This document shows positions 1 to 64,000 of a stretch of DNA of 64,000 nt, in pieces. The notes below the pieces were generated by a model. The model searched no databases. It saw only the letters and a list, made by a program, of their open reading frames with translations, and had not been told where the DNA came from. The position numbers were made by a program, and so were the translations under genes. Position 1 is the first letter of the stretch. The number at the start of each line of letters is the position of its first letter. Source of the DNA: Streptomyces sp. MMBL 11-1. Its GTDB lineage: Bacteria; Actinomycetota; Actinomycetes; Streptomycetales; Streptomycetaceae. Location: positions 2,852,001 through 2,916,000 of the forward strand of contig NZ_CP117709.1 in NCBI RefSeq assembly GCF_028622875.1, in the 5' to 3' direction.

Positions 1-267
1 GGGGTGGCGGGAGGCCTTGATCGCCGCGTTGAGGGCGGCGGGGGTGCGGCCCGTGGGGTTGGGCACGGTGTGGACCCGGGGGTCCTCGGCGACCAGTTCG
101 GCGGCGATCTCGTCCGTACGGTCGGCGGAGGGGCCGAGCGCGATCACGACCTCCATCTCACCGGGGTACTCCTGCTCCAGGATGTGCCGGACCGAGTTCC
201 TGAGATGACGTTCCTCGTTGAGCACCGGCATGATCACGGAGACGGCGGGGTACTGCGCGGCAGACAT
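1..267 (-). CDS. Glycosyltransferase family 2, N-terminal part (cut by window edge)
   Basis: Reading the minus strand from the ATG at 267 gives 89 residues that run off the window start. The protein begins MSAAQYPAVSVIMPVLNEER, the classic GT-A nucleotide-sugar binding start (VSVIMPVLNEE). It continues with a D-R-T-D-E stretch (ALGPSADRTDEIAAEL) and NPTGRTPAALNAAI, typical of GT2 enzymes that transfer sugars from UDP or GDP donors to cell-surface acceptors. The catalytic DxD and acceptor region lie outside the window. It is transcribed divergently from the LCP gene at 489, which fits a cell-envelope glycopolymer role. The donor and acceptor cannot be inferred. Confidence 0.85.
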   Translation of the reverse strand, partial: MSAAQYPAVSVIMPVLNEERHLRNSVRHILEQEYPGEMEVVIALGPSADRTDEIAAELVAEDPRVHTVPNPTGRTPAALNAAIKASRHP

Positions 268-440
268 GTGGTCCTCGGGTGGTTCCTCGGGGGCGCCGGG
301 GGTCTCGCACCGCGGGAGGCGGGCGCCCCGGGAGGCGGCGTTATTCGGCCGCCACGTTACCGCGAATGGGGGATACCGGTGCGCGCGCCGCCGGGTCGCG
401 GGCCGGGGCGGAGATCGTATGGGCCTACCGTGCGATGGTC

Positions 441-485
441 CCCTTGCACCGCAGAGGTGTCTCCCTTGCACCCCGGAGGTGTCTC
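441..485. repeat. Two 23-bp direct repeats at the LCP ribosome binding site
   Basis: Positions 441-463 and 463-485 are near-identical (2 mismatches, period 22): CCCTTGCACC, three variable bases, then GAGGTGTCTC. Only the second copy makes a GGAGG (475-479), and this sits 9 nt before the GTG at 489. The repeat therefore decides the start of the downstream gene. Slippage or a duplicated leader are both possible. Confidence 0.6.
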
Positions 486-488
486 CCC

Positions 489-1997
489 GTGCCCGTGCCG
501 CAACGACCGCAGCGCCCGCCGCGTCCCCGCCCCGCTCCCCCGCGACGCCGCCCGCCCCAGGGCACCCGGCCGGTCCGCCGCCGCACGCAGGACGAGCGTC
601 CGCGCTGGGGCATGCGGGTGGCCACGGGCCTGTCGGTGCTGGTGCTGGGGGCGGGCGGGATCGGCCACGCGGTGGTGAGCAGCCTGGAGGACGGGATCGG
701 CCGGGTCGATCCCTTCAAGGACATGAAGAACCGCCCCCAGGGGGGCCACGGCACGAATCTGCTACTCGTCGGCACCGACGGCCGGGACACGATCACCAAG
801 GCCGAGAAGAAGAAGTACCGGCTCGGCGGCGCGCCCTGCCACTGCACCGACACGATCATGCTGGTCCATCTGTCGGCCGACCGGCGGCGGGCGAGCGTCG
901 TCAGCCTCCCCCGGGACAGCTACGCCGAGATGCCCGCCCACACCGACCGCACCACGGGCAAGCGCCACGAGAGCCACCCGGTGAAGCTGAACGCCGCGTA
1001 CGCGGAGGGCGGGCCCACGCTGACGGTGCGGACCGTCGAGAACATGACCAAGGTCAAGATCGACCACTATCTGGAGGTCGACTTCACCAGCTTCATGAAG
1101 ACGGTCGACGCGGTGGGCGGGGTGAAGATCTGCACGGCGCGGCCGATGAAGGACTCGTACACCGGTCTGGACCTCCCCGCGGGCACCCATGAGCTGGACG
1201 GCGGACAGGCGCTCCAGTACGTGCGCTCACGCCACGTGGACGTGGCCTCCGACCTGGGCCGGATGGAACGCCAGCAGAAGTTCATGGCCGCGCTGATCAA
1301 GCAGGCGACGAGCAGCGGGGTGCTGCTGAACCCGGTGAAGTTCCAGCAGGTCGCCACCTCGGCGCTCGGCTCGGTCCGGGCCGACAAGGGCTTCGGTACG
1401 CAGCAGATGCTGGCGCTCGGCAAGGCGATGAAGGGCTTCGGGCCGGCCTCGTCGGAGTTCGCCTCCGTCCCCGTCGGCGATCCCAGCTTCCCCGTCAAGG
1501 GCATCGGCTCGACGGTGCGGTGGGACACGGAGAAGGCGGAGGAGCTGTTCCGGGCCCTGCGCGAGGACAAGCCGCTGGCCCCGTCGAAGCCGGAGCCCAC
1601 CGCCGCCGGTCCGGAGAAGCCTCCGGCCACGGTCGTGGACGTGGCGCCGAAGCAGGTCCGGGTGCAGGTCTACAACGGGACCCCGAAGGACGGCCTCGGC
1701 CGGACGGTGGACGCGGCGCTGCGGGCCACCGGGTTCGCCACCAGCGAGGCCCCGCTCAACGGGGAGGTACGGGACCTGGAGCGGACGCTCGTGGAGTACG
1801 ACCCGCGCTGGGACCGGTCGGCGAAGTCCCTGGCCACGGCCCTGCCCGGGAGCGAACTGAAGGCGGTGAAGGACCAGGGCCCGCAGATGCGGGTGACGGT
1901 GGGCTCGGACTTCACGAAGGTGCGGCAGGTGAGGGCGGAGAGCCGGCAGACGGGCGAGTTCTCCACGGTGCGGGGCGACGAGGTCGTGTGCCCGTGA
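489..1997 (+). CDS. LCP family cell-wall glycopolymer ligase with LytR_C domain
   Basis: A 502-residue membrane-anchored protein of the LytR-CpsA-Psr family, which attaches anionic or other glycopolymers to peptidoglycan outside the cell. A basic, proline-rich cytoplasmic tail (residues 1-42) precedes one membrane segment (about 44-64). The LCP domain follows, with NLLLVGTDGRDT, a VVSLPRDSY phosphate-binding arginine motif, KLNAAYAEGGP and LQYVRSRHVD. After a linker there is a LytR_C domain (from VRVQVYNGTPKDG). The start is placed at GTG 489 because GGAGG lies 9 nt upstream; an open frame continues to 279 but looks non-coding. The second LCP protein at 2783 lacks the LytR_C domain. Confidence 0.88.
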   Translation: MPVPQRPQRPPRPRPAPPRRRPPQGTRPVRRRTQDERPRWGMRVATGLSVLVLGAGGIGHAVVSSLEDGIGRVDPFKDMKNRPQGGHGTNLLLVGTDGRDTITKAEKKKYRLGGAPCHCTDTIMLVHLSADRRRASVVSLPRDSYAEMPAHTDRTTGKRHESHPVKLNAAYAEGGPTLTVRTVENMTKVKIDHYLEVDFTSFMKTVDAVGGVKICTARPMKDSYTGLDLPAGTHELDGGQALQYVRSRHVDVASDLGRMERQQKFMAALIKQATSSGVLLNPVKFQQVATSALGSVRADKGFGTQQMLALGKAMKGFGPASSEFASVPVGDPSFPVKGIGSTVRWDTEKAEELFRALREDKPLAPSKPEPTAAGPEKPPATVVDVAPKQVRVQVYNGTPKDGLGRTVDAALRATGFATSEAPLNGEVRDLERTLVEYDPRWDRSAKSLATALPGSELKAVKDQGPQMRVTVGSDFTKVRQVRAESRQTGEFSTVRGDEVVCP

Positions 1998-2017
1998 CCC
2001 GGTGACCGCAGGGCGGA

Positions 2018-2093
2018 TGCCCGTATAGCCCTTGGGTGCCCGTGGGGCCTTTGGGAGCCCGTGGTGCCCTTGGGAGCGCGTGGTGCCCGTGGG
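2018..2093. repeat. Four 19-bp tandem repeats after the LCP gene
   Basis: Four consecutive 19-bp units (2018-2036, 2037-2055, 2056-2074, 2075-2093) follow the pattern TGCCCGTGGTGCCCTTGGG with a few changes each. They fill most of the space between two converging genes. The last nine bases of the LCP gene (TGCCCGTGA) resemble the start of the unit. No gene or clear terminator is seen here. Confidence 0.75.
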
Positions 2094-2116
2094 GCCCTCA
2101 AGGGGCTCGCGCGGCC

Positions 2117-2665
2117 TCAGTCGTCGATGCCGTCGGCGGCGCGCTTCTCGCGCAGTTCCTTGATCGCGCGGCGGCGGGCGAGCCGGTGGGTGCGCCGGAT
2201 CTGCGCCTCCTGGTAGCGCCGGTTGTCGCGCTCGGTCTCGGGGATCACCGGCGGTACGCGGCGCGGCTTGCCGTCCCCGTCGACGGCGGCGAACACCAGA
2301 TAGGCGCTGCCGACCTGCTGGGCGGGGGTCGACTCGTTCCAGCGTTCGGCCATCACGCGGACGCCGACCTCCATGGAGGAGCGGCCGGTCCAGTTGACCT
2401 GTGCGCGTACGTGAACGAGGTCACCGACCCTGACCGGCTCCAGGAAGACCATCTCGTCCATCGAGGCGGTCACCGCGGGCCCGCCGGAGTGCCGGCCGGC
2501 CACCGCGCCGGCGGCGTCGTCGACCAGTTTCATGATCACGCCACCGTGCACCGTACCGAGGAGGTTGGTGTCGCTGCCGGTCATGATGTGGCTGAGGGTG
2601 GTCCGGGACGCCGCGGTCGGCTTGCCCGGAATCTCGCCCTCCGGGCGGGTGGCCTGATCTGTCAT
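2117..2665 (-). CDS. Acyl-CoA thioesterase, hotdog fold
   Basis: A 182-residue single hotdog-domain thioesterase of the acyl-CoA hydrolase type (YciA/ACOT-like), hydrolysing acyl-CoA to free acid and CoA in the cytoplasm. The signature NLLGTVHGGVIMKLVDDAAG lies near residues 33-52 and carries the catalytic-helix aspartate. A VTASMDEMVFLEPVRVGD strand follows, and a charged C-terminal tail (EAQIRRTHRLARRRAIKELRE) ends the protein. The ATG at 2665 gives the family-length protein; the frame is open further upstream only as a shadow of the LCP gene on the other strand. It is divergent from the LCP gene at 2783. The chain-length preference cannot be read from sequence. Confidence 0.87.
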   Translation of the reverse strand: MTDQATRPEGEIPGKPTAASRTTLSHIMTGSDTNLLGTVHGGVIMKLVDDAAGAVAGRHSGGPAVTASMDEMVFLEPVRVGDLVHVRAQVNWTGRSSMEVGVRVMAERWNESTPAQQVGSAYLVFAAVDGDGKPRRVPPVIPETERDNRRYQEAQIRRTHRLARRRAIKELREKRAADGIDD

Positions 2666-2782
2666 ACAGTCCACCTTATGCGGGGGCCCGCGTCCCGCAG
2701 AATGCATCAGCTTCGCAACAGCCGTGGCCCAAATCTCCATACACCCTGTAAAGGCTGTAGTACGGCGCGGCACACTGAGCGA

Positions 2783-4102
2783 ATGAACGATTGGCCCGAT
2801 CGACGGACCGGCGACCGCAGCGAGCGCTACGGGCGGGGCAGCGACAGCGTCCGGCCCGAGAGCGCGCGGGCGATGCCCCACATCCAGCGCCGCCCGACCC
2901 CGCCGCCGAGGCCGCAGTCTCCGCCGCAGCGACCCCAGGTGCCGCCGCAGGGCCAGGGTTACGACGACCGCTACCCGGGCGGCTACGGCAACAGCCCTGA
3001 CCCCGGGTACGACAGCGGTTACAACACGGGCCAGGTCTACGGCTCGCGCGGCGGGTCCGACGGCCGGGGCGGCGGCGGACGCCGGGGCGGCGGTGACGGG
3101 GGTTACGTCCAGGGCCGCCCGGCCCCGGACTGGGGCCGCCGGATCAAGCTCGGCGCACTGACCCTGGTGGTCGTGGTGCTCGCGGTCTCCATCTCGACGT
3201 ACTTCTGGGCCGACTCGAAGCTGAAGCGCGAGGTCGACCTCGCCAAGGTCATCGAGCGCCCGGAGTCCGGCGACGGCACGAACTACCTGATCGTCGGGTC
3301 GGACAGCCGCGAGGGCATGTCTGCCGAGGAGAAGAAGCGGCTGCGCACCGGTTCCGCCGAGGGCAAGCGGACCGACTCGATGATGATCCTGCACGACGGC
3401 TCCAGCGGGCCGACGCTGATCTCGCTGCCGCGCGACTCCAACGTCGAGATCCCGTCCTTCGTGGGGTCCGAGTCCGGGAAGAAGTTCCAGGGCACCGGCC
3501 GGCAGGTGAAGCTGAACGCCGCCTACGCCGAGGACGGCCCCGAACTCCTCGTCCGTACGGTCGAGTTCAACACCGGGCTGCGCATCGACCACTACGTCGA
3601 GATCGGCTTCGGCGGCTTCGCGAAGATCGTGGACGCGATCGGCGGGGTCGAGCTGGACATCCCGAAGGCCTTCAAGGACAAGAAGTCCGGGGCCGACTTC
3701 CAGGCGGGCAAGCAGACGTTGAACGGCGAGCAGTCCCTCGCCTTCGTCCGGACCCGCTACGCGCTGCCGGGCAGCGACCTGGACCGCACGAAGAACCAGC
3801 AGAAGTTCCTCGCCGCGCTGGCGAGCCAGACGGCGACCCCGGGCACGATCATCAACCCGTTCAAGCTGTACCCGACGATGGGCGCGGGCCTGGACACACT
3901 GATCGTGGACAAGGACATGTCGCTGTGGTCGCTGGGCAACATGTTCTTCGCGATGAAGGGCGTCACGGGCGGCGACGGCACGTCGATGAACATGCCGATA
4001 TCGGGCAGCGTCAACGGCAACCTGGTCTGGGACAAGGCCAAGGTGAAGCAGCTGGTGGAGCAGCTCAACAACGACGAGAAGGTCACGGTCAAGGGCAACT
4101 GA
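2783..4102 (+). CDS. LCP family cell-wall glycopolymer ligase (short form)
   Basis: A 439-residue LCP protein. A hydrophilic, proline- and glycine-rich cytoplasmic region of about 115 residues (with RRPTPPPRPQSPPQRPQ) comes first. One membrane helix follows (LGALTLVVVVLAVSISTYFW), then the LCP domain with NYLIVGSDSR, RTDSMMILHD, LISLPRDSNVEIP, KLNAAYAEDGP and LAFVRTRYALPGSDLDRTKN. It has no LytR_C domain, unlike the copy at 489. The ATG at 2783 is chosen as the first in-frame start beyond the divergent thioesterase promoter; the ribosome binding site is weak. It probably transfers wall teichoic or related polymers to peptidoglycan. Confidence 0.87.
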   Translation: MNDWPDRRTGDRSERYGRGSDSVRPESARAMPHIQRRPTPPPRPQSPPQRPQVPPQGQGYDDRYPGGYGNSPDPGYDSGYNTGQVYGSRGGSDGRGGGGRRGGGDGGYVQGRPAPDWGRRIKLGALTLVVVVLAVSISTYFWADSKLKREVDLAKVIERPESGDGTNYLIVGSDSREGMSAEEKKRLRTGSAEGKRTDSMMILHDGSSGPTLISLPRDSNVEIPSFVGSESGKKFQGTGRQVKLNAAYAEDGPELLVRTVEFNTGLRIDHYVEIGFGGFAKIVDAIGGVELDIPKAFKDKKSGADFQAGKQTLNGEQSLAFVRTRYALPGSDLDRTKNQQKFLAALASQTATPGTIINPFKLYPTMGAGLDTLIVDKDMSLWSLGNMFFAMKGVTGGDGTSMNMPISGSVNGNLVWDKAKVKQLVEQLNNDEKVTVKGN

Positions 4103-4121
4103 AGTCGTACGCAGAGCCGTT

Positions 4122-4153
4122 GAAGGGCGCCGGGCTGTTGCCCGGCGCCCTTC
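4122..4153. terminator. Bidirectional terminator between LCP and DUF5954-like genes
   Basis: A perfect 14-bp stem (4122-4135 with 4140-4153, GAAGGGCGCCGGGC) with a 4-nt TGTT loop lies between the ends of two converging genes, so it can serve both. Confidence 0.85.
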
Positions 4154-4171
4154 CTCCGTCTGCGGGGCCGC

Positions 4172-5218
4172 CTACGAGCCGTGGGTGATGTTCCCCTTCT
4201 CGTCCATGAGGGGGTGGATCTGGGAGGGGCCGTAGTCGTCCACGTCGGACGGGCGCGACCTCTCCGGCCCGTCCGGCCCGATCCGCATCACGCGCTCGAC
4301 CCGGACCACCTCGTACCGGCGCCCCCGCACCACGAGTTCGTTGGGCCTCCGGCGCGCCATGAACTTCTTCGCGGCCCGCGCGTGGAGGGCCGCCTCCTTC
4401 TCGTCCACCTTCATCCAGGCGGGCAGCTCCGGCATGTCGGGCAGGTCCGGCAGTTGGGGAACGGGCCGGGTGAGGTGGTGGACGAGGGCGCGGCGGGCGC
4501 CCTGCGGGGTCGAATACTGCCCGGTCACCATCGACCAGGTCGCCTCCTTCCGCTCCACCACCCGGAACGTCGTCGGGAGGAGCACAACCCCGGGATGGGT
4601 GGTCAACGCCCGCCGGGAGTCGGCCCGTACGTCCTCGGGGAAGCGGGCGGCGGTGTAGGAGAGCCCCAGCAGACCGGCCCGGTCGATCCCCTCGGTCAGC
4701 CCGACGGCGGCCGCGTGGTCGACCACGAAGCCCTCGGTGCGGCAGGGGTCGGGGGCGTCCAGGTCCCAGCTGTCCTCGTCCGGGTCGGTGGCCCGGGGCG
4801 GCTCCAGCCGGCCCCCGCCGATCCGGGCGAACTCGTCGGCGCGCACGACCCGGTAGCGGACGCCGTCCGCCGACACCTCGTCGGTCGCCTCGACCTCCAG
4901 CCGCGCCACGGCATCCAGCAGGGACCTCCGCACCACCGGGTCCTCGGTGTCGTCCCTCGCCTTGAACCACAGCAGCGAGTTGAGCTCGTCCCGGGCCAAC
5001 TGCGGAAAGCCGCAGTCCAGTTCACCCAGCAGCCGCCAGCGCGGCCGGTCGCCGCGCCGCTGCTCGGCAAGCCCGAACAGGGGCCCCCGGACCACGATGT
5101 TCGGGTACTTGCGGACCGAGGCGAACGCGTCCGCCTCGATGACCTCGGAGACCGGGTCGTCGTGACGGGTGACGTTGATCGTGAGATGGTCCGGCGATTT
5201 CTCCGGGTGAGCGTTCAT
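4172..5218 (-). CDS. DUF5954-like protein of unknown function
   Basis: A 348-residue soluble protein starting MNAHPEKSPDHLTINVTRHD with PVSEVIEADAF next. It resembles the DUF5954 group found in Streptomyces: an N-terminal RKYPNIVVRGPLFGLAEQR block, an acidic middle, a repeated RYRVVRADEF / RYEVVRVERVMRIGPDGPE motif (residues about 135 and 305) and no membrane segment or signal peptide. The twice-repeated YxVVR motif, each time followed by arginine-rich proline text, suggests two related halves. The ATG at 5218 is preferred because coding-like composition stops there. The family name is from recognition, not a search; no activity is known. Confidence 0.7.
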   Translation of the reverse strand: MNAHPEKSPDHLTINVTRHDDPVSEVIEADAFASVRKYPNIVVRGPLFGLAEQRRGDRPRWRLLGELDCGFPQLARDELNSLLWFKARDDTEDPVVRRSLLDAVARLEVEATDEVSADGVRYRVVRADEFARIGGGRLEPPRATDPDEDSWDLDAPDPCRTEGFVVDHAAAVGLTEGIDRAGLLGLSYTAARFPEDVRADSRRALTTHPGVVLLPTTFRVVERKEATWSMVTGQYSTPQGARRALVHHLTRPVPQLPDLPDMPELPAWMKVDEKEAALHARAAKKFMARRRPNELVVRGRRYEVVRVERVMRIGPDGPERSRPSDVDDYGPSQIHPLMDEKGNITHGS

Positions 5219-5687
5219 GCACTCAGTGTGCCGAAGGGGGCGTGCCGGTGTCAGGGGTTTGCCCCGCAAAGGGCTTCCCCCCCGCGCGGAGCCGACGCCG
5301 ACGAGCGCGCCGCCCCGGCCGCCCGTGGGGGCCGAGCGCGCTCGGACGAAGTCCCTGAATCGCTGGTCGCACCGGGTCGTGGCGCGCCGCGACCCGGTGG
5401 AGGCCGACCGGATCGTGGCCCACCGCGACCCGGCGGGCCACGACGTCAACTACCTAAAGAACCAAGAGAAAATACCCAACCCCACCCCACCCGATCCCGG
5501 TGGTCAACTGCGGGACGGGCCGGTCACCCACATGGGTGAGATTCACCAACTGGTGTGGATTTCGGTCGGGTTGGCGGGCATATGCTCGCGCTGACACACA
5601 ACACCAGACACCAGACATGAGACGGCCCCCGCCGGGACGGCAATCCCGAGCGAGGACCTGACCACCGAGGAAGAAGACCCTTCCCCC
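5219..5687. other. 469-bp intergenic region with overlapping palindromes
   Basis: No convincing gene. Around 5372-5440 a 24-nt segment is repeated imperfectly (TCGTGGCGCGCCGCGACCC, then TCGTGGCCCACCGCGACCC). At 5535-5547 there is GGTGA-GAT-TCACC, overlapped at 5544-5555 by CACCA-AC-TGGTG. These lie 26 bp before a possible -10 hexamer TATGCT (5581-5586). Together they look like an operator-promoter for the HTH gene at 5688. No good -35 is visible. Confidence 0.4.
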
Positions 5688-6815
5688 ATGGATACCCAGC
5701 ACGATATCGCCCTCACCCGCGCCCTGGCAGAGGTTCCCGGACCACTGCCGTTCTCCGGCGTGATCCACGTCGCGTTCCCGCACACGACCCGCTTCACGGT
5801 CGTGGGCAACCACCTCGCGCAGCACGACGGGCTCTCCCTCACCGCGATCGGGATCGGCGTACACATCCAGTCGCTGCCCGCCGGGTCCCAGGTCGGCGTC
5901 AAGGCGCTCACGGCCCGCTTCGCCGAGGGCGAGACCACGATCGCCGCCGCCCTGCGCGAGCTGGAGACCCACGGCTACCTGCACCGGTCCCGCGCCAGGC
6001 TGGCGAACGGCCGGGTGGTCACCCGCACGGTGTTCTGCAACCAGCCGGGCGCGTTGTCGCGGGGCGGGGCGGTGGCGCAGCCGATGCCGATGCCGATGCC
6101 GATGATGGTGGCTCCGTTGCCGGTGGTGGCGCCTGTGGTGCGGGTTCCGCCGATGCCTGTGGTGCCCGGTCCGCCTATGCCTGCGGAGGCGCCCGTGGTG
6201 CCGGTTCCCCCGACGCCTGCGGAGGCGCCTGTGGTGCCGGTTCCCCCGACGCCTGCGGTGGCGCCTGTGGTGCCGGTTCCCCCGACGCCTGCGGTGGCGC
6301 CCGGCCCTACGCTCGCGCCCCCGCCTGCGCCCGAACCCACCCCCGTACCGGAAGAAGAGCATCCGCCGGTCCGCGTACCGTCACGCATCGGGCCCAAGCC
6401 GCCGCGTCGGCCGCTCCCGCAGCCCCGCGAGCTGACCCCGGAGCTGCACCGCGCCGCCTCCGCGCTCCTCGCCGACCTCCGGCGTCATGCGCCGGAGCTG
6501 GTGCTCTCCGAGGACGACGTCGAGGAACTGGCCCCCGGCGCTGCCGCCTGGCTGGAGCGCGGCGCGCACCCCGGCGCCGTCCGCCACGCCCTCACGACCG
6601 ATCTCCCGCAGCCGCCCAAGTACCCGGCGAAGATCGTCAGGCACCGCCTCACCGTGCTCCTGCCGCCACCGCTCCCCGGCGCCCAGGAGCTGGCCCCGGT
6701 CAGCCGTACGCCCGTCACCCCCTTCCAGACCTGCGAGGGCTGTGACCGCGCCTTCCGCTCCCCGGCCCCGGGCCACTGCCGTGACTGCCGGGCCCAGTAC
6801 TGGGAGGCGGCGTAG
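5688..6815 (+). CDS. Winged-helix protein with proline repeats and a C-terminal zinc ribbon
   Basis: 375 residues in three parts. Residues 1-125 form a winged helix-turn-helix of the kind used in Streptomyces plasmid-type replication or conjugation regulators (VGVKALTARFAEGETTIAAALRELETHGYLHR). Residues 130-225 are low complexity: PMPMPMPM, then the 12-residue unit APVVPVPPTPAE/V at 168-179, 180-191 and 192-203, with a degenerate copy at 148-159. The C-terminal 130 residues end in a CxxC-x11-CxxC pair (C349, C352, C364, C367) that should bind zinc. It is probably a DNA-binding regulator; its target is unknown. It is transcribed from the preceding palindrome-rich gap. Confidence 0.75.
   Translation: MDTQHDIALTRALAEVPGPLPFSGVIHVAFPHTTRFTVVGNHLAQHDGLSLTAIGIGVHIQSLPAGSQVGVKALTARFAEGETTIAAALRELETHGYLHRSRARLANGRVVTRTVFCNQPGALSRGGAVAQPMPMPMPMMVAPLPVVAPVVRVPPMPVVPGPPMPAEAPVVPVPPTPAEAPVVPVPPTPAVAPVVPVPPTPAVAPGPTLAPPPAPEPTPVPEEEHPPVRVPSRIGPKPPRRPLPQPRELTPELHRAASALLADLRRHAPELVLSEDDVEELAPGAAAWLERGAHPGAVRHALTTDLPQPPKYPAKIVRHRLTVLLPPPLPGAQELAPVSRTPVTPFQTCEGCDRAFRSPAPGHCRDCRAQYWEAA
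6189..6296. repeat. Three 36-bp in-frame tandem repeats (12-residue unit)
   Basis: Three nearly identical 36-bp units inside the winged-helix gene encode APVVPVPPTPAE, APVVPVPPTPAV, APVVPVPPTPAV. The period is a codon multiple, so copy-number change would lengthen the linker without breaking the frame. Confidence 0.85.
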
Positions 6816-6861
6816 CCCCGCACGCCGACCGTCACGCGGTGGGCGCGGCCGGGCGTTGTCG

Positions 6862-7431
6862 CTACGCCTGGCAACGGCATCCGGCGAGGAGGGTCGCGAC
6901 CATGCGCCCGGCGTCGGCCCGGTCGTAGTCGGGGCCGGTGATGCAGAGGTTCCCGATAGCGCGCATGAGCGTGTAGGCGGTGACGTCCGGGCCGACCTCG
7001 CCGGCCGCGACGCAGGCGTCGAGCAGGGTCGTGCAGGCCGGGACCAGGGTGTCGAGCATCAGGGCGTGGAGGTTCTCCAGCCCCGGATCGCCGGACCCCA
7101 GGGCGGCACCGAGGCCGTGTTTCGTCACCAGGAACTCGACGAACGCGTCAGCCCAGCCGGTCAGGGCGGCGTACGGGGAGGCCGACTCCTCCAGGAGCCG
7201 GGGCGCGAGTGCGGCGCAGGTGTCGATCTGGTGCCGGTAGACGGCGGTGACGAGGTCCGCCCGGGTCGGGAAGTTCCGGTAGATCGTGCCGACGCCGACG
7301 CCGGCGCGTTCGGCGATGTCGCGGATGGGGGCCTGGACGCCCTGGTCCACGAAGACCGCCGCAGCGGCCGCCAGCACCCCGCTGCGGGTGCGCTGCGCCT
7401 GCGCTTGACGTACTCCGACCGGCTCCGGCAC
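6862..7431 (-). CDS. TetR family transcriptional regulator
   Basis: A 189-residue TetR-type repressor. The N-terminal helix-turn-helix is intact (RSGVLAAAAAVFVDQG, then RDIAERAGVGVGTIYRNFPT and RADLVTAVYRHQ). The C-terminal ligand-binding helices contain several cysteines (CAALAP, CTTLLDACV, GCRC). A GTG start at 7431 follows GGGAGAG. It faces the alpha/beta hydrolase gene at 7535 across a 103-bp gap holding two palindromes, so it very likely represses that gene and itself. The ligand is unknown, probably an ester or aromatic compound related to the hydrolase substrate. Confidence 0.9.
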   Translation of the reverse strand: MPEPVGVRQAQAQRTRSGVLAAAAAVFVDQGVQAPIRDIAERAGVGVGTIYRNFPTRADLVTAVYRHQIDTCAALAPRLLEESASPYAALTGWADAFVEFLVTKHGLGAALGSGDPGLENLHALMLDTLVPACTTLLDACVAAGEVGPDVTAYTLMRAIGNLCITGPDYDRADAGRMVATLLAGCRCQA

Positions 7432-7449
7432 GAGGCTCTCCCTTTACTC

Positions 7450-7491
7450 GCGGAACAATGTTCCGCTAAATTGGCGGAACAGCGCTCCGCC
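7450..7491. promoter_or_regulatory. Twin TetR operators between regulator and hydrolase
   Basis: A perfect 17-bp palindrome GCGGAACAATGTTCCGC (7450-7466) is followed 6 bp later by a related, imperfect one, GGCGGAACAGCGCTCCGCC (7473-7491). Both share GCGGAACA and their centres are 24 bp apart. Position and symmetry fit binding of TetR dimers over both divergent promoters. Confidence 0.75.
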
Positions 7492-7534
7492 AAAGTATGG
7501 CAGAGCGTCCCCCTAGGGAAAGCGCAGGTCCCCC

Positions 7535-8494
7535 ATGCCTTCCAGCCACCTGAGCCTCGACGGCGACGGCGACCACTACCGCGACCGCGACGGCTACCGC
7601 GACCAACGGATTGTCGCGGTCAAGCCCATCACCGTTCCCGCGCCCGGCCGCAGCGTCGGCCTCCAGGTGAAGGTCACCGCTCCCCTGTCCGGCCGGGACC
7701 TCCCCGTCATCGTGTTCTCCCACGGCAACGGATGGTCCCTGGACGGATACGAACCCCTCGTCGACCGATGGGCGGCGGCCGGGTTCATCGTCGTACAGCC
7801 CACCCACCTGGACTCCCGCCGCCACGGCATCGGGTGGGACGACCCGCGCTTCGCCACCATCTGGCGCGTCCGGATCGCCGACCTCCACGCGGTCCTCGAC
7901 GGCCTCGGCGACCTGCTGCGCCAGGCCGGCGGTCTGGAGGACCGGGCCGACCTCGAGCGCATCGCGATCGTCGGCCACTCCTGGGGCGCGCAGAGCGCCG
8001 GCGCGATCCTCGGCGCGCGCGTGCTGGACGCCGACGGCGTTCCCGGAGAGGACTTCTCCCACTCCGCCGTCTCGGCCGGCGCGCTGATCGCCGCGACCGG
8101 GACCGGCGACACCCTGACCCCGTTCGCCGCCGAGCACCTTCCGTTCATGAGGCCGGACTACTCCACCATGACCGCCCCGGCCCTGGTCGTCGCGGGCGGC
8201 AAGGACCGGTCCCAGCTCTCCACCCGGGGACCGGAGTGGTTCACCGACGCCTACCGCCTCGGCCCGTCCCCGAAGAGCCTGCTCTCCATCGCCGAGGGCG
8301 AGCACACCCTGGGCGGCCTCGCCGGCGAGGCGGTCGCCGAGACCACCGACGAGGACCCCGCCCGCGTCGCCCTCGTCGCCGACGCGGTCTCCGCCTACCT
8401 CCTCGACGCGCTCAAGCTCGACGACGCCGCGTGGACCGCCCTCAAGCGCACCGCTGCGGCCGGCGACGGCACGTGGAGCGTCACCGGCAAGTGA
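7535..8494 (+). CDS. Alpha/beta hydrolase (PAF-acetylhydrolase / chlorophyllase type)
   Basis: A 319-residue serine hydrolase. The nucleophile elbow is GHSWG with Ser149. The oxyanion region is VIVFSHGNGWSLDGY (residues 58-72) and a histidine lies in SIAEGEHTLGG (about residue 267). It has no signal peptide. The family cleaves esters, including short-chain or oxidised lipids; the substrate here is unknown. The first 25 residues are rich in D, R and Y (DGDGDHYRDRDGYRD) and the DNA there is a short repeat. It is controlled by the divergent TetR gene through the twin operators. Confidence 0.87.
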   Translation: MPSSHLSLDGDGDHYRDRDGYRDQRIVAVKPITVPAPGRSVGLQVKVTAPLSGRDLPVIVFSHGNGWSLDGYEPLVDRWAAAGFIVVQPTHLDSRRHGIGWDDPRFATIWRVRIADLHAVLDGLGDLLRQAGGLEDRADLERIAIVGHSWGAQSAGAILGARVLDADGVPGEDFSHSAVSAGALIAATGTGDTLTPFAAEHLPFMRPDYSTMTAPALVVAGGKDRSQLSTRGPEWFTDAYRLGPSPKSLLSIAEGEHTLGGLAGEAVAETTDEDPARVALVADAVSAYLLDALKLDDAAWTALKRTAAAGDGTWSVTGK

Positions 8495-8517
8495 CCCCAC
8501 GGGCGGCGCGCCTGCCC

Positions 8518-9396
8518 CTACGCCCGCCCCCGCGCCAACAACGCCACGTGCGGCAGCACCAACAGGCCCTCTGCCGTGCGGGATTCGGCGCACAATTCGT
8601 CATACGCCCGCCGGGCCGCCGCCACCCCCTCCGCGCCCCCGCTGTTGAGGACCTGGCCGATCGCACCGATCCCCCGTTCCGCCCCCGCCCACCAGGTGTC
8701 CGGGTCGCATCGGTGCTCCCACGCGACCTCGGAGCACTCCGCGCCGAGAAGTCCGGCCCCGTCGAGGAGGGCGGCGAGCCCTTCACGCGTACGGGGAAAG
8801 TCGTCCTCGGGGGCGAGCGCGGGAAGCCAGTCGGGGCGGGTGAGCCCGGCCGCCTGTACCGCGCGGCCGATCAGCGCCTGGCCGGGGGCTCCGGGCGACC
8901 GCCAGATGCTGACAGCGACCCGGCCGCCGGGTCGGGCGATCCGGCGCAGCTCGGCCAGCGCCTCGCGCGGGCGGCCCACGTGATTGAGTACGAAGTTGCC
9001 GACGACCGCGTCGAACGTGGCGTTCGCATAGGGGAGTTCGGGCAACAGGCCCGTACGCACCTCGGCTGTCGGGACCGCCCTGCGGGTTGCCTCCACCATG
9101 CCGGGCTCGGCGTCGACAGCGTGCACCGTCGCACCCCGCCCGGCGGCGAGGGCGCTGATGGCGCCGCTGCCGCAGCCCACGTCGAGGACGCTGGTGCCGG
9201 GCCCGGCCCCGGCTGCTTCGAGGAGGGCCGCCGCCGGGTGGGCGCAGAGCCGGGCGTAGGTGCTGGCGTACGCCTCGGCCTTGCCGGACCAGATGCGCCG
9301 CTCGGCGTCGTCGAAGGGGGTTGGGGAACGCTCCGCGTTCGCACGCGGGGGGACAGCCGTCCTGCCCGCTTCCCGTGGCACGGGGGAGGCGGTCAT
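8518..9396 (-). CDS. Class I SAM-dependent methyltransferase
   Basis: A 292-residue Rossmann methyltransferase of the UbiE/Methyltransf_11 type. Motif I is SVLDVGCGSGAISALAA (about residues 68-84). It is followed by VDAEPGMVEA and FDAVVGNFVLNHVGRPREAL, then the post-motif LRRIARPGGRVAVSIW. The substrate is unknown. It overlaps by 4 nt (ATGA) with the upstream gene at 9393-9863, so the two are translationally coupled. Confidence 0.87.
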   Translation of the reverse strand: MTASPVPREAGRTAVPPRANAERSPTPFDDAERRIWSGKAEAYASTYARLCAHPAAALLEAAGAGPGTSVLDVGCGSGAISALAAGRGATVHAVDAEPGMVEATRRAVPTAEVRTGLLPELPYANATFDAVVGNFVLNHVGRPREALAELRRIARPGGRVAVSIWRSPGAPGQALIGRAVQAAGLTRPDWLPALAPEDDFPRTREGLAALLDGAGLLGAECSEVAWEHRCDPDTWWAGAERGIGAIGQVLNSGGAEGVAAARRAYDELCAESRTAEGLLVLPHVALLARGRA

Positions 9397-9863
9397 GACC
9401 CGGCTCCCTTCGGTTCGAGTTCGGCGAAGTCCTCATGGAGGGCGTCGAGATGGCGGCCCGTCGGCGCTCCGGCCGGGTCCAGCTCCGCCAGTCGCCAGCC
9501 GGGCAACTGCGCCTCGACCTCCGCCGGGAGCGACCCGTCCGCCGGGACCGCCAGCGCGTGCAGCACCCCGAACGCGGTCTCCCTGGCGACCTCGCGGGCC
9601 AGTGCGCCGAGATCCTCGGGGGTGAGCCCGGCCGCCAGGGCCCGGTCGACGGCGTCGGCCGCCGCCCCGTCGGTGCGGTAGGCGTCGACCCACTGCGGGG
9701 CCGCCGCGCCCCAGGCGTCGACGTCCTGCCACACCGTCCGCAGGAGGCGGTAGCGGGCGAGCTGCGGCAGCCCCTCCTCCGCCTCGGACTCGGCCCAGTC
9801 GCGGGCGTCGCCGTCCGCACCCAGGGCGCTGAAGAGGGAGGTCAGCCTGTCGAGTTCGGTCAT
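9393..9863 (-). CDS. Small conserved-looking protein coupled to a methyltransferase
   Basis: A 156-residue acidic soluble protein (starts MTELDRLTSLFSALGADGD). It has no membrane segment or signal, and no family is recognised. It contains a helical, leucine-rich core (LARYRLLRTVWQDVDAWGAAAP and LTPEDLGALAREVARE). It is the first gene of a two-gene unit with the methyltransferase. The ATG at 9863 is the only start giving normal Streptomyces codon use; no good ribosome binding site is seen, so translation may be leaderless. Confidence 0.7.
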   Translation of the reverse strand: MTELDRLTSLFSALGADGDARDWAESEAEEGLPQLARYRLLRTVWQDVDAWGAAAPQWVDAYRTDGAAADAVDRALAAGLTPEDLGALAREVARETAFGVLHALAVPADGSLPAEVEAQLPGWRLAELDPAGAPTGRHLDALHEDFAELEPKGAGS

Positions 9864-10025
9864 GGGGAGGGAGGGTACCGGCCGGGGCCGGGGCGTGGTC
9901 GGGGATGGTGCGCGGTGCGAAACCGATGAGTTCTCGCGAGGTGCGCGGTCTGTACTTCCGTAAGACTGAGAGGCGGCACCGGGCACCGGAACCCGGGGCC
10001 CACCACGACACAGCCAGGAGACCTG

Positions 10026-10598
10026 ATGCGCACCCTGATCAGCACCGCCTTCATTTCGCTCGACGGCGTCATGGAGGCCCCGGGCGGTGAGCCGGGCTAC
10101 CGGAACTCGGGGTGGACGTTCAGGGACGTGGAGTTCCTGCCGGAGGCGTACGAGCTCAAGGGCCGGGAGCAGGAGGAGGCCGCCGCCCTGATGATGGGCC
10201 GGAAGAGCTACGAGGCGTTCAGTCCGGTGTGGCCGGGCATGGAGGAGTTCACGGGGTACAAGGCGATGCCGAAGTACGTCGTCTCCACCGGGCTGACCGA
10301 CGACGACCTGGTCTCCGACTGGGGCGAGACCACGATCCTGCGGTCGCTCGACGAGGTCGCCGCCCTGAAGGAGACCGAGGGCGGCCCGATCATCGTCCAC
10401 GGCAGCACCGAACTGAACCGGAACCTCTCGGACGCCGACCTGATCGACCGGTACCACCTGCTCGTCTTCCCGCTCCTGCTCGGCGCGGGCAAGCGCCTGT
10501 TCAGCGAGACGGACAAGGACACCCAGAAGCTGAAGCTCATCGAGCACGAGGCGTACGCCAACGGCATCCAGAAGAACGTCTTCGAGGTCGTCCGCTGA
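10026..10598 (+). CDS. Dihydrofolate-reductase-like protein (RibD C-terminal family)
   Basis: A 190-residue NADPH-dependent reductase-fold protein of the RibD_C / YwjB-like group. Characteristic are MRTLISTAFISLDGVMEAP at the start, AALMMGRKSYEAFSPVWPG, KYVVSTGLTDDDL, GGPIIVHGSTELNRNL and LVFPLLLGAGKRLF. AGGAG lies 7 nt before the ATG at 10026. Such stand-alone proteins are common in Streptomyces; the true substrate is usually not folate and is not known. Confidence 0.87.
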   Translation: MRTLISTAFISLDGVMEAPGGEPGYRNSGWTFRDVEFLPEAYELKGREQEEAAALMMGRKSYEAFSPVWPGMEEFTGYKAMPKYVVSTGLTDDDLVSDWGETTILRSLDEVAALKETEGGPIIVHGSTELNRNLSDADLIDRYHLLVFPLLLGAGKRLFSETDKDTQKLKLIEHEAYANGIQKNVFEVVR

Positions 10599-10643
10599 CG
10601 CGCGGGCACGGCCCGGCCGGTGCCGTACCCCCTACCTGCCTGC

Positions 10644-11171
10644 CTACGTGCCTGTGCGCACCCCTCGCAGGACGGTCTCCGCCACCTCCGCGGGCGTGAC
10701 ACCCGTCGTGTCGATCTCCCGGGCCTCCCGGCGGAGCCAGGGCAGGGCCCGCTCGTAGTCGGACAGATGGTCCAGGCGCCACTGCCGGGCGCCGGCGCTC
10801 TCGGGCTTGCTGTCGGTCTCGATACGTTCGACGAGCGTGTCGCGGTCCGTGTGCAGCAGGACGTGGTGCACGGGGATACCGGCCCGCGCCAGGCCGTCGT
10901 GGATCTCCTGCCAGTACGACTCCACCAGAACCGTCTGCGTGACCACCAGCGTTCCGCCCACGTGGTCGAGCACCTGCCGCGCGGTCTCCACCACCAGGCC
11001 CCTCCATGGCGGAAAGTCCTGGAAGTCCTTCTCCGGCACGCCGAGCACATGCCAGAGCATCTCGCCGACCTTCTCGGTGTCGAACAGCCGGGAGTCCGGG
11101 AGGAGCGAGGTCACCTCCTTCGCGGTGGTGGTCTTGCCCGCGCCGAAGGTTCCGTTCAGCCAGATGATCAT
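10644..11171 (-). CDS. TmrB-like P-loop ATP-binding protein
   Basis: A 175-residue nucleotide-binding protein with Walker A GTFGAGKTT at residues 7-15 (MIIWLNGTFGAGKTTTAKEV). It has a DTEKVGEML lid region and a basic C-terminal helix. Its start and size match TmrB (tunicamycin resistance) and related AAA_33/AAA_18 small kinases, which bind ATP and small molecules. Resistance is a family precedent, not something the sequence proves. The 3' end is followed by a short CAGG/CAGG repeat (10625-10650). Confidence 0.78.
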   Translation of the reverse strand: MIIWLNGTFGAGKTTTAKEVTSLLPDSRLFDTEKVGEMLWHVLGVPEKDFQDFPPWRGLVVETARQVLDHVGGTLVVTQTVLVESYWQEIHDGLARAGIPVHHVLLHTDRDTLVERIETDSKPESAGARQWRLDHLSDYERALPWLRREAREIDTTGVTPAEVAETVLRGVRTGT

Positions 11172-11303
11172 CGCTGCATCCTAGGCGCGGCCGGATACTC
11201 CGGGCACCGGAGCGACCGTTGCCCATAGGTTCGGACACAGCCGTTAGGTTCGGACACACAGCCGTCGTGAGGACGGACCGGACCTACGCATCAGGGAGCC
11301 CGC

Positions 11304-11882
11304 ATGGCATCCATCCACCGCACCACCATGACGCCCACCAAGCTGGAGCTGCTCACCGGCTGGCTGCCGAAGCAGAGCTGGTACGTGGGCGCCGGGGGAA
11401 CGCCGGACCTGGTCAAGGCCGGCGGCTTCCGTCTGGACGATCCGGCAGGGGAGGTCGGGATCGAGTTCATGGTCGTGGCGGACGCGGCCGGGCAGGAGCC
11501 GGTGGCGTATCTGGTGCCGCTGGGCTACCGCGGCGCGGCGCTGGAGGGCGTCCCCGACGAGGCTCTGATCGGCACCTCCGAGCACGGGGTGCTCGGCACC
11601 CGGTGGATCTACGACGGCGCCCACGACCCGGTGGTCCTGGCGCGGTTGGCCGCTCTTCTGCGCGGCGAGGCGGAGCCGCAGCAGCAGAACGTGAGCGACA
11701 CCCCCGACCCGACCGTCGTCGTGCACGGGGCCGGCCCCGGCCAGGCGGCGGACGTACGGATCAACCGCGTCCTGCGGGCGGCGGAAGCCGGGCAGGAGGC
11801 ATCGGGAAGTCTCGTCGCCGGCTGGACCTGGCCGGACGGGACGGCTGTACGGGGAGTGTTCGCGGCCCTCTCGCCGCAGTAG
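11304..11882 (+). CDS. Maltokinase N-terminal cap-like protein
   Basis: A 192-residue protein matching the maltokinase (Mak/Pep2) N-terminal cap domain found alone in many Streptomyces and often mis-annotated as a 1,4-alpha-glucan branching protein. Landmarks: ELLTGWLPKQSWYVG, FRLDDPAGEVGIEFMVV, YLVPLGYRGAALEG, LIGTSEHGVLGTRWIYDGAHDPV. There is no kinase domain. The ATG at 11304 has GGGAG 7 nt upstream. The cap may bind glucan or regulate the alpha-maltose-1-phosphate pathway, but its role as a single domain is not established. Confidence 0.8.
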   Translation: MASIHRTTMTPTKLELLTGWLPKQSWYVGAGGTPDLVKAGGFRLDDPAGEVGIEFMVVADAAGQEPVAYLVPLGYRGAALEGVPDEALIGTSEHGVLGTRWIYDGAHDPVVLARLAALLRGEAEPQQQNVSDTPDPTVVVHGAGPGQAADVRINRVLRAAEAGQEASGSLVAGWTWPDGTAVRGVFAALSPQ

Positions 11883-11894
11883 GAAGTCATGCGT

Positions 11895-11925
11895 ACGGCC
11901 CCCGGCGGGTCACACCGGGGGCCGT
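11895..11925. terminator. Terminator after the maltokinase-cap gene
   Basis: An 11-bp perfect stem (11895-11905 with 11915-11925, ACGGCCCCCGG) and a 9-nt loop, 13 nt after the stop. On the other strand it lies just beyond the duplicated acyl-CoA dehydrogenase 3' end. Confidence 0.8.
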
Positions 11926-11953
11926 GGCAAGTGGCGCCGCGCCAGGGACCGTT

Positions 11954-12015
11954 ACGGCAGGTTGCGCGCCATCACGATCCGCTGGACCTGGTTCGTGCCC
12001 TCGTAGATCCGGGTG
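11954..12015. repeat. Left attachment-like direct repeat (duplicated gene 3' end)
   Basis: 62 bp matching 15449-15510 with three mismatches, including an uninterrupted 43-bp identity at 11967-12009. On the minus strand it spells the last residues of the acyl-CoA dehydrogenase, IYEGTNQVQRIVMARNLP, and ends in TAA (11952-11954) instead of the gene's TAG; the codon for the final Arg is CGC instead of AGG. An extra copy of a gene's 3' end at the far side of foreign genes is the usual footprint of site-specific integration. Confidence 0.85.
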
Positions 12016-12127
12016 CTTTACCGGTAGCACGGCTCTGACCTGGGGATACACCCTCTCCATAGGGTGCCTCCCCAGCATTTCCCCATGATCACCAAGCCGA
12101 CCCCTTGGGACCTTCCTCGTTCCCTTG

Positions 12128-12165
12128 GTGGTCATGCGTTGGTCACGTGACCAACGCATGACCAC
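12128..12165. repeat. Perfect 38-bp palindrome with no spacer
   Basis: Bases 12128-12146 (starting GTGGTCATGCGTTGG) are the exact reverse complement of 12147-12165, centred on CAC/GTG. It lies 110 bp inside the left repeat and 150 bp before the first island gene. It could be a large operator, an accessory recombination or nicking site, or a terminator insulating the island. Confidence 0.85.
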
Positions 12166-12213
12166 GCCATACCCAAGGCCACCTCCGGCGGAGGCGGGCA
12201 CCACAGTTTTATG

Positions 12214-12227
12214 CGACAACGCAAATA
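12214..12227. promoter_or_regulatory. 14-bp motif repeated within the island, first copy
   Basis: CGACAACGCAAATA occurs here and again at 13850-13863. This copy is embedded in TGCG-ACAA-CGCA, a short inverted repeat, about 90 bp upstream of the first gene of the regulatory module. It is a candidate operator for the island's HTH protein; no binding is shown by sequence alone. Confidence 0.45.
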
Positions 12228-12314
12228 TTGGCGCGACCGCATGGACGGCGATGGCACGCCCTCCGTACGGTCGTGGAGCCGCCCCACGAGGGAGCGGGGA
12301 CAGGGGGTTTCGCC

Positions 12315-12524
12315 ATGGCTCGTGAGGAACTGACCCGACTCACCGGAAACGGCAACGGGGGACCTTGCGGCAAGGACGACTGCCCGAACATCTACCGCAC
12401 CGCGTCCGGCTCCATCGTCGTCCAGGGCGACGTGTCCAAAGCGTTCCAGCCCCCGGAGGGGGAAGGGCTTGTCGAGATCCCCGAGGGCGTTCTGAGGGAG
12501 GCTGTCCGTGCTCTTGGCTGGTGA
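12315..12524 (+). CDS. Small protein preceding DUF6879 (69 residues)
   Basis: MAREELTRLTGNGNGGPC followed by GKDDCPNIYRTASGSIVV. Two cysteines (PCGKDDCP) precede an IYRTASGSIVVQGD strand. It has no membrane segment. Small proteins of this type sit directly before DUF6879 genes in Streptomyces regulatory islands. The ATG at 12315 is used; longer in-frame readings upstream have no ribosome binding site. It overlaps the next gene by 17 nt, so the two are co-translated. Function unknown. Confidence 0.75.
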   Translation: MAREELTRLTGNGNGGPCGKDDCPNIYRTASGSIVVQGDVSKAFQPPEGEGLVEIPEGVLREAVRALGW

Positions 12525-13032
12525 AGAGTGGGCCGCGCGCTTTGAGGGTTTCCAGCGGGAAGCATGGCGTCTTGAGACCCTGCCGCAGTACCTCATGCCG
12601 CAGGAAGCCGAGGAGTTTCAGGCGTTCCGCGACGGCGCGCGTATCGACCCCGCAACGGTCCACAACGAGTACACAGACCGGCTCCGCAGGCAGGTCACGG
12701 AGGGGCGCGTTCAAGGACGCGTCCACATCGCCACTCGACCTCTGTCCGAGTACCTGCGGTTCGAGTTCTCCCAGTACTACCGACCGCACCTCTTGGCCGG
12801 GGAGCAGATCCGCATTCTCGACGTGACCGACAGAACCAACCCTCTTGAAGGGGTTCAAGACTTCTGGATGTTCGACCGGTCGGAAGTCGTGCTCATGAAC
12901 TATGAGCCTGACGGGAAGCAGATCAACCGCGAGGTATTCGAGGGCGATGCGGCCCCGTTCATCGAATACCAGCGAATCGCGGTAGCTGAGTCCGTGCCCT
13001 TCGAGGAGTTCGTGAAGGGTCTTGAGCTTTGA
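12508..13032 (+). CDS. DUF6879 family protein
   Basis: 174 residues, no signal or membrane segment. Features: FEGFQREAWRLETLPQYLMP, then EEFQAFRDGARID, RPLSEYLRFEFSQYYRPHLLAGE, VQDFWMFDRSEVVLMNYEPD. This order (a DUF6879 protein followed by an Scr1/DUF5753 HTH and a DUF397 protein) recurs in actinobacteria and is thought to be a regulatory or toxin-antitoxin-like cassette. The start is GTG 12508 with GGGAGG 7 nt upstream. The stop overlaps the next gene by 11 nt. The biochemical role is unknown. Confidence 0.78.
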   Translation: MLLAGEEWAARFEGFQREAWRLETLPQYLMPQEAEEFQAFRDGARIDPATVHNEYTDRLRRQVTEGRVQGRVHIATRPLSEYLRFEFSQYYRPHLLAGEQIRILDVTDRTNPLEGVQDFWMFDRSEVVLMNYEPDGKQINREVFEGDAAPFIEYQRIAVAESVPFEEFVKGLEL

Positions 13033-13864
13033 GCCTGAACGGCTAGGTCAGTCCAGGTCGGACCTAGCGGAAGCACTGCGAAGCCTGCGGAAGCGGGCTG
13101 GGAAGACTCAGACCTGGCTCGCTCGCCGCTGCAACATGTCACAAACCAAGGTCAGCAACATGGAGAGTGGGAAACTCACTCCCGCCATTGTTGACGTAGA
13201 GCTGATCCTTGATGCGCTTGGGACCGATGATCCGGCAGCCTCACAGATCCTCGAACTGGTTCGCACCGCGAATACCGAGTGGCAGGATCATTGGTCTTCG
13301 CGGCGTCGGGGCCTAGAAAAGAAGCAGAACGAGCTAGCCAGGATCGAAACGGTCACAACAGAGTTCCGATTCTTCCTACTCTCGGCGATCACAGGGCTAC
13401 TTGCTACGCCGGAGTATGTGCGTGCCAGTATCGCGGACACTCCCGGAGACCAGTCCAAGACCATTGCGAAAAAACTGGAACGCCAGAGGGTCCTCTACGA
13501 CTCGTCAAAGTCGTTCACGTTCCTGCTGACGGAACAAGCCGTGCGCTGGCCCTTTCTGCCACCTCTCGCCATGGCAATGCAGCTCGACCGACTGGCTTCG
13601 GTATCTCGAATTCCTAGTGTTCGGCTGGGAGTCATACCCTTGGCAGGCCACATTTCAGAGATGCCGCTGAACACTTTCACGGTATACGACCGGCGACTAG
13701 CCACTGTGGAAACCGGAACCGGTGCATTGATCCTGCGTGACCATCGCGACGTGAACGCATACCGCGAGGACTTCGAGAGGTACGAGTCGTACGCAGTGTT
13801 CGGAGACGAGTGTCGAGAACTCCTGAACGAGTGGTCCGGGATCTTTACCCGACAACGCAAATAG
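13022..13864 (+). CDS. Helix-turn-helix regulator with Scr1/DUF5753 C-terminal domain
   Basis: A 280-residue WhiJ/AbaA-like regulator. The N-terminal XRE helix-turn-helix (RSLRKRAGKTQTWLARRCNM, then SQTKVSNMESGKLTP) is followed by a DUF5753/Scr1 domain (from about residue 95: FRFFLLSAITGLLATPEYVR; later PFLPPLAMAMQLDRL). Members usually pair with a neighbouring DUF397 protein, which acts as partner or antitoxin; here that is the gene at 14255. Translation starts at TTG 13022 with GAAGGG upstream, overlapping DUF6879. The codon use (CTA, ACA, AGG) is atypical for this chromosome, consistent with transfer. Confidence 0.87.
   Translation: MSFEPERLGQSRSDLAEALRSLRKRAGKTQTWLARRCNMSQTKVSNMESGKLTPAIVDVELILDALGTDDPAASQILELVRTANTEWQDHWSSRRRGLEKKQNELARIETVTTEFRFFLLSAITGLLATPEYVRASIADTPGDQSKTIAKKLERQRVLYDSSKSFTFLLTEQAVRWPFLPPLAMAMQLDRLASVSRIPSVRLGVIPLAGHISEMPLNTFTVYDRRLATVETGTGALILRDHRDVNAYREDFERYESYAVFGDECRELLNEWSGIFTRQRK
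13850..13863. promoter_or_regulatory. 14-bp island motif, second copy
   Basis: The same CGACAACGCAAATA as at 12214-12227, here covering the last codons of the HTH gene and lying 40 bp before the next start (13903). Two copies ahead of two transcription starts suggest shared control, possibly by the HTH protein. Confidence 0.4.
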
Positions 13865-13902
13865 CACTAGAGGTCCCTCGCCTGCGGGCTGAGGATGTAC
13901 CT

Positions 13903-14217
13903 ATGCCGACCGAACCGAAGAGCGACAGTCAGAAGACCCCGCAGGGTTGGCGGATGGACCCCATCCCAAGCCGTCCGGCATATCAGGATGGTGATGGGAA
14001 CATTCGCGTGCCCATGTGGTTGACGAGGAACGGTCGGCATATGGCAGACACGGAAATGGTTCTGCTCCCGTCTGAGGCTGCCTTACTGGCCGACCACCCG
14101 ACCAACGCCATGCGGGACAACTCCCGATCGATGCTGCACGAGTTGTTCCGGGAGTCGGCGACGGCTCTTGGCCCTGGCGTTGTGTACGTGCGGAAGTCGG
14201 AGCAATACCCGGCCTGA
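13903..14217 (+). CDS. Unknown island protein containing a TTA codon
   Basis: A 104-residue soluble protein (MPTEPKSDSQKTPQGWRMDP ... IRVPMWLTRNGRHMADTEMV ... EQYPA). No family is recognised. Leucine 61, in SEAALLADHP, is encoded by TTA at 14083-14085. In Streptomyces this codon needs the bldA tRNA, which is present at 48.2 kb. The start is ATG 13903 with GAGG 9 nt upstream. It sits between the HTH and DUF397 genes, so it is probably part of the same regulatory cassette and would be made late in development. Confidence 0.72.
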   Translation: MPTEPKSDSQKTPQGWRMDPIPSRPAYQDGDGNIRVPMWLTRNGRHMADTEMVLLPSEAALLADHPTNAMRDNSRSMLHELFRESATALGPGVVYVRKSEQYPA

Positions 14218-14254
14218 TCCTGCCCCGTCACTGACCTCACAGGAAGGCACACCC

Positions 14255-14485
14255 ATGCCGGGAACCGACCTGTACAGCCTGCCTATCGACGGCGCCCAGT
14301 TCTTCAAGGCGTGCGGGGGCAACACGCATCCGGACGGCGAGTCCTGCGCCACGCTGGCGAAGATCGGCCCCGGCGCTTGGGCGCTGGGCGACAGTAAGCA
14401 GCCCGGTGCGGAGCCGCTGAGGTTCACCACTGCCGAACTGAACGCTGCCGGTATCGACCCGACGCGCTTCACCGTCTCGGCCTGA
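14255..14485 (+). CDS. DUF397 domain protein
   Basis: A 76-residue DUF397 protein. The family pattern is visible: FFKACGGNTHPDGESC, then WALGDSKQPGAEPLRFTTAE. DUF397 proteins are small partners of Scr1/DUF5753 HTH regulators (as with WhiJ), counteracting or tuning the regulator. The cognate HTH gene is 390 bp upstream. AGGAAGG precedes the ATG at 14255. Confidence 0.85.
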   Translation: MPGTDLYSLPIDGAQFFKACGGNTHPDGESCATLAKIGPGAWALGDSKQPGAEPLRFTTAELNAAGIDPTRFTVSA

Positions 14486-14565
14486 CTGGCCGCTCACTGG
14501 CTGGCGGTCTCCGCTCTCTGGGGAGGGCGGGGGCCGCCTTCAACTGCCCTGGACAGGATGACCAG

Positions 14566-15033
14566 TTGCACCACCACGGCTATCTATGGACCGGATCGAA
14601 GCAACGGTTCGATGATGAGGCGCTGAGGCGACTTCCGCACTCCGATCCACCTACGCCAGACGGTAAGCCGGAGCTGATCCAGCGGTACAAGGAAGTGAAG
14701 GCGGAGTTCCCCGTCGTAGACCTTCCTCCGCTGGAAACGTCGTACTGGCTGATCAAGCCACGCACATTGGTTCGGGGCACCTGGCAGGAGCCGAAAGAAG
14801 CAGCGGAATGGCTCGGGGAAAGACTGGCCGAGTACGCGCCCCGGTTCGCCTCCGAGTCGGACCGCGACAGCACGCGCCTGGCGATACTGGTCAACTCTGC
14901 CGCCGAACGGCTTGGTTGGGGCGGGGACGTGTCGCACGGCTTCTACCTGGAACGGCCCTCGTTCCTCTCCCTGGCCCTGGCGTGCTGCTCCCCGAACCGC
15001 GCCGCCCCAGAGCTCAGCTGCCCGCTCCGGTAG
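14566..15033 (+). CDS. Unknown island protein, 155 residues
   Basis: Starts at TTG 14566 (AGGA 8 nt upstream) with MHHHGYLWTGSKQRFDDEAL. The middle reads LETSYWLIKPRTLVRG and AEWLGERLAEYAPRF. No membrane segment or known domain is seen. It is followed directly by a terminator. Location within the island and ordinary ribosome binding support it as a gene; its function is unknown. Confidence 0.6.
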   Translation: MHHHGYLWTGSKQRFDDEALRRLPHSDPPTPDGKPELIQRYKEVKAEFPVVDLPPLETSYWLIKPRTLVRGTWQEPKEAAEWLGERLAEYAPRFASESDRDSTRLAILVNSAAERLGWGGDVSHGFYLERPSFLSLALACCSPNRAAPELSCPLR

Positions 15034-15047
15034 GTCGACACTCAGCA

Positions 15048-15082
15048 ACAAAGCCCCGGCCCTCAATGGGCCAGGGCTTTGT
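15048..15082. terminator. Terminator at the end of the island genes
   Basis: A 9-bp plus 5-bp stem (ACAAAGCCC/GGGCTTTGT and GGCCC/GGGCC, one mismatch between them) with a 5-nt loop, 15 nt after the last island stop codon. Confidence 0.85.
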
Positions 15083-15138
15083 GTTGGTGCGGTTCCACGG
15101 GTGCCAGCTGCGGTTCCGGGGAAGGGGAGACGGATCGC

Positions 15139-15246
15139 AAGCTGTCCGCGCGGATCCGCCGCCAGCGGTTCTCGTTCTTCTCCGCGATGACGGACTGGGC
15201 CGTCGTCAACGAGATCATCGGGCGCAACCCGTGCAAGAAGACCTGA
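15139..15246 (+). pseudogene. Fragment of a tyrosine recombinase (core-binding domain)
   Basis: A short open stretch ending in TGA (15244-15246) reads KLSARIRRQRFSFFSAMTDW followed by AVVNEIIGRNPCKKT. This resembles the helical core-binding segment of phage-type tyrosine integrases, which typically runs R-x-R-R...LsA...A-V...I..NPc. Upstream sequence in this frame has no protein character, and the catalytic R-H-R-Y domain is absent. It lies 200 bp from the right repeat, where integrases normally sit. The assignment is by pattern only. Confidence 0.4.
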
Positions 15247-15259
15247 CAGAGCCCACGCG

Positions 15260-15290
15260 AACGGCCCCCGGCAGAGCGCCGGGGGCCGTT
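15260..15290. terminator. Terminator beside the integrase fragment
   Basis: A perfect 13-bp stem (15260-15272 with 15278-15290, AACGGCCCCCGGC) and a 5-nt loop, between the integrase fragment and the right repeat. Its arm resembles the terminator at 11895. Confidence 0.8.
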
Positions 15291-15446
15291 ATGTTTGTGC
15301 AGGTGAGAGGCGGTTTTCCGCCCAGCGTCAGCCCAGGATTTCCCCAGCACAACGCCCACGATCGGCCCGAAACGGCCCTGCCCGGACCGGAAGCCGATCA
15401 CAGCCTGCGAGCCATCGAAAATGGCCGCTGACCTGCGAAAACCCAG

Positions 15447-16604
15447 CTACGGCAGGTTCCTCGCCATCACGATCCGCTGGACCTGGTTCGTGCCCTCGTA
15501 GATCTGGGTGATCTTGGCGTCGCGCATCATGCGCTCGACCGGGTAGTCCCGCGTGTAGCCGTAGCCGCCGAGCAGCTGGACGGCGTCCGTGGTGACCTCC
15601 ATGGCGACGTCGGAGGCGAAGCACTTGGCCGCGGCACCGAAGAAGGTGAGGTCGCCGTCGACGCGCTGGGACTTGGCGGCGGCCGAATAGGTGAGCTGGC
15701 GGGCCGCCTCCAGCTTCATCGCCATGTCGGCGAGCATGAACTGGATGCCCTGGAAGTCCGCGATCGGCTTGCCGAACTGCTTGCGCTCCTGGACGTACCC
15801 CTTGGCGTAGTCCAGCGCGCCCTGGGCGATGCCGATGGCCTGAGCGGCGATGGTGACGCGGGTGTGGTCCAGGGTCTTCATCGCGGTGGCGAAGCCGGTG
15901 CCCTCCTCGCCGATCATCCGGTCGGCCGGGATGCGCACGTTGTCGAGGTAGACCTCGCGGGTCGGGGAGCCCTTGATGCCGAGCTTCTTCTCCGGGGCAC
16001 CGAAGGAGACGCCCTCGTCGGACTTCTCGACGACGAACGCGGAGATGCCCTTGGAGCGCTTGGTCGGGTCAGTGACGGCCATGACCGTGTAGAACTCGGA
16101 GACGCCCGCGTTGGTGATCCAGCGCTTCACGCCGTTGAGGACCCAGAAGTCGCCGTCGCGCACGGCCTTCGTCTTCATGCCCGCCGCGTCGGAGCCGGCG
16201 TCCGGCTCCGAGAGTGCGTACGAGAACATCGCGTCGCCCTTGGCGAGCGGGCCCAGGTACTTGCGCTTCAGCTCCTCGGAGCCCGAGAGGATCACCGGGA
16301 GCGAGCCCAGCTTGTTGACGGCCGGGATGAGGGAGGAGGAGGCGCAGGCGCGGGCCACCTCCTCGATCACGATGACCGTGGCGAGCGCGTCGGCGCCGGC
16401 GCCGCCGTACTCCTCCGGGACGTGGACGGCGTGCAGGTCCGAGGCGACCAGGGCGTCCAGCGCCTCCTGCGGGAAGCGGCCCTCCTCGTCGACCGCTGCG
16501 GCGAAGGGGGCGATCTTCGTCTCGGCGAGCGCACGGATGGTCTCGCGGAGCATGTCGTGCTCCTCGGCCGGACGGTACAGGTCGAAATCGGTCGAACCCG
16601 CCAA
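15447..16604 (-). CDS. Acyl-CoA dehydrogenase
   Basis: A 385-residue FAD enzyme oxidising acyl-CoA to enoyl-CoA (fatty-acid or branched-chain catabolism). The family signatures are present: YALSEPDAGSDAAGM, WVLNGVKRWITNAG, QFGKPIADFQGIQFMLADMA, LLGGYGYTRDYPVERMMRD. The catalytic glutamate is in IYEGTNQVQR near the C-terminus. The start is placed at TTG 16604 (MAGSTDFDLYRPAEEHD) with GGGGAG 8 nt upstream; GTG at 16613 is the alternative. The last 20 codons coincide with the integration repeat, so the element rebuilt this gene's end without harming it. Confidence 0.88.
   Translation of the reverse strand: MAGSTDFDLYRPAEEHDMLRETIRALAETKIAPFAAAVDEEGRFPQEALDALVASDLHAVHVPEEYGGAGADALATVIVIEEVARACASSSLIPAVNKLGSLPVILSGSEELKRKYLGPLAKGDAMFSYALSEPDAGSDAAGMKTKAVRDGDFWVLNGVKRWITNAGVSEFYTVMAVTDPTKRSKGISAFVVEKSDEGVSFGAPEKKLGIKGSPTREVYLDNVRIPADRMIGEEGTGFATAMKTLDHTRVTIAAQAIGIAQGALDYAKGYVQERKQFGKPIADFQGIQFMLADMAMKLEAARQLTYSAAAKSQRVDGDLTFFGAAAKCFASDVAMEVTTDAVQLLGGYGYTRDYPVERMMRDAKITQIYEGTNQVQRIVMARNLP
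15449..15510. repeat. Right attachment-like direct repeat
   Basis: The partner of 11954-12015; here the repeat forms the real 3' end of the acyl-CoA dehydrogenase gene. The 43-bp exact core is 15462-15504. Confidence 0.85.
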
Positions 16605-16624
16605 GACGCTCACTCCCCAGATGC

Positions 16625-16636
16625 TAACTACCGTTA
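16625..16636. promoter_or_regulatory. Palindrome upstream of acyl-CoA dehydrogenase
   Basis: TAAC-TACC-GTTA, 20 bp before the start codon, in an unusually A/T-rich leader (TTAAGTAACTCAATTTTAG). It may bind a TetR- or FadR-type regulator of fatty-acid catabolism. Confidence 0.4.
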
Positions 16637-16822
16637 AGTAACTCAATTTTAGTGCGCCTGCCGCCGGAAGGCATACGTGCCGTGTACGTGAGCTTCCCGA
16701 CAGGGGTGGAACATATCCGGCACGGCGGACAGATAGCGCACGGATAGAGCGGTGAATTCCGGCCTTCAGCTCCCCGACTATGCTCGGTCCGCACGTCCGT
16801 CCGTATCTTCCAGGAGCACTCC

Positions 16823-18166
16823 ATGGCCCTCAGGATCACTGTGATCGGCACCGGCTATCTCGGCGCCACCCATGCTGCGGCCATGGCCGAGCTGGGCTTC
16901 GAGGTCCTGGGGCTCGATGTCGTACCGGAGAAGATCGAACTGCTCTCCACCGGCCGCGTGCCGATGTACGAGCCGGGCCTGGAGGAAATGCTGCAGCGGC
17001 ACGTCGCCGGTATCGAGGGATCCACCGGGCGGCTGCGCTTCACCACCTCCTGGGAGGAGGTCGGGGAGTTCGGCGACGTCCACTTCGTCTGTGTGAACAC
17101 CCCGCAGAAGCACGGCGAGTACGCCTGCGACATGAGCTACGTCGACAGCGCCTTCGATTCGCTGGCCCCGCACCTGACCCGGCCCGCCCTGGTCGTCGGC
17201 AAGTCGACCGTCCCGGTGGGCTCCGCCGCCCGCCTCGCGGTCCGCCTCGCCGAGCTGGCTCCGGCGGGCGCGGACGTCGAGCTGGCCTGGAACCCGGAGT
17301 TCCTCCGCGAGGGCTTCGCCGTGAACGACACCCTGCACCCCGACCGGATCGTCGTCGGGGTCGCGAGCGAGGGGGCCGAGAAGCTCCTGCGCGAGGTGTA
17401 CGCCGTGCCGGTCGCGGAGGGCTCGCCGTTCGTGGTGACCGACTTCCCGACCGCCGAGCTGGTGAAGACCTCCGCCAACTCCTTCCTCGCCACCAAGATC
17501 TCCTTCATCAACGCGATGGCCGAGGTGTGCGAGGCCGCCGACGGGGACGTCGTGAAGCTCGCGGAGGCCATCGGGCACGACGAACGCATCGGGAAGAAGT
17601 TCCTGCGGGCCGGGATCGGCTTCGGCGGCGGCTGTCTGCCCAAGGACATCCGCGCCTTCATGGCGCGCGCCGGCGAGCTGGGCGCGGACCAGGCGCTCAC
17701 CTTCCTCCGCGAGGTCGACTCCATCAACATGCGCCGCCGCGGCCACATGGTGGAGCTGGCCCGGGAGGCGGTGGGCGGCGACTCGTTCCTCGGCAAGCGG
17801 GTGGCGGTGCTGGGCGCCGCGTTCAAGCCCGACTCCGACGACGTACGCGACTCCCCCGCGCTCAACGTCGCCGGGCAGATCCACCTCCAGGGCGGCCAGG
17901 TGACCGTGTTCGACCCGAAGGGGATGGACAACGCCCGGCGGCTGTTCCCGACGCTCGGCTACGCCGCCTCCGCGCTGGAGGCGGTGCGCGGGGCGGACGT
18001 GGTGCTGCACCTGACGGAGTGGCGCGAGTTCCGCGAGCTGGACCCGGCGGAGCTGGGCGAGGTGGCCGCTCGCCGGATCATCCTGGACGGCCGCAACGCC
18101 CTGGACAGCGCGGTGTGGCGCGAGGCCGGGTGGACGTACCGGGCCATGGGCCGCCCGAAGGCCTGA
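16823..18166 (+). CDS. UDP-glucose/GDP-mannose 6-dehydrogenase family protein
   Basis: A 447-residue NAD-dependent dehydrogenase that oxidises a nucleotide sugar (most likely UDP-glucose to UDP-glucuronate). The NAD site GTGYLGATHA is at residues 9-18 and VCVNTPQ at 89-95. The catalytic cysteine is Cys271 in GFGGGCLPKD. The C-terminal NDP-sugar domain begins GKRVAVLGAAFKPDSDDVRD. CAGGAG lies 8 nt before the ATG at 16823. Products feed exopolysaccharide or wall glycopolymer synthesis, which matches the LCP and GT genes in the window. The exact sugar is inferred from the family. Confidence 0.87.
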   Translation: MALRITVIGTGYLGATHAAAMAELGFEVLGLDVVPEKIELLSTGRVPMYEPGLEEMLQRHVAGIEGSTGRLRFTTSWEEVGEFGDVHFVCVNTPQKHGEYACDMSYVDSAFDSLAPHLTRPALVVGKSTVPVGSAARLAVRLAELAPAGADVELAWNPEFLREGFAVNDTLHPDRIVVGVASEGAEKLLREVYAVPVAEGSPFVVTDFPTAELVKTSANSFLATKISFINAMAEVCEAADGDVVKLAEAIGHDERIGKKFLRAGIGFGGGCLPKDIRAFMARAGELGADQALTFLREVDSINMRRRGHMVELAREAVGGDSFLGKRVAVLGAAFKPDSDDVRDSPALNVAGQIHLQGGQVTVFDPKGMDNARRLFPTLGYAASALEAVRGADVVLHLTEWREFRELDPAELGEVAARRIILDGRNALDSAVWREAGWTYRAMGRPKA

Positions 18167-18256
18167 CGGAAGGCCGGCGCCGCACGCCGCACGGGCGAGC
18201 GCTTCGGGGCGCTCGCCCTCGGTCCGGGCGGACCGTCCGCGGCGGCCGGCGCGGGA

Positions 18257-18416
18257 GACCTCCCGGCGTCAGCCGAGCGGGTCCGCCCCAGCTCCGTGAC
18301 CTCTCGGTATCAGCCGAGCGGGCCGTCCAGCTCCGTGACCCACCGGGGCGTCAGCCGAGCGGGCCGCCCTTCTCCGTGACCTCCCGGCGTCAGCCGAGCG
18401 GGCCGTCCAGCTCCGT
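18257..18416. repeat. Four tandem copies of the dipeptidase gene 3' end
   Basis: Units of 39-41 bp at 18257-18297, 18298-18336, 18337-18377 and 18378-18416. The last contains the true 3' end and stop codon (18390-18392) of the dipeptidase gene. Read on the minus strand, units 4, 3 and 2 encode [12 protein letters not shown], TEKGGPLG-stop and [12 protein letters not shown]; unit 1 is frameshifted. The gap from 18167 to 18256 holds nothing recognisable. Confidence 0.88.
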
Positions 18417-19589
18417 GATGGTCGCGTGGGACGGGCCGCGCACGCTCTGCTCGTCGCGGGCGACGGCTTCCGCGTCGCGCAGCACACGTACGGAGTTGCG
18501 CCAGGTCAGCTTGGCGAGGTCGCCCTCGGACCAGCCGCGCCGCAGCAGTTCGGCGATGAGGTTCGGGTAGCCGGAGACGTCCTCCAGGCCCCGCGGGGTG
18601 AACGCCGTGCCGTCGTAGTCGCCGCCGATGCCGATGTGGTCGACGCCAGCGACCGCGCGCATGTGGTCGAGGTGGTCCGCGATGGTCGAGACGGTGGCCT
18701 GGGGACGCGGGCTGGCCGCCTCGAAGTCCTCGTGGATACGCATCGCGGCCGGGGTGGTGTCGAGGTGGTGCAGGCCGTGCTCGCGCATGTTGCGGTCGGC
18801 GGCCAGGGTCCAGGCGACGGCCTCGGGCAGCACGAACTTCGGGACGAAGGTCGCCATCGCGACGCCGCCGTTGGCCGGGAGGGCGGCGAGCACGTCGTCG
18901 GGGATGTTGCGCGGGTGGTCGCAGACGGCGCGGGCCGAGGAGTGCGAGAAGATCACCGGCGCGGTGCTGGTGGCGAGCGCGTCGCGCATGACCCCGTCCG
19001 CGACATGGCTGAGGTCGACCAGCATGCCGACGCGGTTCATCTCGCGGACGACCTCGTGGCCGAAGGCGGAGAGGCCGCCGAGGCGCGGCAGGTCCGTCGC
19101 GCTGTCGGCCCAGTCGATGTTGTCGTTGTGGGTGAGCGTCATGTAGCGGACGCCCAGGTCGTACAGGGCGCGCAGGGTGCCCAGCGAGTTGTTGATGGAG
19201 TGGCCGCCCTCGGCGCCCATCAGGGAGGCGATCCGGCCCTCGGCGCGGGCCTTCTCCAGGTCGTCGGCGGTGAGCGCGCGCCGCAGGTGCGTGGGGTAGC
19301 GGGCGATCAGCTCGCCGACGACGTCGATCTGCTCCAGGGTGGCGCTGACGGCCGCGTCCCCGGTCAGGTCGGTGCGGACGTACACCGACCAGAACTGTCC
19401 GCCGACCCCGCCGGCCCGCAGCCGGTTCAGGTCGGTGTGGAGCAGACCGCGCTGGTCGGCGGCGATGTCCCGGGCGTCGAGGTCGTATCCGACCTGTTCG
19501 CGCAGGGCCCAGGGGAGGTCGTTGTGGCCGTCGACGACGGGGTGGACGGCGAGGAGCTCGCGGGCCCGCCCCAGATAGGCGTCGTTCAT
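18390..19589 (-). CDS. Membrane-dipeptidase (renal dipeptidase) family protein
   Basis: A 399-residue zinc peptidase of family M19. Metal ligands are visible in [11 protein letters not shown] (residues 18-28), [12 protein letters not shown] (Glu near 125), [11 protein letters not shown] and FSHSSARAV. The closing [12 protein letters not shown] motif is also present. It lacks a signal peptide or lipobox, so it is likely cytoplasmic, cleaving dipeptides (possibly D-amino-acid containing). It starts 10 nt after purE and is probably co-transcribed with purK-purE. Its 3' end is repeated downstream. Confidence 0.88.
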
Positions 19590-19599
19590 GTGCCGCCCC

Positions 19600-20148
19600 C
19601 TACTTTCCGAAGCCGAAGGAGTCCGCGCCCTGGACCTTGGCGCGCAGACGTTTGCCCTTCTCGGTGGCCTGGTCGTTCAGCTCCTGCAGGAACTCCCGCA
19701 TCCGCTCCTGGAGCGCGGGGTCGGACGCGGCGAGGATCCGCGCGGCCAGCAGGCCCGCGTTGCGCGCGCCGCCGACGGAGACCGTGGCGACGGGGACCCC
19801 GGCCGGCATCTGGACGATGGAGAGCAGACTGTCCATGCCGTCCAGGTACTTCAGCGGCACCGGAACGCCGATGACCGGCAGCGGGGTGACGGAGGCCAGC
19901 ATGCCGGGCAGGTGGGCCGCCCCGCCCGCGCCCGCGACGATCGTCTTCAGGCCGCGGCCCGCCGCTTCCTCGCCGTACGCGATCATCTCGCGCGGCATGC
20001 GGTGGGCGGAGACGACGTCGACCTCGTAGGGGATCTCGAACTCGTCGAGCGCCTTGGCCGCCGCCTCCATGACGGGCCAGTCGGAGTCCGAGCCCATGAC
20101 GATGCCGACGAGAGGGGCGGCGGGGGATCCGGTGCCGGAAGAAGTCAT
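19600..20148 (-). CDS. purE: N5-carboxyaminoimidazole ribonucleotide mutase
   Basis: A 182-residue class I PurE converting N5-CAIR to CAIR in purine synthesis. The active-site pieces are [13 protein letters not shown] (residues 15-27), [13 protein letters not shown] and [12 protein letters not shown], with [21 protein letters not shown] forming the octamer core. It overlaps purK by ATGA (20145-20148), giving coupled translation. A short C-terminal tail ([12 protein letters not shown]) is extra to the core. Confidence 0.95.
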
Positions 20149-21296
20149 TCGGTGATCGTTCCTCGCAGGTAGTCGGCCGCGTGCCGGGCGCGCTCCCGCA
20201 CGTCCGCCAGGTCGTCGCCGTAGGTGTTGACGTGTCCGACCTTGCGGCCCGGCTTCACGTCCTTGCCGTACATGTGGATCTTGAGCTGCGGGTCGCGGGC
20301 CATGCAGTGCAGATACGCCTGGTACATGTCCGGGTAGTCGCCGCCCAGGACGTTGCACATGACCGTCCAGGGGGCGCGCGGGCGCGGGTCGCCGAGGGGG
20401 AGGTCGAGGACCGCCCGTACGTGGTTGGCGAACTGGGAGGTGATCGCGCCGTCCTGGGTCCAGTGGCCCGAGTTGTGCGGGCGCATCGCCAGCTCGTTGA
20501 CCAGGATGCCGGGCTTCCCGTCGGGTCCACGCGTCTCGAACAGTTCGACCGCGAGGTGTCCGACGACGCCCAGTTCGGCGGCGATGCGCAGCGCGAGCTG
20601 CTGGGCCTCGCCGGCCAGTTCCTCGTCCAGCTCGGGGGCTGGGGCGATCACCGTGTCGCAGACGCCGTCGACCTGGACGGACTCGACGACCGGGTAGGCG
20701 ACGGCCTGGCCGTGCGGCGAGCGGACGATGTTGGCCGCCAGCTCCCGTACGAAGTCGACCTTCTCCTCCGCGAGGACCGGGACCCCGGCGCGGAACGGGT
20801 CGGCGGCGTCCGCCTCGGAGCGCACCACCCACACGCCCTTGCCGTCGTAGCCGCCGCGCACGGTCTTGAGGATGACGGGGAAGCCGCCGACCTCCTCGGC
20901 GAACGCGGCGGCGTCGGCCGGGTCGCTCACGATGCGGTTACGGGGGCAGGGGGCGCCGATCTCCGCGAGCCTGGCGCGCATCACCCCCTTGTCCTGGGCG
21001 TGCACCAGGGCATCGGGGCCGGGGCGCACGGGGATGCCGTCCGCCTCCAGGGCCCGCAGATGCGCGGTCGGCACGTGCTCGTGATCGAAGGTGATCACGT
21101 CGCAGCCGCGCGCGAAGGCGCGCAGCGTGTCCAGGTCGCGATAGTCGCCGATGACGACCTCGCTCACCACCTGGGCCGCCGAGTCCTGGGGAGTGTCACT
21201 GAGCAGCTTGAATTTCAGGCCGAGGGGGATGCCCGCCTCGTGGGTCATGCGGGCGAGCTGACCGCCGCCGACCATGCCGACTACCGGGAACGTCAC
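20145..21296 (-). CDS. purK: 5-(carboxyamino)imidazole ribonucleotide synthase
   Basis: A 383-residue ATP-grasp enzyme making N5-CAIR from AIR, bicarbonate and ATP. It starts [20 protein letters not shown], with an ITFDHEHVP pre-grasp motif, [15 protein letters not shown] (ATP loop, about 145-160) and [10 protein letters not shown] plus [14 protein letters not shown] for metal binding. It is the first gene of purK-purE-dipeptidase and divergent from the GtrA gene. Confidence 0.95.
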
Positions 21297-21473
21297 GTCT
21301 CCAGGGTATCCGCCACGCCGGTGGTTCCCGGACGGCCGTACGGATGCAGTCCGGCCACCACCCCCGCGGACTCACGGGCATCACACGGGCGGGCTGGTTA
21401 GCATGGCGGAGTTGACGTGCTTGCGTCGACACGTCTTCCAGACGCCTTCCGACGGACGGGGCCAGCGATCACC

Positions 21474-21995
21474 ATGAGCGAACGGGGCGCACTGCGGTCC
21501 CGGCTTGAGCTGCTGGCCCGGGAGGTCGCCAAGTTCGGCGCGGTCGGCGCTTTCGGCCTGCTGGTCAACATCGCGGTCTTCAACCTGCTGCGGCACACGA
21601 CGGACCTCCAGGTGGTCCGGGCGAGTGTGGTGGCGACGTTCGTCGCGATCCTCTTCAACTACGTGGGCTTCCGCTACTGGACCTACCGGGACCGCGACAA
21701 GACCGGCCGGACCCGTGAGCTGGCCCTCTTCCTGCTGTTCAGTGCGGCGGGCGCGGTGATCGAGACCGGCGTGCTGTACCTGGCGACGTACGGCTTCGGC
21801 TGGAACACCCCGGTCCAGAGCAACGTCTTCAAGATCGTCGGCATCGGGGTCGCCACCCTGTTCCGCTTCTGGTCCTACCGGACCTGGGTCTTCAAGACCC
21901 TGCCCGCCAAGGAGGCCGTGCTGAACGCGGAACGGTTTCTGGAGCAGCGCAGGCCGTCGGAAGAACGGGTAGTGCCCAACCCCGTACGGAACTGA
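21474..21995 (+). CDS. GtrA family membrane protein
   Basis: A 173-residue protein with four predicted membrane segments: around FGAVGAFGLLVNIAVF, VVATFVAILFNYVGF, LALFLLFSAAGAVIETGVL and FKIVGIGVATLFRFW. The family is linked to export or flipping of lipid-linked sugars for surface polysaccharide. RFWSYRTWVF is a typical GtrA ending, followed by a short hydrophilic tail. The start is ATG 21474, giving a normal-length protein. Confidence 0.87.
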   Translation: MSERGALRSRLELLAREVAKFGAVGAFGLLVNIAVFNLLRHTTDLQVVRASVVATFVAILFNYVGFRYWTYRDRDKTGRTRELALFLLFSAAGAVIETGVLYLATYGFGWNTPVQSNVFKIVGIGVATLFRFWSYRTWVFKTLPAKEAVLNAERFLEQRRPSEERVVPNPVRN

Positions 21996-22013
21996 CGCGC
22001 CGCGCCCGTCGTT

Positions 22014-22151
22014 GTTCAGCGCACCGGGCGCTCAGGGCCGGGGGTTCAGAGCCGGTGGCTCAGGGCCGGGCGCTCACGGCCGGGGTTCAGGGCCGGTGGC
22101 TCAGGGCCGGTGGTTCATCGGAGCCGTCGTTCAGCGCACCGGGCGTTCAGG
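22014..22151. repeat. Echo of the sensor kinase 3' end plus short tandem repeats
   Basis: A 23-bp segment at 22129-22151, the end of the kinase gene including its stop, recurs at 22014-22036 with one mismatch. On the minus strand both read PERPVR-stop; the single change is silent (GAA/GAG). The 92 bp between them is made of about six degenerate 12-15 bp units of the type TCAGGGCCGGTGGC. Confidence 0.85.
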
Positions 22152-23396
22152 AGTCCCGCGTTCGACCGGGACCCGGCTGAGGAAGAGCGCGAAGACCGCG
22201 GGGTGCTGCTGGAGCAGCTCCAGCCGGCCGCCGTCCGCCTCCGAGAGATCGCGGGCCACAGCCAGGCCGATACCGGTGGAGTTGCGTCCGCTGATGGTCC
22301 GCTCGAAGATCCGCGCCCCCAGTTCGGCGGGGACGCCGGGGCCCTCGTCGGTGACCTCGATGACCGCCTGGTTGCCGGTGACCCGGGTGCGCAGGGCGAC
22401 GGTGCCGCCGCCGTGCATGAGGGAGTTCTCGATCAGCGCCGCCAGGACCTGGGCGACCGCGCCCGGGGTGCCGACGGCCCGCAGCCCGTGCTTGCCGGAG
22501 CAGACCAGCGCGCGGCCGGCGCTGCGGTAGGCGGGGCGCCACTCCTCGATCTGCTGCTTGACGATCTCGTCGAGGTCGAAGATGACGGCGGAGCCGGTGC
22601 GCGGGTCGCGGGAGTTCGTCAGGAGCCGCTCGACGACGTCGGTGAGGCGCTCGACCTGGGTGAGGGCGATGTTCGCCTCCTCCTTCACCGTGTCGGGGTC
22701 GTCGGTGACCGAGATCTCCTCGATCCGCATGGAGAGCGCGGTCAGCGGCGTCCGCAGCTGGTGCGAGGCGTCCGCCGCCAGCCGGCGTTCGGCGGTCAGC
22801 ATCCGGGCGATGCGCTCGGCGGAGGAGTCCAGGACGTCGGCGACCCGGTCCAGTTCGGGCACCCCGTACCGCTTGTGGCGCGGGCGGGGGTCCCCGGAGC
22901 CGAGGCGTTCGGCGGTCTCGGCGAGGTCGGTGAGCGGAGAGGTCAGCCGGTTCGCCTGGCGTACGGCGAGCAGCACGGCCGAGACGATCGCCAGCAGCGC
23001 CACCGCGCCGATGATCAGGAGGGTGCGCCCGACCTCGCGGGTAACGGCCGAGCGGGACTCCTCGACGGTGACCCTCTCGCCCTGCTCCCCGGTCTCGACG
23101 GCGCGCAGGACGCTGCCGACGGGGCGCTCGCCGACGGCGATGGGCTCGCGGCCGGGGATCTCGACCAGCGCGTACCGCTTGGGGTCGATCTGCTCGGCCA
23201 GCACCCCGGGGTTGATCCGCTCCGCGCCCAGCAGCCGGCTGTCGACCACGCTGATCAGCCGGAGCGCCTCGGACTCGACGCTCTCCTGGGCGCTCGCGCT
23301 GATGGTGCGCGTCTCCACGATCACCAGCGAGACGCCGAAGACGGCGATGACGACGAGGACCACGGCGAGCGTGGAGTTGATCAGCCGGCGGCGCAT
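22131..23396 (-). CDS. Sensor histidine kinase
   Basis: 421 residues. A membrane helix at about 7-28, an extracytoplasmic sensor of about 90 residues, and a second helix at 124-146 come first. A HAMP-type linker and a HisKA domain follow, with His212 in DASHQLRTPL, then an HATPase domain (ENSLMHGGGTV, DEGPGVPAELG, STGIGLAVARDL). It phosphorylates the response regulator encoded upstream at 23539-24216. The signal is unknown. The 3' end is duplicated downstream. Confidence 0.93.
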   Translation of the reverse strand: MRRRLINSTLAVVLVVIAVFGVSLVIVETRTISASAQESVESEALRLISVVDSRLLGAERINPGVLAEQIDPKRYALVEIPGREPIAVGERPVGSVLRAVETGEQGERVTVEESRSAVTREVGRTLLIIGAVALLAIVSAVLLAVRQANRLTSPLTDLAETAERLGSGDPRPRHKRYGVPELDRVADVLDSSAERIARMLTAERRLAADASHQLRTPLTALSMRIEEISVTDDPDTVKEEANIALTQVERLTDVVERLLTNSRDPRTGSAVIFDLDEIVKQQIEEWRPAYRSAGRALVCSGKHGLRAVGTPGAVAQVLAALIENSLMHGGGTVALRTRVTGNQAVIEVTDEGPGVPAELGARIFERTISGRNSTGIGLAVARDLSEADGGRLELLQQHPAVFALFLSRVPVERGTPERPVR

Positions 23397-23458
23397 ACCC
23401 GCCGCCTCATCAGGCCGTCCGGACGCTCGTGGCCACCGGCGTCGGGACGGTCCCCGGA

Positions 23459-23518
23459 GCGGCCCCCAGGGCGGTCTCCGGCGCGGTCTTCAGGGCGGCC
23501 TTCAGGGCGGTCTTCAGG
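23459..23518. repeat. Short tandem repeats between response regulator and kinase
   Basis: Four to five degenerate 12-15 bp units of the type GGCGGTCTTCAG in the 142-bp gap separating the two-component genes. Confidence 0.65.
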
Positions 23519-23538
23519 ATGCATGGGTGCTTCGTACG

Positions 23539-24216
23539 TCAGCTCTTCTCGAACCGGAAGCCGACGCCCCGGACGGTGGCGATGTAGCGCGGATTGGCGG
23601 CGTCGTCACCGAGCTTCTTGCGCAGCCAGGAGATGTGCATGTCGAGGGTCTTGGTGGAGGACCACCAGGTGGTGTCCCAGACCTCGCGCATCAGCTGGTC
23701 GCGGGTGACGACCCGGCCGGCGTCCCGGATCAGGACCCTCAGGAGGTCGAACTCCTTGGCGGTGAGCTGGAGTTCCTCGTCGCCCATCCAGGCCCGGTGC
23801 GATTCGACGTCGATCCTGACTCCGTGGGTGGCGGGCGGCGGGACGGGCTCGGAGGCCCCACGGCGCAGCAGGGCGCGGACCCGGGCGAGCAGCTCGGCGA
23901 GCCGGAACGGCTTGGTGACGTAGTCGTCGGCGCCCGCGTCCAGACCGACGACCGTGTCGACCTCGTCGGCGCGGGCCGTCAGCACCAGGATCGGGATGGT
24001 GTGGCCGCCGGCCCGAAGCCTGCGGGCGACTTCGAGACCGTCCATGCCGGGGAGCCCCAGGTCGAGGACGACCAGGTCGATACCGCCCTGGAGTCCGGCG
24101 TCGAGCGCGGTCGGACCGTCCTGGCGGACCTCGACGTCGTAACCCTCCCGACGCAGTGCGCGGGCCAGTGGCTCCGAGATGGATGCGTCGTCCTCGGCGA
24201 GCAGTACACGGGTCAT
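23539..24216 (-). CDS. OmpR-family response regulator
   Basis: 225 residues. The receiver domain has the acidic pocket (E8, D9, D10), phospho-acceptor Asp52 in VVLDLGLPGMDG, Thr80 in LVLTAR and Lys102 in YVTKPF. A winged helix (from about 130; LTAKEFDLLRVLIRDAGRVV) ends in RYIATVRGVGFRFEK. It is the first gene of the two-component pair. ATG 24216 gives the standard MTRVLLAEDD start. Targets are unknown; the neighbouring POT transporter is a candidate by position only. Confidence 0.93.
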   Translation of the reverse strand: MTRVLLAEDDASISEPLARALRREGYDVEVRQDGPTALDAGLQGGIDLVVLDLGLPGMDGLEVARRLRAGGHTIPILVLTARADEVDTVVGLDAGADDYVTKPFRLAELLARVRALLRRGASEPVPPPATHGVRIDVESHRAWMGDEELQLTAKEFDLLRVLIRDAGRVVTRDQLMREVWDTTWWSSTKTLDMHISWLRKKLGDDAANPRYIATVRGVGFRFEKS

Positions 24217-24705
24217 GGACTGATGGTAGTCCGGACGGGGTACCCGCAGTGAGGCCCACGACGTCACCTGCGGGTCAGTGCCACAAAGCGGACGGTGACC
24301 TTTGAATATGGGAGCGTGGTTCCACCGGGACCTGTGATCCATGTCTCAAGTCCTTCCATATGCCGCTGTGTCGTGTCGTATGGTGTCCCAACGCCTGTTG
24401 CACTACTCAAGGACCTTTGGGCAGCCATGAGCGCCAAGGGTCCCTTCTGTGTGCGGGGCCGGTTCCCGCCGGCTCCTTCGAGTGAATGACCTGTGAGCCG
24501 GGCCCGGAGCGTGAGAACGCGCGACGGGTGTGGATCCCGACGCGGTTCTTCCCCGCTCCGCCGCCGTAGCTCCGTCAGGAGCCCGGCCGCACGGAGCACG
24601 TCCCCTTCAGGCGTGGGGATGGGGTACGCCGCGCCGGTGCCGGCTGCCCCCCACCGGGCGCGTACAGCTCACGAGGCGTCGCGTCCCGACCAGCAAGGAT
24701 CGACC
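24217..24705. other. 489-bp leader region before the peptide transporter
   Basis: No gene is supported. The one visible structure is an inverted repeat GGACCTTTGG / CCAAGGGTCC (24411-24420 and 24434-24443, one mismatch, 13-nt loop), about 260 bp upstream of the transporter start. It could form a hairpin in a long 5' leader or be an operator. The right half of the gap is plain GC-rich sequence. Confidence 0.4.
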
Positions 24706-26205
24706 ATGGCGTCCAGCCTGACGAAGGACTCGCCCAGTTCCGGTGAGAGGACCTTCTTCGGCCACCCCCGCGGTATGGCCACCCTGTTCATGACGGAGAT
24801 GTGGGAACGCTTCTCCTGGTACGGGATGCGCGCCATCCTCACCCTGTACTTGGTGGCCGCTGTGCTCGACGGCCCCCTTGAGGGCCGGGAGGCGCTCGCC
24901 GCCTCCATCTACGGTGTCTACAACGCCGTCGTCTACATGGCCGCGATGCCCGGCGGCTGGGTCGCCGACCGCCTCTGGGGCGCCCGCAAGGCCGTTCTGG
25001 TCGGCGGCATCGTCATCGCGCTGGGCCACTTCACCCTGGCTCTTCCGAGTGACATCGCGTTCTTCATCGGTCTGGCGCTGATCGCGGCCGGTACGGGTCT
25101 GCTGAAGCCGAACATCTCGGCGATGGTGGGCGCGCTCTACGAAGGCCAGTCCAGCTCCCGCCGTGACGCCGGTTTCACCCTCTTCTACATGGCGATCAAC
25201 ATCGGTGGCCTCGCCGCCCCGCTGCTGGTCGGCTACCTCGGCGAGCACGTCAACTGGCACCTCGGCTTCGGCGTCGCCGGTGTCGGCATGACCTTCGCGG
25301 TCATCCAGTACGCGCTGGGCTCCAAGCACCTCGGTGACGTCGGCAAGCTGCCCGCGAAGCCCGCCTCTCCCGAGGAGCGGCGGCAGATGCTGCGCAAGGT
25401 GGGCCTCTGGTCCGGCGTCGCGGTCGCCGCGCTGCTGATCGACCTGGCGCTGGGCACGTACGACATCGAGCACATCGTCAACGTCCTGGCGGTGCTGGGC
25501 GTGGTCGTGCCGGTCGTCTACTTCGTCTCGATCTTCCGGAACCCGGCGCTGACCCAGGAGGACCGGCCGAAGATCAAGGCGTACGTGTGGTTCTTCGTCA
25601 CCGCCGTGCTCTTCTGGATGATCTACGACCAGTCCGGTTCGCTGCTGACGATCTTCGCGGACAACAAGACGGACCGCTTCATCGGCGGCTGGGAGTTCCC
25701 GGCCTCCTGGCTGCAGTCGGTCAACCCCGCCATGGTCATCATCCTGGCCCCGGTCTTCGCCGGGCTCTGGGTCAAGCTGGCCACGCGCAACCGTGAGCCC
25801 AGCACGCCGATGAAGTTCGCGCTGGCGATGCTCCTCATCGGCGGCTCCTTCGGCATCATGGGCCTGGCGGGCGCGGCCGCCGCGAACAGCGAGACCGGCA
25901 AGGTCACCGTCTTCTGGCTGCTCGCCGTCTACCTGGCGCAGACCATGGGTGAGATGTGCCTCTCCCCGGTCGGCCTGTCGCTGTCCACGAAGCTGGCGCC
26001 CAAGATGTTCGTCGGCCAGATCATGGGCCTGTGGTTCCTGGCCACATCGACGGGCAACGCCCTGAACGGCTGGACCACGAAGCTCAACGCCCCGCTGGGC
26101 GACGCCGCGTACTACACGTTGCAGGCGGTCGTGGCCGTCGCGGCGGGCCTCGCCTTCATCGTGGCGGGGCGCAAGATCCGCGCGCTCATGGGCAACGTCA
26201 AGTAG
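24706..26205 (+). CDS. POT/PTR2 family proton-coupled oligopeptide transporter
   Basis: A 499-residue inner-membrane transporter importing di- and tripeptides with protons. The ExxER motif lies in MTEMWERFSWYG (residues about 29-40), the PTR2 signature in FTLFYMAINIGGLAAPLL, and a second proton-path motif in MCLSPVGLSLSTKLAP. About 14 membrane segments are apparent. ATG 24706 has AAGGA 6 nt upstream. A strong terminator follows. Confidence 0.93.
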   Translation: MASSLTKDSPSSGERTFFGHPRGMATLFMTEMWERFSWYGMRAILTLYLVAAVLDGPLEGREALAASIYGVYNAVVYMAAMPGGWVADRLWGARKAVLVGGIVIALGHFTLALPSDIAFFIGLALIAAGTGLLKPNISAMVGALYEGQSSSRRDAGFTLFYMAINIGGLAAPLLVGYLGEHVNWHLGFGVAGVGMTFAVIQYALGSKHLGDVGKLPAKPASPEERRQMLRKVGLWSGVAVAALLIDLALGTYDIEHIVNVLAVLGVVVPVVYFVSIFRNPALTQEDRPKIKAYVWFFVTAVLFWMIYDQSGSLLTIFADNKTDRFIGGWEFPASWLQSVNPAMVIILAPVFAGLWVKLATRNREPSTPMKFALAMLLIGGSFGIMGLAGAAAANSETGKVTVFWLLAVYLAQTMGEMCLSPVGLSLSTKLAPKMFVGQIMGLWFLATSTGNALNGWTTKLNAPLGDAAYYTLQAVVAVAAGLAFIVAGRKIRALMGNVK

Positions 26206-26237
26206 CTCGTCCGCAGCTGTACCCAGCACGCTCGGCA

Positions 26238-26282
26238 CACGACAGCGGCCCGCACGAACATCCCGTGCGGGCCGCTGTCGTG
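26238..26282. terminator. Strong terminator of the peptide transporter gene
   Basis: A perfect 19-bp stem (26238-26256 with 26264-26282, CACGACAGCGGCCCGCACG) and a 7-nt loop, 32 nt after the stop. Confidence 0.88.
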
Positions 26283-26341
26283 CGTGCCTGCTGTCGTGCG
26301 GGCCGCTGTCATGCGGGACCGCTGCCGTGCGGGTCTGCTGT
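26264..26341. repeat. Tandem reiterations of the terminator's right arm
   Basis: Five units of 15-16 bp (CGTGCGGGCCGCTGT and variants) at 26264-26278, 26279-26294, 26295-26309, 26310-26325 and 26326-26341. The first is the terminator arm itself, so several alternative hairpins with the single left arm are possible. Confidence 0.8.
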
Positions 26342-26488
26342 CGTACGGCCGTGCGGTTCGGGTCGGCGGGAGGCCGCCGCGCCGCCGCTACCGCCGGACG
26401 CGCCGCCCGGCTGGGCCGAGGCGTCCAGCTCCAGGGAGACGGCCACGCCGGCGGGAGGGGTCCAGGTGGTCGTCGTACCGGCGGCCAT
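26309..26488 (-). CDS. Possible small protein (59 residues)
   Basis: An ATG at 26488 opens a frame reading MAAGTTTTWTPPAGVAVSLE and then glycine/alanine-rich text to a stop inside the tandem repeat. The N-terminal half has protein-like character; the C-terminal third is encoded by the repeat. It may be a truncated gene or chance. No family is recognised. Confidence 0.25.
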   Translation of the reverse strand: MAAGTTTTWTPPAGVAVSLELDASAQPGGASGGSGGAAASRRPEPHGRTTADPHGSGPA

Positions 26489-26649
26489 GATGACCGCATT
26501 GCTGACGGCGCATCAGAATTGGCGCTCAAGGTACGCCGGGGGCCTGATGGGGCAAGACAAAAAGCGCGCCGATCGGGCGCGCTCTTCGCGGTGCGGGTGA
26601 GGGGTACGACCGAGGCGTACCGGCGAGGCGTACGGGCAAGGAACGCGGG

Positions 26650-26707
26650 CCAGGCCAGCGCGGCCGGCTCCGCCCGCACGCCTAGGCCGGCGCGGCCAGC
26701 TCCGCCC
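26650..26707. repeat. Echo of the ATP-binding protein 3' end
   Basis: The last 26 bp of the gene (26682-26707, stop at 26682-26684) recur at 26650-26675 with three mismatches. The echo has lost the stop (TGG instead of TAG), unlike the other echoes. Confidence 0.7.
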
Positions 26708-27173
26708 AGACGGTCTTGCCCGGGGCGTCCGGCGTGCGCAGGACACCCCAGTCGAGGCAGAGGCGCTGCACGATGAACATGCCGTGCCCCCCGGGCCGGC
26801 CGGCGCGATGGGGCGTACGGGGCGCGGGCTGGCCGGCCCCCCGGTCGACGACCTCCACGCGCAGCACCTTGGAGGTGTGGCCGATCCGCAGCTCCTCGGG
26901 GCCCTCCGCGTGCAGACAGGCGTTGGTCACCAGCTCGGAGACGACCAGCAGGACGTCCTCGGCGGCGGCCCTGCGGTCCGCGGTGGACGCCGGGAGCCAG
27001 CCCCAGTCGTGCAGCGCCTGCCGAGCGAAGTCGCGGGCCGCAGGAACGATGCCCGCGGCCTGCCCCAGTGAGAGCGTGCGCCACTGCCGCGCGGCCGGGA
27101 CGGTCGAGGCTGCGCCCGCTCCGTCCGGCTCGCGACCGAGGTCGCCCGGCGGATGCTGCCGGGTGGTGCTCAT
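26682..27173 (-). CDS. Anti-sigma-type ATP-binding protein (HATPase_c_2)
   Basis: A 163-residue RsbW-like protein: VSELVTNACLHAEGPEEL (N-box), VEVVDRGAGQPAP (G1), RPGGHGMFIVQRLCLDWGV (G2). Such kinases bind a SigB-family sigma factor or phosphorylate its anti-anti-sigma protein. The STAS protein and sigma factor genes are adjacent (27376 and 28029), so a local partner-switching circuit is likely. In Streptomyces the sigI locus next to hut genes has this composition; the match is inferred from context. Confidence 0.87.
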   Translation of the reverse strand: MSTTRQHPPGDLGREPDGAGAASTVPAARQWRTLSLGQAAGIVPAARDFARQALHDWGWLPASTADRRAAAEDVLLVVSELVTNACLHAEGPEELRIGHTSKVLRVEVVDRGAGQPAPRTPHRAGRPGGHGMFIVQRLCLDWGVLRTPDAPGKTVWAELAAPA

Positions 27174-27375
27174 CAGCGCTTCACCTCACCGATTCGCCAT
27201 GTCGCCATGTCGCCGTTGAACAGATAGTGATCAGTTACCGAGTGTGCCGGAGCCCTTGCGGGGCACCGCCGGGGTGTCTCCTGCCCGGCCGCGTCGTAAC
27301 AACACCCACTTGTGGCACACGATCGCGTGACACGGGCGACATCGGGGATATCCGCAGCCGCACGTTCATACCGGG

Positions 27376-27744
27376 TCAGGTGACCAGGGCCTCTTCGAGC
27401 GTGGCGTGGACGGTGAAGACCGCCTCCGCGCCAGTGATCTCGAACACCCTCGCCACGACGGGCAGCATTCCGGCCAGATGAACCCCTCCGCCGGCCGCCT
27501 CCGCCTTGAGGCGGGCGCCGAGCAGCACGTTCAACCCGGTGGAATCGCAGAAATCCAGGCGAGAGCAGTCGACCACCAGGCGCGAACGCCCCTGCTCGAC
27601 CGCACTCTCCAGGGGCTCGCGCAGCAGATCGGCGGTGTGGTGGTCGAGCTCACCCACCGGCGTCACGACCTCGCTGCGCCCCTCGGTCCGGGCCTCGACC
27701 TGAAGTCGCCCCCGGTTAGCACTGCCGACCGTCCCGCGGTCCAT
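27376..27744 (-). CDS. STAS-domain anti-anti-sigma factor
   Basis: A 122-residue SpoIIAA/RsbV-type protein. The phosphorylatable serine is Ser68 in FCDSTGLNVL; the STAS core is visible in VVTPVGELDHHTADLL and RLVVDCSRLDF. When dephosphorylated it should bind the ATP-binding protein encoded 200 bp downstream and free the sigma factor. It is divergent from the sigma gene. Confidence 0.9.
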   Translation of the reverse strand: MDRGTVGSANRGRLQVEARTEGRSEVVTPVGELDHHTADLLREPLESAVEQGRSRLVVDCSRLDFCDSTGLNVLLGARLKAEAAGGGVHLAGMLPVVARVFEITGAEAVFTVHATLEEALVT

Positions 27745-27918
27745 GCCTGTCCCTCTTCGCCGTTCGTCACTGTGCGCGTCACTGCCTGTGCGGCTGTATG
27801 CGTAGCTGCCGCCGACGTGCGTAAAACAGTACGCGTTCCGTACGCCACGCGGTAGTCGGAGACCTCAACAAACCGGACATATAGCATGAATTGGCGCTTG
27901 TCACCGCTGGTCAGAACC

Positions 27919-27924
27919 GGGTAT
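27919..27924 (+). promoter_or_regulatory. SigB-type -10 element upstream of the sigma gene
   Basis: GGGTAT matches the -10 of Streptomyces SigB-family promoters (consensus GNNT-N14-16-GGGTAY). The best -35 match, GCTT at 27896-27899, is 19 bp away, longer than usual, so this is tentative. If real it would give autoregulation with a leader of about 100 nt. Confidence 0.4.
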
Positions 27925-28028
27925 GGGTAGAGGGACACCCGAACACGACCGGCTTTGGAGGCGCCGCTTCACCGCAGGAACACGTAGGGGCATCGGCAGC
28001 CATATGCCGAGAACGATGGAGGAGACCC

Positions 28029-29009
28029 ATGTCACCCCGGCTCGACGAAGCGCGTACCCACAACGCGTCGTCGGCATGTCCTCAGGGACCGATCAATTCC
28101 GACTCCCCCGCCGCGAGCGCCGTTCCCGGCCCGCGCACCAGCACCACCGGCTTCACCGGCACCACCTCAGACTTCTCCGACGCGGTCGGCAGGGGGCTCG
28201 AAGGACTCGAAGGACTTCCCGAGATCCCGCCCTACGCCGAAATAGGCGCTCTGGACGCCAGGGCCCTGTCGAAGACGCTCTTCGAGCGGCTGGAGTCCCT
28301 CGAAGAGGGCACCCACGAGTACAGCTACGTCCGCAACACCCTCGTCGAACTCAATCTCGCGCTCGTCAAGTTCGCCGCCTCCCGGTTCCGCTCCCGCAGC
28401 GAGCCGATGGAGGACATCGTCCAGGTCGGCACCATCGGCCTGATCAAGGCGATCGACCGGTTCGAGCTGAGCCGCGGCGTGGAGTTCCCCACCTTCGCGA
28501 TGCCGACGATCGTCGGCGAGATCAAGCGCTTCTTCCGTGACACCAGCTGGTCCGTGCGCGTACCGCGCCGGCTCCAGGAGCTGCGGCTCGACCTGGCGAA
28601 GGCGGGCGACGAACTCTCCCAGCAGCTGGACCGCGCGCCCACCGTGGCGGAGCTGTCCGAGCGCCTCGGCATCACCCAGGACGAGGTCGTCGAGGGCATG
28701 TCCGCGAGCAACGCCTACACCGCGAGCTCGCTGGACGCCAAGCCCGAGGAGGACGACCACGAGGGCGCCCTCGCGGACCGCATCGGCTACGAGGACCACG
28801 GTCTCGAAGGCATCGAGTACATCGAGTCGCTGAAGCCGCTGATCGCCGCGCTGCCTTCCAGGGACCGGATGATCCTCTCGCTCCGCTTCGTCAGCAACAT
28901 GACGCAGTCGGAGATCGGCGAGGAACTGAACATCTCGCAGATGCACGTGTCCCGGCTGCTCTCCCGGACGCTGACCAAGCTCCGCAAGGGTCTGACCCTG
29001 GAGGAGTGA
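28029..29009 (+). CDS. RNA polymerase sigma factor, SigB/SigF/SigG family
   Basis: 326 residues. A variable N-terminal 60 residues precedes region 2 (LVKFAASRFRSRSEPMEDIV, then QVGTIGLIKAIDRFELSRGV), region 3 and region 4 (LPSRDRMILSLRFVSNMTQS, then EIGEELNISQMHVSRLL). Unlike sigma-70 housekeeping factors it lacks region 1.1. It directs stress or developmental genes, held by the neighbouring ATP-binding protein and released by the STAS protein. ATG 28029 follows GGAGGAG. SigI-like by gene context. Confidence 0.92.
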   Translation: MSPRLDEARTHNASSACPQGPINSDSPAASAVPGPRTSTTGFTGTTSDFSDAVGRGLEGLEGLPEIPPYAEIGALDARALSKTLFERLESLEEGTHEYSYVRNTLVELNLALVKFAASRFRSRSEPMEDIVQVGTIGLIKAIDRFELSRGVEFPTFAMPTIVGEIKRFFRDTSWSVRVPRRLQELRLDLAKAGDELSQQLDRAPTVAELSERLGITQDEVVEGMSASNAYTASSLDAKPEEDDHEGALADRIGYEDHGLEGIEYIESLKPLIAALPSRDRMILSLRFVSNMTQSEIGEELNISQMHVSRLLSRTLTKLRKGLTLEE

Positions 29010-29062
29010 CCCCGACGCGGCCCCTGTCCCGCGAGGGGCTCCTCGGGCCGTTCGAGCAGCAC

Positions 29063-29106
29063 CGCGGAAGGACCCGCCCCGGATGCCGGGAGCGGGTCCT
29101 TCCGCG
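29063..29106. terminator. Terminator between sigma factor and hutI
   Basis: A perfect 15-bp stem (29063-29077 with 29092-29106, CGCGGAAGGACCCGC), loop 14 nt, between converging genes. Confidence 0.87.
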
Positions 29107-29156
29107 TGTGGGGCGCTTCCGCCGACCGGCCCCCCGCCCCGGCCCCCGGGCCGCCG

Positions 29157-30329
29157 TCACACCACCCGCTGCCCGCTCCGCCAGACCGCGCTGACCAGCG
29201 GGACGCCCGGGCGGTAGGCGAGGTGGACGTGGCTCGGGGCGTCCAGGAGGACCAGGTCGGCGCGGGCGCCGGGGGTGATCCGGCCGATGTCGGTACGCCG
29301 CAGGGCAGCGGCCCCGCCCGCCGTGGCCGACCAGATCGCCTCGTCCGGGGTCATCCCCATGTCGCGCACGGCCAGCGCGACACAGAACGGCACGGACGAG
29401 GTGAACGACGAGCCGGGGTTGCAGTCCGTGGAGAGTGCGACGGTGGCCCCCGCGTCGAGAAGACGGCGGGCATCGGGCCAGGTGGCGCGGGTGGAGAACT
29501 CCGCGCCCGGGAGCAGCGTGGCCACCGTGTCGCCCTGGCCGAGCGCGTCGACGTCCGCGTCGGTGAGGTGGGTGCAGTGGTCGGCCGAGGCGGCGTCGAG
29601 CTCGACGGCGAGCTGGACGCCGGGGCCGTACGTCAGCTGGTTGGCGTGGATCCGGGGGTGCAGCCCCTTGGCGCGGCCCGCCGTGAGGATGGCACGGGCC
29701 TGGTCGCCGTCGAAGGCGCCCTGCTCGCAGAACACGTCGATCCAGCGGGCGTGCGGGGCGCAGGCCTCCAGCATCGGGCCGGTGACCAGGTCGACGTACC
29801 CTGCGGGGTCGTCGGCGTAGTCGGGGGACACGATGTGGGCGCCCAGGTAGGTGACCTCGTCGGTGTGGCGGGACGCGATCCGCAGGGCGCGGGCCTCGTC
29901 CTCGACGGTGAGGCCGTAGCCGGACTTGGTCTCGAAGGTGGTGGTGCCCTGGCGCAGGGCCTCGGCGAGATACCGCGCGACGTTGGCGGAGAGCTCCTCG
30001 TCGGAGGCGGCCCGGGTGGCGGCGACGGTGGTGCGGATGCCGCCGGCGCGGTAGGGCTGCCCGGACATGCGGGCGTTGAACTCCTGGGTGCGGTCGCCCG
30101 CGAAGACCAGGTGGGAGTGGGAGTCGACGAAGCCCGGGACCACCGCGCGGCCGGCCGCGTCGAGGACGTTGTCAGTGGCGGGTGCTTTGCTGGATTCACC
30201 GGTCCACGCGATGCGGTCGCCGTCGATGACGACGGCCGCGTCCTGGATCAGGCCCAGGGGGGTCCCGTTGCCGAGGGAGGGGTCATTGGTGACCAGGCTG
30301 GCGATGTGGGTGATGGCTGTGGTCGTCAT
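29157..30329 (-). CDS. hutI: Imidazolonepropionase
   Basis: A 390-residue amidohydrolase hydrolysing 4-imidazolone-5-propionate to N-formimino-L-glutamate. Metal and substrate motifs: [65 protein letters not shown] 30329 ([16 protein letters not shown]) is chosen; AAGGAG is 12 nt upstream. The frame stays open through the upstream 24-bp repeats to ATG 30524, which would add 65 residues made of PPATPDR-type repeats. This longer form is less likely because it has no ribosome binding site. Last gene of the hut operon. Confidence 0.93.
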
Positions 30330-30371
30330 CTGGAGAGCGTTCTCCTTGCGTTCCGGAGGGCCCGGTTCGGC

Positions 30372-30491
30372 GGGCGGGCTCCGGTCCGGGGTCGCGGGCG
30401 GGGTTCGGTCCGGTTCTGCGGGCGGGGCCCGGTCCGCGGTCGCGGGCGGAATCCGGTCCGGGGTCGCGGGCGGGTTCCGGTCCGGGGTCGC
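30372..30491. repeat. Five 24-bp tandem repeats between hutF and hutI
   Basis: Five units with exact 24-bp period (30372-30395, 30396-30419, 30420-30443, 30444-30467, 30468-30491) of the type GGGCGGGTTCCGGTCCGGGG plus TCGC, with more degenerate copies up to about 30557. The period is a codon multiple. The whole 230-bp hutF-hutI gap is made of this; no terminator is seen. Confidence 0.88.
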
Positions 30492-30559
30492 GGGCGGGTT
30501 CGAGATCTCCGGCGGGTCTGACATCTCCGGCGCGTCCGGGGTGTCGGGCGGGTCCGGGG

Positions 30560-31927
30560 TCAGTGGTGCAGGGCGGCCACGGCCTCGGCGAGCGCCCGGG
30601 GCACGTCCTCGATCCGGGTGTGACGGCCGTCCCGGACGATGTGCCGGCCCGCCACGACCGTGTGCCGCACATCAGCGGCGGAGGCGGCGAATACGGCGGT
30701 TTCCGCTGCCAGTCGGGGCATCGGTCCGGCCGTCCTGACGGAGTCCAGGGCGACGGTGGTCAGATCGGCGGGGGCGCCCGGCTCCAGCACCCCCGCGTCG
30801 GGGCGGCCGAGTGCGGCGTGCCCGTCGGCGGAGGCGGCGCGGAGCAGGGCAGCGGCCGTCCAGTGGCCCCGGACGTGCGTGCGCAGCCGCTCGTTGAGCT
30901 CCATCGCGCGCGCCTCTTCGAAGAGGTCGATCACAGCGTGGCTGTCGCTGCCCAGCGAGAGCGGCGAGCCCGCCTTCTGGAGGGCGGCGGCGGGGCCGAT
31001 GCCGTCGGCCAGGTCGCGTTCGGTGGTGGGGCACATGCAGGTGCCGGTGGCCGAGGAGCCGAGCAGCTCGATGTCCGCCTCGGTCAGGTGCGTGTTGTGG
31101 ATGCCGGTGGTGCGCGGGCCGAGGACCCCGTGGTCGGCCAGCAGCCGGGTGGGGGTGCGGCCGTGGGCGGCGTAGCAGGCGTCGTTCTCCGCCGTCTGCT
31201 CGGAGAGGTGGACGTGGAGCGGGGCGTTCCGCTCCTCGGCCCACCGCACGACGGTGGCCAGCTGTCCGGCCGGGACCGCCCGGACGGAGTGGACGGCCGC
31301 GCCGATGAGGGTGTGGTCGTCGCCCTTGAGGAGGGAGGCGCGCTCCGCCCAGGCCTCGGCGGTGGTGTCGGAGAAGCGCAGCTGGTGCCGGTTGGGCTGC
31401 TCGCCGAATCCGGCGGCGAGATAGGCGGCGTCCAGCAGGGTGATCCGGATCCCGGCCTCGGCGGCGGCCGCGATCAGCGCTTCGCCCATGGCGTTCGGGT
31501 TGGCGTACGGGGTTCCGCCGGGGGCGTGGTGCAGGTAGTGGAATTCGCCGACGGCGGTGATGCCGGCCAGCGCCATCTCGGCGTAGGTGGCGCGGGCCAG
31601 GTCGAAGTAGGTGTCCGGGGTGAGCCGGGAGGCCGTCCGGTACATCAGCTCGCGCCAGGTCCAGAAGGTGCCCGAGCCGACCTGGACGGTGGCGCGCAGG
31701 GCCCGGTGGAAGGCGTGGGAGTGGGTGTTGGCGAGGCCGGGGAGGGTCAGGCCGCGCAGCGCCGTCGCGCCGGGCGGCGGGGTACCGACCCCGGTTCTGA
31801 TCCCGGCGATGCGGCCGTCCGCGACGTCGAGGGTGACGCCCGGCTCGACGTGGGTGCCGAGCCAGGCGTGGTCCATCCAGTACGTCGCGGTGACGGGCGC
31901 GCCCGTCGTCCGGTGTGTCAGCTGCAC
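30560..31927 (-). CDS. hutF: Formimidoylglutamate deiminase
   Basis: A 455-residue amidohydrolase converting N-formimino-L-glutamate to N-formyl-L-glutamate and ammonia. Motifs: [77 protein letters not shown]. Start GTG 31927 overlaps the end of the M20 gene by 10 nt; an internal ATG (MDHAWLG) is possible. Its presence shows the two-step deiminase route of histidine breakdown, which needs a formylglutamate hydrolase. Confidence 0.92.
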
Positions 31928-33231
31928 GCGAGACCTTCCAGTACGTCGGCGAGTGCCTCGACCCCGGCCGTGCAGTCGTCCTCGGTGGCGTGCTCGGCGG
32001 GTGAGTGCGAGATGCCGGTGGGGTTGCGCACGAAGAGCATGGCGGTGGGCGCCGAGGCGGACAAAATACCCGCATCGTGGCCCGCGCCGGTGCCGAGGAC
32101 GGGCACGGGCCGCGCCGTGTCGCCGGCCCCCTCCAGGATCTTGCCGAGCTCGTCGCGCAGGGCGTGCTCGAACGCGACGACGGGCGTGAACGACTCGCGC
32201 ACGACGTGGAGGTCGATCCCGGCCCGCTCGGCGTACTCCCGGGCGGCGCGCTCGATTCCGGTGACGACGGCGTCGAGGGAGGCCTGGTCGGCGGCGCGGG
32301 AGTCGAGCCAGCCGCGCACGAGGGAGGGGATGGCGTTGACGCCGTTGGGCTCGACGGCGATCTTGCCGAAGGTGGCGAGAGCGCCGGTCAGTTCGGCTTC
32401 GCGGCGGGCGGCGAGGACGGTCTCGGCGTACGTGAGCATCGGGTCGCGGCGGTCGGCGAGGCGGGTGGTGCCCGCGTGGTTGGCCTCGCCCCGGAAGTCG
32501 AACCGCCAGCGGCCGTGCGGCCAGATGGCGGAGGCGATGCCGACGGGGTCGCCGGTCAGGTCGAGGGCGCGGCCCTGCTCGACGTGGAGTTCGACGAACG
32601 CGCCGATCCGGGCGAGCCGTTCCGGGTCGGGGCCGATGGTCCCGGGGTCGTATCCGGCTCCCTCCATGGCGGCGGGCAGGCTGGTCCCGTCCCCGTCGCG
32701 CAGCCGGTGGGCGTCGGCCACGGCGAGCTGTCCGGCGGCGAGCCGGGACCCGACGCAGGCCAGACCGAAGCGGGCGCCCTCCTCGTCCCCGAAGTTGGCG
32801 ATCGCCAGGGGGCGGGTGAACTCCACTCCCCTGCGGTGGAGTTCGTCGAGCGCGGCAAAGGACGACACCACGCCGAGCGGCCCGTCGAAGGCGCCGCCGT
32901 CCGGGACGGAGTCCAGGTGCGAGCCGGTGACGACGGCGTCCCCGGCCAGCGGGTCGCCGAGCCAGGCCCATTGGTTGCCGTTGCGGTCGGTCTCGTACGC
33001 GAGGCCGCGCGCCCCGGCCTGCGCGCGGAACCAGGCCCGGCAGTCGAGGTCCGCCGGCGACCAGGCGTAGCGCCGGTAGCCGCCGCTGTCGGGGTGGCGC
33101 CCGATGGGGGCCAGCTCCCGCCACATCGAGAGGAAGGAGTCACCCGCGCGCCACCGCTCCCGGGTGCCGGGAGCGGTGACCGGTCCGCCCCCGGGCGTGC
33201 CGGGGGTGTTCTCGGGCCCGCCGGACGGCAT
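31918..33231 (-). CDS. M20 family amidohydrolase (allantoate amidohydrolase type) in the hut operon
   Basis: A 437-residue zinc amidase of the allantoate amidohydrolase / N-carbamoyl-amino-acid hydrolase group. The family's metal-site motifs are present: VVTGSHLDSVPDGGAFDGPL, FGDEEGARFG, ELHVEQG, and HDAGILSASAPTAMLF near the end. The dimerisation domain is present. It sits between hutU and hutF with overlapping ends (1 nt and 10 nt). Position suggests it performs the last step, N-formylglutamate to glutamate plus formate, replacing HutG. That function is inferred; allantoate is the annotation-style substrate. Confidence 0.87.
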   Translation of the reverse strand: MPSGGPENTPGTPGGGPVTAPGTRERWRAGDSFLSMWRELAPIGRHPDSGGYRRYAWSPADLDCRAWFRAQAGARGLAYETDRNGNQWAWLGDPLAGDAVVTGSHLDSVPDGGAFDGPLGVVSSFAALDELHRRGVEFTRPLAIANFGDEEGARFGLACVGSRLAAGQLAVADAHRLRDGDGTSLPAAMEGAGYDPGTIGPDPERLARIGAFVELHVEQGRALDLTGDPVGIASAIWPHGRWRFDFRGEANHAGTTRLADRRDPMLTYAETVLAARREAELTGALATFGKIAVEPNGVNAIPSLVRGWLDSRAADQASLDAVVTGIERAAREYAERAGIDLHVVRESFTPVVAFEHALRDELGKILEGAGDTARPVPVLGTGAGHDAGILSASAPTAMLFVRNPTGISHSPAEHATEDDCTAGVEALADVLEGLACS

Positions 33232-34889
33232 CAGTTGCCCTCCGTCATGGGGACGCGTACGCCCTGGTCGGCGGCGACGTTCTCGGCGATGTCGTACCCG
33301 GCGTCGACGTGGCGGATGACGCCCATGCCCGGGTCGTTCGTCAGCACGCGGCGGATCTTCTCGCCCGCCAGCTTCGTGCCGTCGGCGACGGAGACCTGGC
33401 CCGCGTGGATGGAGCGGCCCATGCCGACGCCGCCGCCGTGGTGGAGGGAGACCCAGGAGGCGCCGGAGGCGACGTTGACCATGGCGTTGAGCAGCGGCCA
33501 GTCGGCGATGGCGTCGGAGCCGTCGAGCATGGCCTCGGTCTCGCGGTACGGGGAGGCGACCGAGCCGCAGTCCAGGTGGTCGCGGCCGATGGCCAGCGGG
33601 GCGGCCAGTTCGCCGCTCGCGACCATGTCGTTGAAGCGCTCGCCGGCCTTGTCGCGCTCGCCGTAGCCGAGCCAGCAGATGCGGGCGGGCAGGCCCTGGA
33701 AGTGGACGCGCTCGCCGGCCATCCTGATCCAGCGGTGCAGCGACTCGTTCTCCGGGAACAGCTCCAGCATCGCCTTGTCGGTCTTGTGGATGTCGGACGC
33801 CTCGCCGGAGAGCGCGGCCCAGCGGAAGGGGCCCTTGCCCTCGCAGAAGAGGGGGCGGATGTAGGCGGGAACGAAGCCGGGGAAGTCGAAGGCGCGGTCG
33901 TAGCCGGCGAGCTGGGCCTCGCCGCGGATGGAGTTGCCGTAGTCGAAGACCTCGGCGCCGGCGTCCATGAAGCCGACCATGGCCTCGACGTGGCGGGCCA
34001 TCGACTCGCGGGCGCGCCGGGTGAAGTCGGCGGGCTTGTCGGCGGCGAGGTCGGCCATGTCGTCGAAGTCGACGCCGAGCGGCAGGTAGGCCAGCGGGTC
34101 GTGGGCGCTGGTCTGGTCGGTGACGATGTCGATGGGCGCGCTCTCGGCGAGCATCCGGGGCAGAAGTTCGGCGGCGTTGCCGAGGAGGCCGATGGAGAGC
34201 GGGCGGCGGGCGTCGCGGGCCTCGACGGCGAGCTGGAGGGCGTGCTCCAGGTTGTCCGCCTTCACGTCGAGGAAGCGGTGCTCGATGCGGCGCTCGATGG
34301 CGCGCGGGTCGCAGTCGATGCAGATGGCGACGCCGTCGTTCATGGTGACGGCGAGCGGCTGGGCGCCGCCCATGCCGCCGAGCCCGGCGGTCAGGGTGAT
34401 CGTCCCGGCCAGCGTCCCGCCGAACTTCTTGGCGGCGACGGCGGCGAAGGTCTCGTAGGTGCCCTGGAGGATGCCCTGGGTGCCGATGTAGATCCAGGAC
34501 CCGGCGGTCATCTGGCCGTACATGGTGAGCCCGAGCGCCTCCAGGCGGCGGAACTCCTCCCAGTTGGCCCAGTCGCCGACCAGGTTGGAGTTGGCGATGA
34601 GCACGCGCGGCGCCCACTCGTGGGTCTGCATGACGCCGACCGGCCGCCCGGACTGGACGAGCATCGTCTCGTCCTGCTTGAGCGTCCGAAGGGTGCGGAC
34701 CATCGCGTCGAACGAGCGCCAGTCACGGGCGGCCTTGCCGGTGCCGCCGTAGACGACCAGCTTGTCGGGGTGCTCGGCGACCTCGGGGTCGAGGTTGTTC
34801 TGCAGCATCCGCAGGGCGGCTTCCTGCTGCCATCCCAGGGCGGTCAGTGCGCTGCCGCGCGGTGCCCGAACGGGGCGGGGTCCTGACAT
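33231..34889 (-). CDS. hutU: Urocanate hydratase
   Basis: A 552-residue NAD-containing urocanase. Typical text: [40 protein letters not shown] (NAD site), [48 protein letters not shown] and the C-terminal [19 protein letters not shown]. It converts urocanate to 4-imidazolone-5-propionate. Start ATG 34889 after GAGGAGG. First gene of hutU-M20-hutF-hutI; hutH is not in the window. Confidence 0.95.
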
Positions 34890-34917
34890 GGCGGTGCCTC
34901 CTCGCGACGGTGAAAAT

Positions 34918-34944
34918 CTATTCACATCCTGATGCTCTGAATAG
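34918..34944. promoter_or_regulatory. Operator candidate between hutU and the permease
   Basis: CTATTCA (34918-34924) and TGAATAG (34938-34944) are perfect inverted half-sites, 20 bp centre to centre (two helical turns), in an A/T-rich pocket of the divergent promoter. They are likely to bind a dimeric repressor controlling both transcripts. Confidence 0.55.
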
Positions 34945-35023
34945 TCGTAGTCAACAGGTGCGCTTCGCGCCGCGACCGGGAACAGGTTCTGCCAGTGATG
35001 CGCGGCACGGACCGGAGGCGTCG

Positions 35024-36406
35024 ATGAGCACTGCCGAATCCCCCACGACCGGCGATCCCACGAACCCCGGAGGGTCGCCACCGCTCAAGCGCGCCCTCGG
35101 CACCAAGCTGCTGATCCTCTTCGTCATCGGCGACATCCTGGGCACCGGCATCTACGCGACCACCGGGAACGTGGCGGGCAAGGTCGGCGGCGCGCTGTGG
35201 CTGCCGTTCGCGATCGGTTTCGCCGTCGCCCTGCTGACGGCGGCCTCGTACGTGGAACTCGTCGGCAAGTACCCGAAGGCGGCCGGGGCCGCGCTCTACA
35301 CCCAGAAGGCGTTCAAGGTCCCCTTCCTGACCTTCGTCGTCGCCTTCATGGTGATGTGCTCGGGCCTCTCCTCGGCGAGCGCGGCGGCGCGGGCGTTCAG
35401 CGGCGACTACCTGGGGGAGTTCACCGACGCGGTGCCGCCGACCCTGATCGCGGTCCTGTTCGTCCTCGCCCTCGCCGCGATCAACCTCCGCGGGGTCGCC
35501 GAGTCGGTGAAGGCGAACGTCGTCCTGACCCTGGTCGAGGTCAGCGGTCTCGCGGTGATCCTCGCGATCGGCGCGTACGCCGTGTTCAGCGGCGAGGGCG
35601 AGCCCTCGCGGCTGACCCAGATCGAGACCGGCGGCACCGGGTACGCCCTGCTCACCGGGGTGCTCGGCGCCACCGCCCTGGGCTTCTTCGCTTTCGTAGG
35701 TTTCGAGGACTCGGTCAACATGGCCGAGGAGACCAAGGACCCCGTCCGTGCCTTCCCCCGCGCGATCTTCATCGGGGTGGGCATCACCGGCACCGTCTAC
35801 GTCCTGGTCGCCCTGGTCTCCTCGCTCCTGGTCGACACCCGCACCCTGGCGGGCTCCAGCGGCCCGCTGCTGGAGGTGGTGAAGGCCGGGGGCGTCGATT
35901 TCCCGCCAAAACTCTTCGCGCTGATCGCCCTGTTCGCCGTCACCAACTCCGCGCTGATCAACATCATGATGGCCTCGCGGCTCTGCTACGGCATGGCCAA
36001 CGAGCGCATCCTGCCGCCCGCGATGGGCAAGGTGCTGGCGGGTCGGCGCACCCCCTGGGTCGGCATCGTCTTCGTCTCCGCCCTGGCCATCGGCCTGGTC
36101 TCCACCGGCGAGATCGAGGGGCTCGGCGACACCACCTCGTTCCTGCTGCTCTGCGTCTTCGCCGTCGTCAACATCGCCGTGCTGGTGCTCCGCAAGGACC
36201 GGGTGGACCATCACCATTTCCGTACGCCGACGGCGCTCCCGGTGCTCGGCGCGCTCACCTCGCTGATCCTGGCGAGCCCTCTCGCCGACCGGGGCTCCGA
36301 CGTGTACGTCCGGGCCGGGATCCTGCTGCTGATCGGGATCGGGCTGTGGGCGCTCAACAAGGCGGTGATGACGGCCCGCGAGAAGTCGGGCGCCCCGGGC
36401 GCCTGA
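35024..36406 (+). CDS. APC family amino-acid permease
   Basis: A 460-residue protein with about 12 membrane helices. The APC core motif [20 protein letters not shown] is in helix 1 and [20 protein letters not shown] lies between helices 6 and 7. It imports an amino acid; divergent pairing with hutU suggests histidine or urocanate. A GGAGG precedes ATG 35024. A C-terminal DHHHF motif lies in a cytoplasmic loop. Confidence 0.87.
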
Positions 36407-36550
36407 CGGGGCGCCGCCACCGCGTTCCGGCCGCTCCTTTACACCGCGGGCCGCATGTACCAAGGGAAAATGCCAGAACCTCCGCCGGCCGCGAGCACGA
36501 TGCGTAGCCTCTGCGTTACAGCCGTACGCCACGTCGGGAAGGGAATCCGC

Positions 36551-36964
36551 GTGCCCGGAATCGACGAGTGCCTGCTCGAAGTCATGAGGCTGCCCGGTGC
36601 CCGGGGCGCCGCGGTGGTCGACTGGACGAGCGGTCTCGCCCTCGGCACCATCGGGGAGTCCCCCAACGGCGACCACGAGGCGACCGCCGCCGAGACGGCG
36701 GAGGTCGCCCGGATGGCCGCCGAGCAGCCCGCCTTCGCCCACCTCGCCCCGGGCGGCGGCGCACAGCCCCCCGGACAAGCGCCGAGCACTCCCGTCGAGG
36801 ACGTCATCGTCACCGCCCACGGCGGGTACCACCTGCTCCGGTTCGTCGAGACGGCCTTCGACAGCAGCGTCTTCCTGCATCTGTGGCTGGACCGCTCCGA
36901 GGGCAATCTCGCGCTCGCCCGGCTGCGGCTCGGCGAGCTGGCCGAGCGCCTGGTGCTGGCATGA
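36551..36964 (+). CDS. Roadblock-like small protein A
   Basis: A 137-residue protein with a roadblock/LC7-like core: GARGAAVVDWTSGLALGTIG near the start, VEDVIVTAHGGYHLLRFVET and a C-terminal VFLHLWLDRSEGNLALARLR helix. It is paralogous to the protein at 38438 (both share VD-W/Y-TSGxALGT and the C-terminal DRSEGNLALAR / DASRANLAMAR motif), with an extra Pro/Gly-rich insert. Start GTG 36551 follows GAAGGGAA. It overlaps the next gene by ATGA. Roadblock proteins bind small GTPases or each other; no GTPase gene is nearby. Confidence 0.75.
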   Translation: MPGIDECLLEVMRLPGARGAAVVDWTSGLALGTIGESPNGDHEATAAETAEVARMAAEQPAFAHLAPGGGAQPPGQAPSTPVEDVIVTAHGGYHLLRFVETAFDSSVFLHLWLDRSEGNLALARLRLGELAERLVLA

Positions 36965-37779
36965 GCGCGATAACCGCCGACCCCGCCGACCCTGACGCCC
37001 CCGGTACGGACCGGCTCCCGGTGGTCTCCCCGATGCTCCGGCGCCTCGCCGACGAGCGCGCCACCGGCGCCCTGATGCGCGACCGCGGCACGCTCTACCT
37101 CGCCGACGGCCAGGTGGTGCACGCCGAGAGCCCCGCCACCCCCGGCATCGACGTCCTGCTCACCACCGGCGGGACCCTGCGGCACGAGGGCTGGTGGGAC
37201 GCCGTGGCGCAGGCCGGGGCGCACCGCCGGGTCGGCCGCTATCTCGTGGACAGCGGTCATGTGCCGAGCGGCGCACTGGAGTTGTGCCACCTCGGCGCGC
37301 TGTACGACGCCGCGTTCTTCGCGCTCGCGCCGACCGGGACGCCCGCCCGCTTCCGCTACGGGGTGGCGCACTGGATCGGCCCGGTGCGGCCCGTCCCGGT
37401 GGCGGCCGTGGAGCGCGAGACGCTGCGCAGACGGGAGTTCCTGGACCGGATCTGGCCCGATCCCGCCTGCGACAGCGCGCCGCTGCTGCGGACGGCGGCG
37501 CGTCCGTCCGACGCCCCGGTCCCGGCCCGGCAGCGCCGGCTCCTGGAGCTGGCCGACGGGGCCCGCACGGCCTCGGACATCGCACGGACGCTGGGCCGTT
37601 CGGCGTTCCACATCCTGGTCGACCTGCGGCGGCTGTCGGCGGCCGGTCTGGTCGGGGCGGTCCGCGCCCAGCCCCTGTCGGCCCCCTCCGCACCCGGCCG
37701 GATCACGCTCCCCGAGGTGACGGCCGACCCCGATACCGCCCTGCTGCGCCGGCTCCGAGACGCATTGGAGGCCCTGTGA
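36961..37779 (+). CDS. DUF4388-like protein with C-terminal winged helix
   Basis: 272 residues. The N-terminal part (GALMRDRGTLYLADGQVVHA at about 37-56) has the strand pattern of DUF4388/PATAN domains. The C-terminal part (RQRRLLELADGARTASDIAR, then TLGRSAFHILVDLRRLSAAG) is a winged helix-turn-helix. It thus looks like a sensor or scaffold plus DNA- or protein-binding module. It is coupled to the gene before it (ATGA) and reaches the LC7 gene. It has no membrane segment. Function unknown. Confidence 0.68.
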   Translation: MSAITADPADPDAPGTDRLPVVSPMLRRLADERATGALMRDRGTLYLADGQVVHAESPATPGIDVLLTTGGTLRHEGWWDAVAQAGAHRRVGRYLVDSGHVPSGALELCHLGALYDAAFFALAPTGTPARFRYGVAHWIGPVRPVPVAAVERETLRRREFLDRIWPDPACDSAPLLRTAARPSDAPVPARQRRLLELADGARTASDIARTLGRSAFHILVDLRRLSAAGLVGAVRAQPLSAPSAPGRITLPEVTADPDTALLRRLRDALEAL

Positions 37780-37817
37780 TACGCGCGCTCAGACAGCGTG
37801 CCGGGAGGAGACAGCTG

Positions 37818-38294
37818 ATGGTGCCCGAGGCCGAAGTCCGTGAGGTCCTCGACGAGCTCCAGCGGTTACGCGCCCGGGTCCCGATGCTCTCCGGGGCGCT
37901 GGCCGCCTCCGCCGACGGGCTGGTCCTGGCCCACGACATCCCGGGCATCGAGGCGGAGGGCGTCGCCGCCCTCACCGCGGCCGCCCTCGGCGTCTCCGTC
38001 CGGATGACCGAAGCCACCGGGCGGGGCGGCTTCCGCGAACTGCTGGTCCGCGGCGGCAACGGCTACATCGCCAGCTACGCCGCGGGCTCCTCCGCCGTCC
38101 TGACCCTGCTGGCCGAGGACCGCATCAACGTCGGCCGGCTCCATCTGGAGGGCCGCCGCGCGGGCACCCGTATCGGCGAACTGGTCGACGCCGCACTGGA
38201 ACGCACGGAGCGCCCCGCCACCGTCGCCCGCCCCGCTCCCCCTCCCCCCGCCGCCACGCCCGGGAGCCACGCCCTGCCGCAACGCCCCACGTAG
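37818..38294 (+). CDS. Roadblock/LC7 domain protein with a TTA codon
   Basis: A 158-residue MglB-type roadblock/LC7 protein: RVPMLSGALAASADGLVLAH, LGVSVRMTEATGRGGFRELL, GYIASYAAGSSAVLTLLAED, then a proline-rich tail. Leu17 (LDELQRLRARV) is encoded by TTA at 37866-37868, making translation dependent on bldA. GGGAGGAG precedes ATG 37818; a GTG at 37776 overlapping the previous stop is the alternative start. LC7 proteins usually regulate a Ras-like GTPase, but none is encoded here. Confidence 0.83.
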   Translation: MVPEAEVREVLDELQRLRARVPMLSGALAASADGLVLAHDIPGIEAEGVAALTAAALGVSVRMTEATGRGGFRELLVRGGNGYIASYAAGSSAVLTLLAEDRINVGRLHLEGRRAGTRIGELVDAALERTERPATVARPAPPPPAATPGSHALPQRPT

Positions 38295-38437
38295 ACGGCC
38301 CCGCTCCCCCACCCGCACCCGTCACCACCACCGGGACTCCCGCCATCACGCAGAAGCCCGCGCACCGACCAGCACAGAAGCCACCACAGAAACGGATCCG
38401 GTCACCACGACCGGCCAGGGAAAGGAAACGAGCTTTC

Positions 38438-38812
38438 ATGGCGAACACCGAAGCGGCACTGAAGGAAGCGATGAGCTCGATCGAGGGCACCACGGGTGTC
38501 GCCCTCGTCGACTACACGAGCGGGATGGCCCTGGGCACGCTCGGCGGCGGCAAGGACTTCAACCTGGAGGTCGCCGCCGCGGGCAACACCGACGTGGTCC
38601 GCGCCAAGCTCCGCACCATGGAGCACCTGGGCATCAAGGACGAGATCGAGGACATCCTGATCACGCTCGGCACCCAGTACCACCTGATCCGACTGCTCAA
38701 GACCCGTGGAAACACCGGCCTGTTCCTCTACCTGGTGCTGGACGCGAGCCGGGCGAACCTGGCGATGGCCCGTCACCAGCTGAAGAAGATCGAGTCGGAC
38801 CTGGAGGTCTGA
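38438..38812 (+). CDS. Roadblock-like small protein B
   Basis: A 124-residue protein starting MANTEAALKEAMSSIEGTTG, with GVALVDYTSGMALGTLGGGK and DEIEDILITLGTQYHLIRLL, and ending in a DASRANLAMARHQLKKIESD helix. Paralogue of the product at 36551 but without its insert. An AGGAAACGAG ribosome binding site precedes ATG 38438. The 143-bp gap to the LC7 gene may hold its own promoter. It closes the four-gene module. Confidence 0.8.
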   Translation: MANTEAALKEAMSSIEGTTGVALVDYTSGMALGTLGGGKDFNLEVAAAGNTDVVRAKLRTMEHLGIKDEIEDILITLGTQYHLIRLLKTRGNTGLFLYLVLDASRANLAMARHQLKKIESDLEV

Positions 38813-38878
38813 ACCCACCGGACACATTGAGGTCCGACCTCTGCGAGGTCTTCGGTCCGGCCCCCGAAAGGTCCGACC

Positions 38879-39451
38879 TCACCGTCGGCGGCGACGCCGC
38901 GCTCCGCCCGGCGCGGCGTCCCCCGCCTCCGGCCCCGTCGTCCGGTACGCCTTCACCCGCTTGCCCACCGGGCCACCGCGCCCGGTCCAGTCGGTGCGCA
39001 CCCAGTACAGGACGTCCTCACGGCGCTCGCGCTGTCCGAGCCGTACGGACTTCAGCCACATTCCCGCCCCCACGCCGGCGAGCAGCAGCCCGCCGGCCCC
39101 CGGCAGCGCGAACGAGGACGCCACCGCGACGACGAACGCCCCCAGCAGCCACCACCTGCGCCCGCGCCGCCACCTCCGGACGGTCACGGCCCGGTCCTGG
39201 AGGAAGTCGCCCCGCCCGGCGCGCGAGGCGCTCCGGGCGAGTTCCGCGTACCGCTTGCCGCGCGCCAGGGCCACCACGGCGGCGGTGACGATGAAGAGCG
39301 CCGCGCCGGCCAGCAGCCCGATCCGACGCCCGGTCAGGCCCGGAACGAACGCCCCGGCCGCCGCGGCCACCAGGCCCGCCCACCACAGGGGCGCCGCCCC
39401 GGCCCGTACGGTCACGGCCACTCGCGCCAGTGACTGCCCTCCGCGTCCCAC
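38879..39451 (-). CDS. Membrane protein of unknown function
   Basis: 190 residues with three to four hydrophobic segments (LWWAGLVAAAAGAFVPGL, IGLLAGAALFIVTAAVVALA, WWLLGAFVVAVASSFALPG with GGLLLAGVGAGMWL). A basic loop and a strongly basic C-terminus (RRRRRR) complete it. GTG start at 39451. No family recognised. The 3' end lies beside two copies of AGGTCCGACCTC (38830-38841, 38869-38880), a small inverted or direct repeat. Confidence 0.65.
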   Translation of the reverse strand: MGRGGQSLARVAVTVRAGAAPLWWAGLVAAAAGAFVPGLTGRRIGLLAGAALFIVTAAVVALARGKRYAELARSASRAGRGDFLQDRAVTVRRWRRGRRWWLLGAFVVAVASSFALPGAGGLLLAGVGAGMWLKSVRLGQRERREDVLYWVRTDWTGRGGPVGKRVKAYRTTGPEAGDAAPGGARRRRRR

Positions 39452-39568
39452 GTCCGTACCTCATCTCTTCCTGGCGCCGCGTTGCCCGCGGTGCTTCTGG
39501 GCGCGGAGATTAACCGCCGGAGATGAGCGATGCCTGAGAATCCGCGGAAATGCCGGGCGCGGGGGCTC

Positions 39569-40414
39569 TCACTCCACGAACAGGCCGCGCGCCGCCGCCC
39601 GGGCGTCGAACTCCTCCAGCCGGGCCTGCGCGTCGGGGAGCCCGTCGCACATCGCCTCCAGCAGCACCCGGCCGAGCAGCATCGGCGCGCAGACGGTGTC
39701 GAAGGAGAGCCCGGAGCCGATCGCCGCCGGGAGCAGCAGATCGCTGTGCTTGGCGACGGGCGCGAAGGCGGAGTCGGCGACCGTCACCACGGTCAGCCCC
39801 TGGTCCCGGGCGTACGCGAGCGCGTCCACGCTCTCCTTGGAGTGGCGCGGCAGCGCGAAGCACATCAGGGCGGTGGCCCCGGCCCGGCGGGCGGAGTCGA
39901 TCCGGTCGGGCAGCATGCTGCCGCCCTCGTCGAGGACCCGGACGTCGGGGTGCACCTTGGCGGCGAAGTAGCCGAAGCCGCGCGCCTGCGAGGAGGCGGC
40001 GCGCAGCCCCAGCACCGGCAGTGGCCGGGAGCCGGCGAGCAGCCGCCCGGCCCGCTCGACGGGCGCGGGGTCGGCGAGCACGTCACAGAGGTGCTGGAGG
40101 TTCTCGATCTCGACGCGGACGGCCTGCTGGTACTCGTTGTACGTCTCCCCCGCGTCCTCCTGCTCCCCGTCGGCGGGCGCGACCTCGCGCAGGTGCCTGC
40201 GCAGCGCCGGATAGCCGTCGAAGCCGAGGGCGACGGCGAAGCGGGTGACGGAGGGCTGGCTGACCCCGGCCAGCTCGGCCAGCTCGACGCTGGAGAGGAA
40301 CGGCGCGTCGGCGGCCCGGCGGACCATGCAGTGCGCGATGCGCCGCTGGGTGGGCGTGAGCCGGTGGCCCTCGAAGAGCCGCTGCAACCGTGCGGCGGGG
40401 CTGCTCCCACTCAT
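39569..40414 (-). CDS. MurR/RpiR family transcriptional regulator
   Basis: 281 residues. The N-terminal RpiR helix-turn-helix (LTPTQRRIAHCMVRRAADAP, LAELAGVSQPSVTRFAVALG) is followed by a SIS sugar-phosphate-binding domain (PLPVLGLRAASSQARGFGYF, MCFALPRHSKESVDALAYAR, GLTVVTVADS). RpiR proteins sense phosphorylated sugars or similar ligands. No sugar operon is adjacent; the hut genes are 5 kb away. The target is unknown. Confidence 0.9.
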   Translation of the reverse strand: MSGSSPAARLQRLFEGHRLTPTQRRIAHCMVRRAADAPFLSSVELAELAGVSQPSVTRFAVALGFDGYPALRRHLREVAPADGEQEDAGETYNEYQQAVRVEIENLQHLCDVLADPAPVERAGRLLAGSRPLPVLGLRAASSQARGFGYFAAKVHPDVRVLDEGGSMLPDRIDSARRAGATALMCFALPRHSKESVDALAYARDQGLTVVTVADSAFAPVAKHSDLLLPAAIGSGLSFDTVCAPMLLGRVLLEAMCDGLPDAQARLEEFDARAAARGLFVE

Positions 40415-40556
40415 GCTGTCCGTCCCCTTGCTGGATCCGTCGCGCCGCGACCGGCGCCGACCGTTCTATTCAGCCAGGAAGGTCGCTGTATGTCCATATG
40501 CAGGGGGTGGGGCGGGGCGGCTCGGAGGCCGGGGCGGGAGTGGTCGACAGGGGGGT

Positions 40557-40580
40557 TAGCCCCACGGAACCTGGGGGCTA
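40557..40580. promoter_or_regulatory. Operator-like inverted repeat before a short membrane protein
   Basis: TAGCCCCA (40557-40564) and TGGGGGCTA (40572-40580) form a near-perfect inverted repeat 43 bp before the ATG. A second TAGCCCTA half follows immediately. It could be an operator overlapping the promoter. Confidence 0.4.
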
Positions 40581-40622
40581 GCCCTACTGCCGGCGGGGGC
40601 CCGGCTCCGTACCGTGGTCGGC

Positions 40623-41039
40623 ATGGAAGCCCGTGACCACGAGCTCAAGAAGGAGCTCGCCGCCACCCTCCAGGCCCGCGGCGAGCTGGGTGCGGAGTAC
40701 GAGACCGCGCTCATCGACTCGTTCCTGGAGAAGGTCGAGCAGCGGCTCGACACCACGCTCGACCGCCGGGTCCGCCGTCAGCTCGCCGAGCAGCAGATGT
40801 CCGTCGCCCGGGGAGCCCGTCCGGTGGAGGCGTGGAGCTTCGGGGAGCGGCACGGCCTGGGGATCGTCTCGCTGGTCCTGGCCGTCCCGCTGTCCGCGAT
40901 CGGCGTCGCGAACGCCGGGATCGAAGGACTGGTCGTGGCCTGGCTCGGCATCGTCGGCGTCAACGCGTTCCAGGCGGCGCGGGGCGGCGGTCTGTTCCGC
41001 CGCCGGGAGGAACGCGCGCGGTCCGACTGGAGGGACTGA
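40623..41039 (+). CDS. Short membrane protein of unknown function
   Basis: 138 residues. The N-terminal half is hydrophilic and helical (RDHELKKELAATLQARGELG, VEQRLDTTLDRRVRRQLAEQ). Two membrane segments follow (GIVSLVLAVPLSAIGVANAG, EGLVVAWLGIVGVNAFQAA), then a basic tail. This is the common actinobacterial arrangement of a cytoplasmic coiled region plus a hairpin anchor. The ATG 40623 is used; GTG 40614 is also possible. Function unknown. Confidence 0.72.
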   Translation: MEARDHELKKELAATLQARGELGAEYETALIDSFLEKVEQRLDTTLDRRVRRQLAEQQMSVARGARPVEAWSFGERHGLGIVSLVLAVPLSAIGVANAGIEGLVVAWLGIVGVNAFQAARGGGLFRRREERARSDWRD

Positions 41040-41066
41040 GCGCCGCACGAAGTGGCCCGTGTATGT

Positions 41067-41123
41067 CGCGGGGACCGCCGCACCCCCGGTCGCCCGGGGG
41101 GCGGGACGACGGCGGTCCCCGCG
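41067..41123. terminator. Long-loop terminator after the short membrane protein
   Basis: A 14-bp perfect stem (41067-41080 with 41110-41123, CGCGGGGACCGCCG) with a 29-nt loop containing an inner CCCCC/GGGGG stem. The remaining gap to 41399 is very GC-rich, with several GGCCGGGCC-type inverted repeats and no gene. Confidence 0.75.
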
Positions 41124-41399
41124 AGGGACGCGGTCCGGGTCAGGGCCGGTTGCCCGCGTCCGGGCGACGGTGGAGGTCCGGGAGCCGCTCCGTAGTCCGG
41201 TGTCGCCGTTCTGGGTGCCGGCGGGTTTCCCTGCCGACACCCACCAAGGTGCCTGAGCCGTGTTAAGCGGGTGCTGCGCGGACGTGACGCGCTCGTACCG
41301 TTTGCGCGAAGGCCCGGCCGCCGGGCCGGGTCCGGGGCCCGCTTCCGGCCCGCCGGACCTCGGCCGGGCCCCGGCGGCCGGGCCGGAAAACCCCGGCCG

Positions 41400-41460
41400 C
41401 CGGGCCGTCAGGCCTTCGCTGTACCCGCTGCCGGGCCGTCAGGCCTTCGCCGTGCCCGCG
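41400..41460. repeat. Echo of the cystathionine beta-synthase 3' end
   Basis: Units 41400-41430 and 41431-41460 are near-identical. The second holds the gene's true end (stop at 41439-41441). On the minus strand both read AGTAKA-stop, with two silent changes (GGC/GGT, ACG/ACA). Confidence 0.85.
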
Positions 41461-42845
41461 TCCTTGGCGAGGAACGCCAGCAGGTCCTGCCTGCTCACCA
41501 CGCCCTTGGGCTTGCCCTCGACGAGCACGATCGCCGCGTCGGAGCCGCCCGCGCCGCTGAGCACGGCCATCAGGTCCTCGACCGGTTCGCCGGAGCCGAC
41601 CTGCGGCAGCGGAGCCGACATGTGCTTCTCCAGCGGGTCGGTCAGCGAGGCGCGCTGGGTGAACAGCGCGTCCAGCAGCTGCCGTTCCACGACGGATCCG
41701 ATGACCTCGGCGGCCATCACGTCCGGGTGGCCGGCGCCCGGCTTCACGATCGGCATCTGGGAGACGCCGTACTCGCGGAGCACCTCGATGGCCTCGCCGA
41801 CCGTCTCCTCCGGGTGCATGTGGACGAGGGAGGGCATCGGGCCCTCCTTGAAGTCCAGGACAGCGCCGACGTTGGCGGAGGCGCCGGTGCTCTCCAGGAA
41901 GCCGTAGTCGGCCATCCACTCGTCGTTGAAAATCTTGCTCAGGTAGCCGCGCCCGCTGTCGGGGAGCAGCACCACGACGACGTCCTCGGGGCCGAGCCGC
42001 CTGGCGACCTCCAGGGCCCCGACGACCGCCATGCCGCAGGAGCCGCCGACGAGCAGCCCCTCCTCCTTGGCGAGCCGCCGCGTCATCTGGAAGGAGTCCT
42101 TGTCGGACACCGCGACGATCTCGTCGGTGACGGTGCGGTCGTACGCACTCGGCCAGAAGTCCTCGCCGACGCCCTCGACCAGGTACGGCCGCCCGGAGCC
42201 GCCGGAGTAGACCGAGCCCTCCGGGTCCGCGCCGATGACCTGGACCGCGCCTTCGCTGACCTCCTTGAGGTAGCGCCCGGTGCCACTGATCGTGCCGCCG
42301 GTGCCGACGCCCGTGACGAAGTGGGTGATCTTCCCCTCCGTCTGCTCCCACAGTTCGGGACCGGTGGTCTCGTAGTGCGAGCGAGGGTTGTTCGGGTTGG
42401 AGTACTGGTCGGGCTTCCAGGCGCCCGGCGTCTCGGTGACCAGCCGGTCGGAGACGTTGTAGTACGAGTCCGGGTGCTCGGGGTCAACGGCGGTGGGGCA
42501 GACGACGACCTCCGCGCCGTACGCGCGCAGCACGTTGATCTTGTCCGTGGAGACCTTGTCCGGGCAGACGAAGATGCACTTGTAGCCCTTCTGCTGGGCC
42601 ACGATGGCGAGCCCGACTCCGGTGTTGCCGCTGGTCGGCTCGACGATCGTGCCGCCGGGCTTCAGCTCGCCGCTCTGTTCGGCCGCCTCGATCATGCGCA
42701 GCGCGATGCGGTCCTTCACCGACCCGCCGGGGTTGAAGTACTCGACCTTGGCCAGGACCGTCGCCTGGATACCTGCCGTGACGTTGCGCAGCCTCACCAG
42801 CGGGGTGTTGCCGACAAGACTGATCATCGAATCGTGAAATTGCAC
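41439..42845 (-). CDS. Cystathionine beta-synthase
   Basis: A 468-residue PLP enzyme condensing serine with homocysteine to cystathionine (transsulfuration). The PLP lysine is Lys44 in FNPGGSVKDRIALR. Other motifs: PTSGNTGVGLAIVAQQKGYK (phosphate or substrate loop) and THFVTGVGTGGTISGTGRYL. Two CBS domains follow (residues about 340-465: HMHPEETVGEAIEVL, VERQLLDALF). GTG 42845 (MQFHDSMISLVG) follows CGGAG. O-acetylserine sulfhydrylase is a close relative, but the CBS domains favour this call. Confidence 0.9.
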   Translation of the reverse strand: MQFHDSMISLVGNTPLVRLRNVTAGIQATVLAKVEYFNPGGSVKDRIALRMIEAAEQSGELKPGGTIVEPTSGNTGVGLAIVAQQKGYKCIFVCPDKVSTDKINVLRAYGAEVVVCPTAVDPEHPDSYYNVSDRLVTETPGAWKPDQYSNPNNPRSHYETTGPELWEQTEGKITHFVTGVGTGGTISGTGRYLKEVSEGAVQVIGADPEGSVYSGGSGRPYLVEGVGEDFWPSAYDRTVTDEIVAVSDKDSFQMTRRLAKEEGLLVGGSCGMAVVGALEVARRLGPEDVVVVLLPDSGRGYLSKIFNDEWMADYGFLESTGASANVGAVLDFKEGPMPSLVHMHPEETVGEAIEVLREYGVSQMPIVKPGAGHPDVMAAEVIGSVVERQLLDALFTQRASLTDPLEKHMSAPLPQVGSGEPVEDLMAVLSGAGGSDAAIVLVEGKPKGVVSRQDLLAFLAKDAGTAKA

Positions 42846-42989
42846 CGTGTACTCCGGGATCTCCGAGATGGTCCGGCCCAGAGTATGCGTACGGGACGCA
42901 CTCCGCGTACGGGAAGGAGTACACCGAGCCCCCGGCGGGGCAAGTAGGTACGTGTACGGCTGTACGGCGAGGAGGAGGTGGACCGGACT

Positions 42990-44006
42990 GTGTCGAGAGC
43001 AAGGGTGGCACGGCGGATCGCGGCGGGCGCGGCCTACGGCGGTGGCAGCATCGGGTTGATCGGTGCGGCGGCCGTGGGCGTGTTCCTGGCGGAGGTCCAG
43101 CTCGCGAAGAGGCAGGTGGGCGGCGGGACGGCTCCGGTCCCGCCGAGCGCGGACGGGCGGTACGGGGTGGCGTTCGCCGGGCCGAACGACGCGATGCGGC
43201 TCGGGATGCTCGGGGACTCGACGGCCGCCGGCCAGGGGGTGCGGCGGGCCGGGCAGACCCCGGGCGCGCTGCTGGCCTCGGGGCTCGCCGCGGTGGCCGA
43301 GCGGCCGGTTGACCTGCGGAACGTGGCCCTGCCGGGGGCCCGGTCGGACGATCTGGAGCGGCAGGTGTCGCTGCTGCTGGCGGACCCCGCCCGCGTACCG
43401 GACGTCTGCGTGATCATGATCGGGGCGAACGACGTCACGCACCGGATGCCCGCGACCCAGTCGGTGCGCTGTCTGACGACGGCGGTGCGCAGGCTGCGGA
43501 CGGCGGGGGCGGAGGTGGTCGTCGGCACCTGCCCGGACCTGGGCACGATCGAGCCGGTCTACCAGCCGTTGCGCTGGCTGGCCCGGCGGGTGAGCCGGCA
43601 GCTGGCGGCCGCGCAGACGATCGGCGCGGTGGAGCAGGGCGGGCGCACGGTGTCGCTGGGCGACCTGCTGGGCCCCGAGTTCGCGGCGAACCCGCGCGAG
43701 CTGTTCGGCCCGGACAACTACCACCCTTCCGCCGAGGGCTATGCCACGGCCGCCATGGCGGTGCTGCCCACCCTGTGCGCGGTGCTGGGCCTGTGGCCGG
43801 AGACCGACCGGCTGGACGGCGCGCGACGCGAGGACATCCTCCCGGTGGCGAAGGCCGCCTCCCAGGCGGCCCGGGAGGCCGGTACGGAGGTCACGGGGGC
43901 GCGTGCTCCCTGGGCCCTCCTCAAGCACCGTCGGCGGCGGCGCCTGCCCGCCGCCACGGAACCCACCCCGCATCCGCACCCGGACACCGCTCACGGGCAC
44001 GCGTGA
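42990..44006 (+). CDS. SGNH/GDSL hydrolase
   Basis: A 338-residue membrane-anchored esterase or lipase-like protein. An N-terminal hydrophobic segment (RIAAGAAYGGGSIGLIGAAA, then VGVFLA) acts as anchor or signal. The SGNH blocks are I (MLGDSTAAGQG), III (VIMIGANDVTHR) and V (FGPDNYHPSAEGY). A 40-residue basic tail follows. GTG 42990 is chosen, with AGGAGG upstream; GTG 42978 overlaps the ribosome binding site. The substrate is unknown, possibly surface acyl or acetyl esters. Confidence 0.86.
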   Translation: MSRARVARRIAAGAAYGGGSIGLIGAAAVGVFLAEVQLAKRQVGGGTAPVPPSADGRYGVAFAGPNDAMRLGMLGDSTAAGQGVRRAGQTPGALLASGLAAVAERPVDLRNVALPGARSDDLERQVSLLLADPARVPDVCVIMIGANDVTHRMPATQSVRCLTTAVRRLRTAGAEVVVGTCPDLGTIEPVYQPLRWLARRVSRQLAAAQTIGAVEQGGRTVSLGDLLGPEFAANPRELFGPDNYHPSAEGYATAAMAVLPTLCAVLGLWPETDRLDGARREDILPVAKAASQAAREAGTEVTGARAPWALLKHRRRRRLPAATEPTPHPHPDTAHGHA

Positions 44007-44211
44007 GGCGCCGCCACTCGGCGTACGTTCAGGAGGACGCCGACAGCGCGCCCGGCAGGACACCGGCCGGACACCGGCAGGACTCCTGAGCAAGCGCTTA
44101 GAAAAGAGTCCCGCATCACACGGCCTGCCGGGTGACCCCGGCGATACGTCCGGGTAACTTCCAGAGGAGTCCGCCCGTCCACACAGCCTTCCAGCCCCTT
44201 GGAGCCGCGTG

Positions 44212-45432
44212 ATGCCCGAAGCCGTGATCGTCTCTGCCACCCGTTCACCGATCGGCCGCGCCTTCAAGGGGTCCCTGAAGGACCTGCGCGCGGACGACCT
44301 GACCGCCACGATCATCCAGACCGCGCTGGCCAAGGTCCCCGAGCTGGACCCGAAGGACATCGACGACCTGATGCTGGGCTGCGGCCTGCCCGGCGGCGAG
44401 CAGGGCAACAACCTCGGCCGCATCATCGCCGTACAGATGGGCATGGACCACCTTCCCGGCTGCACGGTCACCCGCTACTGCTCCTCCTCTCTGCAGACCA
44501 GCCGGATGGCGCTGCACGCGATCAAGGCGGGCGAGGGCGACGTCTTCATCTCGGCCGGTGTCGAGATGGTGTCCCGCTTCACCAAGGGCAACTCCGACAG
44601 CCTGCCGGACACGCACAACCCGCTGTTCGCCGAGGCCGAGGCCCGCACCGCCGCCCGCGCCGAGGAGTCCGGCGCGAACTGGCACGACCCGCGCGAGGAC
44701 GGCCTCGTGCCGGACGCGTACATCTCGATGGGACAGACCGCGGAGAACCTGGCCCGGTCCAAGGGCGTCACCCGCCAGGAGATGGACGAGTTCGGCGTAC
44801 GGTCGCAGAACCTCGCCGAGGAAGCCCTGAAGAACGGCTTCTGGGAGCGGGAGATCACCCCGGTCACCACCCCCGACGGCACCGTGGTCGCCAAGGACGA
44901 CGGCCCGCGCGCGGGCGTCACCATGGAGGGTGTGCAGGGCCTGAAGCCGGTCTTCCGCCCCGACGGCCTGGTCACGGCGGGCAACTGCTGCCCGCTCAAC
45001 GACGGCGCCGCGGCGCTGGTGATCATGTCCGACACCAAGGCGCGCGAGCTGGGCCTGACCCCGCTGGCCCGGATCGTCTCCACCGGCGTGTCCGGCCTCT
45101 CGCCCGAGATCATGGGGTACGGCCCGGTCGAGGCCAGCAAGCAGGCGCTGAAGCGGGCGGGCCTGACCATCGACGACATCGACCTCGCCGAGATCAACGA
45201 GGCGTTCGCCGCCCAGGTCATCCCCTCCTACCGGGACCTCGGCCTGCCGCTGGACAAGGTCAACGTCAACGGCGGCGCGATCGCCGTCGGCCACCCCTTC
45301 GGCATGACCGGCGCCCGCATCACCGGCACGCTGATCAACAGCCTCCAGTTCCACGACAAGCAGTGGGGCCTGGAGACGATGTGCGTGGGCGGCGGCCAGG
45401 GCATGGCGATGGTGATCGAGCGGCTGAGCTGA
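44212..45432 (+). CDS. Acetyl-CoA acetyltransferase (thiolase)
   Basis: A 406-residue thiolase. The nucleophile is Cys90 in [14 protein letters not shown], the second-site histidine lies in [18 protein letters not shown], and the proton-transfer cysteine in [12 protein letters not shown]. It works in fatty-acid breakdown (3-ketothiolase) or condensation. GGAG lies 7 nt before ATG 44212; GTG 44209 is directly before it. Followed by a terminator. Confidence 0.92.
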
Positions 45433-45493
45433 GGCCCCGGGCCTCCCGCGTGGCGGGGGTTTCGAACCCCGCCGAGCCCCGACCGTGACCGAA

Positions 45494-45528
45494 TCTCCCC
45501 CAGGATGTGATGTGCGTCCCGGGGGAGA
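45494..45528. terminator. Terminator of the thiolase gene
   Basis: TCTCCCCC (45494-45501) pairs with GGGGGAGA (45521-45528), with further pairing inside the loop, followed by CGTTTTCG. Confidence 0.8.
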
Positions 45529-45672
45529 GTCGTTTTCGCAGGTCACCGCCGATATGGGGCTAAACGTCGGACCGAAAGACCTGTCCATTTCGTGACGTAA
45601 TGCACTGACAGCACGTACCGGTACAGGCCAAGCTGATGTAGGAAGTCGGGGGTATCGATAGAAACCGGGAGT

Positions 45673-46554
45673 ATGTCAGTGAGCGCCATGTCGTTTGCCC
45701 TGTTGCTGACCACCGCCGCTGCCACGGCCGTCGGCGCCGCCGCACTGCACGCCGCTCACGGGCTGCGCAAGCAGGTCGCGGCGCTGCGCACGGAGCTGGC
45801 CGCCGGCCACGCTCTCCACGCTTCCGTGCCACCACAGAGCCGCAGTACGGCCACTCCCGCCGAGGAGATACGCGCGGCGGTCGCCGATGCGCTCGCCGAG
45901 GAGCGCGAGCGCGAGCTGGCCGAGGCGCGCGCCTTCTGGGCCGCCCAGGAAGCCCGTGACGCCGCCGACGCCCCGTCCTTGCTGGGCGGCCTGTCCGGCC
46001 TCGGCGACGACGCCCCGTACTACCTGCCCCGGCAGGCCGACTTCGCCGGTCTGGAGTCGATGGACCTCGAAGCGGCCGAGGCGATGGAGGAGCTCGCGGA
46101 GCTGAGCGAGCGGACCCTCGCGGAGCACGAGATCGGCGAGCTGACCGACCTTCCGGAGATCACCGAGTTCCCCGAGGACTCCCCCGAGCTGGCCGCCGCC
46201 CGCCGCCGCCACCCCTCGCACCCGGACTTCACCCCCGTACAGGCGCCGGTGGTCACCGACCACGAGCGCACCGTGAACCGGCTCGACGAGCTGGCCGGTA
46301 CCGCGACCGAGCTGACCGACGTGCGGCCCGGCCCGCTGGGCACGCTCGACGTGTACGTCTTCGCCGACGGCACCACGCTCTGCATGACCCCCGGTCACCG
46401 CGAGACCGCGGAGCGCCTCGCCGACGCCCTGCGTGCGGGCCGGCAGCCGGTGCTGCTGGGCGGCTCGGGCGTCTCGGGCGCCTACGCGCTGACCTTCTCC
46501 TGCGGCGAGGACAACGTGTACATCCTCGCCGACCGCGTCATCGCCTCGTTCTGA
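45673..46554 (+). CDS. Membrane-anchored protein of unknown function
   Basis: 293 residues. An N-terminal hydrophobic segment (MSFALLLTTAAATAVGAAAL) is followed by a long acidic, Glu/Ala-rich helical region (EERERELAEARAFWAAQEAR; LEAAEAMEELAELSERTLAE). A C-terminal folded domain (GPLGTLDVYVFADGTTLCMT and AYALTFSCGEDNVYILADRV) completes it. No family recognised; conserved-looking in context. Start ATG 45673 after CGGGAG. It may be a signal-anchored envelope protein. Confidence 0.68.
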   Translation: MSVSAMSFALLLTTAAATAVGAAALHAAHGLRKQVAALRTELAAGHALHASVPPQSRSTATPAEEIRAAVADALAEERERELAEARAFWAAQEARDAADAPSLLGGLSGLGDDAPYYLPRQADFAGLESMDLEAAEAMEELAELSERTLAEHEIGELTDLPEITEFPEDSPELAAARRRHPSHPDFTPVQAPVVTDHERTVNRLDELAGTATELTDVRPGPLGTLDVYVFADGTTLCMTPGHRETAERLADALRAGRQPVLLGGSGVSGAYALTFSCGEDNVYILADRVIASF

Positions 46555-46587
46555 CCGGGGTCCGCTCCGTACCACCCCGGTCCGCCG

Positions 46588-46618
46588 GGCGCGGGCCGCT
46601 CACGCGAAGGCCCGCGCC
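46588..46618. terminator. Terminator overlapping a gene's stop codon
   Basis: GGCGCGGGCC (46588-46597) pairs with GGCCCGCGCC (46609-46618). The stop codon of the minus-strand gene (46600-46602) is in the loop. Confidence 0.7.
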
Positions 46619-46917
46619 GCCGCTTCCCCGACATACCGCACGGCCTCGTCCAGCTCCTGGGACGGGGCCGTTTCCAGTGCCACGGCCAGGTCCCGCCCGG
46701 CGACGGCGAGTTGGTCGCCCACGGCGAACATCCCGGCGTCCGGCATCTCCCGCGGCTCGGCGTCCGGGTTCTCCAGGCGCTGGGCCCGGGCGCCGAGTTC
46801 ACGGGCCGCGGCCAGCGCCTCGGCGGCCGCACCGCGCTGGAGGCGGCTCTGCGGGGCCGCGCGCAGCCGGTCGGCGAAACGGTCCACGGCCAGGATGAGG
46901 GGCGTCGTATCGAGCAC
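46600..46917 (-). CDS. Small helical protein of unknown function
   Basis: 105 residues, almost all alpha-helical by composition (LAVDRFADRLRAAPQSRLQR, AAAEALAAARELGARAQRLE, ELDEAVRYVGEAAARAFA). No membrane segment or known domain. GTG start 46917 with AAGG upstream. It could be a small regulator or a structural partner of the convergent membrane protein at 45673. Confidence 0.6.
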   Translation of the reverse strand: MLDTTPLILAVDRFADRLRAAPQSRLQRGAAAEALAAARELGARAQRLENPDAEPREMPDAGMFAVGDQLAVAGRDLAVALETAPSQELDEAVRYVGEAAARAFA

Positions 46918-46975
46918 CCGGCCGACCTTACGCGGCCCTCCCGCACGGCTGCCAACGCCCCGGGGCACGGAACGC

Positions 46976-47012
46976 GGAACGGCCCGCAGGCGCGATGCCT
47001 GCGGGCCGTTCC
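46976..47012. terminator. Terminator of the Bax-inhibitor gene
   Basis: A perfect 16-bp stem (46976-46991 with 46997-47012, GGAACGGCCCGCAGGC) and a 5-nt loop. Confidence 0.87.
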
Positions 47013-47055
47013 GGTCTCGCACGTACTGCGGGTGCCGCGTGTGCTCCGCGGTCGG

Positions 47056-47940
47056 TCAGTCGTCGCCGCTGAGAATCGCGACCAGGCGCAGCATCTCGAT
47101 GTAGATCCACACCAGGGTCACGGTGAGGCCGAAGGCCGCCAGCCAGGACTCCTCGCGCGGGGCGCCGTACGCGATGCCGTCCTCGACCTGCTTGAAGTTC
47201 AGGGCGAGGATGCACGCGCCGATGACGATGGCCACGATGCCGAAGACGACGCCGAGCGCGCCGCTGCGGAAGCCGAGGCCGTCACCGCCGCCGAACACGG
47301 CGAACAGGAGGTTGACCATCATCAGCAGCATGAAGCCGATGGCCGCCGCCATCACGAAGCCGTAGAAGCGGCGCGTGACCCGGATCAGTCCGGTGCGGTA
47401 GGCGATCAGCACACCGGCGAAGACCGCCATGGTGCCGATCACCGCCTGCATCGCGGCGCCGGGAGCCCAGTAGACGCTGACGATGTTGCTGATGACGCCG
47501 AGGAAGACACCCTCGAACGCCGCGTACGTCAGGATCAGCGGCGGCGAGGGCCGGCGCTTGAACGAGTTCACCAGCGACAGCACGAAGCCGATGATCGCGG
47601 CGCCGATGGCGACGCCGATCGCCGTGCCGACGTTCTCCTTGTCGACCGGCAGCGTCCACCAGGCGGCGGTCGCGGCGACGATCACGGTGCCGAGCGTCAT
47701 CGCCGTACGCGTCACCACGTCGTCGATGGTCATCACGTCGGGACGGGCGGGTGCCTGCGGGGCGCCCTGGATGTCCGTCTGCGCGTAGGGGTTGGTGGCG
47801 TACGGGTTGGCGGCGGTGCCCTGCGCGTACGGGTTGGCACCCGTTGCGGGGGCCCCGGCCTGCGGCGTCGCGTTGAAGCCCGCGTGGCCGTTGTCGCGGC
47901 TGAACCCCCGTCGCGAGAAGACCGGGTTGCTGCTCCTCAT
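47056..47940 (-). CDS. Bax inhibitor-1/YccA family membrane protein
   Basis: 294 residues. A hydrophilic N-terminal region with repeated NPYAQ/NPYAT motifs (ANPYAQGTAANPYATNPYAQ) is followed by seven membrane helices. The BI-1 core reads YAAFEGVFLGVISNIVSVYW, GFVMAAAIGFMLLMMVNLLF and IYIEMLRLVAILSGDD. Family members are Ca2+-leak or membrane-stress proteins. Start ATG 47940 with GGAGGAG upstream. Confidence 0.9.
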   Translation of the reverse strand: MRSSNPVFSRRGFSRDNGHAGFNATPQAGAPATGANPYAQGTAANPYATNPYAQTDIQGAPQAPARPDVMTIDDVVTRTAMTLGTVIVAATAAWWTLPVDKENVGTAIGVAIGAAIIGFVLSLVNSFKRRPSPPLILTYAAFEGVFLGVISNIVSVYWAPGAAMQAVIGTMAVFAGVLIAYRTGLIRVTRRFYGFVMAAAIGFMLLMMVNLLFAVFGGGDGLGFRSGALGVVFGIVAIVIGACILALNFKQVEDGIAYGAPREESWLAAFGLTVTLVWIYIEMLRLVAILSGDD

Positions 47941-48171
47941 CTCACTCCTCCATGGCCACACTGCGTGGCCTTGCCACAAGGGTAATGGGTAGGCAAAAGA
48001 ATCACCCTAGTGCCAGGGGAGGATCTTTGCGGCGGCCTGCGGCGGGGCCCTCCGGGAGCCCGGGAGGACGGTCGTACGAGGCCGGGATCACGGGACACGC
48101 GGGTGGCCGGGCTCACAGAACCGGACGCCGGTCACGGTCTGGGCCGTCCGGGTCACGCACGGTGCGGCGCA

Positions 48172-48257
48172 TGGTGCCCGGAGCCGGACTCGAACCGGCA
48201 CGCCCCCGAGGGGCAGCGAGGTTTAAGCTCGCCGTGTCTACGTTCCACCATCCGGGC
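48172..48257 (-). tRNA. bldA: tRNA-Leu (anticodon UAA), bldA
   Basis: On the minus strand a complete class II tRNA is readable: acceptor stem GCCCGGA / TCCGGGC, D-arm, and anticodon arm GCGAG-CTTAAAC-CTCGC with anticodon TAA. A long variable arm (TGCCCCTCGGGGGCG), a T-arm GCCGG-TTCGAGT-CCGGC, discriminator A and an encoded CCA (48172-48174) complete it. It reads UUA, the rarest leucine codon in Streptomyces, so it is the bldA tRNA that controls development and antibiotic genes through TTA codons. Confidence 0.95.
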
Positions 48258-48339
48258 GTGCCGCGCGGCTCCGCGTCTGGCTACCGACCCTATCCGGGGA
48301 CGTCCCTCGATCAGCGGAACAGTGGCGCGATGTTGTCTT

Positions 48340-48368
48340 ATTTTATTGACCGCTTGAGGGACCGTCAG
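48340..48368 (-). promoter_or_regulatory. Promoter of bldA
   Basis: On the minus strand CTGACG (48368-48363), 17-bp spacer, TAAAAT (48345-48340). This is a close match to the housekeeping sigma (HrdB) consensus and is A/T-rich compared with its surroundings. The predicted start is 75-80 nt upstream of the mature tRNA. Confidence 0.8.
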
Positions 48369-48847
48369 GACAGCTGGCCGGGCTGACCGCACGCCTGCGG
48401 CCGATCATGAGCGGTCCGCGCACCGCGCGGGAATGACGGAAAGTCGCCGCACTCGTACGGCCCAACGCGCCAGCTCCGCGCCAGGCTTCGCCAGGGCCTC
48501 CGCCACCCTCGGGTCCGGCACCGCTCCCCCACCGCTCGCGCCCCGGGTCCGGCACAGCTCCGGGAGGCCCGGCCCGCCGCCGGGGCCGCTCCCCGCTCGC
48601 GGCCCCGCGCACTCACCGTGGGTGACCACGGAGCGGTCGCCACGACTCCGGTCAGGGTCGGTGTCATACCCGAGGAGGATGGATCCACGCCCTCGATGCG
48701 ACTCAAGACGGCCACGGGAACGGGCATCGGGAGGGACGACCGGGGCCGATCGGGACGTGACGATGGAGTAAGTCCCCGAGGCATGGCGTCAGCGCCCGCC
48801 TCAGCACGGCCCATGCCGTCCGCATCACCCGAACCAGGAGCGTCCCT
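48369..48847. other. 480-bp gap between bldA promoter and ABC transporter
   Basis: No supported gene. Possible frames on both strands lack ribosome binding sites and family features. The 3' part (48650-48840) is presumably the promoter and leader for the ABC genes; I see no clear -10/-35 pair. Confidence 0.4.
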
Positions 48848-49618
48848 GTGACCACCACCCCCACCGTTCACCGCGCCACCGCGGTGGCTGCCCGCGCCAC
48901 GGAGCTGTCGAAGGTCTACGGCGAGGGCGAGACGCAGGTCGTCGCCCTGGACCGGGTGACCGTGGACTTCCCGCAGGGCGAGTTCACCGCGATCATGGGC
49001 CCCTCGGGCTCCGGCAAGTCGACGCTGATGCACTGCGTCGCCGGCCTCGACAGTTTCAGCAGCGGTTCGGTGCGCATCGGCGAGACCGAGCTCTCCACCC
49101 TGAAGGACAAGCAGCTCACGCAGTTGCGCCGGGACAAGATCGGCTTCATCTTCCAGGCGTTCAACCTGCTGCCGACGCTCACCGCGCTGGAGAACATCAC
49201 CCTGCCGATGGACATCGCGGGCCGGAAGCCGGACGCCGCGTGGCTCCAGAAGGTGATCGACATGGTCGGGCTCTCGGAGCGGCTGAAGCACCGCCCGACC
49301 GAGCTCTCCGGCGGTCAGCAGCAGCGTGTCGCCGTGGCCCGCGCCCTGGCCTCGCAGCCCGAGATCATCTTCGGTGACGAGCCGACCGGAAACCTGGACT
49401 CCCGCTCCGGCGCCGAGGTCCTCGGCTTCCTGCGCAACTCGGTGCGCGAGCTGGGCCAGACCGTGGTGATGGTGACGCACGACCCGGTCGCCGCCTCCTA
49501 CGCGGACCGGGTCATCTTCCTCGCGGACGGCGCGGTCGTCGACCAGATGATGCACCCGACCGCCGACGGGGTCCTCGACCGGATGAAGGCGTTCGACGCG
49601 AAGGGCCGCACGAGCTGA
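48848..49618 (+). CDS. ABC transporter ATPase (MacB/LolD type)
   Basis: 256 residues. Walker A GPSGSGKST (51-59), Q-loop FIFQAFNLLPTLTALEN, signature LSGGQQQRVAVARAL, Walker B IIFGDEPTGNLD and H-loop VMVTHD. It powers the FtsX-type permease encoded directly downstream. These pairs export peptides or lipids, or resist antibiotics. GTG 48848 start with AGGAG upstream. Confidence 0.93.
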   Translation: MTTTPTVHRATAVAARATELSKVYGEGETQVVALDRVTVDFPQGEFTAIMGPSGSGKSTLMHCVAGLDSFSSGSVRIGETELSTLKDKQLTQLRRDKIGFIFQAFNLLPTLTALENITLPMDIAGRKPDAAWLQKVIDMVGLSERLKHRPTELSGGQQQRVAVARALASQPEIIFGDEPTGNLDSRSGAEVLGFLRNSVRELGQTVVMVTHDPVAASYADRVIFLADGAVVDQMMHPTADGVLDRMKAFDAKGRTS

Positions 49619-49742
49619 CGCCGTCGGCGGCCGGCCGACACGGCCGCCGCACCGGCTGACGCGGGTGCCCGCCGCACCACCCCGGCCGCCGCCCCCGCGC
49701 GTCCCCGCCCCCCTTCCGGAACCCATCCCAGGACACACAGAC

Positions 49743-52274
49743 ATGTTCCGTACCGCCCTGCGCAATGTGCTCGCGCACAAGGCCAGGCTGCTGATGACCG
49801 TGCTCGCCGTCATGCTCGGCGTAGCGTTCGTCTCCGGCACCCTGGTCTTCACCGACACCCTCGGCAACGCCTTCAGCAAGCAGTCCGCCAAGAGTTACGA
49901 CAACGTCGCCGTCTCCGTGGAGACGTACGCCGGCAACGACGAGAAGACCCCCGGCATCGACGAGGCCACCCTGGAGAAGATCCGGGGCCTGGACGGCGTG
50001 GCCTCCGCCACCGGCCGGGTCAACGGCTTCGCCGGGGTCGCCGACCCGGACGGCAAGCTGATCGGCAACGGCTGGTCCAACACCGGCGCGAACTTCGCCC
50101 CCGGCAAGGACGGCAAGGACGCGAGCTACGTCTTCACCGACGGCTCCGGCCCGGCGGAGAACGGCGCGGTCGCGCTCGACAAGGACACCGCGAGCAAGGG
50201 CGAGTACCGTGTCGGCGACCCCGTGCGGGTCGCGACCAACGGCCCGGTGAAGGAGTACACCCTCTCGGGGATCTTCACCACCGAGGACGGCGCGGTCAAC
50301 GCGGGCGGCAGCCTCGTGCTGTTCGACACCCCGACCGCCCAGAAGCTCTACCTGAAGCCCAGCGTCTTCCAGAACGTCACCGTCTCCGCCTCGGGCGGCG
50401 TCTCCGACCAGAAGCTGCTGGACGCCATCAAGCCCCTGCTGCCGAAGGACGCCACCGCGCAGACCGGCAAGGCGCTGGCGGACCGGCAGGCGAAGGACAT
50501 CGAGAGCGGACTCTCCAGCCTCAACTCCATGCTGCTGGCCTTCGCGGGCATCGCGCTGTTCGTCGGCATCTTCCTCATCGCCAACACCTTCACCATGCTG
50601 ATCGCCCAGCGCACCCGTGAGCTGGCCCTGATGCGGGCCATCGGAGCCACTCGCCGTCAGATCAAGCGTTCGGTGCTGCTGGAAGCGGCCGTCGTCGGCA
50701 CGCTCGCCTCCGTCATCGGCTTCGCCCTCGGTCTCGGCCTCGCCACCGGGCTGCGCTCCGCGATGGGCCTCCTGGGCGGCAAGATCCCCGCCGGGCCGCT
50801 GGTCGTCTCGCCGACCGCCGTCCTCTCCGCCTTCGCGGTGGGCGTCCTGATCACCGTGCTGGCCGCCTGGCTGCCCGCCCGCCGGGCCGCGAAGATCGCC
50901 CCGGTGGCCGCGATGAGCAGCGTGCACGCCACCGCCTCCACCAAGTCCCTGGTCGTACGGAACTCCATCGGCGGCGTGATCGCCCTCCTCGGCGCCGCGG
51001 GGATCGTCGGCGGCGCCGCGGCCGGCGGCACGTCCGGCAGGCAGCTGGTCGCGGGCGGCGCGTTCTTCGCCCTGATCGGCGTCATCATCCTGATCCCGCT
51101 GCTCTCCCGCCCGGTCATCGCGCTGGTCCGGCCGCTGCTGAAGAAGCTGTTCGGCGTCTCCGGAAAGCTGGCCTCGCAGAACGCGGTCCGCAACCCGCGG
51201 CGTACCGGAGCCACCGCCTCCGCGCTGGCCATCGGGCTGACCCTGGTCACCGGCATCTCGGTGCTCGGCGTCACCCTCGGCCAGGCCATCGACAAGATGA
51301 CCACGGACAACATCAAGGCCGACTACATGGTCTCGATGGCCAGCGGCGACGCGCTCGACGAGTCCGCGCTCAAGGCCCTGGCGAAGGCCGACGGCGTCTC
51401 GGCGCTCTCACCGCAGCAGGCGACCTGGTTCGAGGTCGACGGTGGGGGCTACTCGGCCTCCGGCGTCACCCCGGGAGACGTGGAGAAGGTCTTCTCGCTG
51501 ACGACCGTCTCCGGTTCGCTCGGCTCGCTGGAGGACGGACAGGTCGCGGTCGGCTCCAAGACCGCCAAGACCCACGGCTGGAAGACCGGCGACACGCTCC
51601 CGGTGACGTTCGACGACGAGAAGAAGGGGAAGGTGACCATCGGGGCGCTCTACGAGGAGAACGAGTTCCTCTCGCCCTTCCTCATCCCGAAGGAACTCGC
51701 TGACGAGCACAGCGCGTCTTCCCGCCCCGACATCCGCGAGATCTGGATCAAGGCCGACGGTGGCGCGAGCAAGGCCAACGAGCAGTCGATCGTGGACGCG
51801 CTCGGCGACAACCCGGCGATGAGCGTCATGGACCGGCAGGACATCCGTGACATGTTCGGCGGCTTCATCAACACCGCCCTGAACATCATGTACGGGCTGC
51901 TCGCCATGGCCCTGCTGATCGCGGTCCTCGGGGTCGTCAACACCCTCGCGATGTCGGTGTTCGAGCGGCAGCAGGAGATCGGCATGCTCCGTGCGATCGG
52001 CCTCGACCGGGGCCGCGTCAAGCGGATGATCCGTCTGGAGGCCGTCGTCATCTCGCTCTTCGGCGCGGTGATCGGGGTCGGCCTCGGGGTCTTCCTCGGC
52101 TGGGCGATCGGCCGGACCCTGTCCGCCGACATCCCCGGCTACGCGCTGGTCATCCCGTGGGACCGGCTCGGCATCTTCCTGCTGCTCGCCTGTCTGGTGG
52201 GTGTCCTCGCCTCGCTGTGGCCCGCCCGCAGCGCCGCGAAGCTCAACATGCTGACGGCGATCAAGACCGAGTAG
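49743..52274 (+). CDS. ABC transporter permease (FtsX/MacB-like, duplicated)
   Basis: 843 residues: a membrane helix near the N-terminus, a MacB-type periplasmic domain, an FtsX block of three helices (LLAFAGIALFVGIFLIANTF ... AFAVGVLITVLAAWLPARRA), a short linker pair of helices, then a second copy of the same plan. It ends in an FtsX block with TLAMSVFERQQEIGMLRAIG and LLLACLVGVLASLWPARSAA. Each half carries the coupling-helix R-AIG motif. It works with the ATPase at 48848; the substrate is unknown. Confidence 0.92.
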   Translation: MFRTALRNVLAHKARLLMTVLAVMLGVAFVSGTLVFTDTLGNAFSKQSAKSYDNVAVSVETYAGNDEKTPGIDEATLEKIRGLDGVASATGRVNGFAGVADPDGKLIGNGWSNTGANFAPGKDGKDASYVFTDGSGPAENGAVALDKDTASKGEYRVGDPVRVATNGPVKEYTLSGIFTTEDGAVNAGGSLVLFDTPTAQKLYLKPSVFQNVTVSASGGVSDQKLLDAIKPLLPKDATAQTGKALADRQAKDIESGLSSLNSMLLAFAGIALFVGIFLIANTFTMLIAQRTRELALMRAIGATRRQIKRSVLLEAAVVGTLASVIGFALGLGLATGLRSAMGLLGGKIPAGPLVVSPTAVLSAFAVGVLITVLAAWLPARRAAKIAPVAAMSSVHATASTKSLVVRNSIGGVIALLGAAGIVGGAAAGGTSGRQLVAGGAFFALIGVIILIPLLSRPVIALVRPLLKKLFGVSGKLASQNAVRNPRRTGATASALAIGLTLVTGISVLGVTLGQAIDKMTTDNIKADYMVSMASGDALDESALKALAKADGVSALSPQQATWFEVDGGGYSASGVTPGDVEKVFSLTTVSGSLGSLEDGQVAVGSKTAKTHGWKTGDTLPVTFDDEKKGKVTIGALYEENEFLSPFLIPKELADEHSASSRPDIREIWIKADGGASKANEQSIVDALGDNPAMSVMDRQDIRDMFGGFINTALNIMYGLLAMALLIAVLGVVNTLAMSVFERQQEIGMLRAIGLDRGRVKRMIRLEAVVISLFGAVIGVGLGVFLGWAIGRTLSADIPGYALVIPWDRLGIFLLLACLVGVLASLWPARSAAKLNMLTAIKTE

Positions 52275-52311
52275 CCGCCGGCGCCCGGCAGGCCCGGGAC
52301 GTGGGGACGAC

Positions 52312-52353
52312 GAGGGGCCGGTGCACCGCTGGAGAGCGGTGCACCGGCCCCTC
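52312..52353. terminator. Terminator between ABC transporter and cfa-like gene
   Basis: A perfect 19-bp stem (52312-52330 with 52335-52353, GAGGGGCCGGTGCACCGCT) and a 4-nt loop, between converging genes. Confidence 0.9.
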
Positions 52354-52377
52354 ACCCGTAGGCGTACGGGGACGGGG

Positions 52378-53730
52378 TCAGGCGCCCCCGCCCTCGGCGG
52401 GCTCCGTCCAGACGCGGGCGCGCAGCGGCATCCGGGAGCCGCCGTCGTCCAGCGGGCGCACCGCGAGGATCTGGTTGACGCCGATCCTGTTGCGCTCGAA
52501 GGAGAGCGCCGAGGCGGCCATGTACAGCCGCCAGACCCTGGCCCGGCCCGGGGAGGTGGCGCGTACCGCCCGCTCCCAGTGCTGCTCCAGGTTGGCCACC
52601 CACTCGCGCAGGGTCAGCGCGTAGTGCTCGCGCAGCGTCTCGACGTCCCGGGCCTCGAAGCCGGCTTCCTCCAGGATGGCCAGGGTGCGGCCGAGCGGGG
52701 CCAGTTCGCCGTCGGGGAAGACATAGGCGTCGATGAACGCGTCGATGCGGTAGGCGTCCTCGTCCTTCTCGGGGCGGCGGGCGATCTGGTGGTTCAGGAG
52801 TCGGCCGCCGGGCTTCAGGAGGGCGTAGAGGGCGTCCGCGTACTCCCGGTAGCGGACCGAACCGACGTGCTCGGCCATGCCGATCGAGGAGATCGCGTCG
52901 TACGGGCCGGGTGGGACATCCCCTGCTCGGTCGGGATCGAGAGCTTGGGGAAGGACGTCCCGGTAGTCCTGGACCCGGATCTCGATCCGGTCGGTCAGGC
53001 CCTCCTCGGCGATGCGCTTGCGGGCGTGGGCCGCCTGCTCCCGGGAGAGGGTGATGCCGGTGACCTGCGCCCCGTACGTACGGGCGGCGTGGATGGCCAT
53101 GGAGCCCCAGCCGCAGCCGACGTCCAGGAGCCGGTCGCCCTCCTTCAGGCCGAGCTTGCGGGAGACCAGGTCGAGCTTGTCGCGCTGGGCGTCCTCCAGG
53201 GTCCCCCCGTCCTGCCAGTAGGCGCAGGAGTAGACCATGGAGGGGCCGAGGACCAGGGCGTAGAAGTCGTTCCCGACGTCGTAGTGGTGGCTGATGGCCT
53301 CCTTGTCGCGGCGTCTGGTGTGCAGCGGGCCGGTGCGGCGGCGCACCTCCTCGGCGGGCGGGGCCGGCGGCGGCCAGGGGCCCGCGAGGTCGAGGAGGCC
53401 GCGGGCGAAGGCGCGGACCTTGGGGTCGCGGACCGGGTGGACGGAATCCTTGGCGTCGGCGCCCCGGTCCCAGAGCAGCCCGGCCAGCTGGCCGAGCGCT
53501 TCGTACAGGTCACCCTCGATGTCGATCTCCCCGGCCACCCAGGCGCGGGCCAGCCCCAGTTCGCCCGGCTTCCACAGGAGCCGGCGCAGGGCGCGGCGGT
53601 GGCGGATCACGAGGACCGGGGCGCCGGGCGGCCCCGATTCGCTGCCGTCCCAGGCCCGGATACGGACCGGCAGGGGTCCCGAGAGCAATTCCTCGGCAAG
53701 AGCGGTCAGCCGCGACGCGGCGTCTGCCAT
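52378..53730 (-). CDS. Cyclopropane-fatty-acyl-phospholipid synthase family protein
   Basis: A 450-residue SAM-dependent enzyme methylenating unsaturated lipid acyl chains. After a 150-residue N-terminal domain come SHHYDVGNDFYALVLGPSMV, YSCAYWQDGGTLEDAQ, RLLDVGCGWGSMAIHAARTY (SAM), GITLSREQAAHA and ISSIGMAEHVG. Start ATG 53730 with GGAGG. Close relatives also make methyl-branched or tuberculostearic-type lipids, so the exact product is open. Confidence 0.88.
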   Translation of the reverse strand: MADAASRLTALAEELLSGPLPVRIRAWDGSESGPPGAPVLVIRHRRALRRLLWKPGELGLARAWVAGEIDIEGDLYEALGQLAGLLWDRGADAKDSVHPVRDPKVRAFARGLLDLAGPWPPPAPPAEEVRRRTGPLHTRRRDKEAISHHYDVGNDFYALVLGPSMVYSCAYWQDGGTLEDAQRDKLDLVSRKLGLKEGDRLLDVGCGWGSMAIHAARTYGAQVTGITLSREQAAHARKRIAEEGLTDRIEIRVQDYRDVLPQALDPDRAGDVPPGPYDAISSIGMAEHVGSVRYREYADALYALLKPGGRLLNHQIARRPEKDEDAYRIDAFIDAYVFPDGELAPLGRTLAILEEAGFEARDVETLREHYALTLREWVANLEQHWERAVRATSPGRARVWRLYMAASALSFERNRIGVNQILAVRPLDDGGSRMPLRARVWTEPAEGGGA

Positions 53731-53839
53731 GGCGCACACCTCCGTGGTGTTTCCCCGACAAGCACGACAAGCACAGGCAACAGACATGCTCGTAACCCCG
53801 CCGGGACACCCCGGTGCCGTGGCGAGGTACACCTGCGTC

Positions 53840-53866
53840 AACTGTCCTCGCACGCTCCGTCATTCC
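53840..53866 (-). promoter_or_regulatory. SigR-like promoter upstream of the cfa-like gene
   Basis: On the minus strand GGAAT (53866-53862), 19-bp spacer, GTT (53842-53840). This resembles the thiol-stress sigma SigR pattern (GGAAT-N18-GTT), one base longer than usual. It lies 110 bp upstream of the start. Confidence 0.3.
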
Positions 53867-53965
53867 GCCACCGGGCAAGGAAACGGCAAAACGCATGTAT
53901 GCGCCATCCATGCCGTCGGGAACCGGCCACGGACCCCCGCCGGACCCGGTCCGCGCCCGGATACG

Positions 53966-54009
53966 CCGAAGGGGCCGTCCGCACCACGGATGGCGGACGG
54001 CCCCTTCGG
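53966..54009. terminator. Terminator of the NDH-2 gene
   Basis: A perfect 17-bp stem (53966-53982 with 53993-54009, containing GAAGGGGCCGTCCGC) and a 10-nt loop. Confidence 0.88.
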
Positions 54010-54051
54010 GCGTCGTACGGCGCGCTCCCCGCGGAGCGCTTCACCGGGGGG

Positions 54052-55437
54052 TCAGGAGGCCTTGGCCTTCTCGCCCTCGGACTTCGCCGCGGCTGCGGCC
54101 GGGGCCGGCTTGGCGGCCTCGTAGAACTCCTCGCGCGGCGTCTCCATGGCGCCGAGCGAGACCACCTCACGCTTGAGGAACATCGCCAGCGTCCAGTCGG
54201 CGAAGACCCGGATCTTGCGGTTCCAGGTCGGCATGGCCATGCCGTGGTAGCCACGGTGCATGTACCAGGCGAGACGGCCCTTGAGCTTGATCTTCACCTT
54301 GCCCATGACGATCATCGCGACGCCCTTGTGCAGGCCGAGGCCGGCGACGGCACCCTTGTTGGCGTGGCTGTACTCCTTCTGCGGGAAGCCCCGCATGCCG
54401 GAGATCACGTTGTCGCCGAGGACCTTCGCCTGACGCAGCGCGTGCTGGGCGTTGGGCGGGCACCAGGCGTTCGGGTTGCCGGCGCGGCGGCCGACCATGT
54501 CCGGCACCTGGGCGTTGTCGCCCGCGGCCCAGATGTAGTCGGTGCCCTGCACCTGGAGCTTCTCCGAGGTGTCCACGTGACCGCGGGGGCCGAGCGGCAG
54601 GCCGAAGCGCGCCAGCGCCGGGTTCGGCTTCACACCGGCGGTCCACACGATGGTGCTGGAGTCGACCTCCAGGCCGTTCTTCAGCACCACGTGGCCGTCG
54701 ACGCAGGAGTCCATGGAGGTGGAGAGGTAGATCTCCACGCCGCGGCTCTCCAGGTGCTCCTTGCCGTAGGCGCCCAGCTTCGGGCCGACCTCGGGAAGGA
54801 TCTTGTCGGCGGCGTCGACGAGGATGAAGCGCATGTCCTCGCGCTTCACGTTGGTGTAGTACTTCGCCGCGTCGCGGGCCATGTCCTCGACCTCGCCGAT
54901 GGTCTCCGCGCCGGCGAAGCCGCCGCCCACGAAGACGAACGTCAGCGCCTTGCGGCGGACGTCCTCGTCGGTCGTGGAGTCAGCCTTGTCCAGCTGCTCC
55001 AGGACGTGGTTGCGCAGGCCGATGGACTCCTCGATGCCCTTCATGCCGATGCCCTGCTCGGCGAGGCCGGGGATCGGGAAGGTACGGGAGACCGCGCCCA
55101 TCGCGATGACCAGGTAGTCGAAGGGCAGCTCGTAGGCCTCGCCGACGAGCGGCGCGACCGTGGCGACCTTGCGGTCCTGGTCGATGGTCGTGACACGACC
55201 GGTGAGAACCTCAGCCTTGGGCAGCACGCGTCGCAGCGGGACGACGACATGCCGGGGCGAGATGCTGCCGGCAGCAGCTTCGGGGAGGAAGGGCTGGTAG
55301 GTCATGTACGACCGCGGGTCGACGACCGTGACGGTCGCCTCCCCGTATCGCATCTTCTTCAGAATGCGACGAGCTGCGTACAGGCCTACGTACCCACCGC
55401 CTACAACGAGGATCCTGGGACGCTCCGTGGTGCTCAT
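54052..55437 (-). CDS. Type II NADH dehydrogenase-like FAD oxidoreductase
   Basis: 461 residues. The FAD site VVGGGYVGLYAARRIL (residues 11-26) and the NADH site FVFVGGGFAGAETIGEVED are clear. IWAAGDNAQVPDM (FAD ribityl) and a C-terminal amphipathic segment (WTLAMFLKREVVSLG) for membrane attachment follow. It passes electrons from NADH to menaquinone without pumping protons. Rex-type operators upstream (55472, 55745) point to control by NADH/NAD ratio. A 20-residue Ala/Lys-rich tail is added. Confidence 0.9.
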   Translation of the reverse strand: MSTTERPRILVVGGGYVGLYAARRILKKMRYGEATVTVVDPRSYMTYQPFLPEAAAGSISPRHVVVPLRRVLPKAEVLTGRVTTIDQDRKVATVAPLVGEAYELPFDYLVIAMGAVSRTFPIPGLAEQGIGMKGIEESIGLRNHVLEQLDKADSTTDEDVRRKALTFVFVGGGFAGAETIGEVEDMARDAAKYYTNVKREDMRFILVDAADKILPEVGPKLGAYGKEHLESRGVEIYLSTSMDSCVDGHVVLKNGLEVDSSTIVWTAGVKPNPALARFGLPLGPRGHVDTSEKLQVQGTDYIWAAGDNAQVPDMVGRRAGNPNAWCPPNAQHALRQAKVLGDNVISGMRGFPQKEYSHANKGAVAGLGLHKGVAMIVMGKVKIKLKGRLAWYMHRGYHGMAMPTWNRKIRVFADWTLAMFLKREVVSLGAMETPREEFYEAAKPAPAAAAAKSEGEKAKAS

Positions 55438-55471
55438 GCCATCGAGTATCCACCCCTCCCGAGGGGGGTGC

Positions 55472-55489
55472 TCGTGAGCCCCTTCACAA
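55472..55489 (-). promoter_or_regulatory. Rex-like operator, proximal site
   Basis: TCGTGAGCCCCTTCACAA matches the Rex consensus TTGTGAANNNNTTCACAA at 12 of 14 fixed positions. It lies 35 bp upstream of the NADH dehydrogenase start, where it would block transcription when NADH is low. Confidence 0.6.
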
Positions 55490-55744
55490 GGATTGACCGA
55501 CCCTCTGCTACACTTCGCCGCCCACGTGACCCAGGTCATGGGCACGAAAGGGAACCACAGCACCGCGGGAAACGTTGTTCACCGCCTGTGAGCTGGCCCT
55601 TGCCCCTTCGGGAGGGGCGGACCACTCCTCCCCTTCATGGGGACGCAACACTCCCGGAACCCGCGCGCGACACCTCCACGCCCCCTCCTGGGCGACCAGT
55701 TCCAGCCCGATGGGCCCCAACTGCGACCAACAACGCCCCATTCC

Positions 55745-55762
55745 TTGTGAAGAAGTTCACGA
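55745..55762 (-). promoter_or_regulatory. Rex-like operator, distal site
   Basis: TTGTGAAGAAGTTCACGA matches TTGTGAANNNNTTCACAA at 13 of 14 fixed positions. It is about 310 bp upstream of the NADH dehydrogenase and 63 bp downstream of the ACR3-like gene's end. The rest of this 387-bp gap contains no gene I can support. Confidence 0.6.
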
Positions 55763-55824
55763 AGTTTCTCGCGGCGCCGCTCCGAAGGGGCCCCCGGGGC
55801 GGCCCGGAGAGGCCCGGTAGGGGC

Positions 55825-56832
55825 TCAACGGTGCAGGTGACGGTACGAAGGAGCGGGCAGCAGACGGGGCACGGCCCGGACGCAGAGCACCATCCCGACG
55901 ACCTCGACCAGGGTCTGCGTGACCACCACGACGGCCGCGACGGCATACGCGTCCGGCAGGGACAGGGCGAGCGGCAGAACGACCAGGGAGTTACGGGTCG
56001 CCCCGCTGAAGACCACGGCCCGCCCGCCGGGCACGTCGAGCCGGAAGAGGCGGGCGACCGCCTTCCCCGCGAAGACCATCACCACCAGGAACGCCGCGTA
56101 GAAGGGGACCACCGCGGCGACGTCGGTGAGGTTGCCGCCCAGCTCCGGCACCTGGGAGGCGACGACGACCAGCAGGGTCGCGGCCATCAGGGGCACCATC
56201 GTCGTGGACGCCGCGCCGGACACCCTGCGCCCGCTCTCCCGCCGCCCCGCCCAGAACTGGAGCGCCCAGGCGAGCGCGAGCGGCACGACGACCAGGAGGA
56301 CGAACGCCTCCAGGAACGGTCCCGCCTCCACGAGGTCGGCGAGCCCGGAGCCGAGGAACGCGTACAGGAGGACCGGCAGCAGCGCCATCTGCGCGACCAG
56401 CAGCAGCGGGGTCGCGGCGAGCAGCCGGCGGGCCGAGCCGCCGGCGAGACCGCTGAAGACGATCACGTAGTCGACGCACGGGCAGAGCAGCACGAGCAGC
56501 ACACCGAGGCGTACCGCCCGGTCGGCGGGCAGGAAGGAGAACATCGCGGCGACGACGAGCGGCACGACGAGGAAGTTCACCACCAGCGCGGCGGACAGGA
56601 AGCGGCCGTCGCGCAGCGAGCGCAGCAGCTCTGCCGCCGGGACCTGAAGGAAGGTCACGAAGAGCAGTGCGCCCAGGACCGGGTTGACGAGGTGTTCGAG
56701 ACCCGGCCCCGCGGAGGGGGCGGCCAGCCCGAGGAGCGCGCCGAGGGCCATCGCGGCGAGGTAGATCACCACCTGGTGGTGTTCCATCCGCTCGACGGCC
56801 CCGCGCGGGGCGCGCGTCGCCTCCTGAGCCAT
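55825..56832 (-). CDS. ACR3-like / bile acid:sodium symporter family carrier
   Basis: 335 residues, about ten membrane helices. The signature LVLLCPCVDYVIVFSGLAGG matches the conserved cysteine loop of arsenite exporters (ACR3), and the second half has VVFSGATRNSLVVLPLALSL. However no arsR, arsC or other arsenic gene is adjacent, so the substrate could be another oxyanion or organic anion. The protein starts at the ATG at 56832, which opens MAQEATRAPRGAVERMEHHQ. Confidence 0.8.
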   Translation of the reverse strand: MAQEATRAPRGAVERMEHHQVVIYLAAMALGALLGLAAPSAGPGLEHLVNPVLGALLFVTFLQVPAAELLRSLRDGRFLSAALVVNFLVVPLVVAAMFSFLPADRAVRLGVLLVLLCPCVDYVIVFSGLAGGSARRLLAATPLLLVAQMALLPVLLYAFLGSGLADLVEAGPFLEAFVLLVVVPLALAWALQFWAGRRESGRRVSGAASTTMVPLMAATLLVVVASQVPELGGNLTDVAAVVPFYAAFLVVMVFAGKAVARLFRLDVPGGRAVVFSGATRNSLVVLPLALSLPDAYAVAAVVVVTQTLVEVVGMVLCVRAVPRLLPAPSYRHLHR

Positions 56833-56881
56833 TCGTCCGCTTCCCCTCCCGGAGCCCGCCGGCCCTCCGCCTAAGCGGCGC

Positions 56882-56965
56882 TCCAGGCGATCCCGTCGAG
56901 GATGTCGCCCGAAGCGCTACTGAGCATCCTCTGCCGCATTCCAGGCGATCCCGTCGAGGATGTCG
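56882..56965. repeat. Echo of the ppx-type gene 3' end
   Basis: A 26-bp sequence at 56940-56965, inside the 3' end of the phosphatase gene, recurs exactly at 56882-56907. Read on the minus strand the gene ends DILDGIAWNAAEDAQ-stop; the echo downstream reads DILDGIAWSAA-stop. The copies are offset by 58 bp. Confidence 0.88.
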
Positions 56966-57870
56966 TGCTCGCTGACGACGACCTCGTGGGCTCCCGTCCG
57001 CTCCATCACGGCGAGCAGGACGAGCGCCCCCGCGCCGATCACGTCGACCCGGCCCGGGTGCATCACGGGGATCGCGGCGCGCTCCTCGTGGGTGGAGCGG
57101 AGCAGGTGCTCGGTGATCGCGCGGACCTGGCCGCGGGTGACCCGGGAGTGGTGGATGGCCCCGGAGTCGTACTCCGGCAGTTCCAGCGCGATCCCCGCGA
57201 CGGTGGTGACGGTGCCCGCGAGACCGACGAGGGTGCCGGCGCCCTTGAGCGGCACGGTCCGCTCGGCGAGGTCGAGGGCGGCGTCGACGTCCGCGCGGAT
57301 CGCCGCGGCCCGCTCGTGGCTGGGCGGGTCCATGACGGTCCCGTCCACGACCAGGTGACGCTCCGTCATCCGTACGCAGCCGATGTCCACGGACCGGGCC
57401 GCCTCCACCCGGTCCGAGCCGAGGACGAACTCGGTGGAGCCGCCGCCGATGTCGACGACCAGATACGGCTTGACCAGGTGGTCGCTGCCCGCCAGTTCCC
57501 TGGTGGCCCCGTCGAAGGAGAGCTGCGCCTCCTGGTCGCCGGTGATCACCTCGGGCTCGACCCCGAGGATGTCCCGGACCCCGGCCACGAAGTCGGCACT
57601 GTTCTCGGCGTCGCGGGAGGCGGAGGTGGCGACGAAGCGGATCCGTACGGCGCCCAGCTCCTCGATGGCCGCCGCGTACGCGCGGCAGGCGGCGAACGTC
57701 CGCTCCAGCGCCTCGGGGGCGAGCCGGCCGGTCTGGTCCACCCCCTGGCCGAGGCGGACGATCGTCATGCGACGGTCCAGCTCGGTGAAGGAGCCGGTGG
57801 CGGGGTCCACGTCGGCGATAAGGAGCCGGATGGAGTTCGTACCGCAGTCGACGGCGGCGACCCGGGTCAT
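56917..57870 (-). CDS. Exopolyphosphatase / Ppx-GppA phosphatase family
   Basis: 317 residues with the ASKHA fold: VAAVDCGTNSIRLLIADVD (phosphate 1), FVATSASRDAENSADF, YLVVDIGGGSTEFVLGSD (phosphate 2) and LVGLAGTVTTVAGI. It hydrolyses polyphosphate or pppGpp; the short single-module form favours exopolyphosphatase. It overlaps the DUF501 gene by ATGA. Its C-terminal segment DILDGIAW is duplicated after the stop. Confidence 0.9.
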   Translation of the reverse strand: MTRVAAVDCGTNSIRLLIADVDPATGSFTELDRRMTIVRLGQGVDQTGRLAPEALERTFAACRAYAAAIEELGAVRIRFVATSASRDAENSADFVAGVRDILGVEPEVITGDQEAQLSFDGATRELAGSDHLVKPYLVVDIGGGSTEFVLGSDRVEAARSVDIGCVRMTERHLVVDGTVMDPPSHERAAAIRADVDAALDLAERTVPLKGAGTLVGLAGTVTTVAGIALELPEYDSGAIHHSRVTRGQVRAITEHLLRSTHEERAAIPVMHPGRVDVIGAGALVLLAVMERTGAHEVVVSEHDILDGIAWNAAEDAQ

Positions 57871-58409
57871 GCGTCCTGCCCCTCGGGGGTCCCGCCGCAG
57901 GGCGTGACGCAGGGGCCCTTGGCCCACCACTCGGGCAGCATCGCGATGGCCTCGTCGCCCAGCGGGTTCACCCCGGGGCCGGCGGCCAGCGAGTGGCCGA
58001 CCAGGACGTGCAGGCACTTCACCCGGTCCGGCATGCCGCCCGCGCTCGGGAAGCCCTCCAGGACCTCGATGGCGTCGCGGCGGGTGATGTAGTCCTCGTG
58101 CGCGGCCCGGTAGGCGTCGGCCAGCTCCGGGTCGGTCTCCAGACGGGCCGTCATCTCCTTCATGACCCCGTTGGCCTCCAGCGTGCCGATCGCCGAGGCG
58201 GCCCGGGGGCAGGTGAGGTAGTACGTCGTCGGGAACGGCGTGCCGTCCTCCAGACGGGGCTGGGTCTCCACCACGTCCGGGTTGCCGCACGGGCAGCGGT
58301 GCGCGATGGCACGCAGGCCGCGCGGCGGGCGGCCCAGCTGCTGCTCGAACGCGGCGATGTCCGCGTCGGTGGGCTTGGTGGACTCGGTCTGCGGAGGGGG
58401 CGTTTCCAT
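57867..58409 (-). CDS. DUF501 family protein
   Basis: A 180-residue DUF501 protein. Characteristic: QLGRPPRGLRAIAHRCPCGN and PDVVETQPRLEDGTPFPTTY, then YLTCPRAASAIGTLEANGVM and the C-terminal GMPDRVKCLHVLVGHSLAAG. Cysteine pairs (CPCG, CP, KGPCVTPCGG) may bind metal. It is always found between ftsB/divIC and ppx in actinobacteria; its function is unknown. Confidence 0.92.
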   Translation of the reverse strand: METPPPQTESTKPTDADIAAFEQQLGRPPRGLRAIAHRCPCGNPDVVETQPRLEDGTPFPTTYYLTCPRAASAIGTLEANGVMKEMTARLETDPELADAYRAAHEDYITRRDAIEVLEGFPSAGGMPDRVKCLHVLVGHSLAAGPGVNPLGDEAIAMLPEWWAKGPCVTPCGGTPEGQDA

Positions 58410-58470
58410 GCCTGCCTTGGTTCTGCTCGAAAGCTCGTAGAAGTGGGCGTAACGGTCGTCGGTCGGTCGG

Positions 58471-58950
58471 TCAGTCGCGGTCGGCCCGGTCGGCGCTGTC
58501 CACGCCGTCCCAGAGGTTCGAGTGCCACGGGCGGTCGCTCGCCCCCGACTCGCCGCGGCGGTCCTGGGCCGCGTCGGGGTCGGCCACGGTGTAACCGGTC
58601 TCCCCGGGGAGGACGTAGTGGAGGTGCTGACGGGCCAGTCGCATGATGTACGCGTCGTCCTGGAGCCGCGCCTTCTCGTCCCGCAGCTCCTCGGTGCGCC
58701 GCTCCGCCTGCTGCGAGAGCCGCTCCTGCTCGGCGATCTCGTCGCGCTGGGAGACGTACTGCCGCATCGGGTAGGCGAGCGCCACCACCAGGGAGCAGAC
58801 CACCAGCGCCAGGAACGCGGCCCGGCCGGTGAGCCGGGAGCGGCGGGCCTGCCGGCGGTTCTGGGACCGGTACACGCGGGCCGCCGTCTGCTCGCCGAGC
58901 AGTCGCAGCCTGGTCGCGGTGGAGAACCGGTCGCGGTCCTTCCCGGCCAT
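58471..58950 (-). CDS. FtsB/DivIC-type septum formation initiator
   Basis: 159 residues. A basic cytoplasmic part (about 45 residues), one membrane helix (AFLALVVCSLVVALAYPM), then a coiled coil (SQRDEIAEQERLSQQAERRT, EELRDEKARLQDDAYI) and the DivIC motif RLARQHLHYVLPGETGY. It acts in the FtsL-FtsB-FtsQ division complex. Gene order eno-ftsB-DUF501-ppx is the normal actinobacterial one. Confidence 0.92.
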   Translation of the reverse strand: MAGKDRDRFSTATRLRLLGEQTAARVYRSQNRRQARRSRLTGRAAFLALVVCSLVVALAYPMRQYVSQRDEIAEQERLSQQAERRTEELRDEKARLQDDAYIMRLARQHLHYVLPGETGYTVADPDAAQDRRGESGASDRPWHSNLWDGVDSADRADRD

Positions 58951-59031
58951 GTCTCCCGCCTCCCCGAGCTGGTCGTCGCACGGCCGTCGTCACCCGAAGG
59001 GCGGCCGTTCGACGCCGGGCTCTACGCACGT

Positions 59032-59070
59032 CCGTCCCCGCACACGGTACGGGACCGGGTGCGGGGACGG
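59032..59070. terminator. Hairpin between eno and ftsB
   Basis: A 12-bp perfect stem (59032-59043 with 59059-59070, CCGTCCCCGCAC), loop with additional CGGT/ACCG pairing. Confidence 0.75.
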
Positions 59071-59098
59071 GCGGAGGCTACCGTCCTACGACGACGGG

Positions 59099-60514
<1,416 letters not shown>

Positions 60515-60604
60515 TCACGGGACAAAACTCTAGAAATCTACTGAGCGGTAACAACAAGAGGTGAACGCATGCGGGTTCACCGGCGCCCGCCGCTCACGAA
60601 AAGT

Positions 60605-60643
60605 CCGGCCCGGCGCGCCGGGGATACGAGCGCGCCGGGCCGG
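60605..60643. terminator. Terminator of the rpfA-type gene
   Basis: A perfect 13-bp stem (60605-60617 with 60631-60643, CCGGCCCGGCGCG), 13-nt loop. A second 9-bp hairpin (GAGGAGAAG/CTTCTCCTC, 60654-60662 and 60675-60683) lies nearer the stop. Confidence 0.82.
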
Positions 60644-60702
60644 GAAGCCGTGCGAGGAGAAGTGCCGCCGGACGCTTCTCCTCCGGGGAGGAGAGACGGC
60701 GG

Positions 60703-61650
<948 letters not shown>

Positions 61651-61674
61651 GGGCCCGCGGTGCGAGCGGCTCCG

Positions 61675-61704
61675 ACCGTAAACACAGGCAACCCCGACAT
61701 TCAA
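61675..61704 (-). promoter_or_regulatory. Promoter of rpfA
   Basis: TTGAAT (61704-61699), 18-bp spacer, TACGGT (61680-61675). It starts transcription just upstream of the riboswitch, giving a leader of about 250 nt. Confidence 0.6.
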
Positions 61705-61814
61705 AGATGGACATAGGGGGCAATCAACCCGAACTCGCCGTGGCCGGCGCACCGTTTCCGCAGGTCGGGGGCGTTGCGCCCGGACCGGCCGGACGAGACG
61801 CGCGAGTTGAAGCA

Positions 61815-61859
61815 AAGAGACCCATGTCTCACTTACGCAAAAGTGGACATAGGTCTCTT
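61815..61859. terminator. Long hairpin between the two Rpf-type genes
   Basis: AAGAGACCCATGTCTCAC (61815-61832) pairs with 61843-61859 over 16 bp with one mismatch and one bulge; the loop is TTACGCAAAA. A related GGACATAGG also lies at 61708-61716 by the rpfA promoter. It can terminate the upstream Rpf gene, or the repeated GGACATAGG may be a regulator site. Confidence 0.6.
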
Positions 61860-61896
61860 AACTACCCGTCTTTTCGGGGTGTTTTCCCGAATTCGA

Positions 61897-62973
61897 TCAG
61901 TTGCCGGCGGGCGTCTCGGCACCCGTCGGCGCGGGCCGGTCCGCGCCCTCGTCCGCACCCTTGTCCGTACTCGGGTCAGCGCTCGGATCCAGGCCCAGGT
62001 CCAGGTGCTGGCCGGGCAGGATCAGGTCCGGGTCGGAGCCCAGGACGCTCTTGTTCGTCTCGTACAGGCCGGTCCAGCCGCCGGGAAGCTCCTGCGTGTC
62101 GGCGATCGCCCAGAGGCTGTCCCCGGGCCGCACCGTGTACCCGTCGGCGGACACCGCGCCGCCGTCCCGCGCGTCGCCGTCACCGCGCGAGGCGTGCCGG
62201 CCGGACTCACGGGGACCGTTCTCCTGGCCCGCGTCGGCCTCCTCGGGCGCGGGGGTGCCCCGGTGCTTGCCTCCCTTGCCCTCCCCGCCCGTCGAGGCGT
62301 CGGGGGCGGTGGAGGGGTCCGAGGCGTCGGGGGCGCCGGAGGCGGGCGGGGCGGAGGGCGTCACCGAGGAGTCGGAAGCCTCGCTCTCCTTCTCCGCGTC
62401 ACCCTTACCGCTCTTGTCCGCTTCATCACGCTTCTCACCCTTGGGGGATTCACCGGACTCGCCGGATTCACCGGATTCACCGGTTGTATCCGCTTCGCCG
62501 GTCGGCGGGGAGGTCGGATCGGCCGAGGGGTCCGCCGAGGGGTCCGCCGACGGATCGGTGGACGGCGAGGTGCCCGGGTCGACGCCGGGCAGGCCGCCGT
62601 CCACGGCGAGGCCGGAGATCACCGCACAGCTGGGCCACGCCTTCGGGCCCTGGTCGTCCAGGACCTTCTCGGCGACGGAGATCTGCTGCGAGCGGCTGGC
62701 GAGGTCGGCGCGGGGCGCGAACTCCGTGCCGCCGTACGCCGACCAGGTCTCCTGCGAGAACTGGAGCCCGCCGTAGTAGCCGTTGCCGAGATCGGCGCTC
62801 CACATGCCGCCGCTCTCGCACTCCGCGACCCGGTCCCAGGTGGTGGCCTCGGCCGCGTGCGCGCCGCCGGCGCCGAGCAGCGGGATGGCGATGGCCGATC
62901 CCGTCACGCCCGCGGCGACGATGAGGGCGGGTGCCTGGCGAGGGCGGCGGTGTCTGCCGTTCGCGGAGCCCAT
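61897..62973 (-). CDS. Rpf-domain transglycosylase with long acidic linker and LysM
   Basis: 358 residues, secreted. Signal peptide (to AHA, residue 40), Rpf domain (WDRVAECESGGMWSADLGNG; catalytic Glu53), then about 190 residues of low complexity (DPSADPSADPSADPT, GESGESGESGESP) probably spanning the wall. A LysM (VRPGDSLWAIADTQELPGGW, GSDPDLILPGQHLDL) and an acidic tail follow. Paralogue of the rpfA product but with no riboswitch in its leader. AAGG precedes ATG 62973. Confidence 0.9.
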   Translation of the reverse strand: MGSANGRHRRPRQAPALIVAAGVTGSAIAIPLLGAGGAHAAEATTWDRVAECESGGMWSADLGNGYYGGLQFSQETWSAYGGTEFAPRADLASRSQQISVAEKVLDDQGPKAWPSCAVISGLAVDGGLPGVDPGTSPSTDPSADPSADPSADPTSPPTGEADTTGESGESGESGESPKGEKRDEADKSGKGDAEKESEASDSSVTPSAPPASGAPDASDPSTAPDASTGGEGKGGKHRGTPAPEEADAGQENGPRESGRHASRGDGDARDGGAVSADGYTVRPGDSLWAIADTQELPGGWTGLYETNKSVLGSDPDLILPGQHLDLGLDPSADPSTDKGADEGADRPAPTGAETPAGN

Positions 62974-63091
62974 GGGTATGCCTTCCGTGCGACTGACAAG
63001 CGAGTGGCCTGAGCGCCGCACAGCGGATTCCGTGCCTGCTTCGGCGCCCAAGTGACGCGTGAGCAAGGTGCGACCGACGCGTCGAACCGTG

Positions 63092-63121
63092 AACCTAGCG
63101 GGACTCGAACGTGTGTCACAA
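63092..63121 (-). promoter_or_regulatory. Promoter candidate for the second Rpf gene
   Basis: TTGTGA (63121-63116), 18-bp spacer, TAGGTT (63097-63092), 120 bp upstream of the start. Palindromic GTGACACAGTGTCA (63156-63169) lies in the 3' end of the upstream P450 gene. Confidence 0.5.
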
Positions 63122-63148
63122 GTCGATGCAGCGCAGATCACGTGAAAG

Positions 63149-64000
63149 TCACAGAGTTGACACTGTGTCACTTTTTTCGGTCCGGGCACCCGGCTCGAAC
63201 GCGACCGGAAGGGTGCGCAGTCCACGCATGATGAGCCCGCCGCGCCAGCGCAAATCGCCAGGTTCGCCCGTAAGCCGCAGGTCAGGAAGGCGTCTGAGCA
63301 GAGTGGTCAGCGCGGTCTGTCCCTCCAGCCGGGCCAGCGGCGCCCCCAGGCAGTAGTGGATGCCGTGCCCGTAGCCGAGGTGCTGATTGTCACGCCGCGC
63401 AAGGTCCAGCGTGTCCGGATCCGTGAACCGCTCCGGGTCGCGGTCGGCCGCCGCCAGCACCACGAGTACGGGGTCCCCGGCGGCGATCTCCTCGCCGCCC
63501 AGGGTCAGCGCCTCGGTGGCGTACCGCCAGGTCGCCATCTCCACCGGCCCGTCGAAGCGGAGCAGCTCCTCGATGCCGGTGGCCAGCAGCGCCTCCTCCC
63601 CCGCCGCCAGGGAGGCCTCCAGCCGGGCGCGCTGCTCGGGGTGGCGCAGGAGCGCGTAGGTCCCGTTGCCGATGAGGTTGACCGTCGTCTCGAACCCGGC
63701 GAACAGCAGGATGAACGCCATGGCTGCCGCCTCGTTCTCCGTGAGGTGCTCGCCGTGGTCGCTGGCCCGGATCAGCCCGGAGATCAGGTCGTCGCCGGGG
63801 TTCTCCCTCTTGCGGTGGATGAGTTCGGCGAGGTAGCCGCGCATCTTCTTCACCGACCGGGCGACCCCGCCGCGCGGCCCGCCGCCGTGCCGGATCATCA
63901 TGCCCGCCCAGTCCCGGAAGTCGTCCTGGTCCTCCTCGGGGACGCCGAGCAGGTCGCAGATGGCGTAGATGGGGAGGGGGAAGGCGAAGTCGTGGATGAG
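63149..64000 (-). CDS. Cytochrome P450, C-terminal 283 residues (N-terminus outside window)
   Basis: The I-helix oxygen motif is LLFAGFETTVNLIGNG, with Glu in place of the usual Asp in A-G-x-[DE]-T. The K-helix ExxR reads EELLRFDGPVE, and the haem loop is YGHGIHYCLGAPLARLEGQT with the ligand cysteine. The C-terminus extends to TEKSDTVSTL. A soluble bacterial class I P450 that hydroxylates or otherwise oxidises an unknown substrate with ferredoxin partners. The start is beyond position 64000; no ferredoxin gene is visible on this side. Confidence 0.92.
   Translation of the reverse strand, partial: LIHDFAFPLPIYAICDLLGVPEEDQDDFRDWAGMMIRHGGGPRGGVARSVKKMRGYLAELIHRKRENPGDDLISGLIRASDHGEHLTENEAAAMAFILLFAGFETTVNLIGNGTYALLRHPEQRARLEASLAAGEEALLATGIEELLRFDGPVEMATWRYATEALTLGGEEIAAGDPVLVVLAAADRDPERFTDPDTLDLARRDNQHLGYGHGIHYCLGAPLARLEGQTALTTLLRRLPDLRLTGEPGDLRWRGGLIMRGLRTLPVAFEPGARTEKSDTVSTL

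Follow-up and report, generated by a model that had tools for sequence, protein, structure and literature searches.

This locus raises the question of how a 3.4-kb insert came to lie between two long direct copies of the 3' end of a protein-coding gene, with no working integrase at its side. The locus is part of a 64-kb region of the Streptomyces sp. MMBL 11-1 genome, and this whole stretch of 64,000 nucleotides is called the window below. The original prediction, made from the letters alone, described an att-flanked regulatory island without an integrase.

The island and its boundaries

The att-flanked island at the 3' end of an acyl-CoA dehydrogenase gene is real. The predicted long direct repeats of a coding 3' end are indeed present, in the form of 63-nucleotide copies matching at 60 positions (Table 1), and the dehydrogenase gene ends, stop codon included, in the right copy. 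Apart from these, the + strand of the window contains a single pair of positions with an exact 30-mer in common, and the repeat pair is therefore far beyond chance. The insert has a GC content of 62.7%, the lowest among 303 segments of the same size, against a window mean of 71%. An empty dehydrogenase site, which had been proposed as a check, was found in the related genome G005. A tRNA target was rejected, as the only tRNA of the window lies at 48172-48257, far from the island, and no RNA family scored above its gathering threshold within positions 8000-20000.

Table 1. Features of the island and its target gene, in window coordinates.
Feature	Position	Strand	Remarks
Left att repeat	11953..12015	-	Original 3' end of the dehydrogenase gene, displaced; TAA stop; left flank corresponds to the empty site in G005
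Conserved end site CTGACCTGG	12035..12043	+	19 nt inside left att
Perfect palindrome, 38 nt	12128..12165		One arm recurs in a few other fetched loci
20-nt repeat, upstream copy	12208..12227	+	Bounds the small protein-DUF6879-HTH unit
Small protein, 69 aa	12315..12524	+	No Pfam match; dN/dS 0.08 versus G036
DUF6879 protein, 174 aa	12508..13032	+	Pfam 141.6 bits
HTH_31 + DUF5753 regulator, 280 aa	13022..13864	+	59 and 97 bits; dN/dS 0.08
20-nt repeat, downstream copy	13844..13863	+	Within the final codons of the HTH gene
104-aa protein, function unassigned	13903..14217	+	Open reading frame
76-aa weakly DUF397-like protein	14255..14485	+	Weak match, 17.9 bits versus Pfam cut-off 24
155-aa conserved protein, no family	14566..15033	+	With the DUF397-like gene in 11/22 mapped elements
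Integrase remnant	15127..15246	+	Residues ~170-207 (15127-15240), then stop codon of the integrase frame
Element right end	15242..15447	+	Identity 92% to G036, 90% to G035, 73% to G016
Conserved end site CTGACCTGC	15428..15436	+	11 nt before right att
Right att repeat	15448..15510	-	Present end of the dehydrogenase gene; TAG stop
Acyl-CoA dehydrogenase, target gene	15447..16646	-	C-terminus ...MARNLP*

Near both ends the island has a site of the CTGACCTGC type, the left one with a single mismatch, and this left site is a candidate arm site for an integrase. One arm of the 38-nucleotide palindrome reappears, with at most one mismatch in 16 nucleotides, in a few of the other fetched loci.

The integrase remnant and the element family

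Beside the right att, residues ~170-207 are all that is left of a tyrosine integrase. Most of the C-terminal part is missing between positions 15241 and 15242, the N-terminal part is gone too, and no microhomology was seen at the deletion when the letters of relatives were compared. Since this truncated remnant is present, the island seems once to have had an integrase, and since nothing else of the enzyme persists, we class it as a deletion derivative. The description of the island as lacking an integrase thus stands as far as a working enzyme is concerned, but it overlooked the remnant beside the right repeat, and the island is no new class of integrase-free element. A search of the same genome for a helper integrase gave, besides the remnant, one match only, 27% identical.

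Full elements at the same dehydrogenase locus, another check suggested with the original prediction, do exist and carry an integrase. The same integrase, intact or partial, adjoins the dehydrogenase gene in all 32 named Streptomyces loci, 20 of which have a second att. Across 392 Streptomyces genomes, every one of the 19 integrase matches above 80% identity adjoins this gene; two further matches, at 37%, have no dehydrogenase gene adjoining within 1.5 kb. The dehydrogenase C-terminus reads ...MARNLP in all 20 named elements (18 exactly, two with one extra residue). Of 34 elements, 26 carry the conserved 9-bp site at both ends, and the island is one of these; counted separately, the left site (at most one mismatch) is found in 27 and the right in 32, against a shuffled rate of 0.4% per end. 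Several elements have a right repeat with a recoded stretch, which marks the repeat as element-borne; this stretch is absent from the right repeat of the window, the stop-side part of which is probably element-borne. A segmental duplication or homologous exchange that repeated the 3' end of the gene at this place, enclosing unrelated genes, would fit the direct repeats taken on their own. We consider such an origin extremely improbable, given that the same repeats, end sites and integrase are found again at this gene across many species, that an empty site exists, and that the two copies in the window differ in their stop codons (TAA versus TAG).

Some large family members (~11-12 kb) encode a tyrosine integrase together with primase-like, Lsr2-like, head and scaffold-like proteins, and S. 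mashuensis is among the relatives with an integrase plus replication and capsid-related genes. Judging by gene content, some of these large members look like phage satellites. A head protein occurs in 4 of 22 mapped elements and a primase-like protein in 11 of 22; the island has neither. An actinomycete integrative and conjugative element (AICE) as parent would agree with a small tyrosine-integrase element in Streptomyces, but no conjugative DNA translocase was recognised in ten window frames and nine proteins of G035/S. mashuensis, nor an AICE-type translocase and replication initiator among the proteins tested, and the large members encode primase-like, head and scaffold-like proteins instead; we regard this parentage as very unlikely. 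Among 739 phage and 106 plasmid records, every match to the integrase was below 60% identity, the best phage-record match among the matches listed being 32.7%. The family is not described in the open PMC papers that the search covered, and the word 'acyl-CoA' is absent from the main text of PMC10023795.

It is highly likely that the island arose by deletion from a site-specific integrative element; its original state we infer from the relatives. A dedicated tyrosine integrase would recombine the element att with the 3' end of the dehydrogenase gene, and, as the last codons are also present on the element att, the protein sequence of the gene would be preserved. Comparison supports this scheme, in which the former 3' end of the gene would end up on the opposite side of the insert as the left repeat. 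Points against the overall reading are the lack of the recoded stretch in the right repeat of the window, the uneven divergence among blocks of the island (below) and the DUF397 match below its cut-off. Comparison with relatives indicates that most of the integrase was lost, which would leave the island fixed unless a related integrase enters.

Integrase-less copies and movement in trans

The relative G036 has the same cargo at 90% identity, both repeats, and a longer but damaged integrase. Between the window and G036, dS is 0.14-0.17 in the left module (small protein, DUF6879 and HTH-DUF5753 genes), 0.25-0.62 in the other cargo genes and 0.31 in the dehydrogenase gene, in a comparison that covers one relative and one core gene. 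Because the blocks differ in divergence, the island is a mosaic, and its pieces need not have arrived together.

Loss of the integrase is frequent. An intact copy is absent from 14 of at least 31 sampled elements, and in the set of 392, at least 27 genomes hold the element left end, of which 12, that of the window included, gave no integrase match at 1e-60. The right repeat is kept in all 11 of these 12 copies that were traceable that far. The pieces that remain differ between all 11 mapped copies, in a mapping by similarity and not by alignment of each junction; this suggests that the integrase was lost in place more than once.

As both att sites and the 9-bp end sites are kept, movement of the island in trans may be possible. 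It might then be a non-autonomous but still mobile element, moved by the integrase of a co-infecting or co-resident full element, in line with the helper integrase suggested in the original prediction. Besides the retained ends, this would suit the number of integrase-less genomes and the retention of the right repeat, as well as the lower dS of the left module relative to the dehydrogenase gene, which suggests transfer between lineages. It would also suit G350, where three att copies stand in tandem: the inner element, of 13.1 kb, has an integrase match, and the outer one, of 5.5 kb, has none and carries cargo that includes genes resembling a cupin, an aldo/keto reductase and a kinase. However, the remains differ from each integrase-less copy to the next among the 11, which gives no indication that a single stripped element has spread, and a resident integrase is missing at 1e-60 from all 12 genomes. 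In addition, the left-end query itself selects copies that have a left end, the right repeat would be retained in any case as the end of the dehydrogenase gene, and the right 9-bp site is missing in two of the 11 copies (G182 and G398). We thus think continued mobility unlikely. Also doubtful is a two-tier system at the dehydrogenase site, in which integrase-less cargo elements would ride the integrase of integrase-bearing, partly capsid-encoding satellites; if true, these would be satellites with satellites of their own, sharing ends. With integrase-less copies this common, movement of satellite-like elements in trans can be put to a direct test.

The cargo and comparison with known systems

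The predicted cargo was borne out for the DUF6879 protein and the Scr1-type HTH regulator, the latter presumably of the WhiJ/Scr1 architecture, whereas the DUF397 assignment falls below the Pfam cut-off; the 104-aa gene stands between the HTH gene and the DUF397-like gene. The regulatory content is no odd choice of cargo; it is the left module usual for the family, with DUF6879 in 18 of 22 mapped elements. The values of dN/dS across the left module (0.08-0.15, window versus G036) indicate that it is kept under purifying selection, against this one relative. For the 155-aa protein the fold model was weak (pLDDT 71), with no PDB match at E <= 0.001.

The 14-nucleotide core of the 20-nucleotide repeat lies at both ends of the unit in 15 of 16 loci (at most two mismatches), these being G036 and 15 fetched loci with a match over nearly the whole unit (L155, L156, L158 and L160 excluded). 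Elements with other module versions had no such repeat above shuffles, and the repeat of the window, taken on its own, was equalled by 2 of 60 shuffles. We considered a nested cassette bounded by these repeats, and read them as putatively operator-like instead. The left unit probably works as a self-regulating switch, comparable to the WhiJ/BldB modules, in which DUF6879 may act as a non-catalytic partner with a phospholipase-D fold. The structural model of DUF6879 has a phospholipase-D-like fold, and the HKD motif (HxKxxxxD) occurs in none of 47 DUF6879 sequences; the sequence had no match to solved structures at E <= 0.1, and no paper on DUF6879 was found in the open PMC literature. DUF6879 thereby gains a proposed, model-based fold, phospholipase-D-like and without the catalytic motif.

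Alternatively, the cargo could be a toxin-antitoxin or anti-phage module, through which the element would be retained by addiction or benefit, and not a regulator of the element. The abstracts of PMC6262351 and PMC10364602 mention proposals that XRE-DUF397 pairs are type II toxin-antitoxin systems, the left module is under purifying selection, and it often outlasts integrase loss; the titles of these two papers, and the BldB paper PMC10294661 itself, on the other hand, speak of regulators. PADLOC gave only generic HTH matches, with no match for the other cargo proteins, and the HKD motif is missing throughout, so we give this alternative little credence and retain the regulatory switch.

What looked like a puzzling integrase-free regulatory island is thus placed in a defined element family with an attachment gene, end sites and an integrase. 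Regulators of the BldB/WhiJ/Scr1 type matter for development and antibiotics in Streptomyces, and the att site, together with the integrase, might be worth trying as a tool for integration.

CIMEs are cis-mobilisable elements that arise from integrative elements by deletion. Like a CIME, the island is att-flanked at both ends and has lost its recombination module by deletion with its cargo kept; unlike a CIME, its parent appears to be phage-satellite-like and not conjugative, and its mobilisation is a possibility. The Streptomyces phage satellite MulchRoom, as described in PMC10690885, has integrase, Lsr2-like, capsid, scaffold, terminase and portal genes and no recognisable primase. Some ~11-12-kb family members resemble it in their integrase, Lsr2-like, head and scaffold-like proteins, and differ from it in having a primase-like protein; the proteins tested included none recognisable as a terminase or portal. 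Compared with the WhiJ-BldB(-AbaA/IosA) and Scr1-Scr2 modules, the island adds DUF6879 and the 69-aa protein, and its DUF397 match is below the cut-off and one gene away; like them, it encodes an HTH-DUF5753 regulator, has a gene for a small DUF397-like protein close by, and carries a putative operator-like repeat upstream of its operon.

An insertion at the 3' terminus of an acyl-CoA dehydrogenase gene

The window comes from a Streptomyces chromosome, the genus being that of its named relatives. The island is att-flanked, as the original prediction proposed: it lies between two 63-nt direct repeats, identical at 60 of 63 positions, and an acyl-CoA dehydrogenase gene has the right copy as its 3' end (Table). 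Exact 30-mers present twice on the plus strand occur at only two pairs of places in the 64 kb, the att repeats and a pair near 6224/6260; the latter is a short exact tandem repeat sharing 30-mers at 36-nt spacing, the sole other such repeat. The GC content of the 3.4 kb between the att repeats (62.7%) is the minimum among 303 windows of the same size (mean 71%).

Features of the island and its surroundings, in window coordinates
Feature	Position	Remark
Tandem repeat	6224-6301	plus strand
Kinase-like ORF (by eye) and maltokinase N-cap ORF	10608-11891	left of island
Left att repeat	11953-12015	
Left CTGACCTGC site	12035-12043	one mismatch
Perfect palindrome	12128-12165	38 nt; just within left end
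20-nt direct repeat, first copy	12208-12227	
20-nt direct repeat, second copy	13844-13863	in last codons of HTH gene
155-aa protein	14566-15033	without family
Tyrosine integrase remnant	15127-15240	residues ~170-207
Right CTGACCTGC site	15428-15436	
Right att repeat	15448-15510	
Acyl-CoA dehydrogenase gene	15447-16646	minus strand

An empty site is found in genome G005, where the dehydrogenase gene shows 95% identity and a single repeat is present. To the left of that repeat the sequence matches the left flank of the island (window 11892-12015 to 10738-10862 of the G005 locus L031, 82%), and to the right it continues into the dehydrogenase (L031 10800-13507 to window 15448-18166, 92.5%). The two ORFs left of the island are both missing at the G005 site; their loss or gain is apparently an insertion or deletion separate from the island. 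The left repeat ends in TAA, as in the empty site, and the right repeat in TAG, so the stop-side part of the right copy is probably element-borne. Stop codons differ among other elements of the family as well, and a recoded stretch found in the right copies of several is absent from the window's right copy. The dehydrogenase end ...MARNLP is intact in both window copies and is kept in the right copies of all 20 named elements (18 exact, two with one added residue).

A family of integrase-bearing elements and its probable deletion derivatives

The original prediction described the island as lacking an integrase. There is no intact integrase, but a tyrosine integrase fragment of 89.5% identity remains, with the integrase stop after it. 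What else belongs to the C-terminal part is absent between 15241 and 15242, and nothing is left of the N-terminal part. Genome G036 has the island cargo between the same repeats (window 11949-15024 to L041 8086-5005, 89%), with extra DNA at two places relative to the window (513 versus 101 nt, and 707 versus 0 nt). The second extra stretch and part of the first encode a tyrosine integrase, itself damaged into pieces in different frames (residues 121-134, 131-332, 334-366 and 359-444). S. mashuensis JCM 4059 carries an open integrase frame of 444 aa (PF00589). Among 29 relatives' loci (L002-L030), blocks of at least 115 nt from the island's right part adjoin the same dehydrogenase gene in four (L005, L011, L024, L025), and four further loci match over 34-51 nt only.

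Integrase-bearing elements at this locus were found in two surveys. A search of 392 Streptomyces genomes (E <= 1e-60) gave 21 matches in 20 genomes. All 19 matches of at least 83% identity adjoin the dehydrogenase 3' end, 15 of them with an open frame of at least 409 aa; the other two, at 37% identity, are not beside the dehydrogenase within 1.5 kb. In a scan of named genomes, all 32 integrase loci, including at least two partial matches (L098, L101), lie beside the dehydrogenase. At 20 of these the fetched DNA holds another repeat of the same orientation, giving elements of 3.8-11.5 kb; the remaining 12 showed none, partly since contigs or flanks end. An 8.7-kb IMG/VR contig is one further member. 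The integrase had no match at >=60% identity in phage and plasmid records, and the open-access papers searched, a set outside which most subscription journals fall, contained no description of the family. The integrase elements are defined here as a dedicated dehydrogenase-site family.

Using window 11953-12100 as query, with matches listed down to about 1e-20, and counting only those that extend well beyond the 63-nt repeat, we found the element left end in at least 27 of the 392 genomes (partial matches in G081, 1-69, and G082, 1-90, were not counted; the other listed matches span the repeat only). Fifteen of these genomes have an integrase match at E <= 1e-60 and 12 do not, the latter being 11 fetched copies and the window. 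One contig (G280) ends early; all 11 copies traceable that far (ten fetched plus the window) keep the right repeat. Eight of the 11 hold no integrase fragment at E <= 1e-4, and the fragments in the other three all differ (the window; G237, 93-140 and 376-444; G289, 51-142 and 404-444). No two of the 11 are alike in their remaining pieces as mapped, and the smallest (G134, 1.2 kb) is barely more than two ends. Partial integrases occur in three more genomes (G006, G036, G221). With four integrase-bearing genomes outside the 27 included, the tally is 31 copies, of which 15 retain a long open integrase frame, 14 have no such frame and two are cut by contig ends (G280, G351). G023, outside this count, is apparently another copy lacking an integrase, perhaps a rearranged one: the element right end lies beside the dehydrogenase gene with no integrase match, and an inverted 43-45-nt att copy lies ~4.1 kb from the dehydrogenase's own 3' end (L034/L043).

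The att-flanked insertion of the original prediction stands, and its interpretation is supported in part: sequence comparison indicates that the island is a deletion derivative of this integrase-bearing family. It is possibly still mobile in trans. Genome G350 (L168/L169) has three att copies in tandem. Its 5.5-kb outer element carries the left module (69-aa protein, DUF6879 protein 59% identical to the window's, and HTH regulator) and, by eye, a cupin-type protein, an aldo/keto reductase and a kinase. This outer element has no integrase match, and the right end of 206 nt is absent from it; the final ~25 nt up to the repeat do agree with those of the 13.1-kb inner element, which encodes the integrase (90%). 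G350 naturally pairs a cargo element with a possible helper.

A 9-mer picked after inspection of element ends, CTGACCTGC, is a candidate arm-type site. With at most one mismatch and at a nearly fixed offset it occurs at 27/34 left ends, 32/34 right ends and both ends in 26/34; letter-shuffled ends reach the same match in 0.4%. Because the elements are related, common descent may account for part of this conservation.

Element contents and regulatory genes

From left to right, the island encodes a 69-aa protein, DUF6879, HTH_31-DUF5753, a 104-aa protein, a separate weakly DUF397-like protein (17.9 bits against a cut-off of 24), and a 155-aa protein. The last has 835 relatives at E <= 1e-3 and no match to Pfam, PHROG or NCBIfam profiles; an L,D-transpeptidase label on one relative, from a single source, was unsupported. 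One 16-nt arm of the palindrome recurs in six loci (L041, L078, L089, L090, L091, L169), and the complete palindrome in 0 of 40 relatives, allowing three mismatches.

Across 22 elements (the window, G036 and the 20 named loci with a second repeat), gene-call clusters of DUF6879 type have 18 members and of HTH-DUF5753 type 17, mostly at the left end; tblastn with window proteins finds DUF6879 in 16, HTH-DUF5753 in 18, the DUF397-like protein in 11 and the 155-aa protein likewise in 11. ORFs of the S. mashuensis element match a DNA primase family, DUF3987, Lsr2, a major head protein (phrog_267, 2.8e-44) and a scaffold family (2.3e-6); as queries, its primase-like protein is found in 11/22 and its head protein in 4/22. 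The head protein also occurs in the G335 element (11.7 kb, 93% identical), with no match in the G350 inner element, the largest seen. On the IMG/VR contig, DUF397-like and 155-aa genes adjoin primase-, head- and integrase-like ORFs (by eye); the contig's 155-aa protein was also aligned. Given these primase-, Lsr2-, head- and scaffold-like genes, we read the large members as putative satellite-like elements. Head-protein relatives of 11-12 kb (L070 98-11382, L071, L078, L099, L144), partly also with scaffold-like and primase-like proteins, could represent a new satellite type of Streptomyces; no terminase or portal was recognised among the L070 ORFs tested.

The DUF6879-HTH unit is flanked by the 20-nt direct repeats, whose 14-nt core is found at both ends of the unit in 15 of 16 related loci (L147-L154, L157, L159, L161-L166); they may be either an operator or a cassette boundary. 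By analogy with S. venezuelae, where WhiJ9 is reported to bind direct repeats upstream of iosA, the island's HTH protein may regulate the operon to which it belongs via the first copy; the same report describes hetero-oligomers of BldB and BldB9 (DUF397) in that species (PMC10294661).
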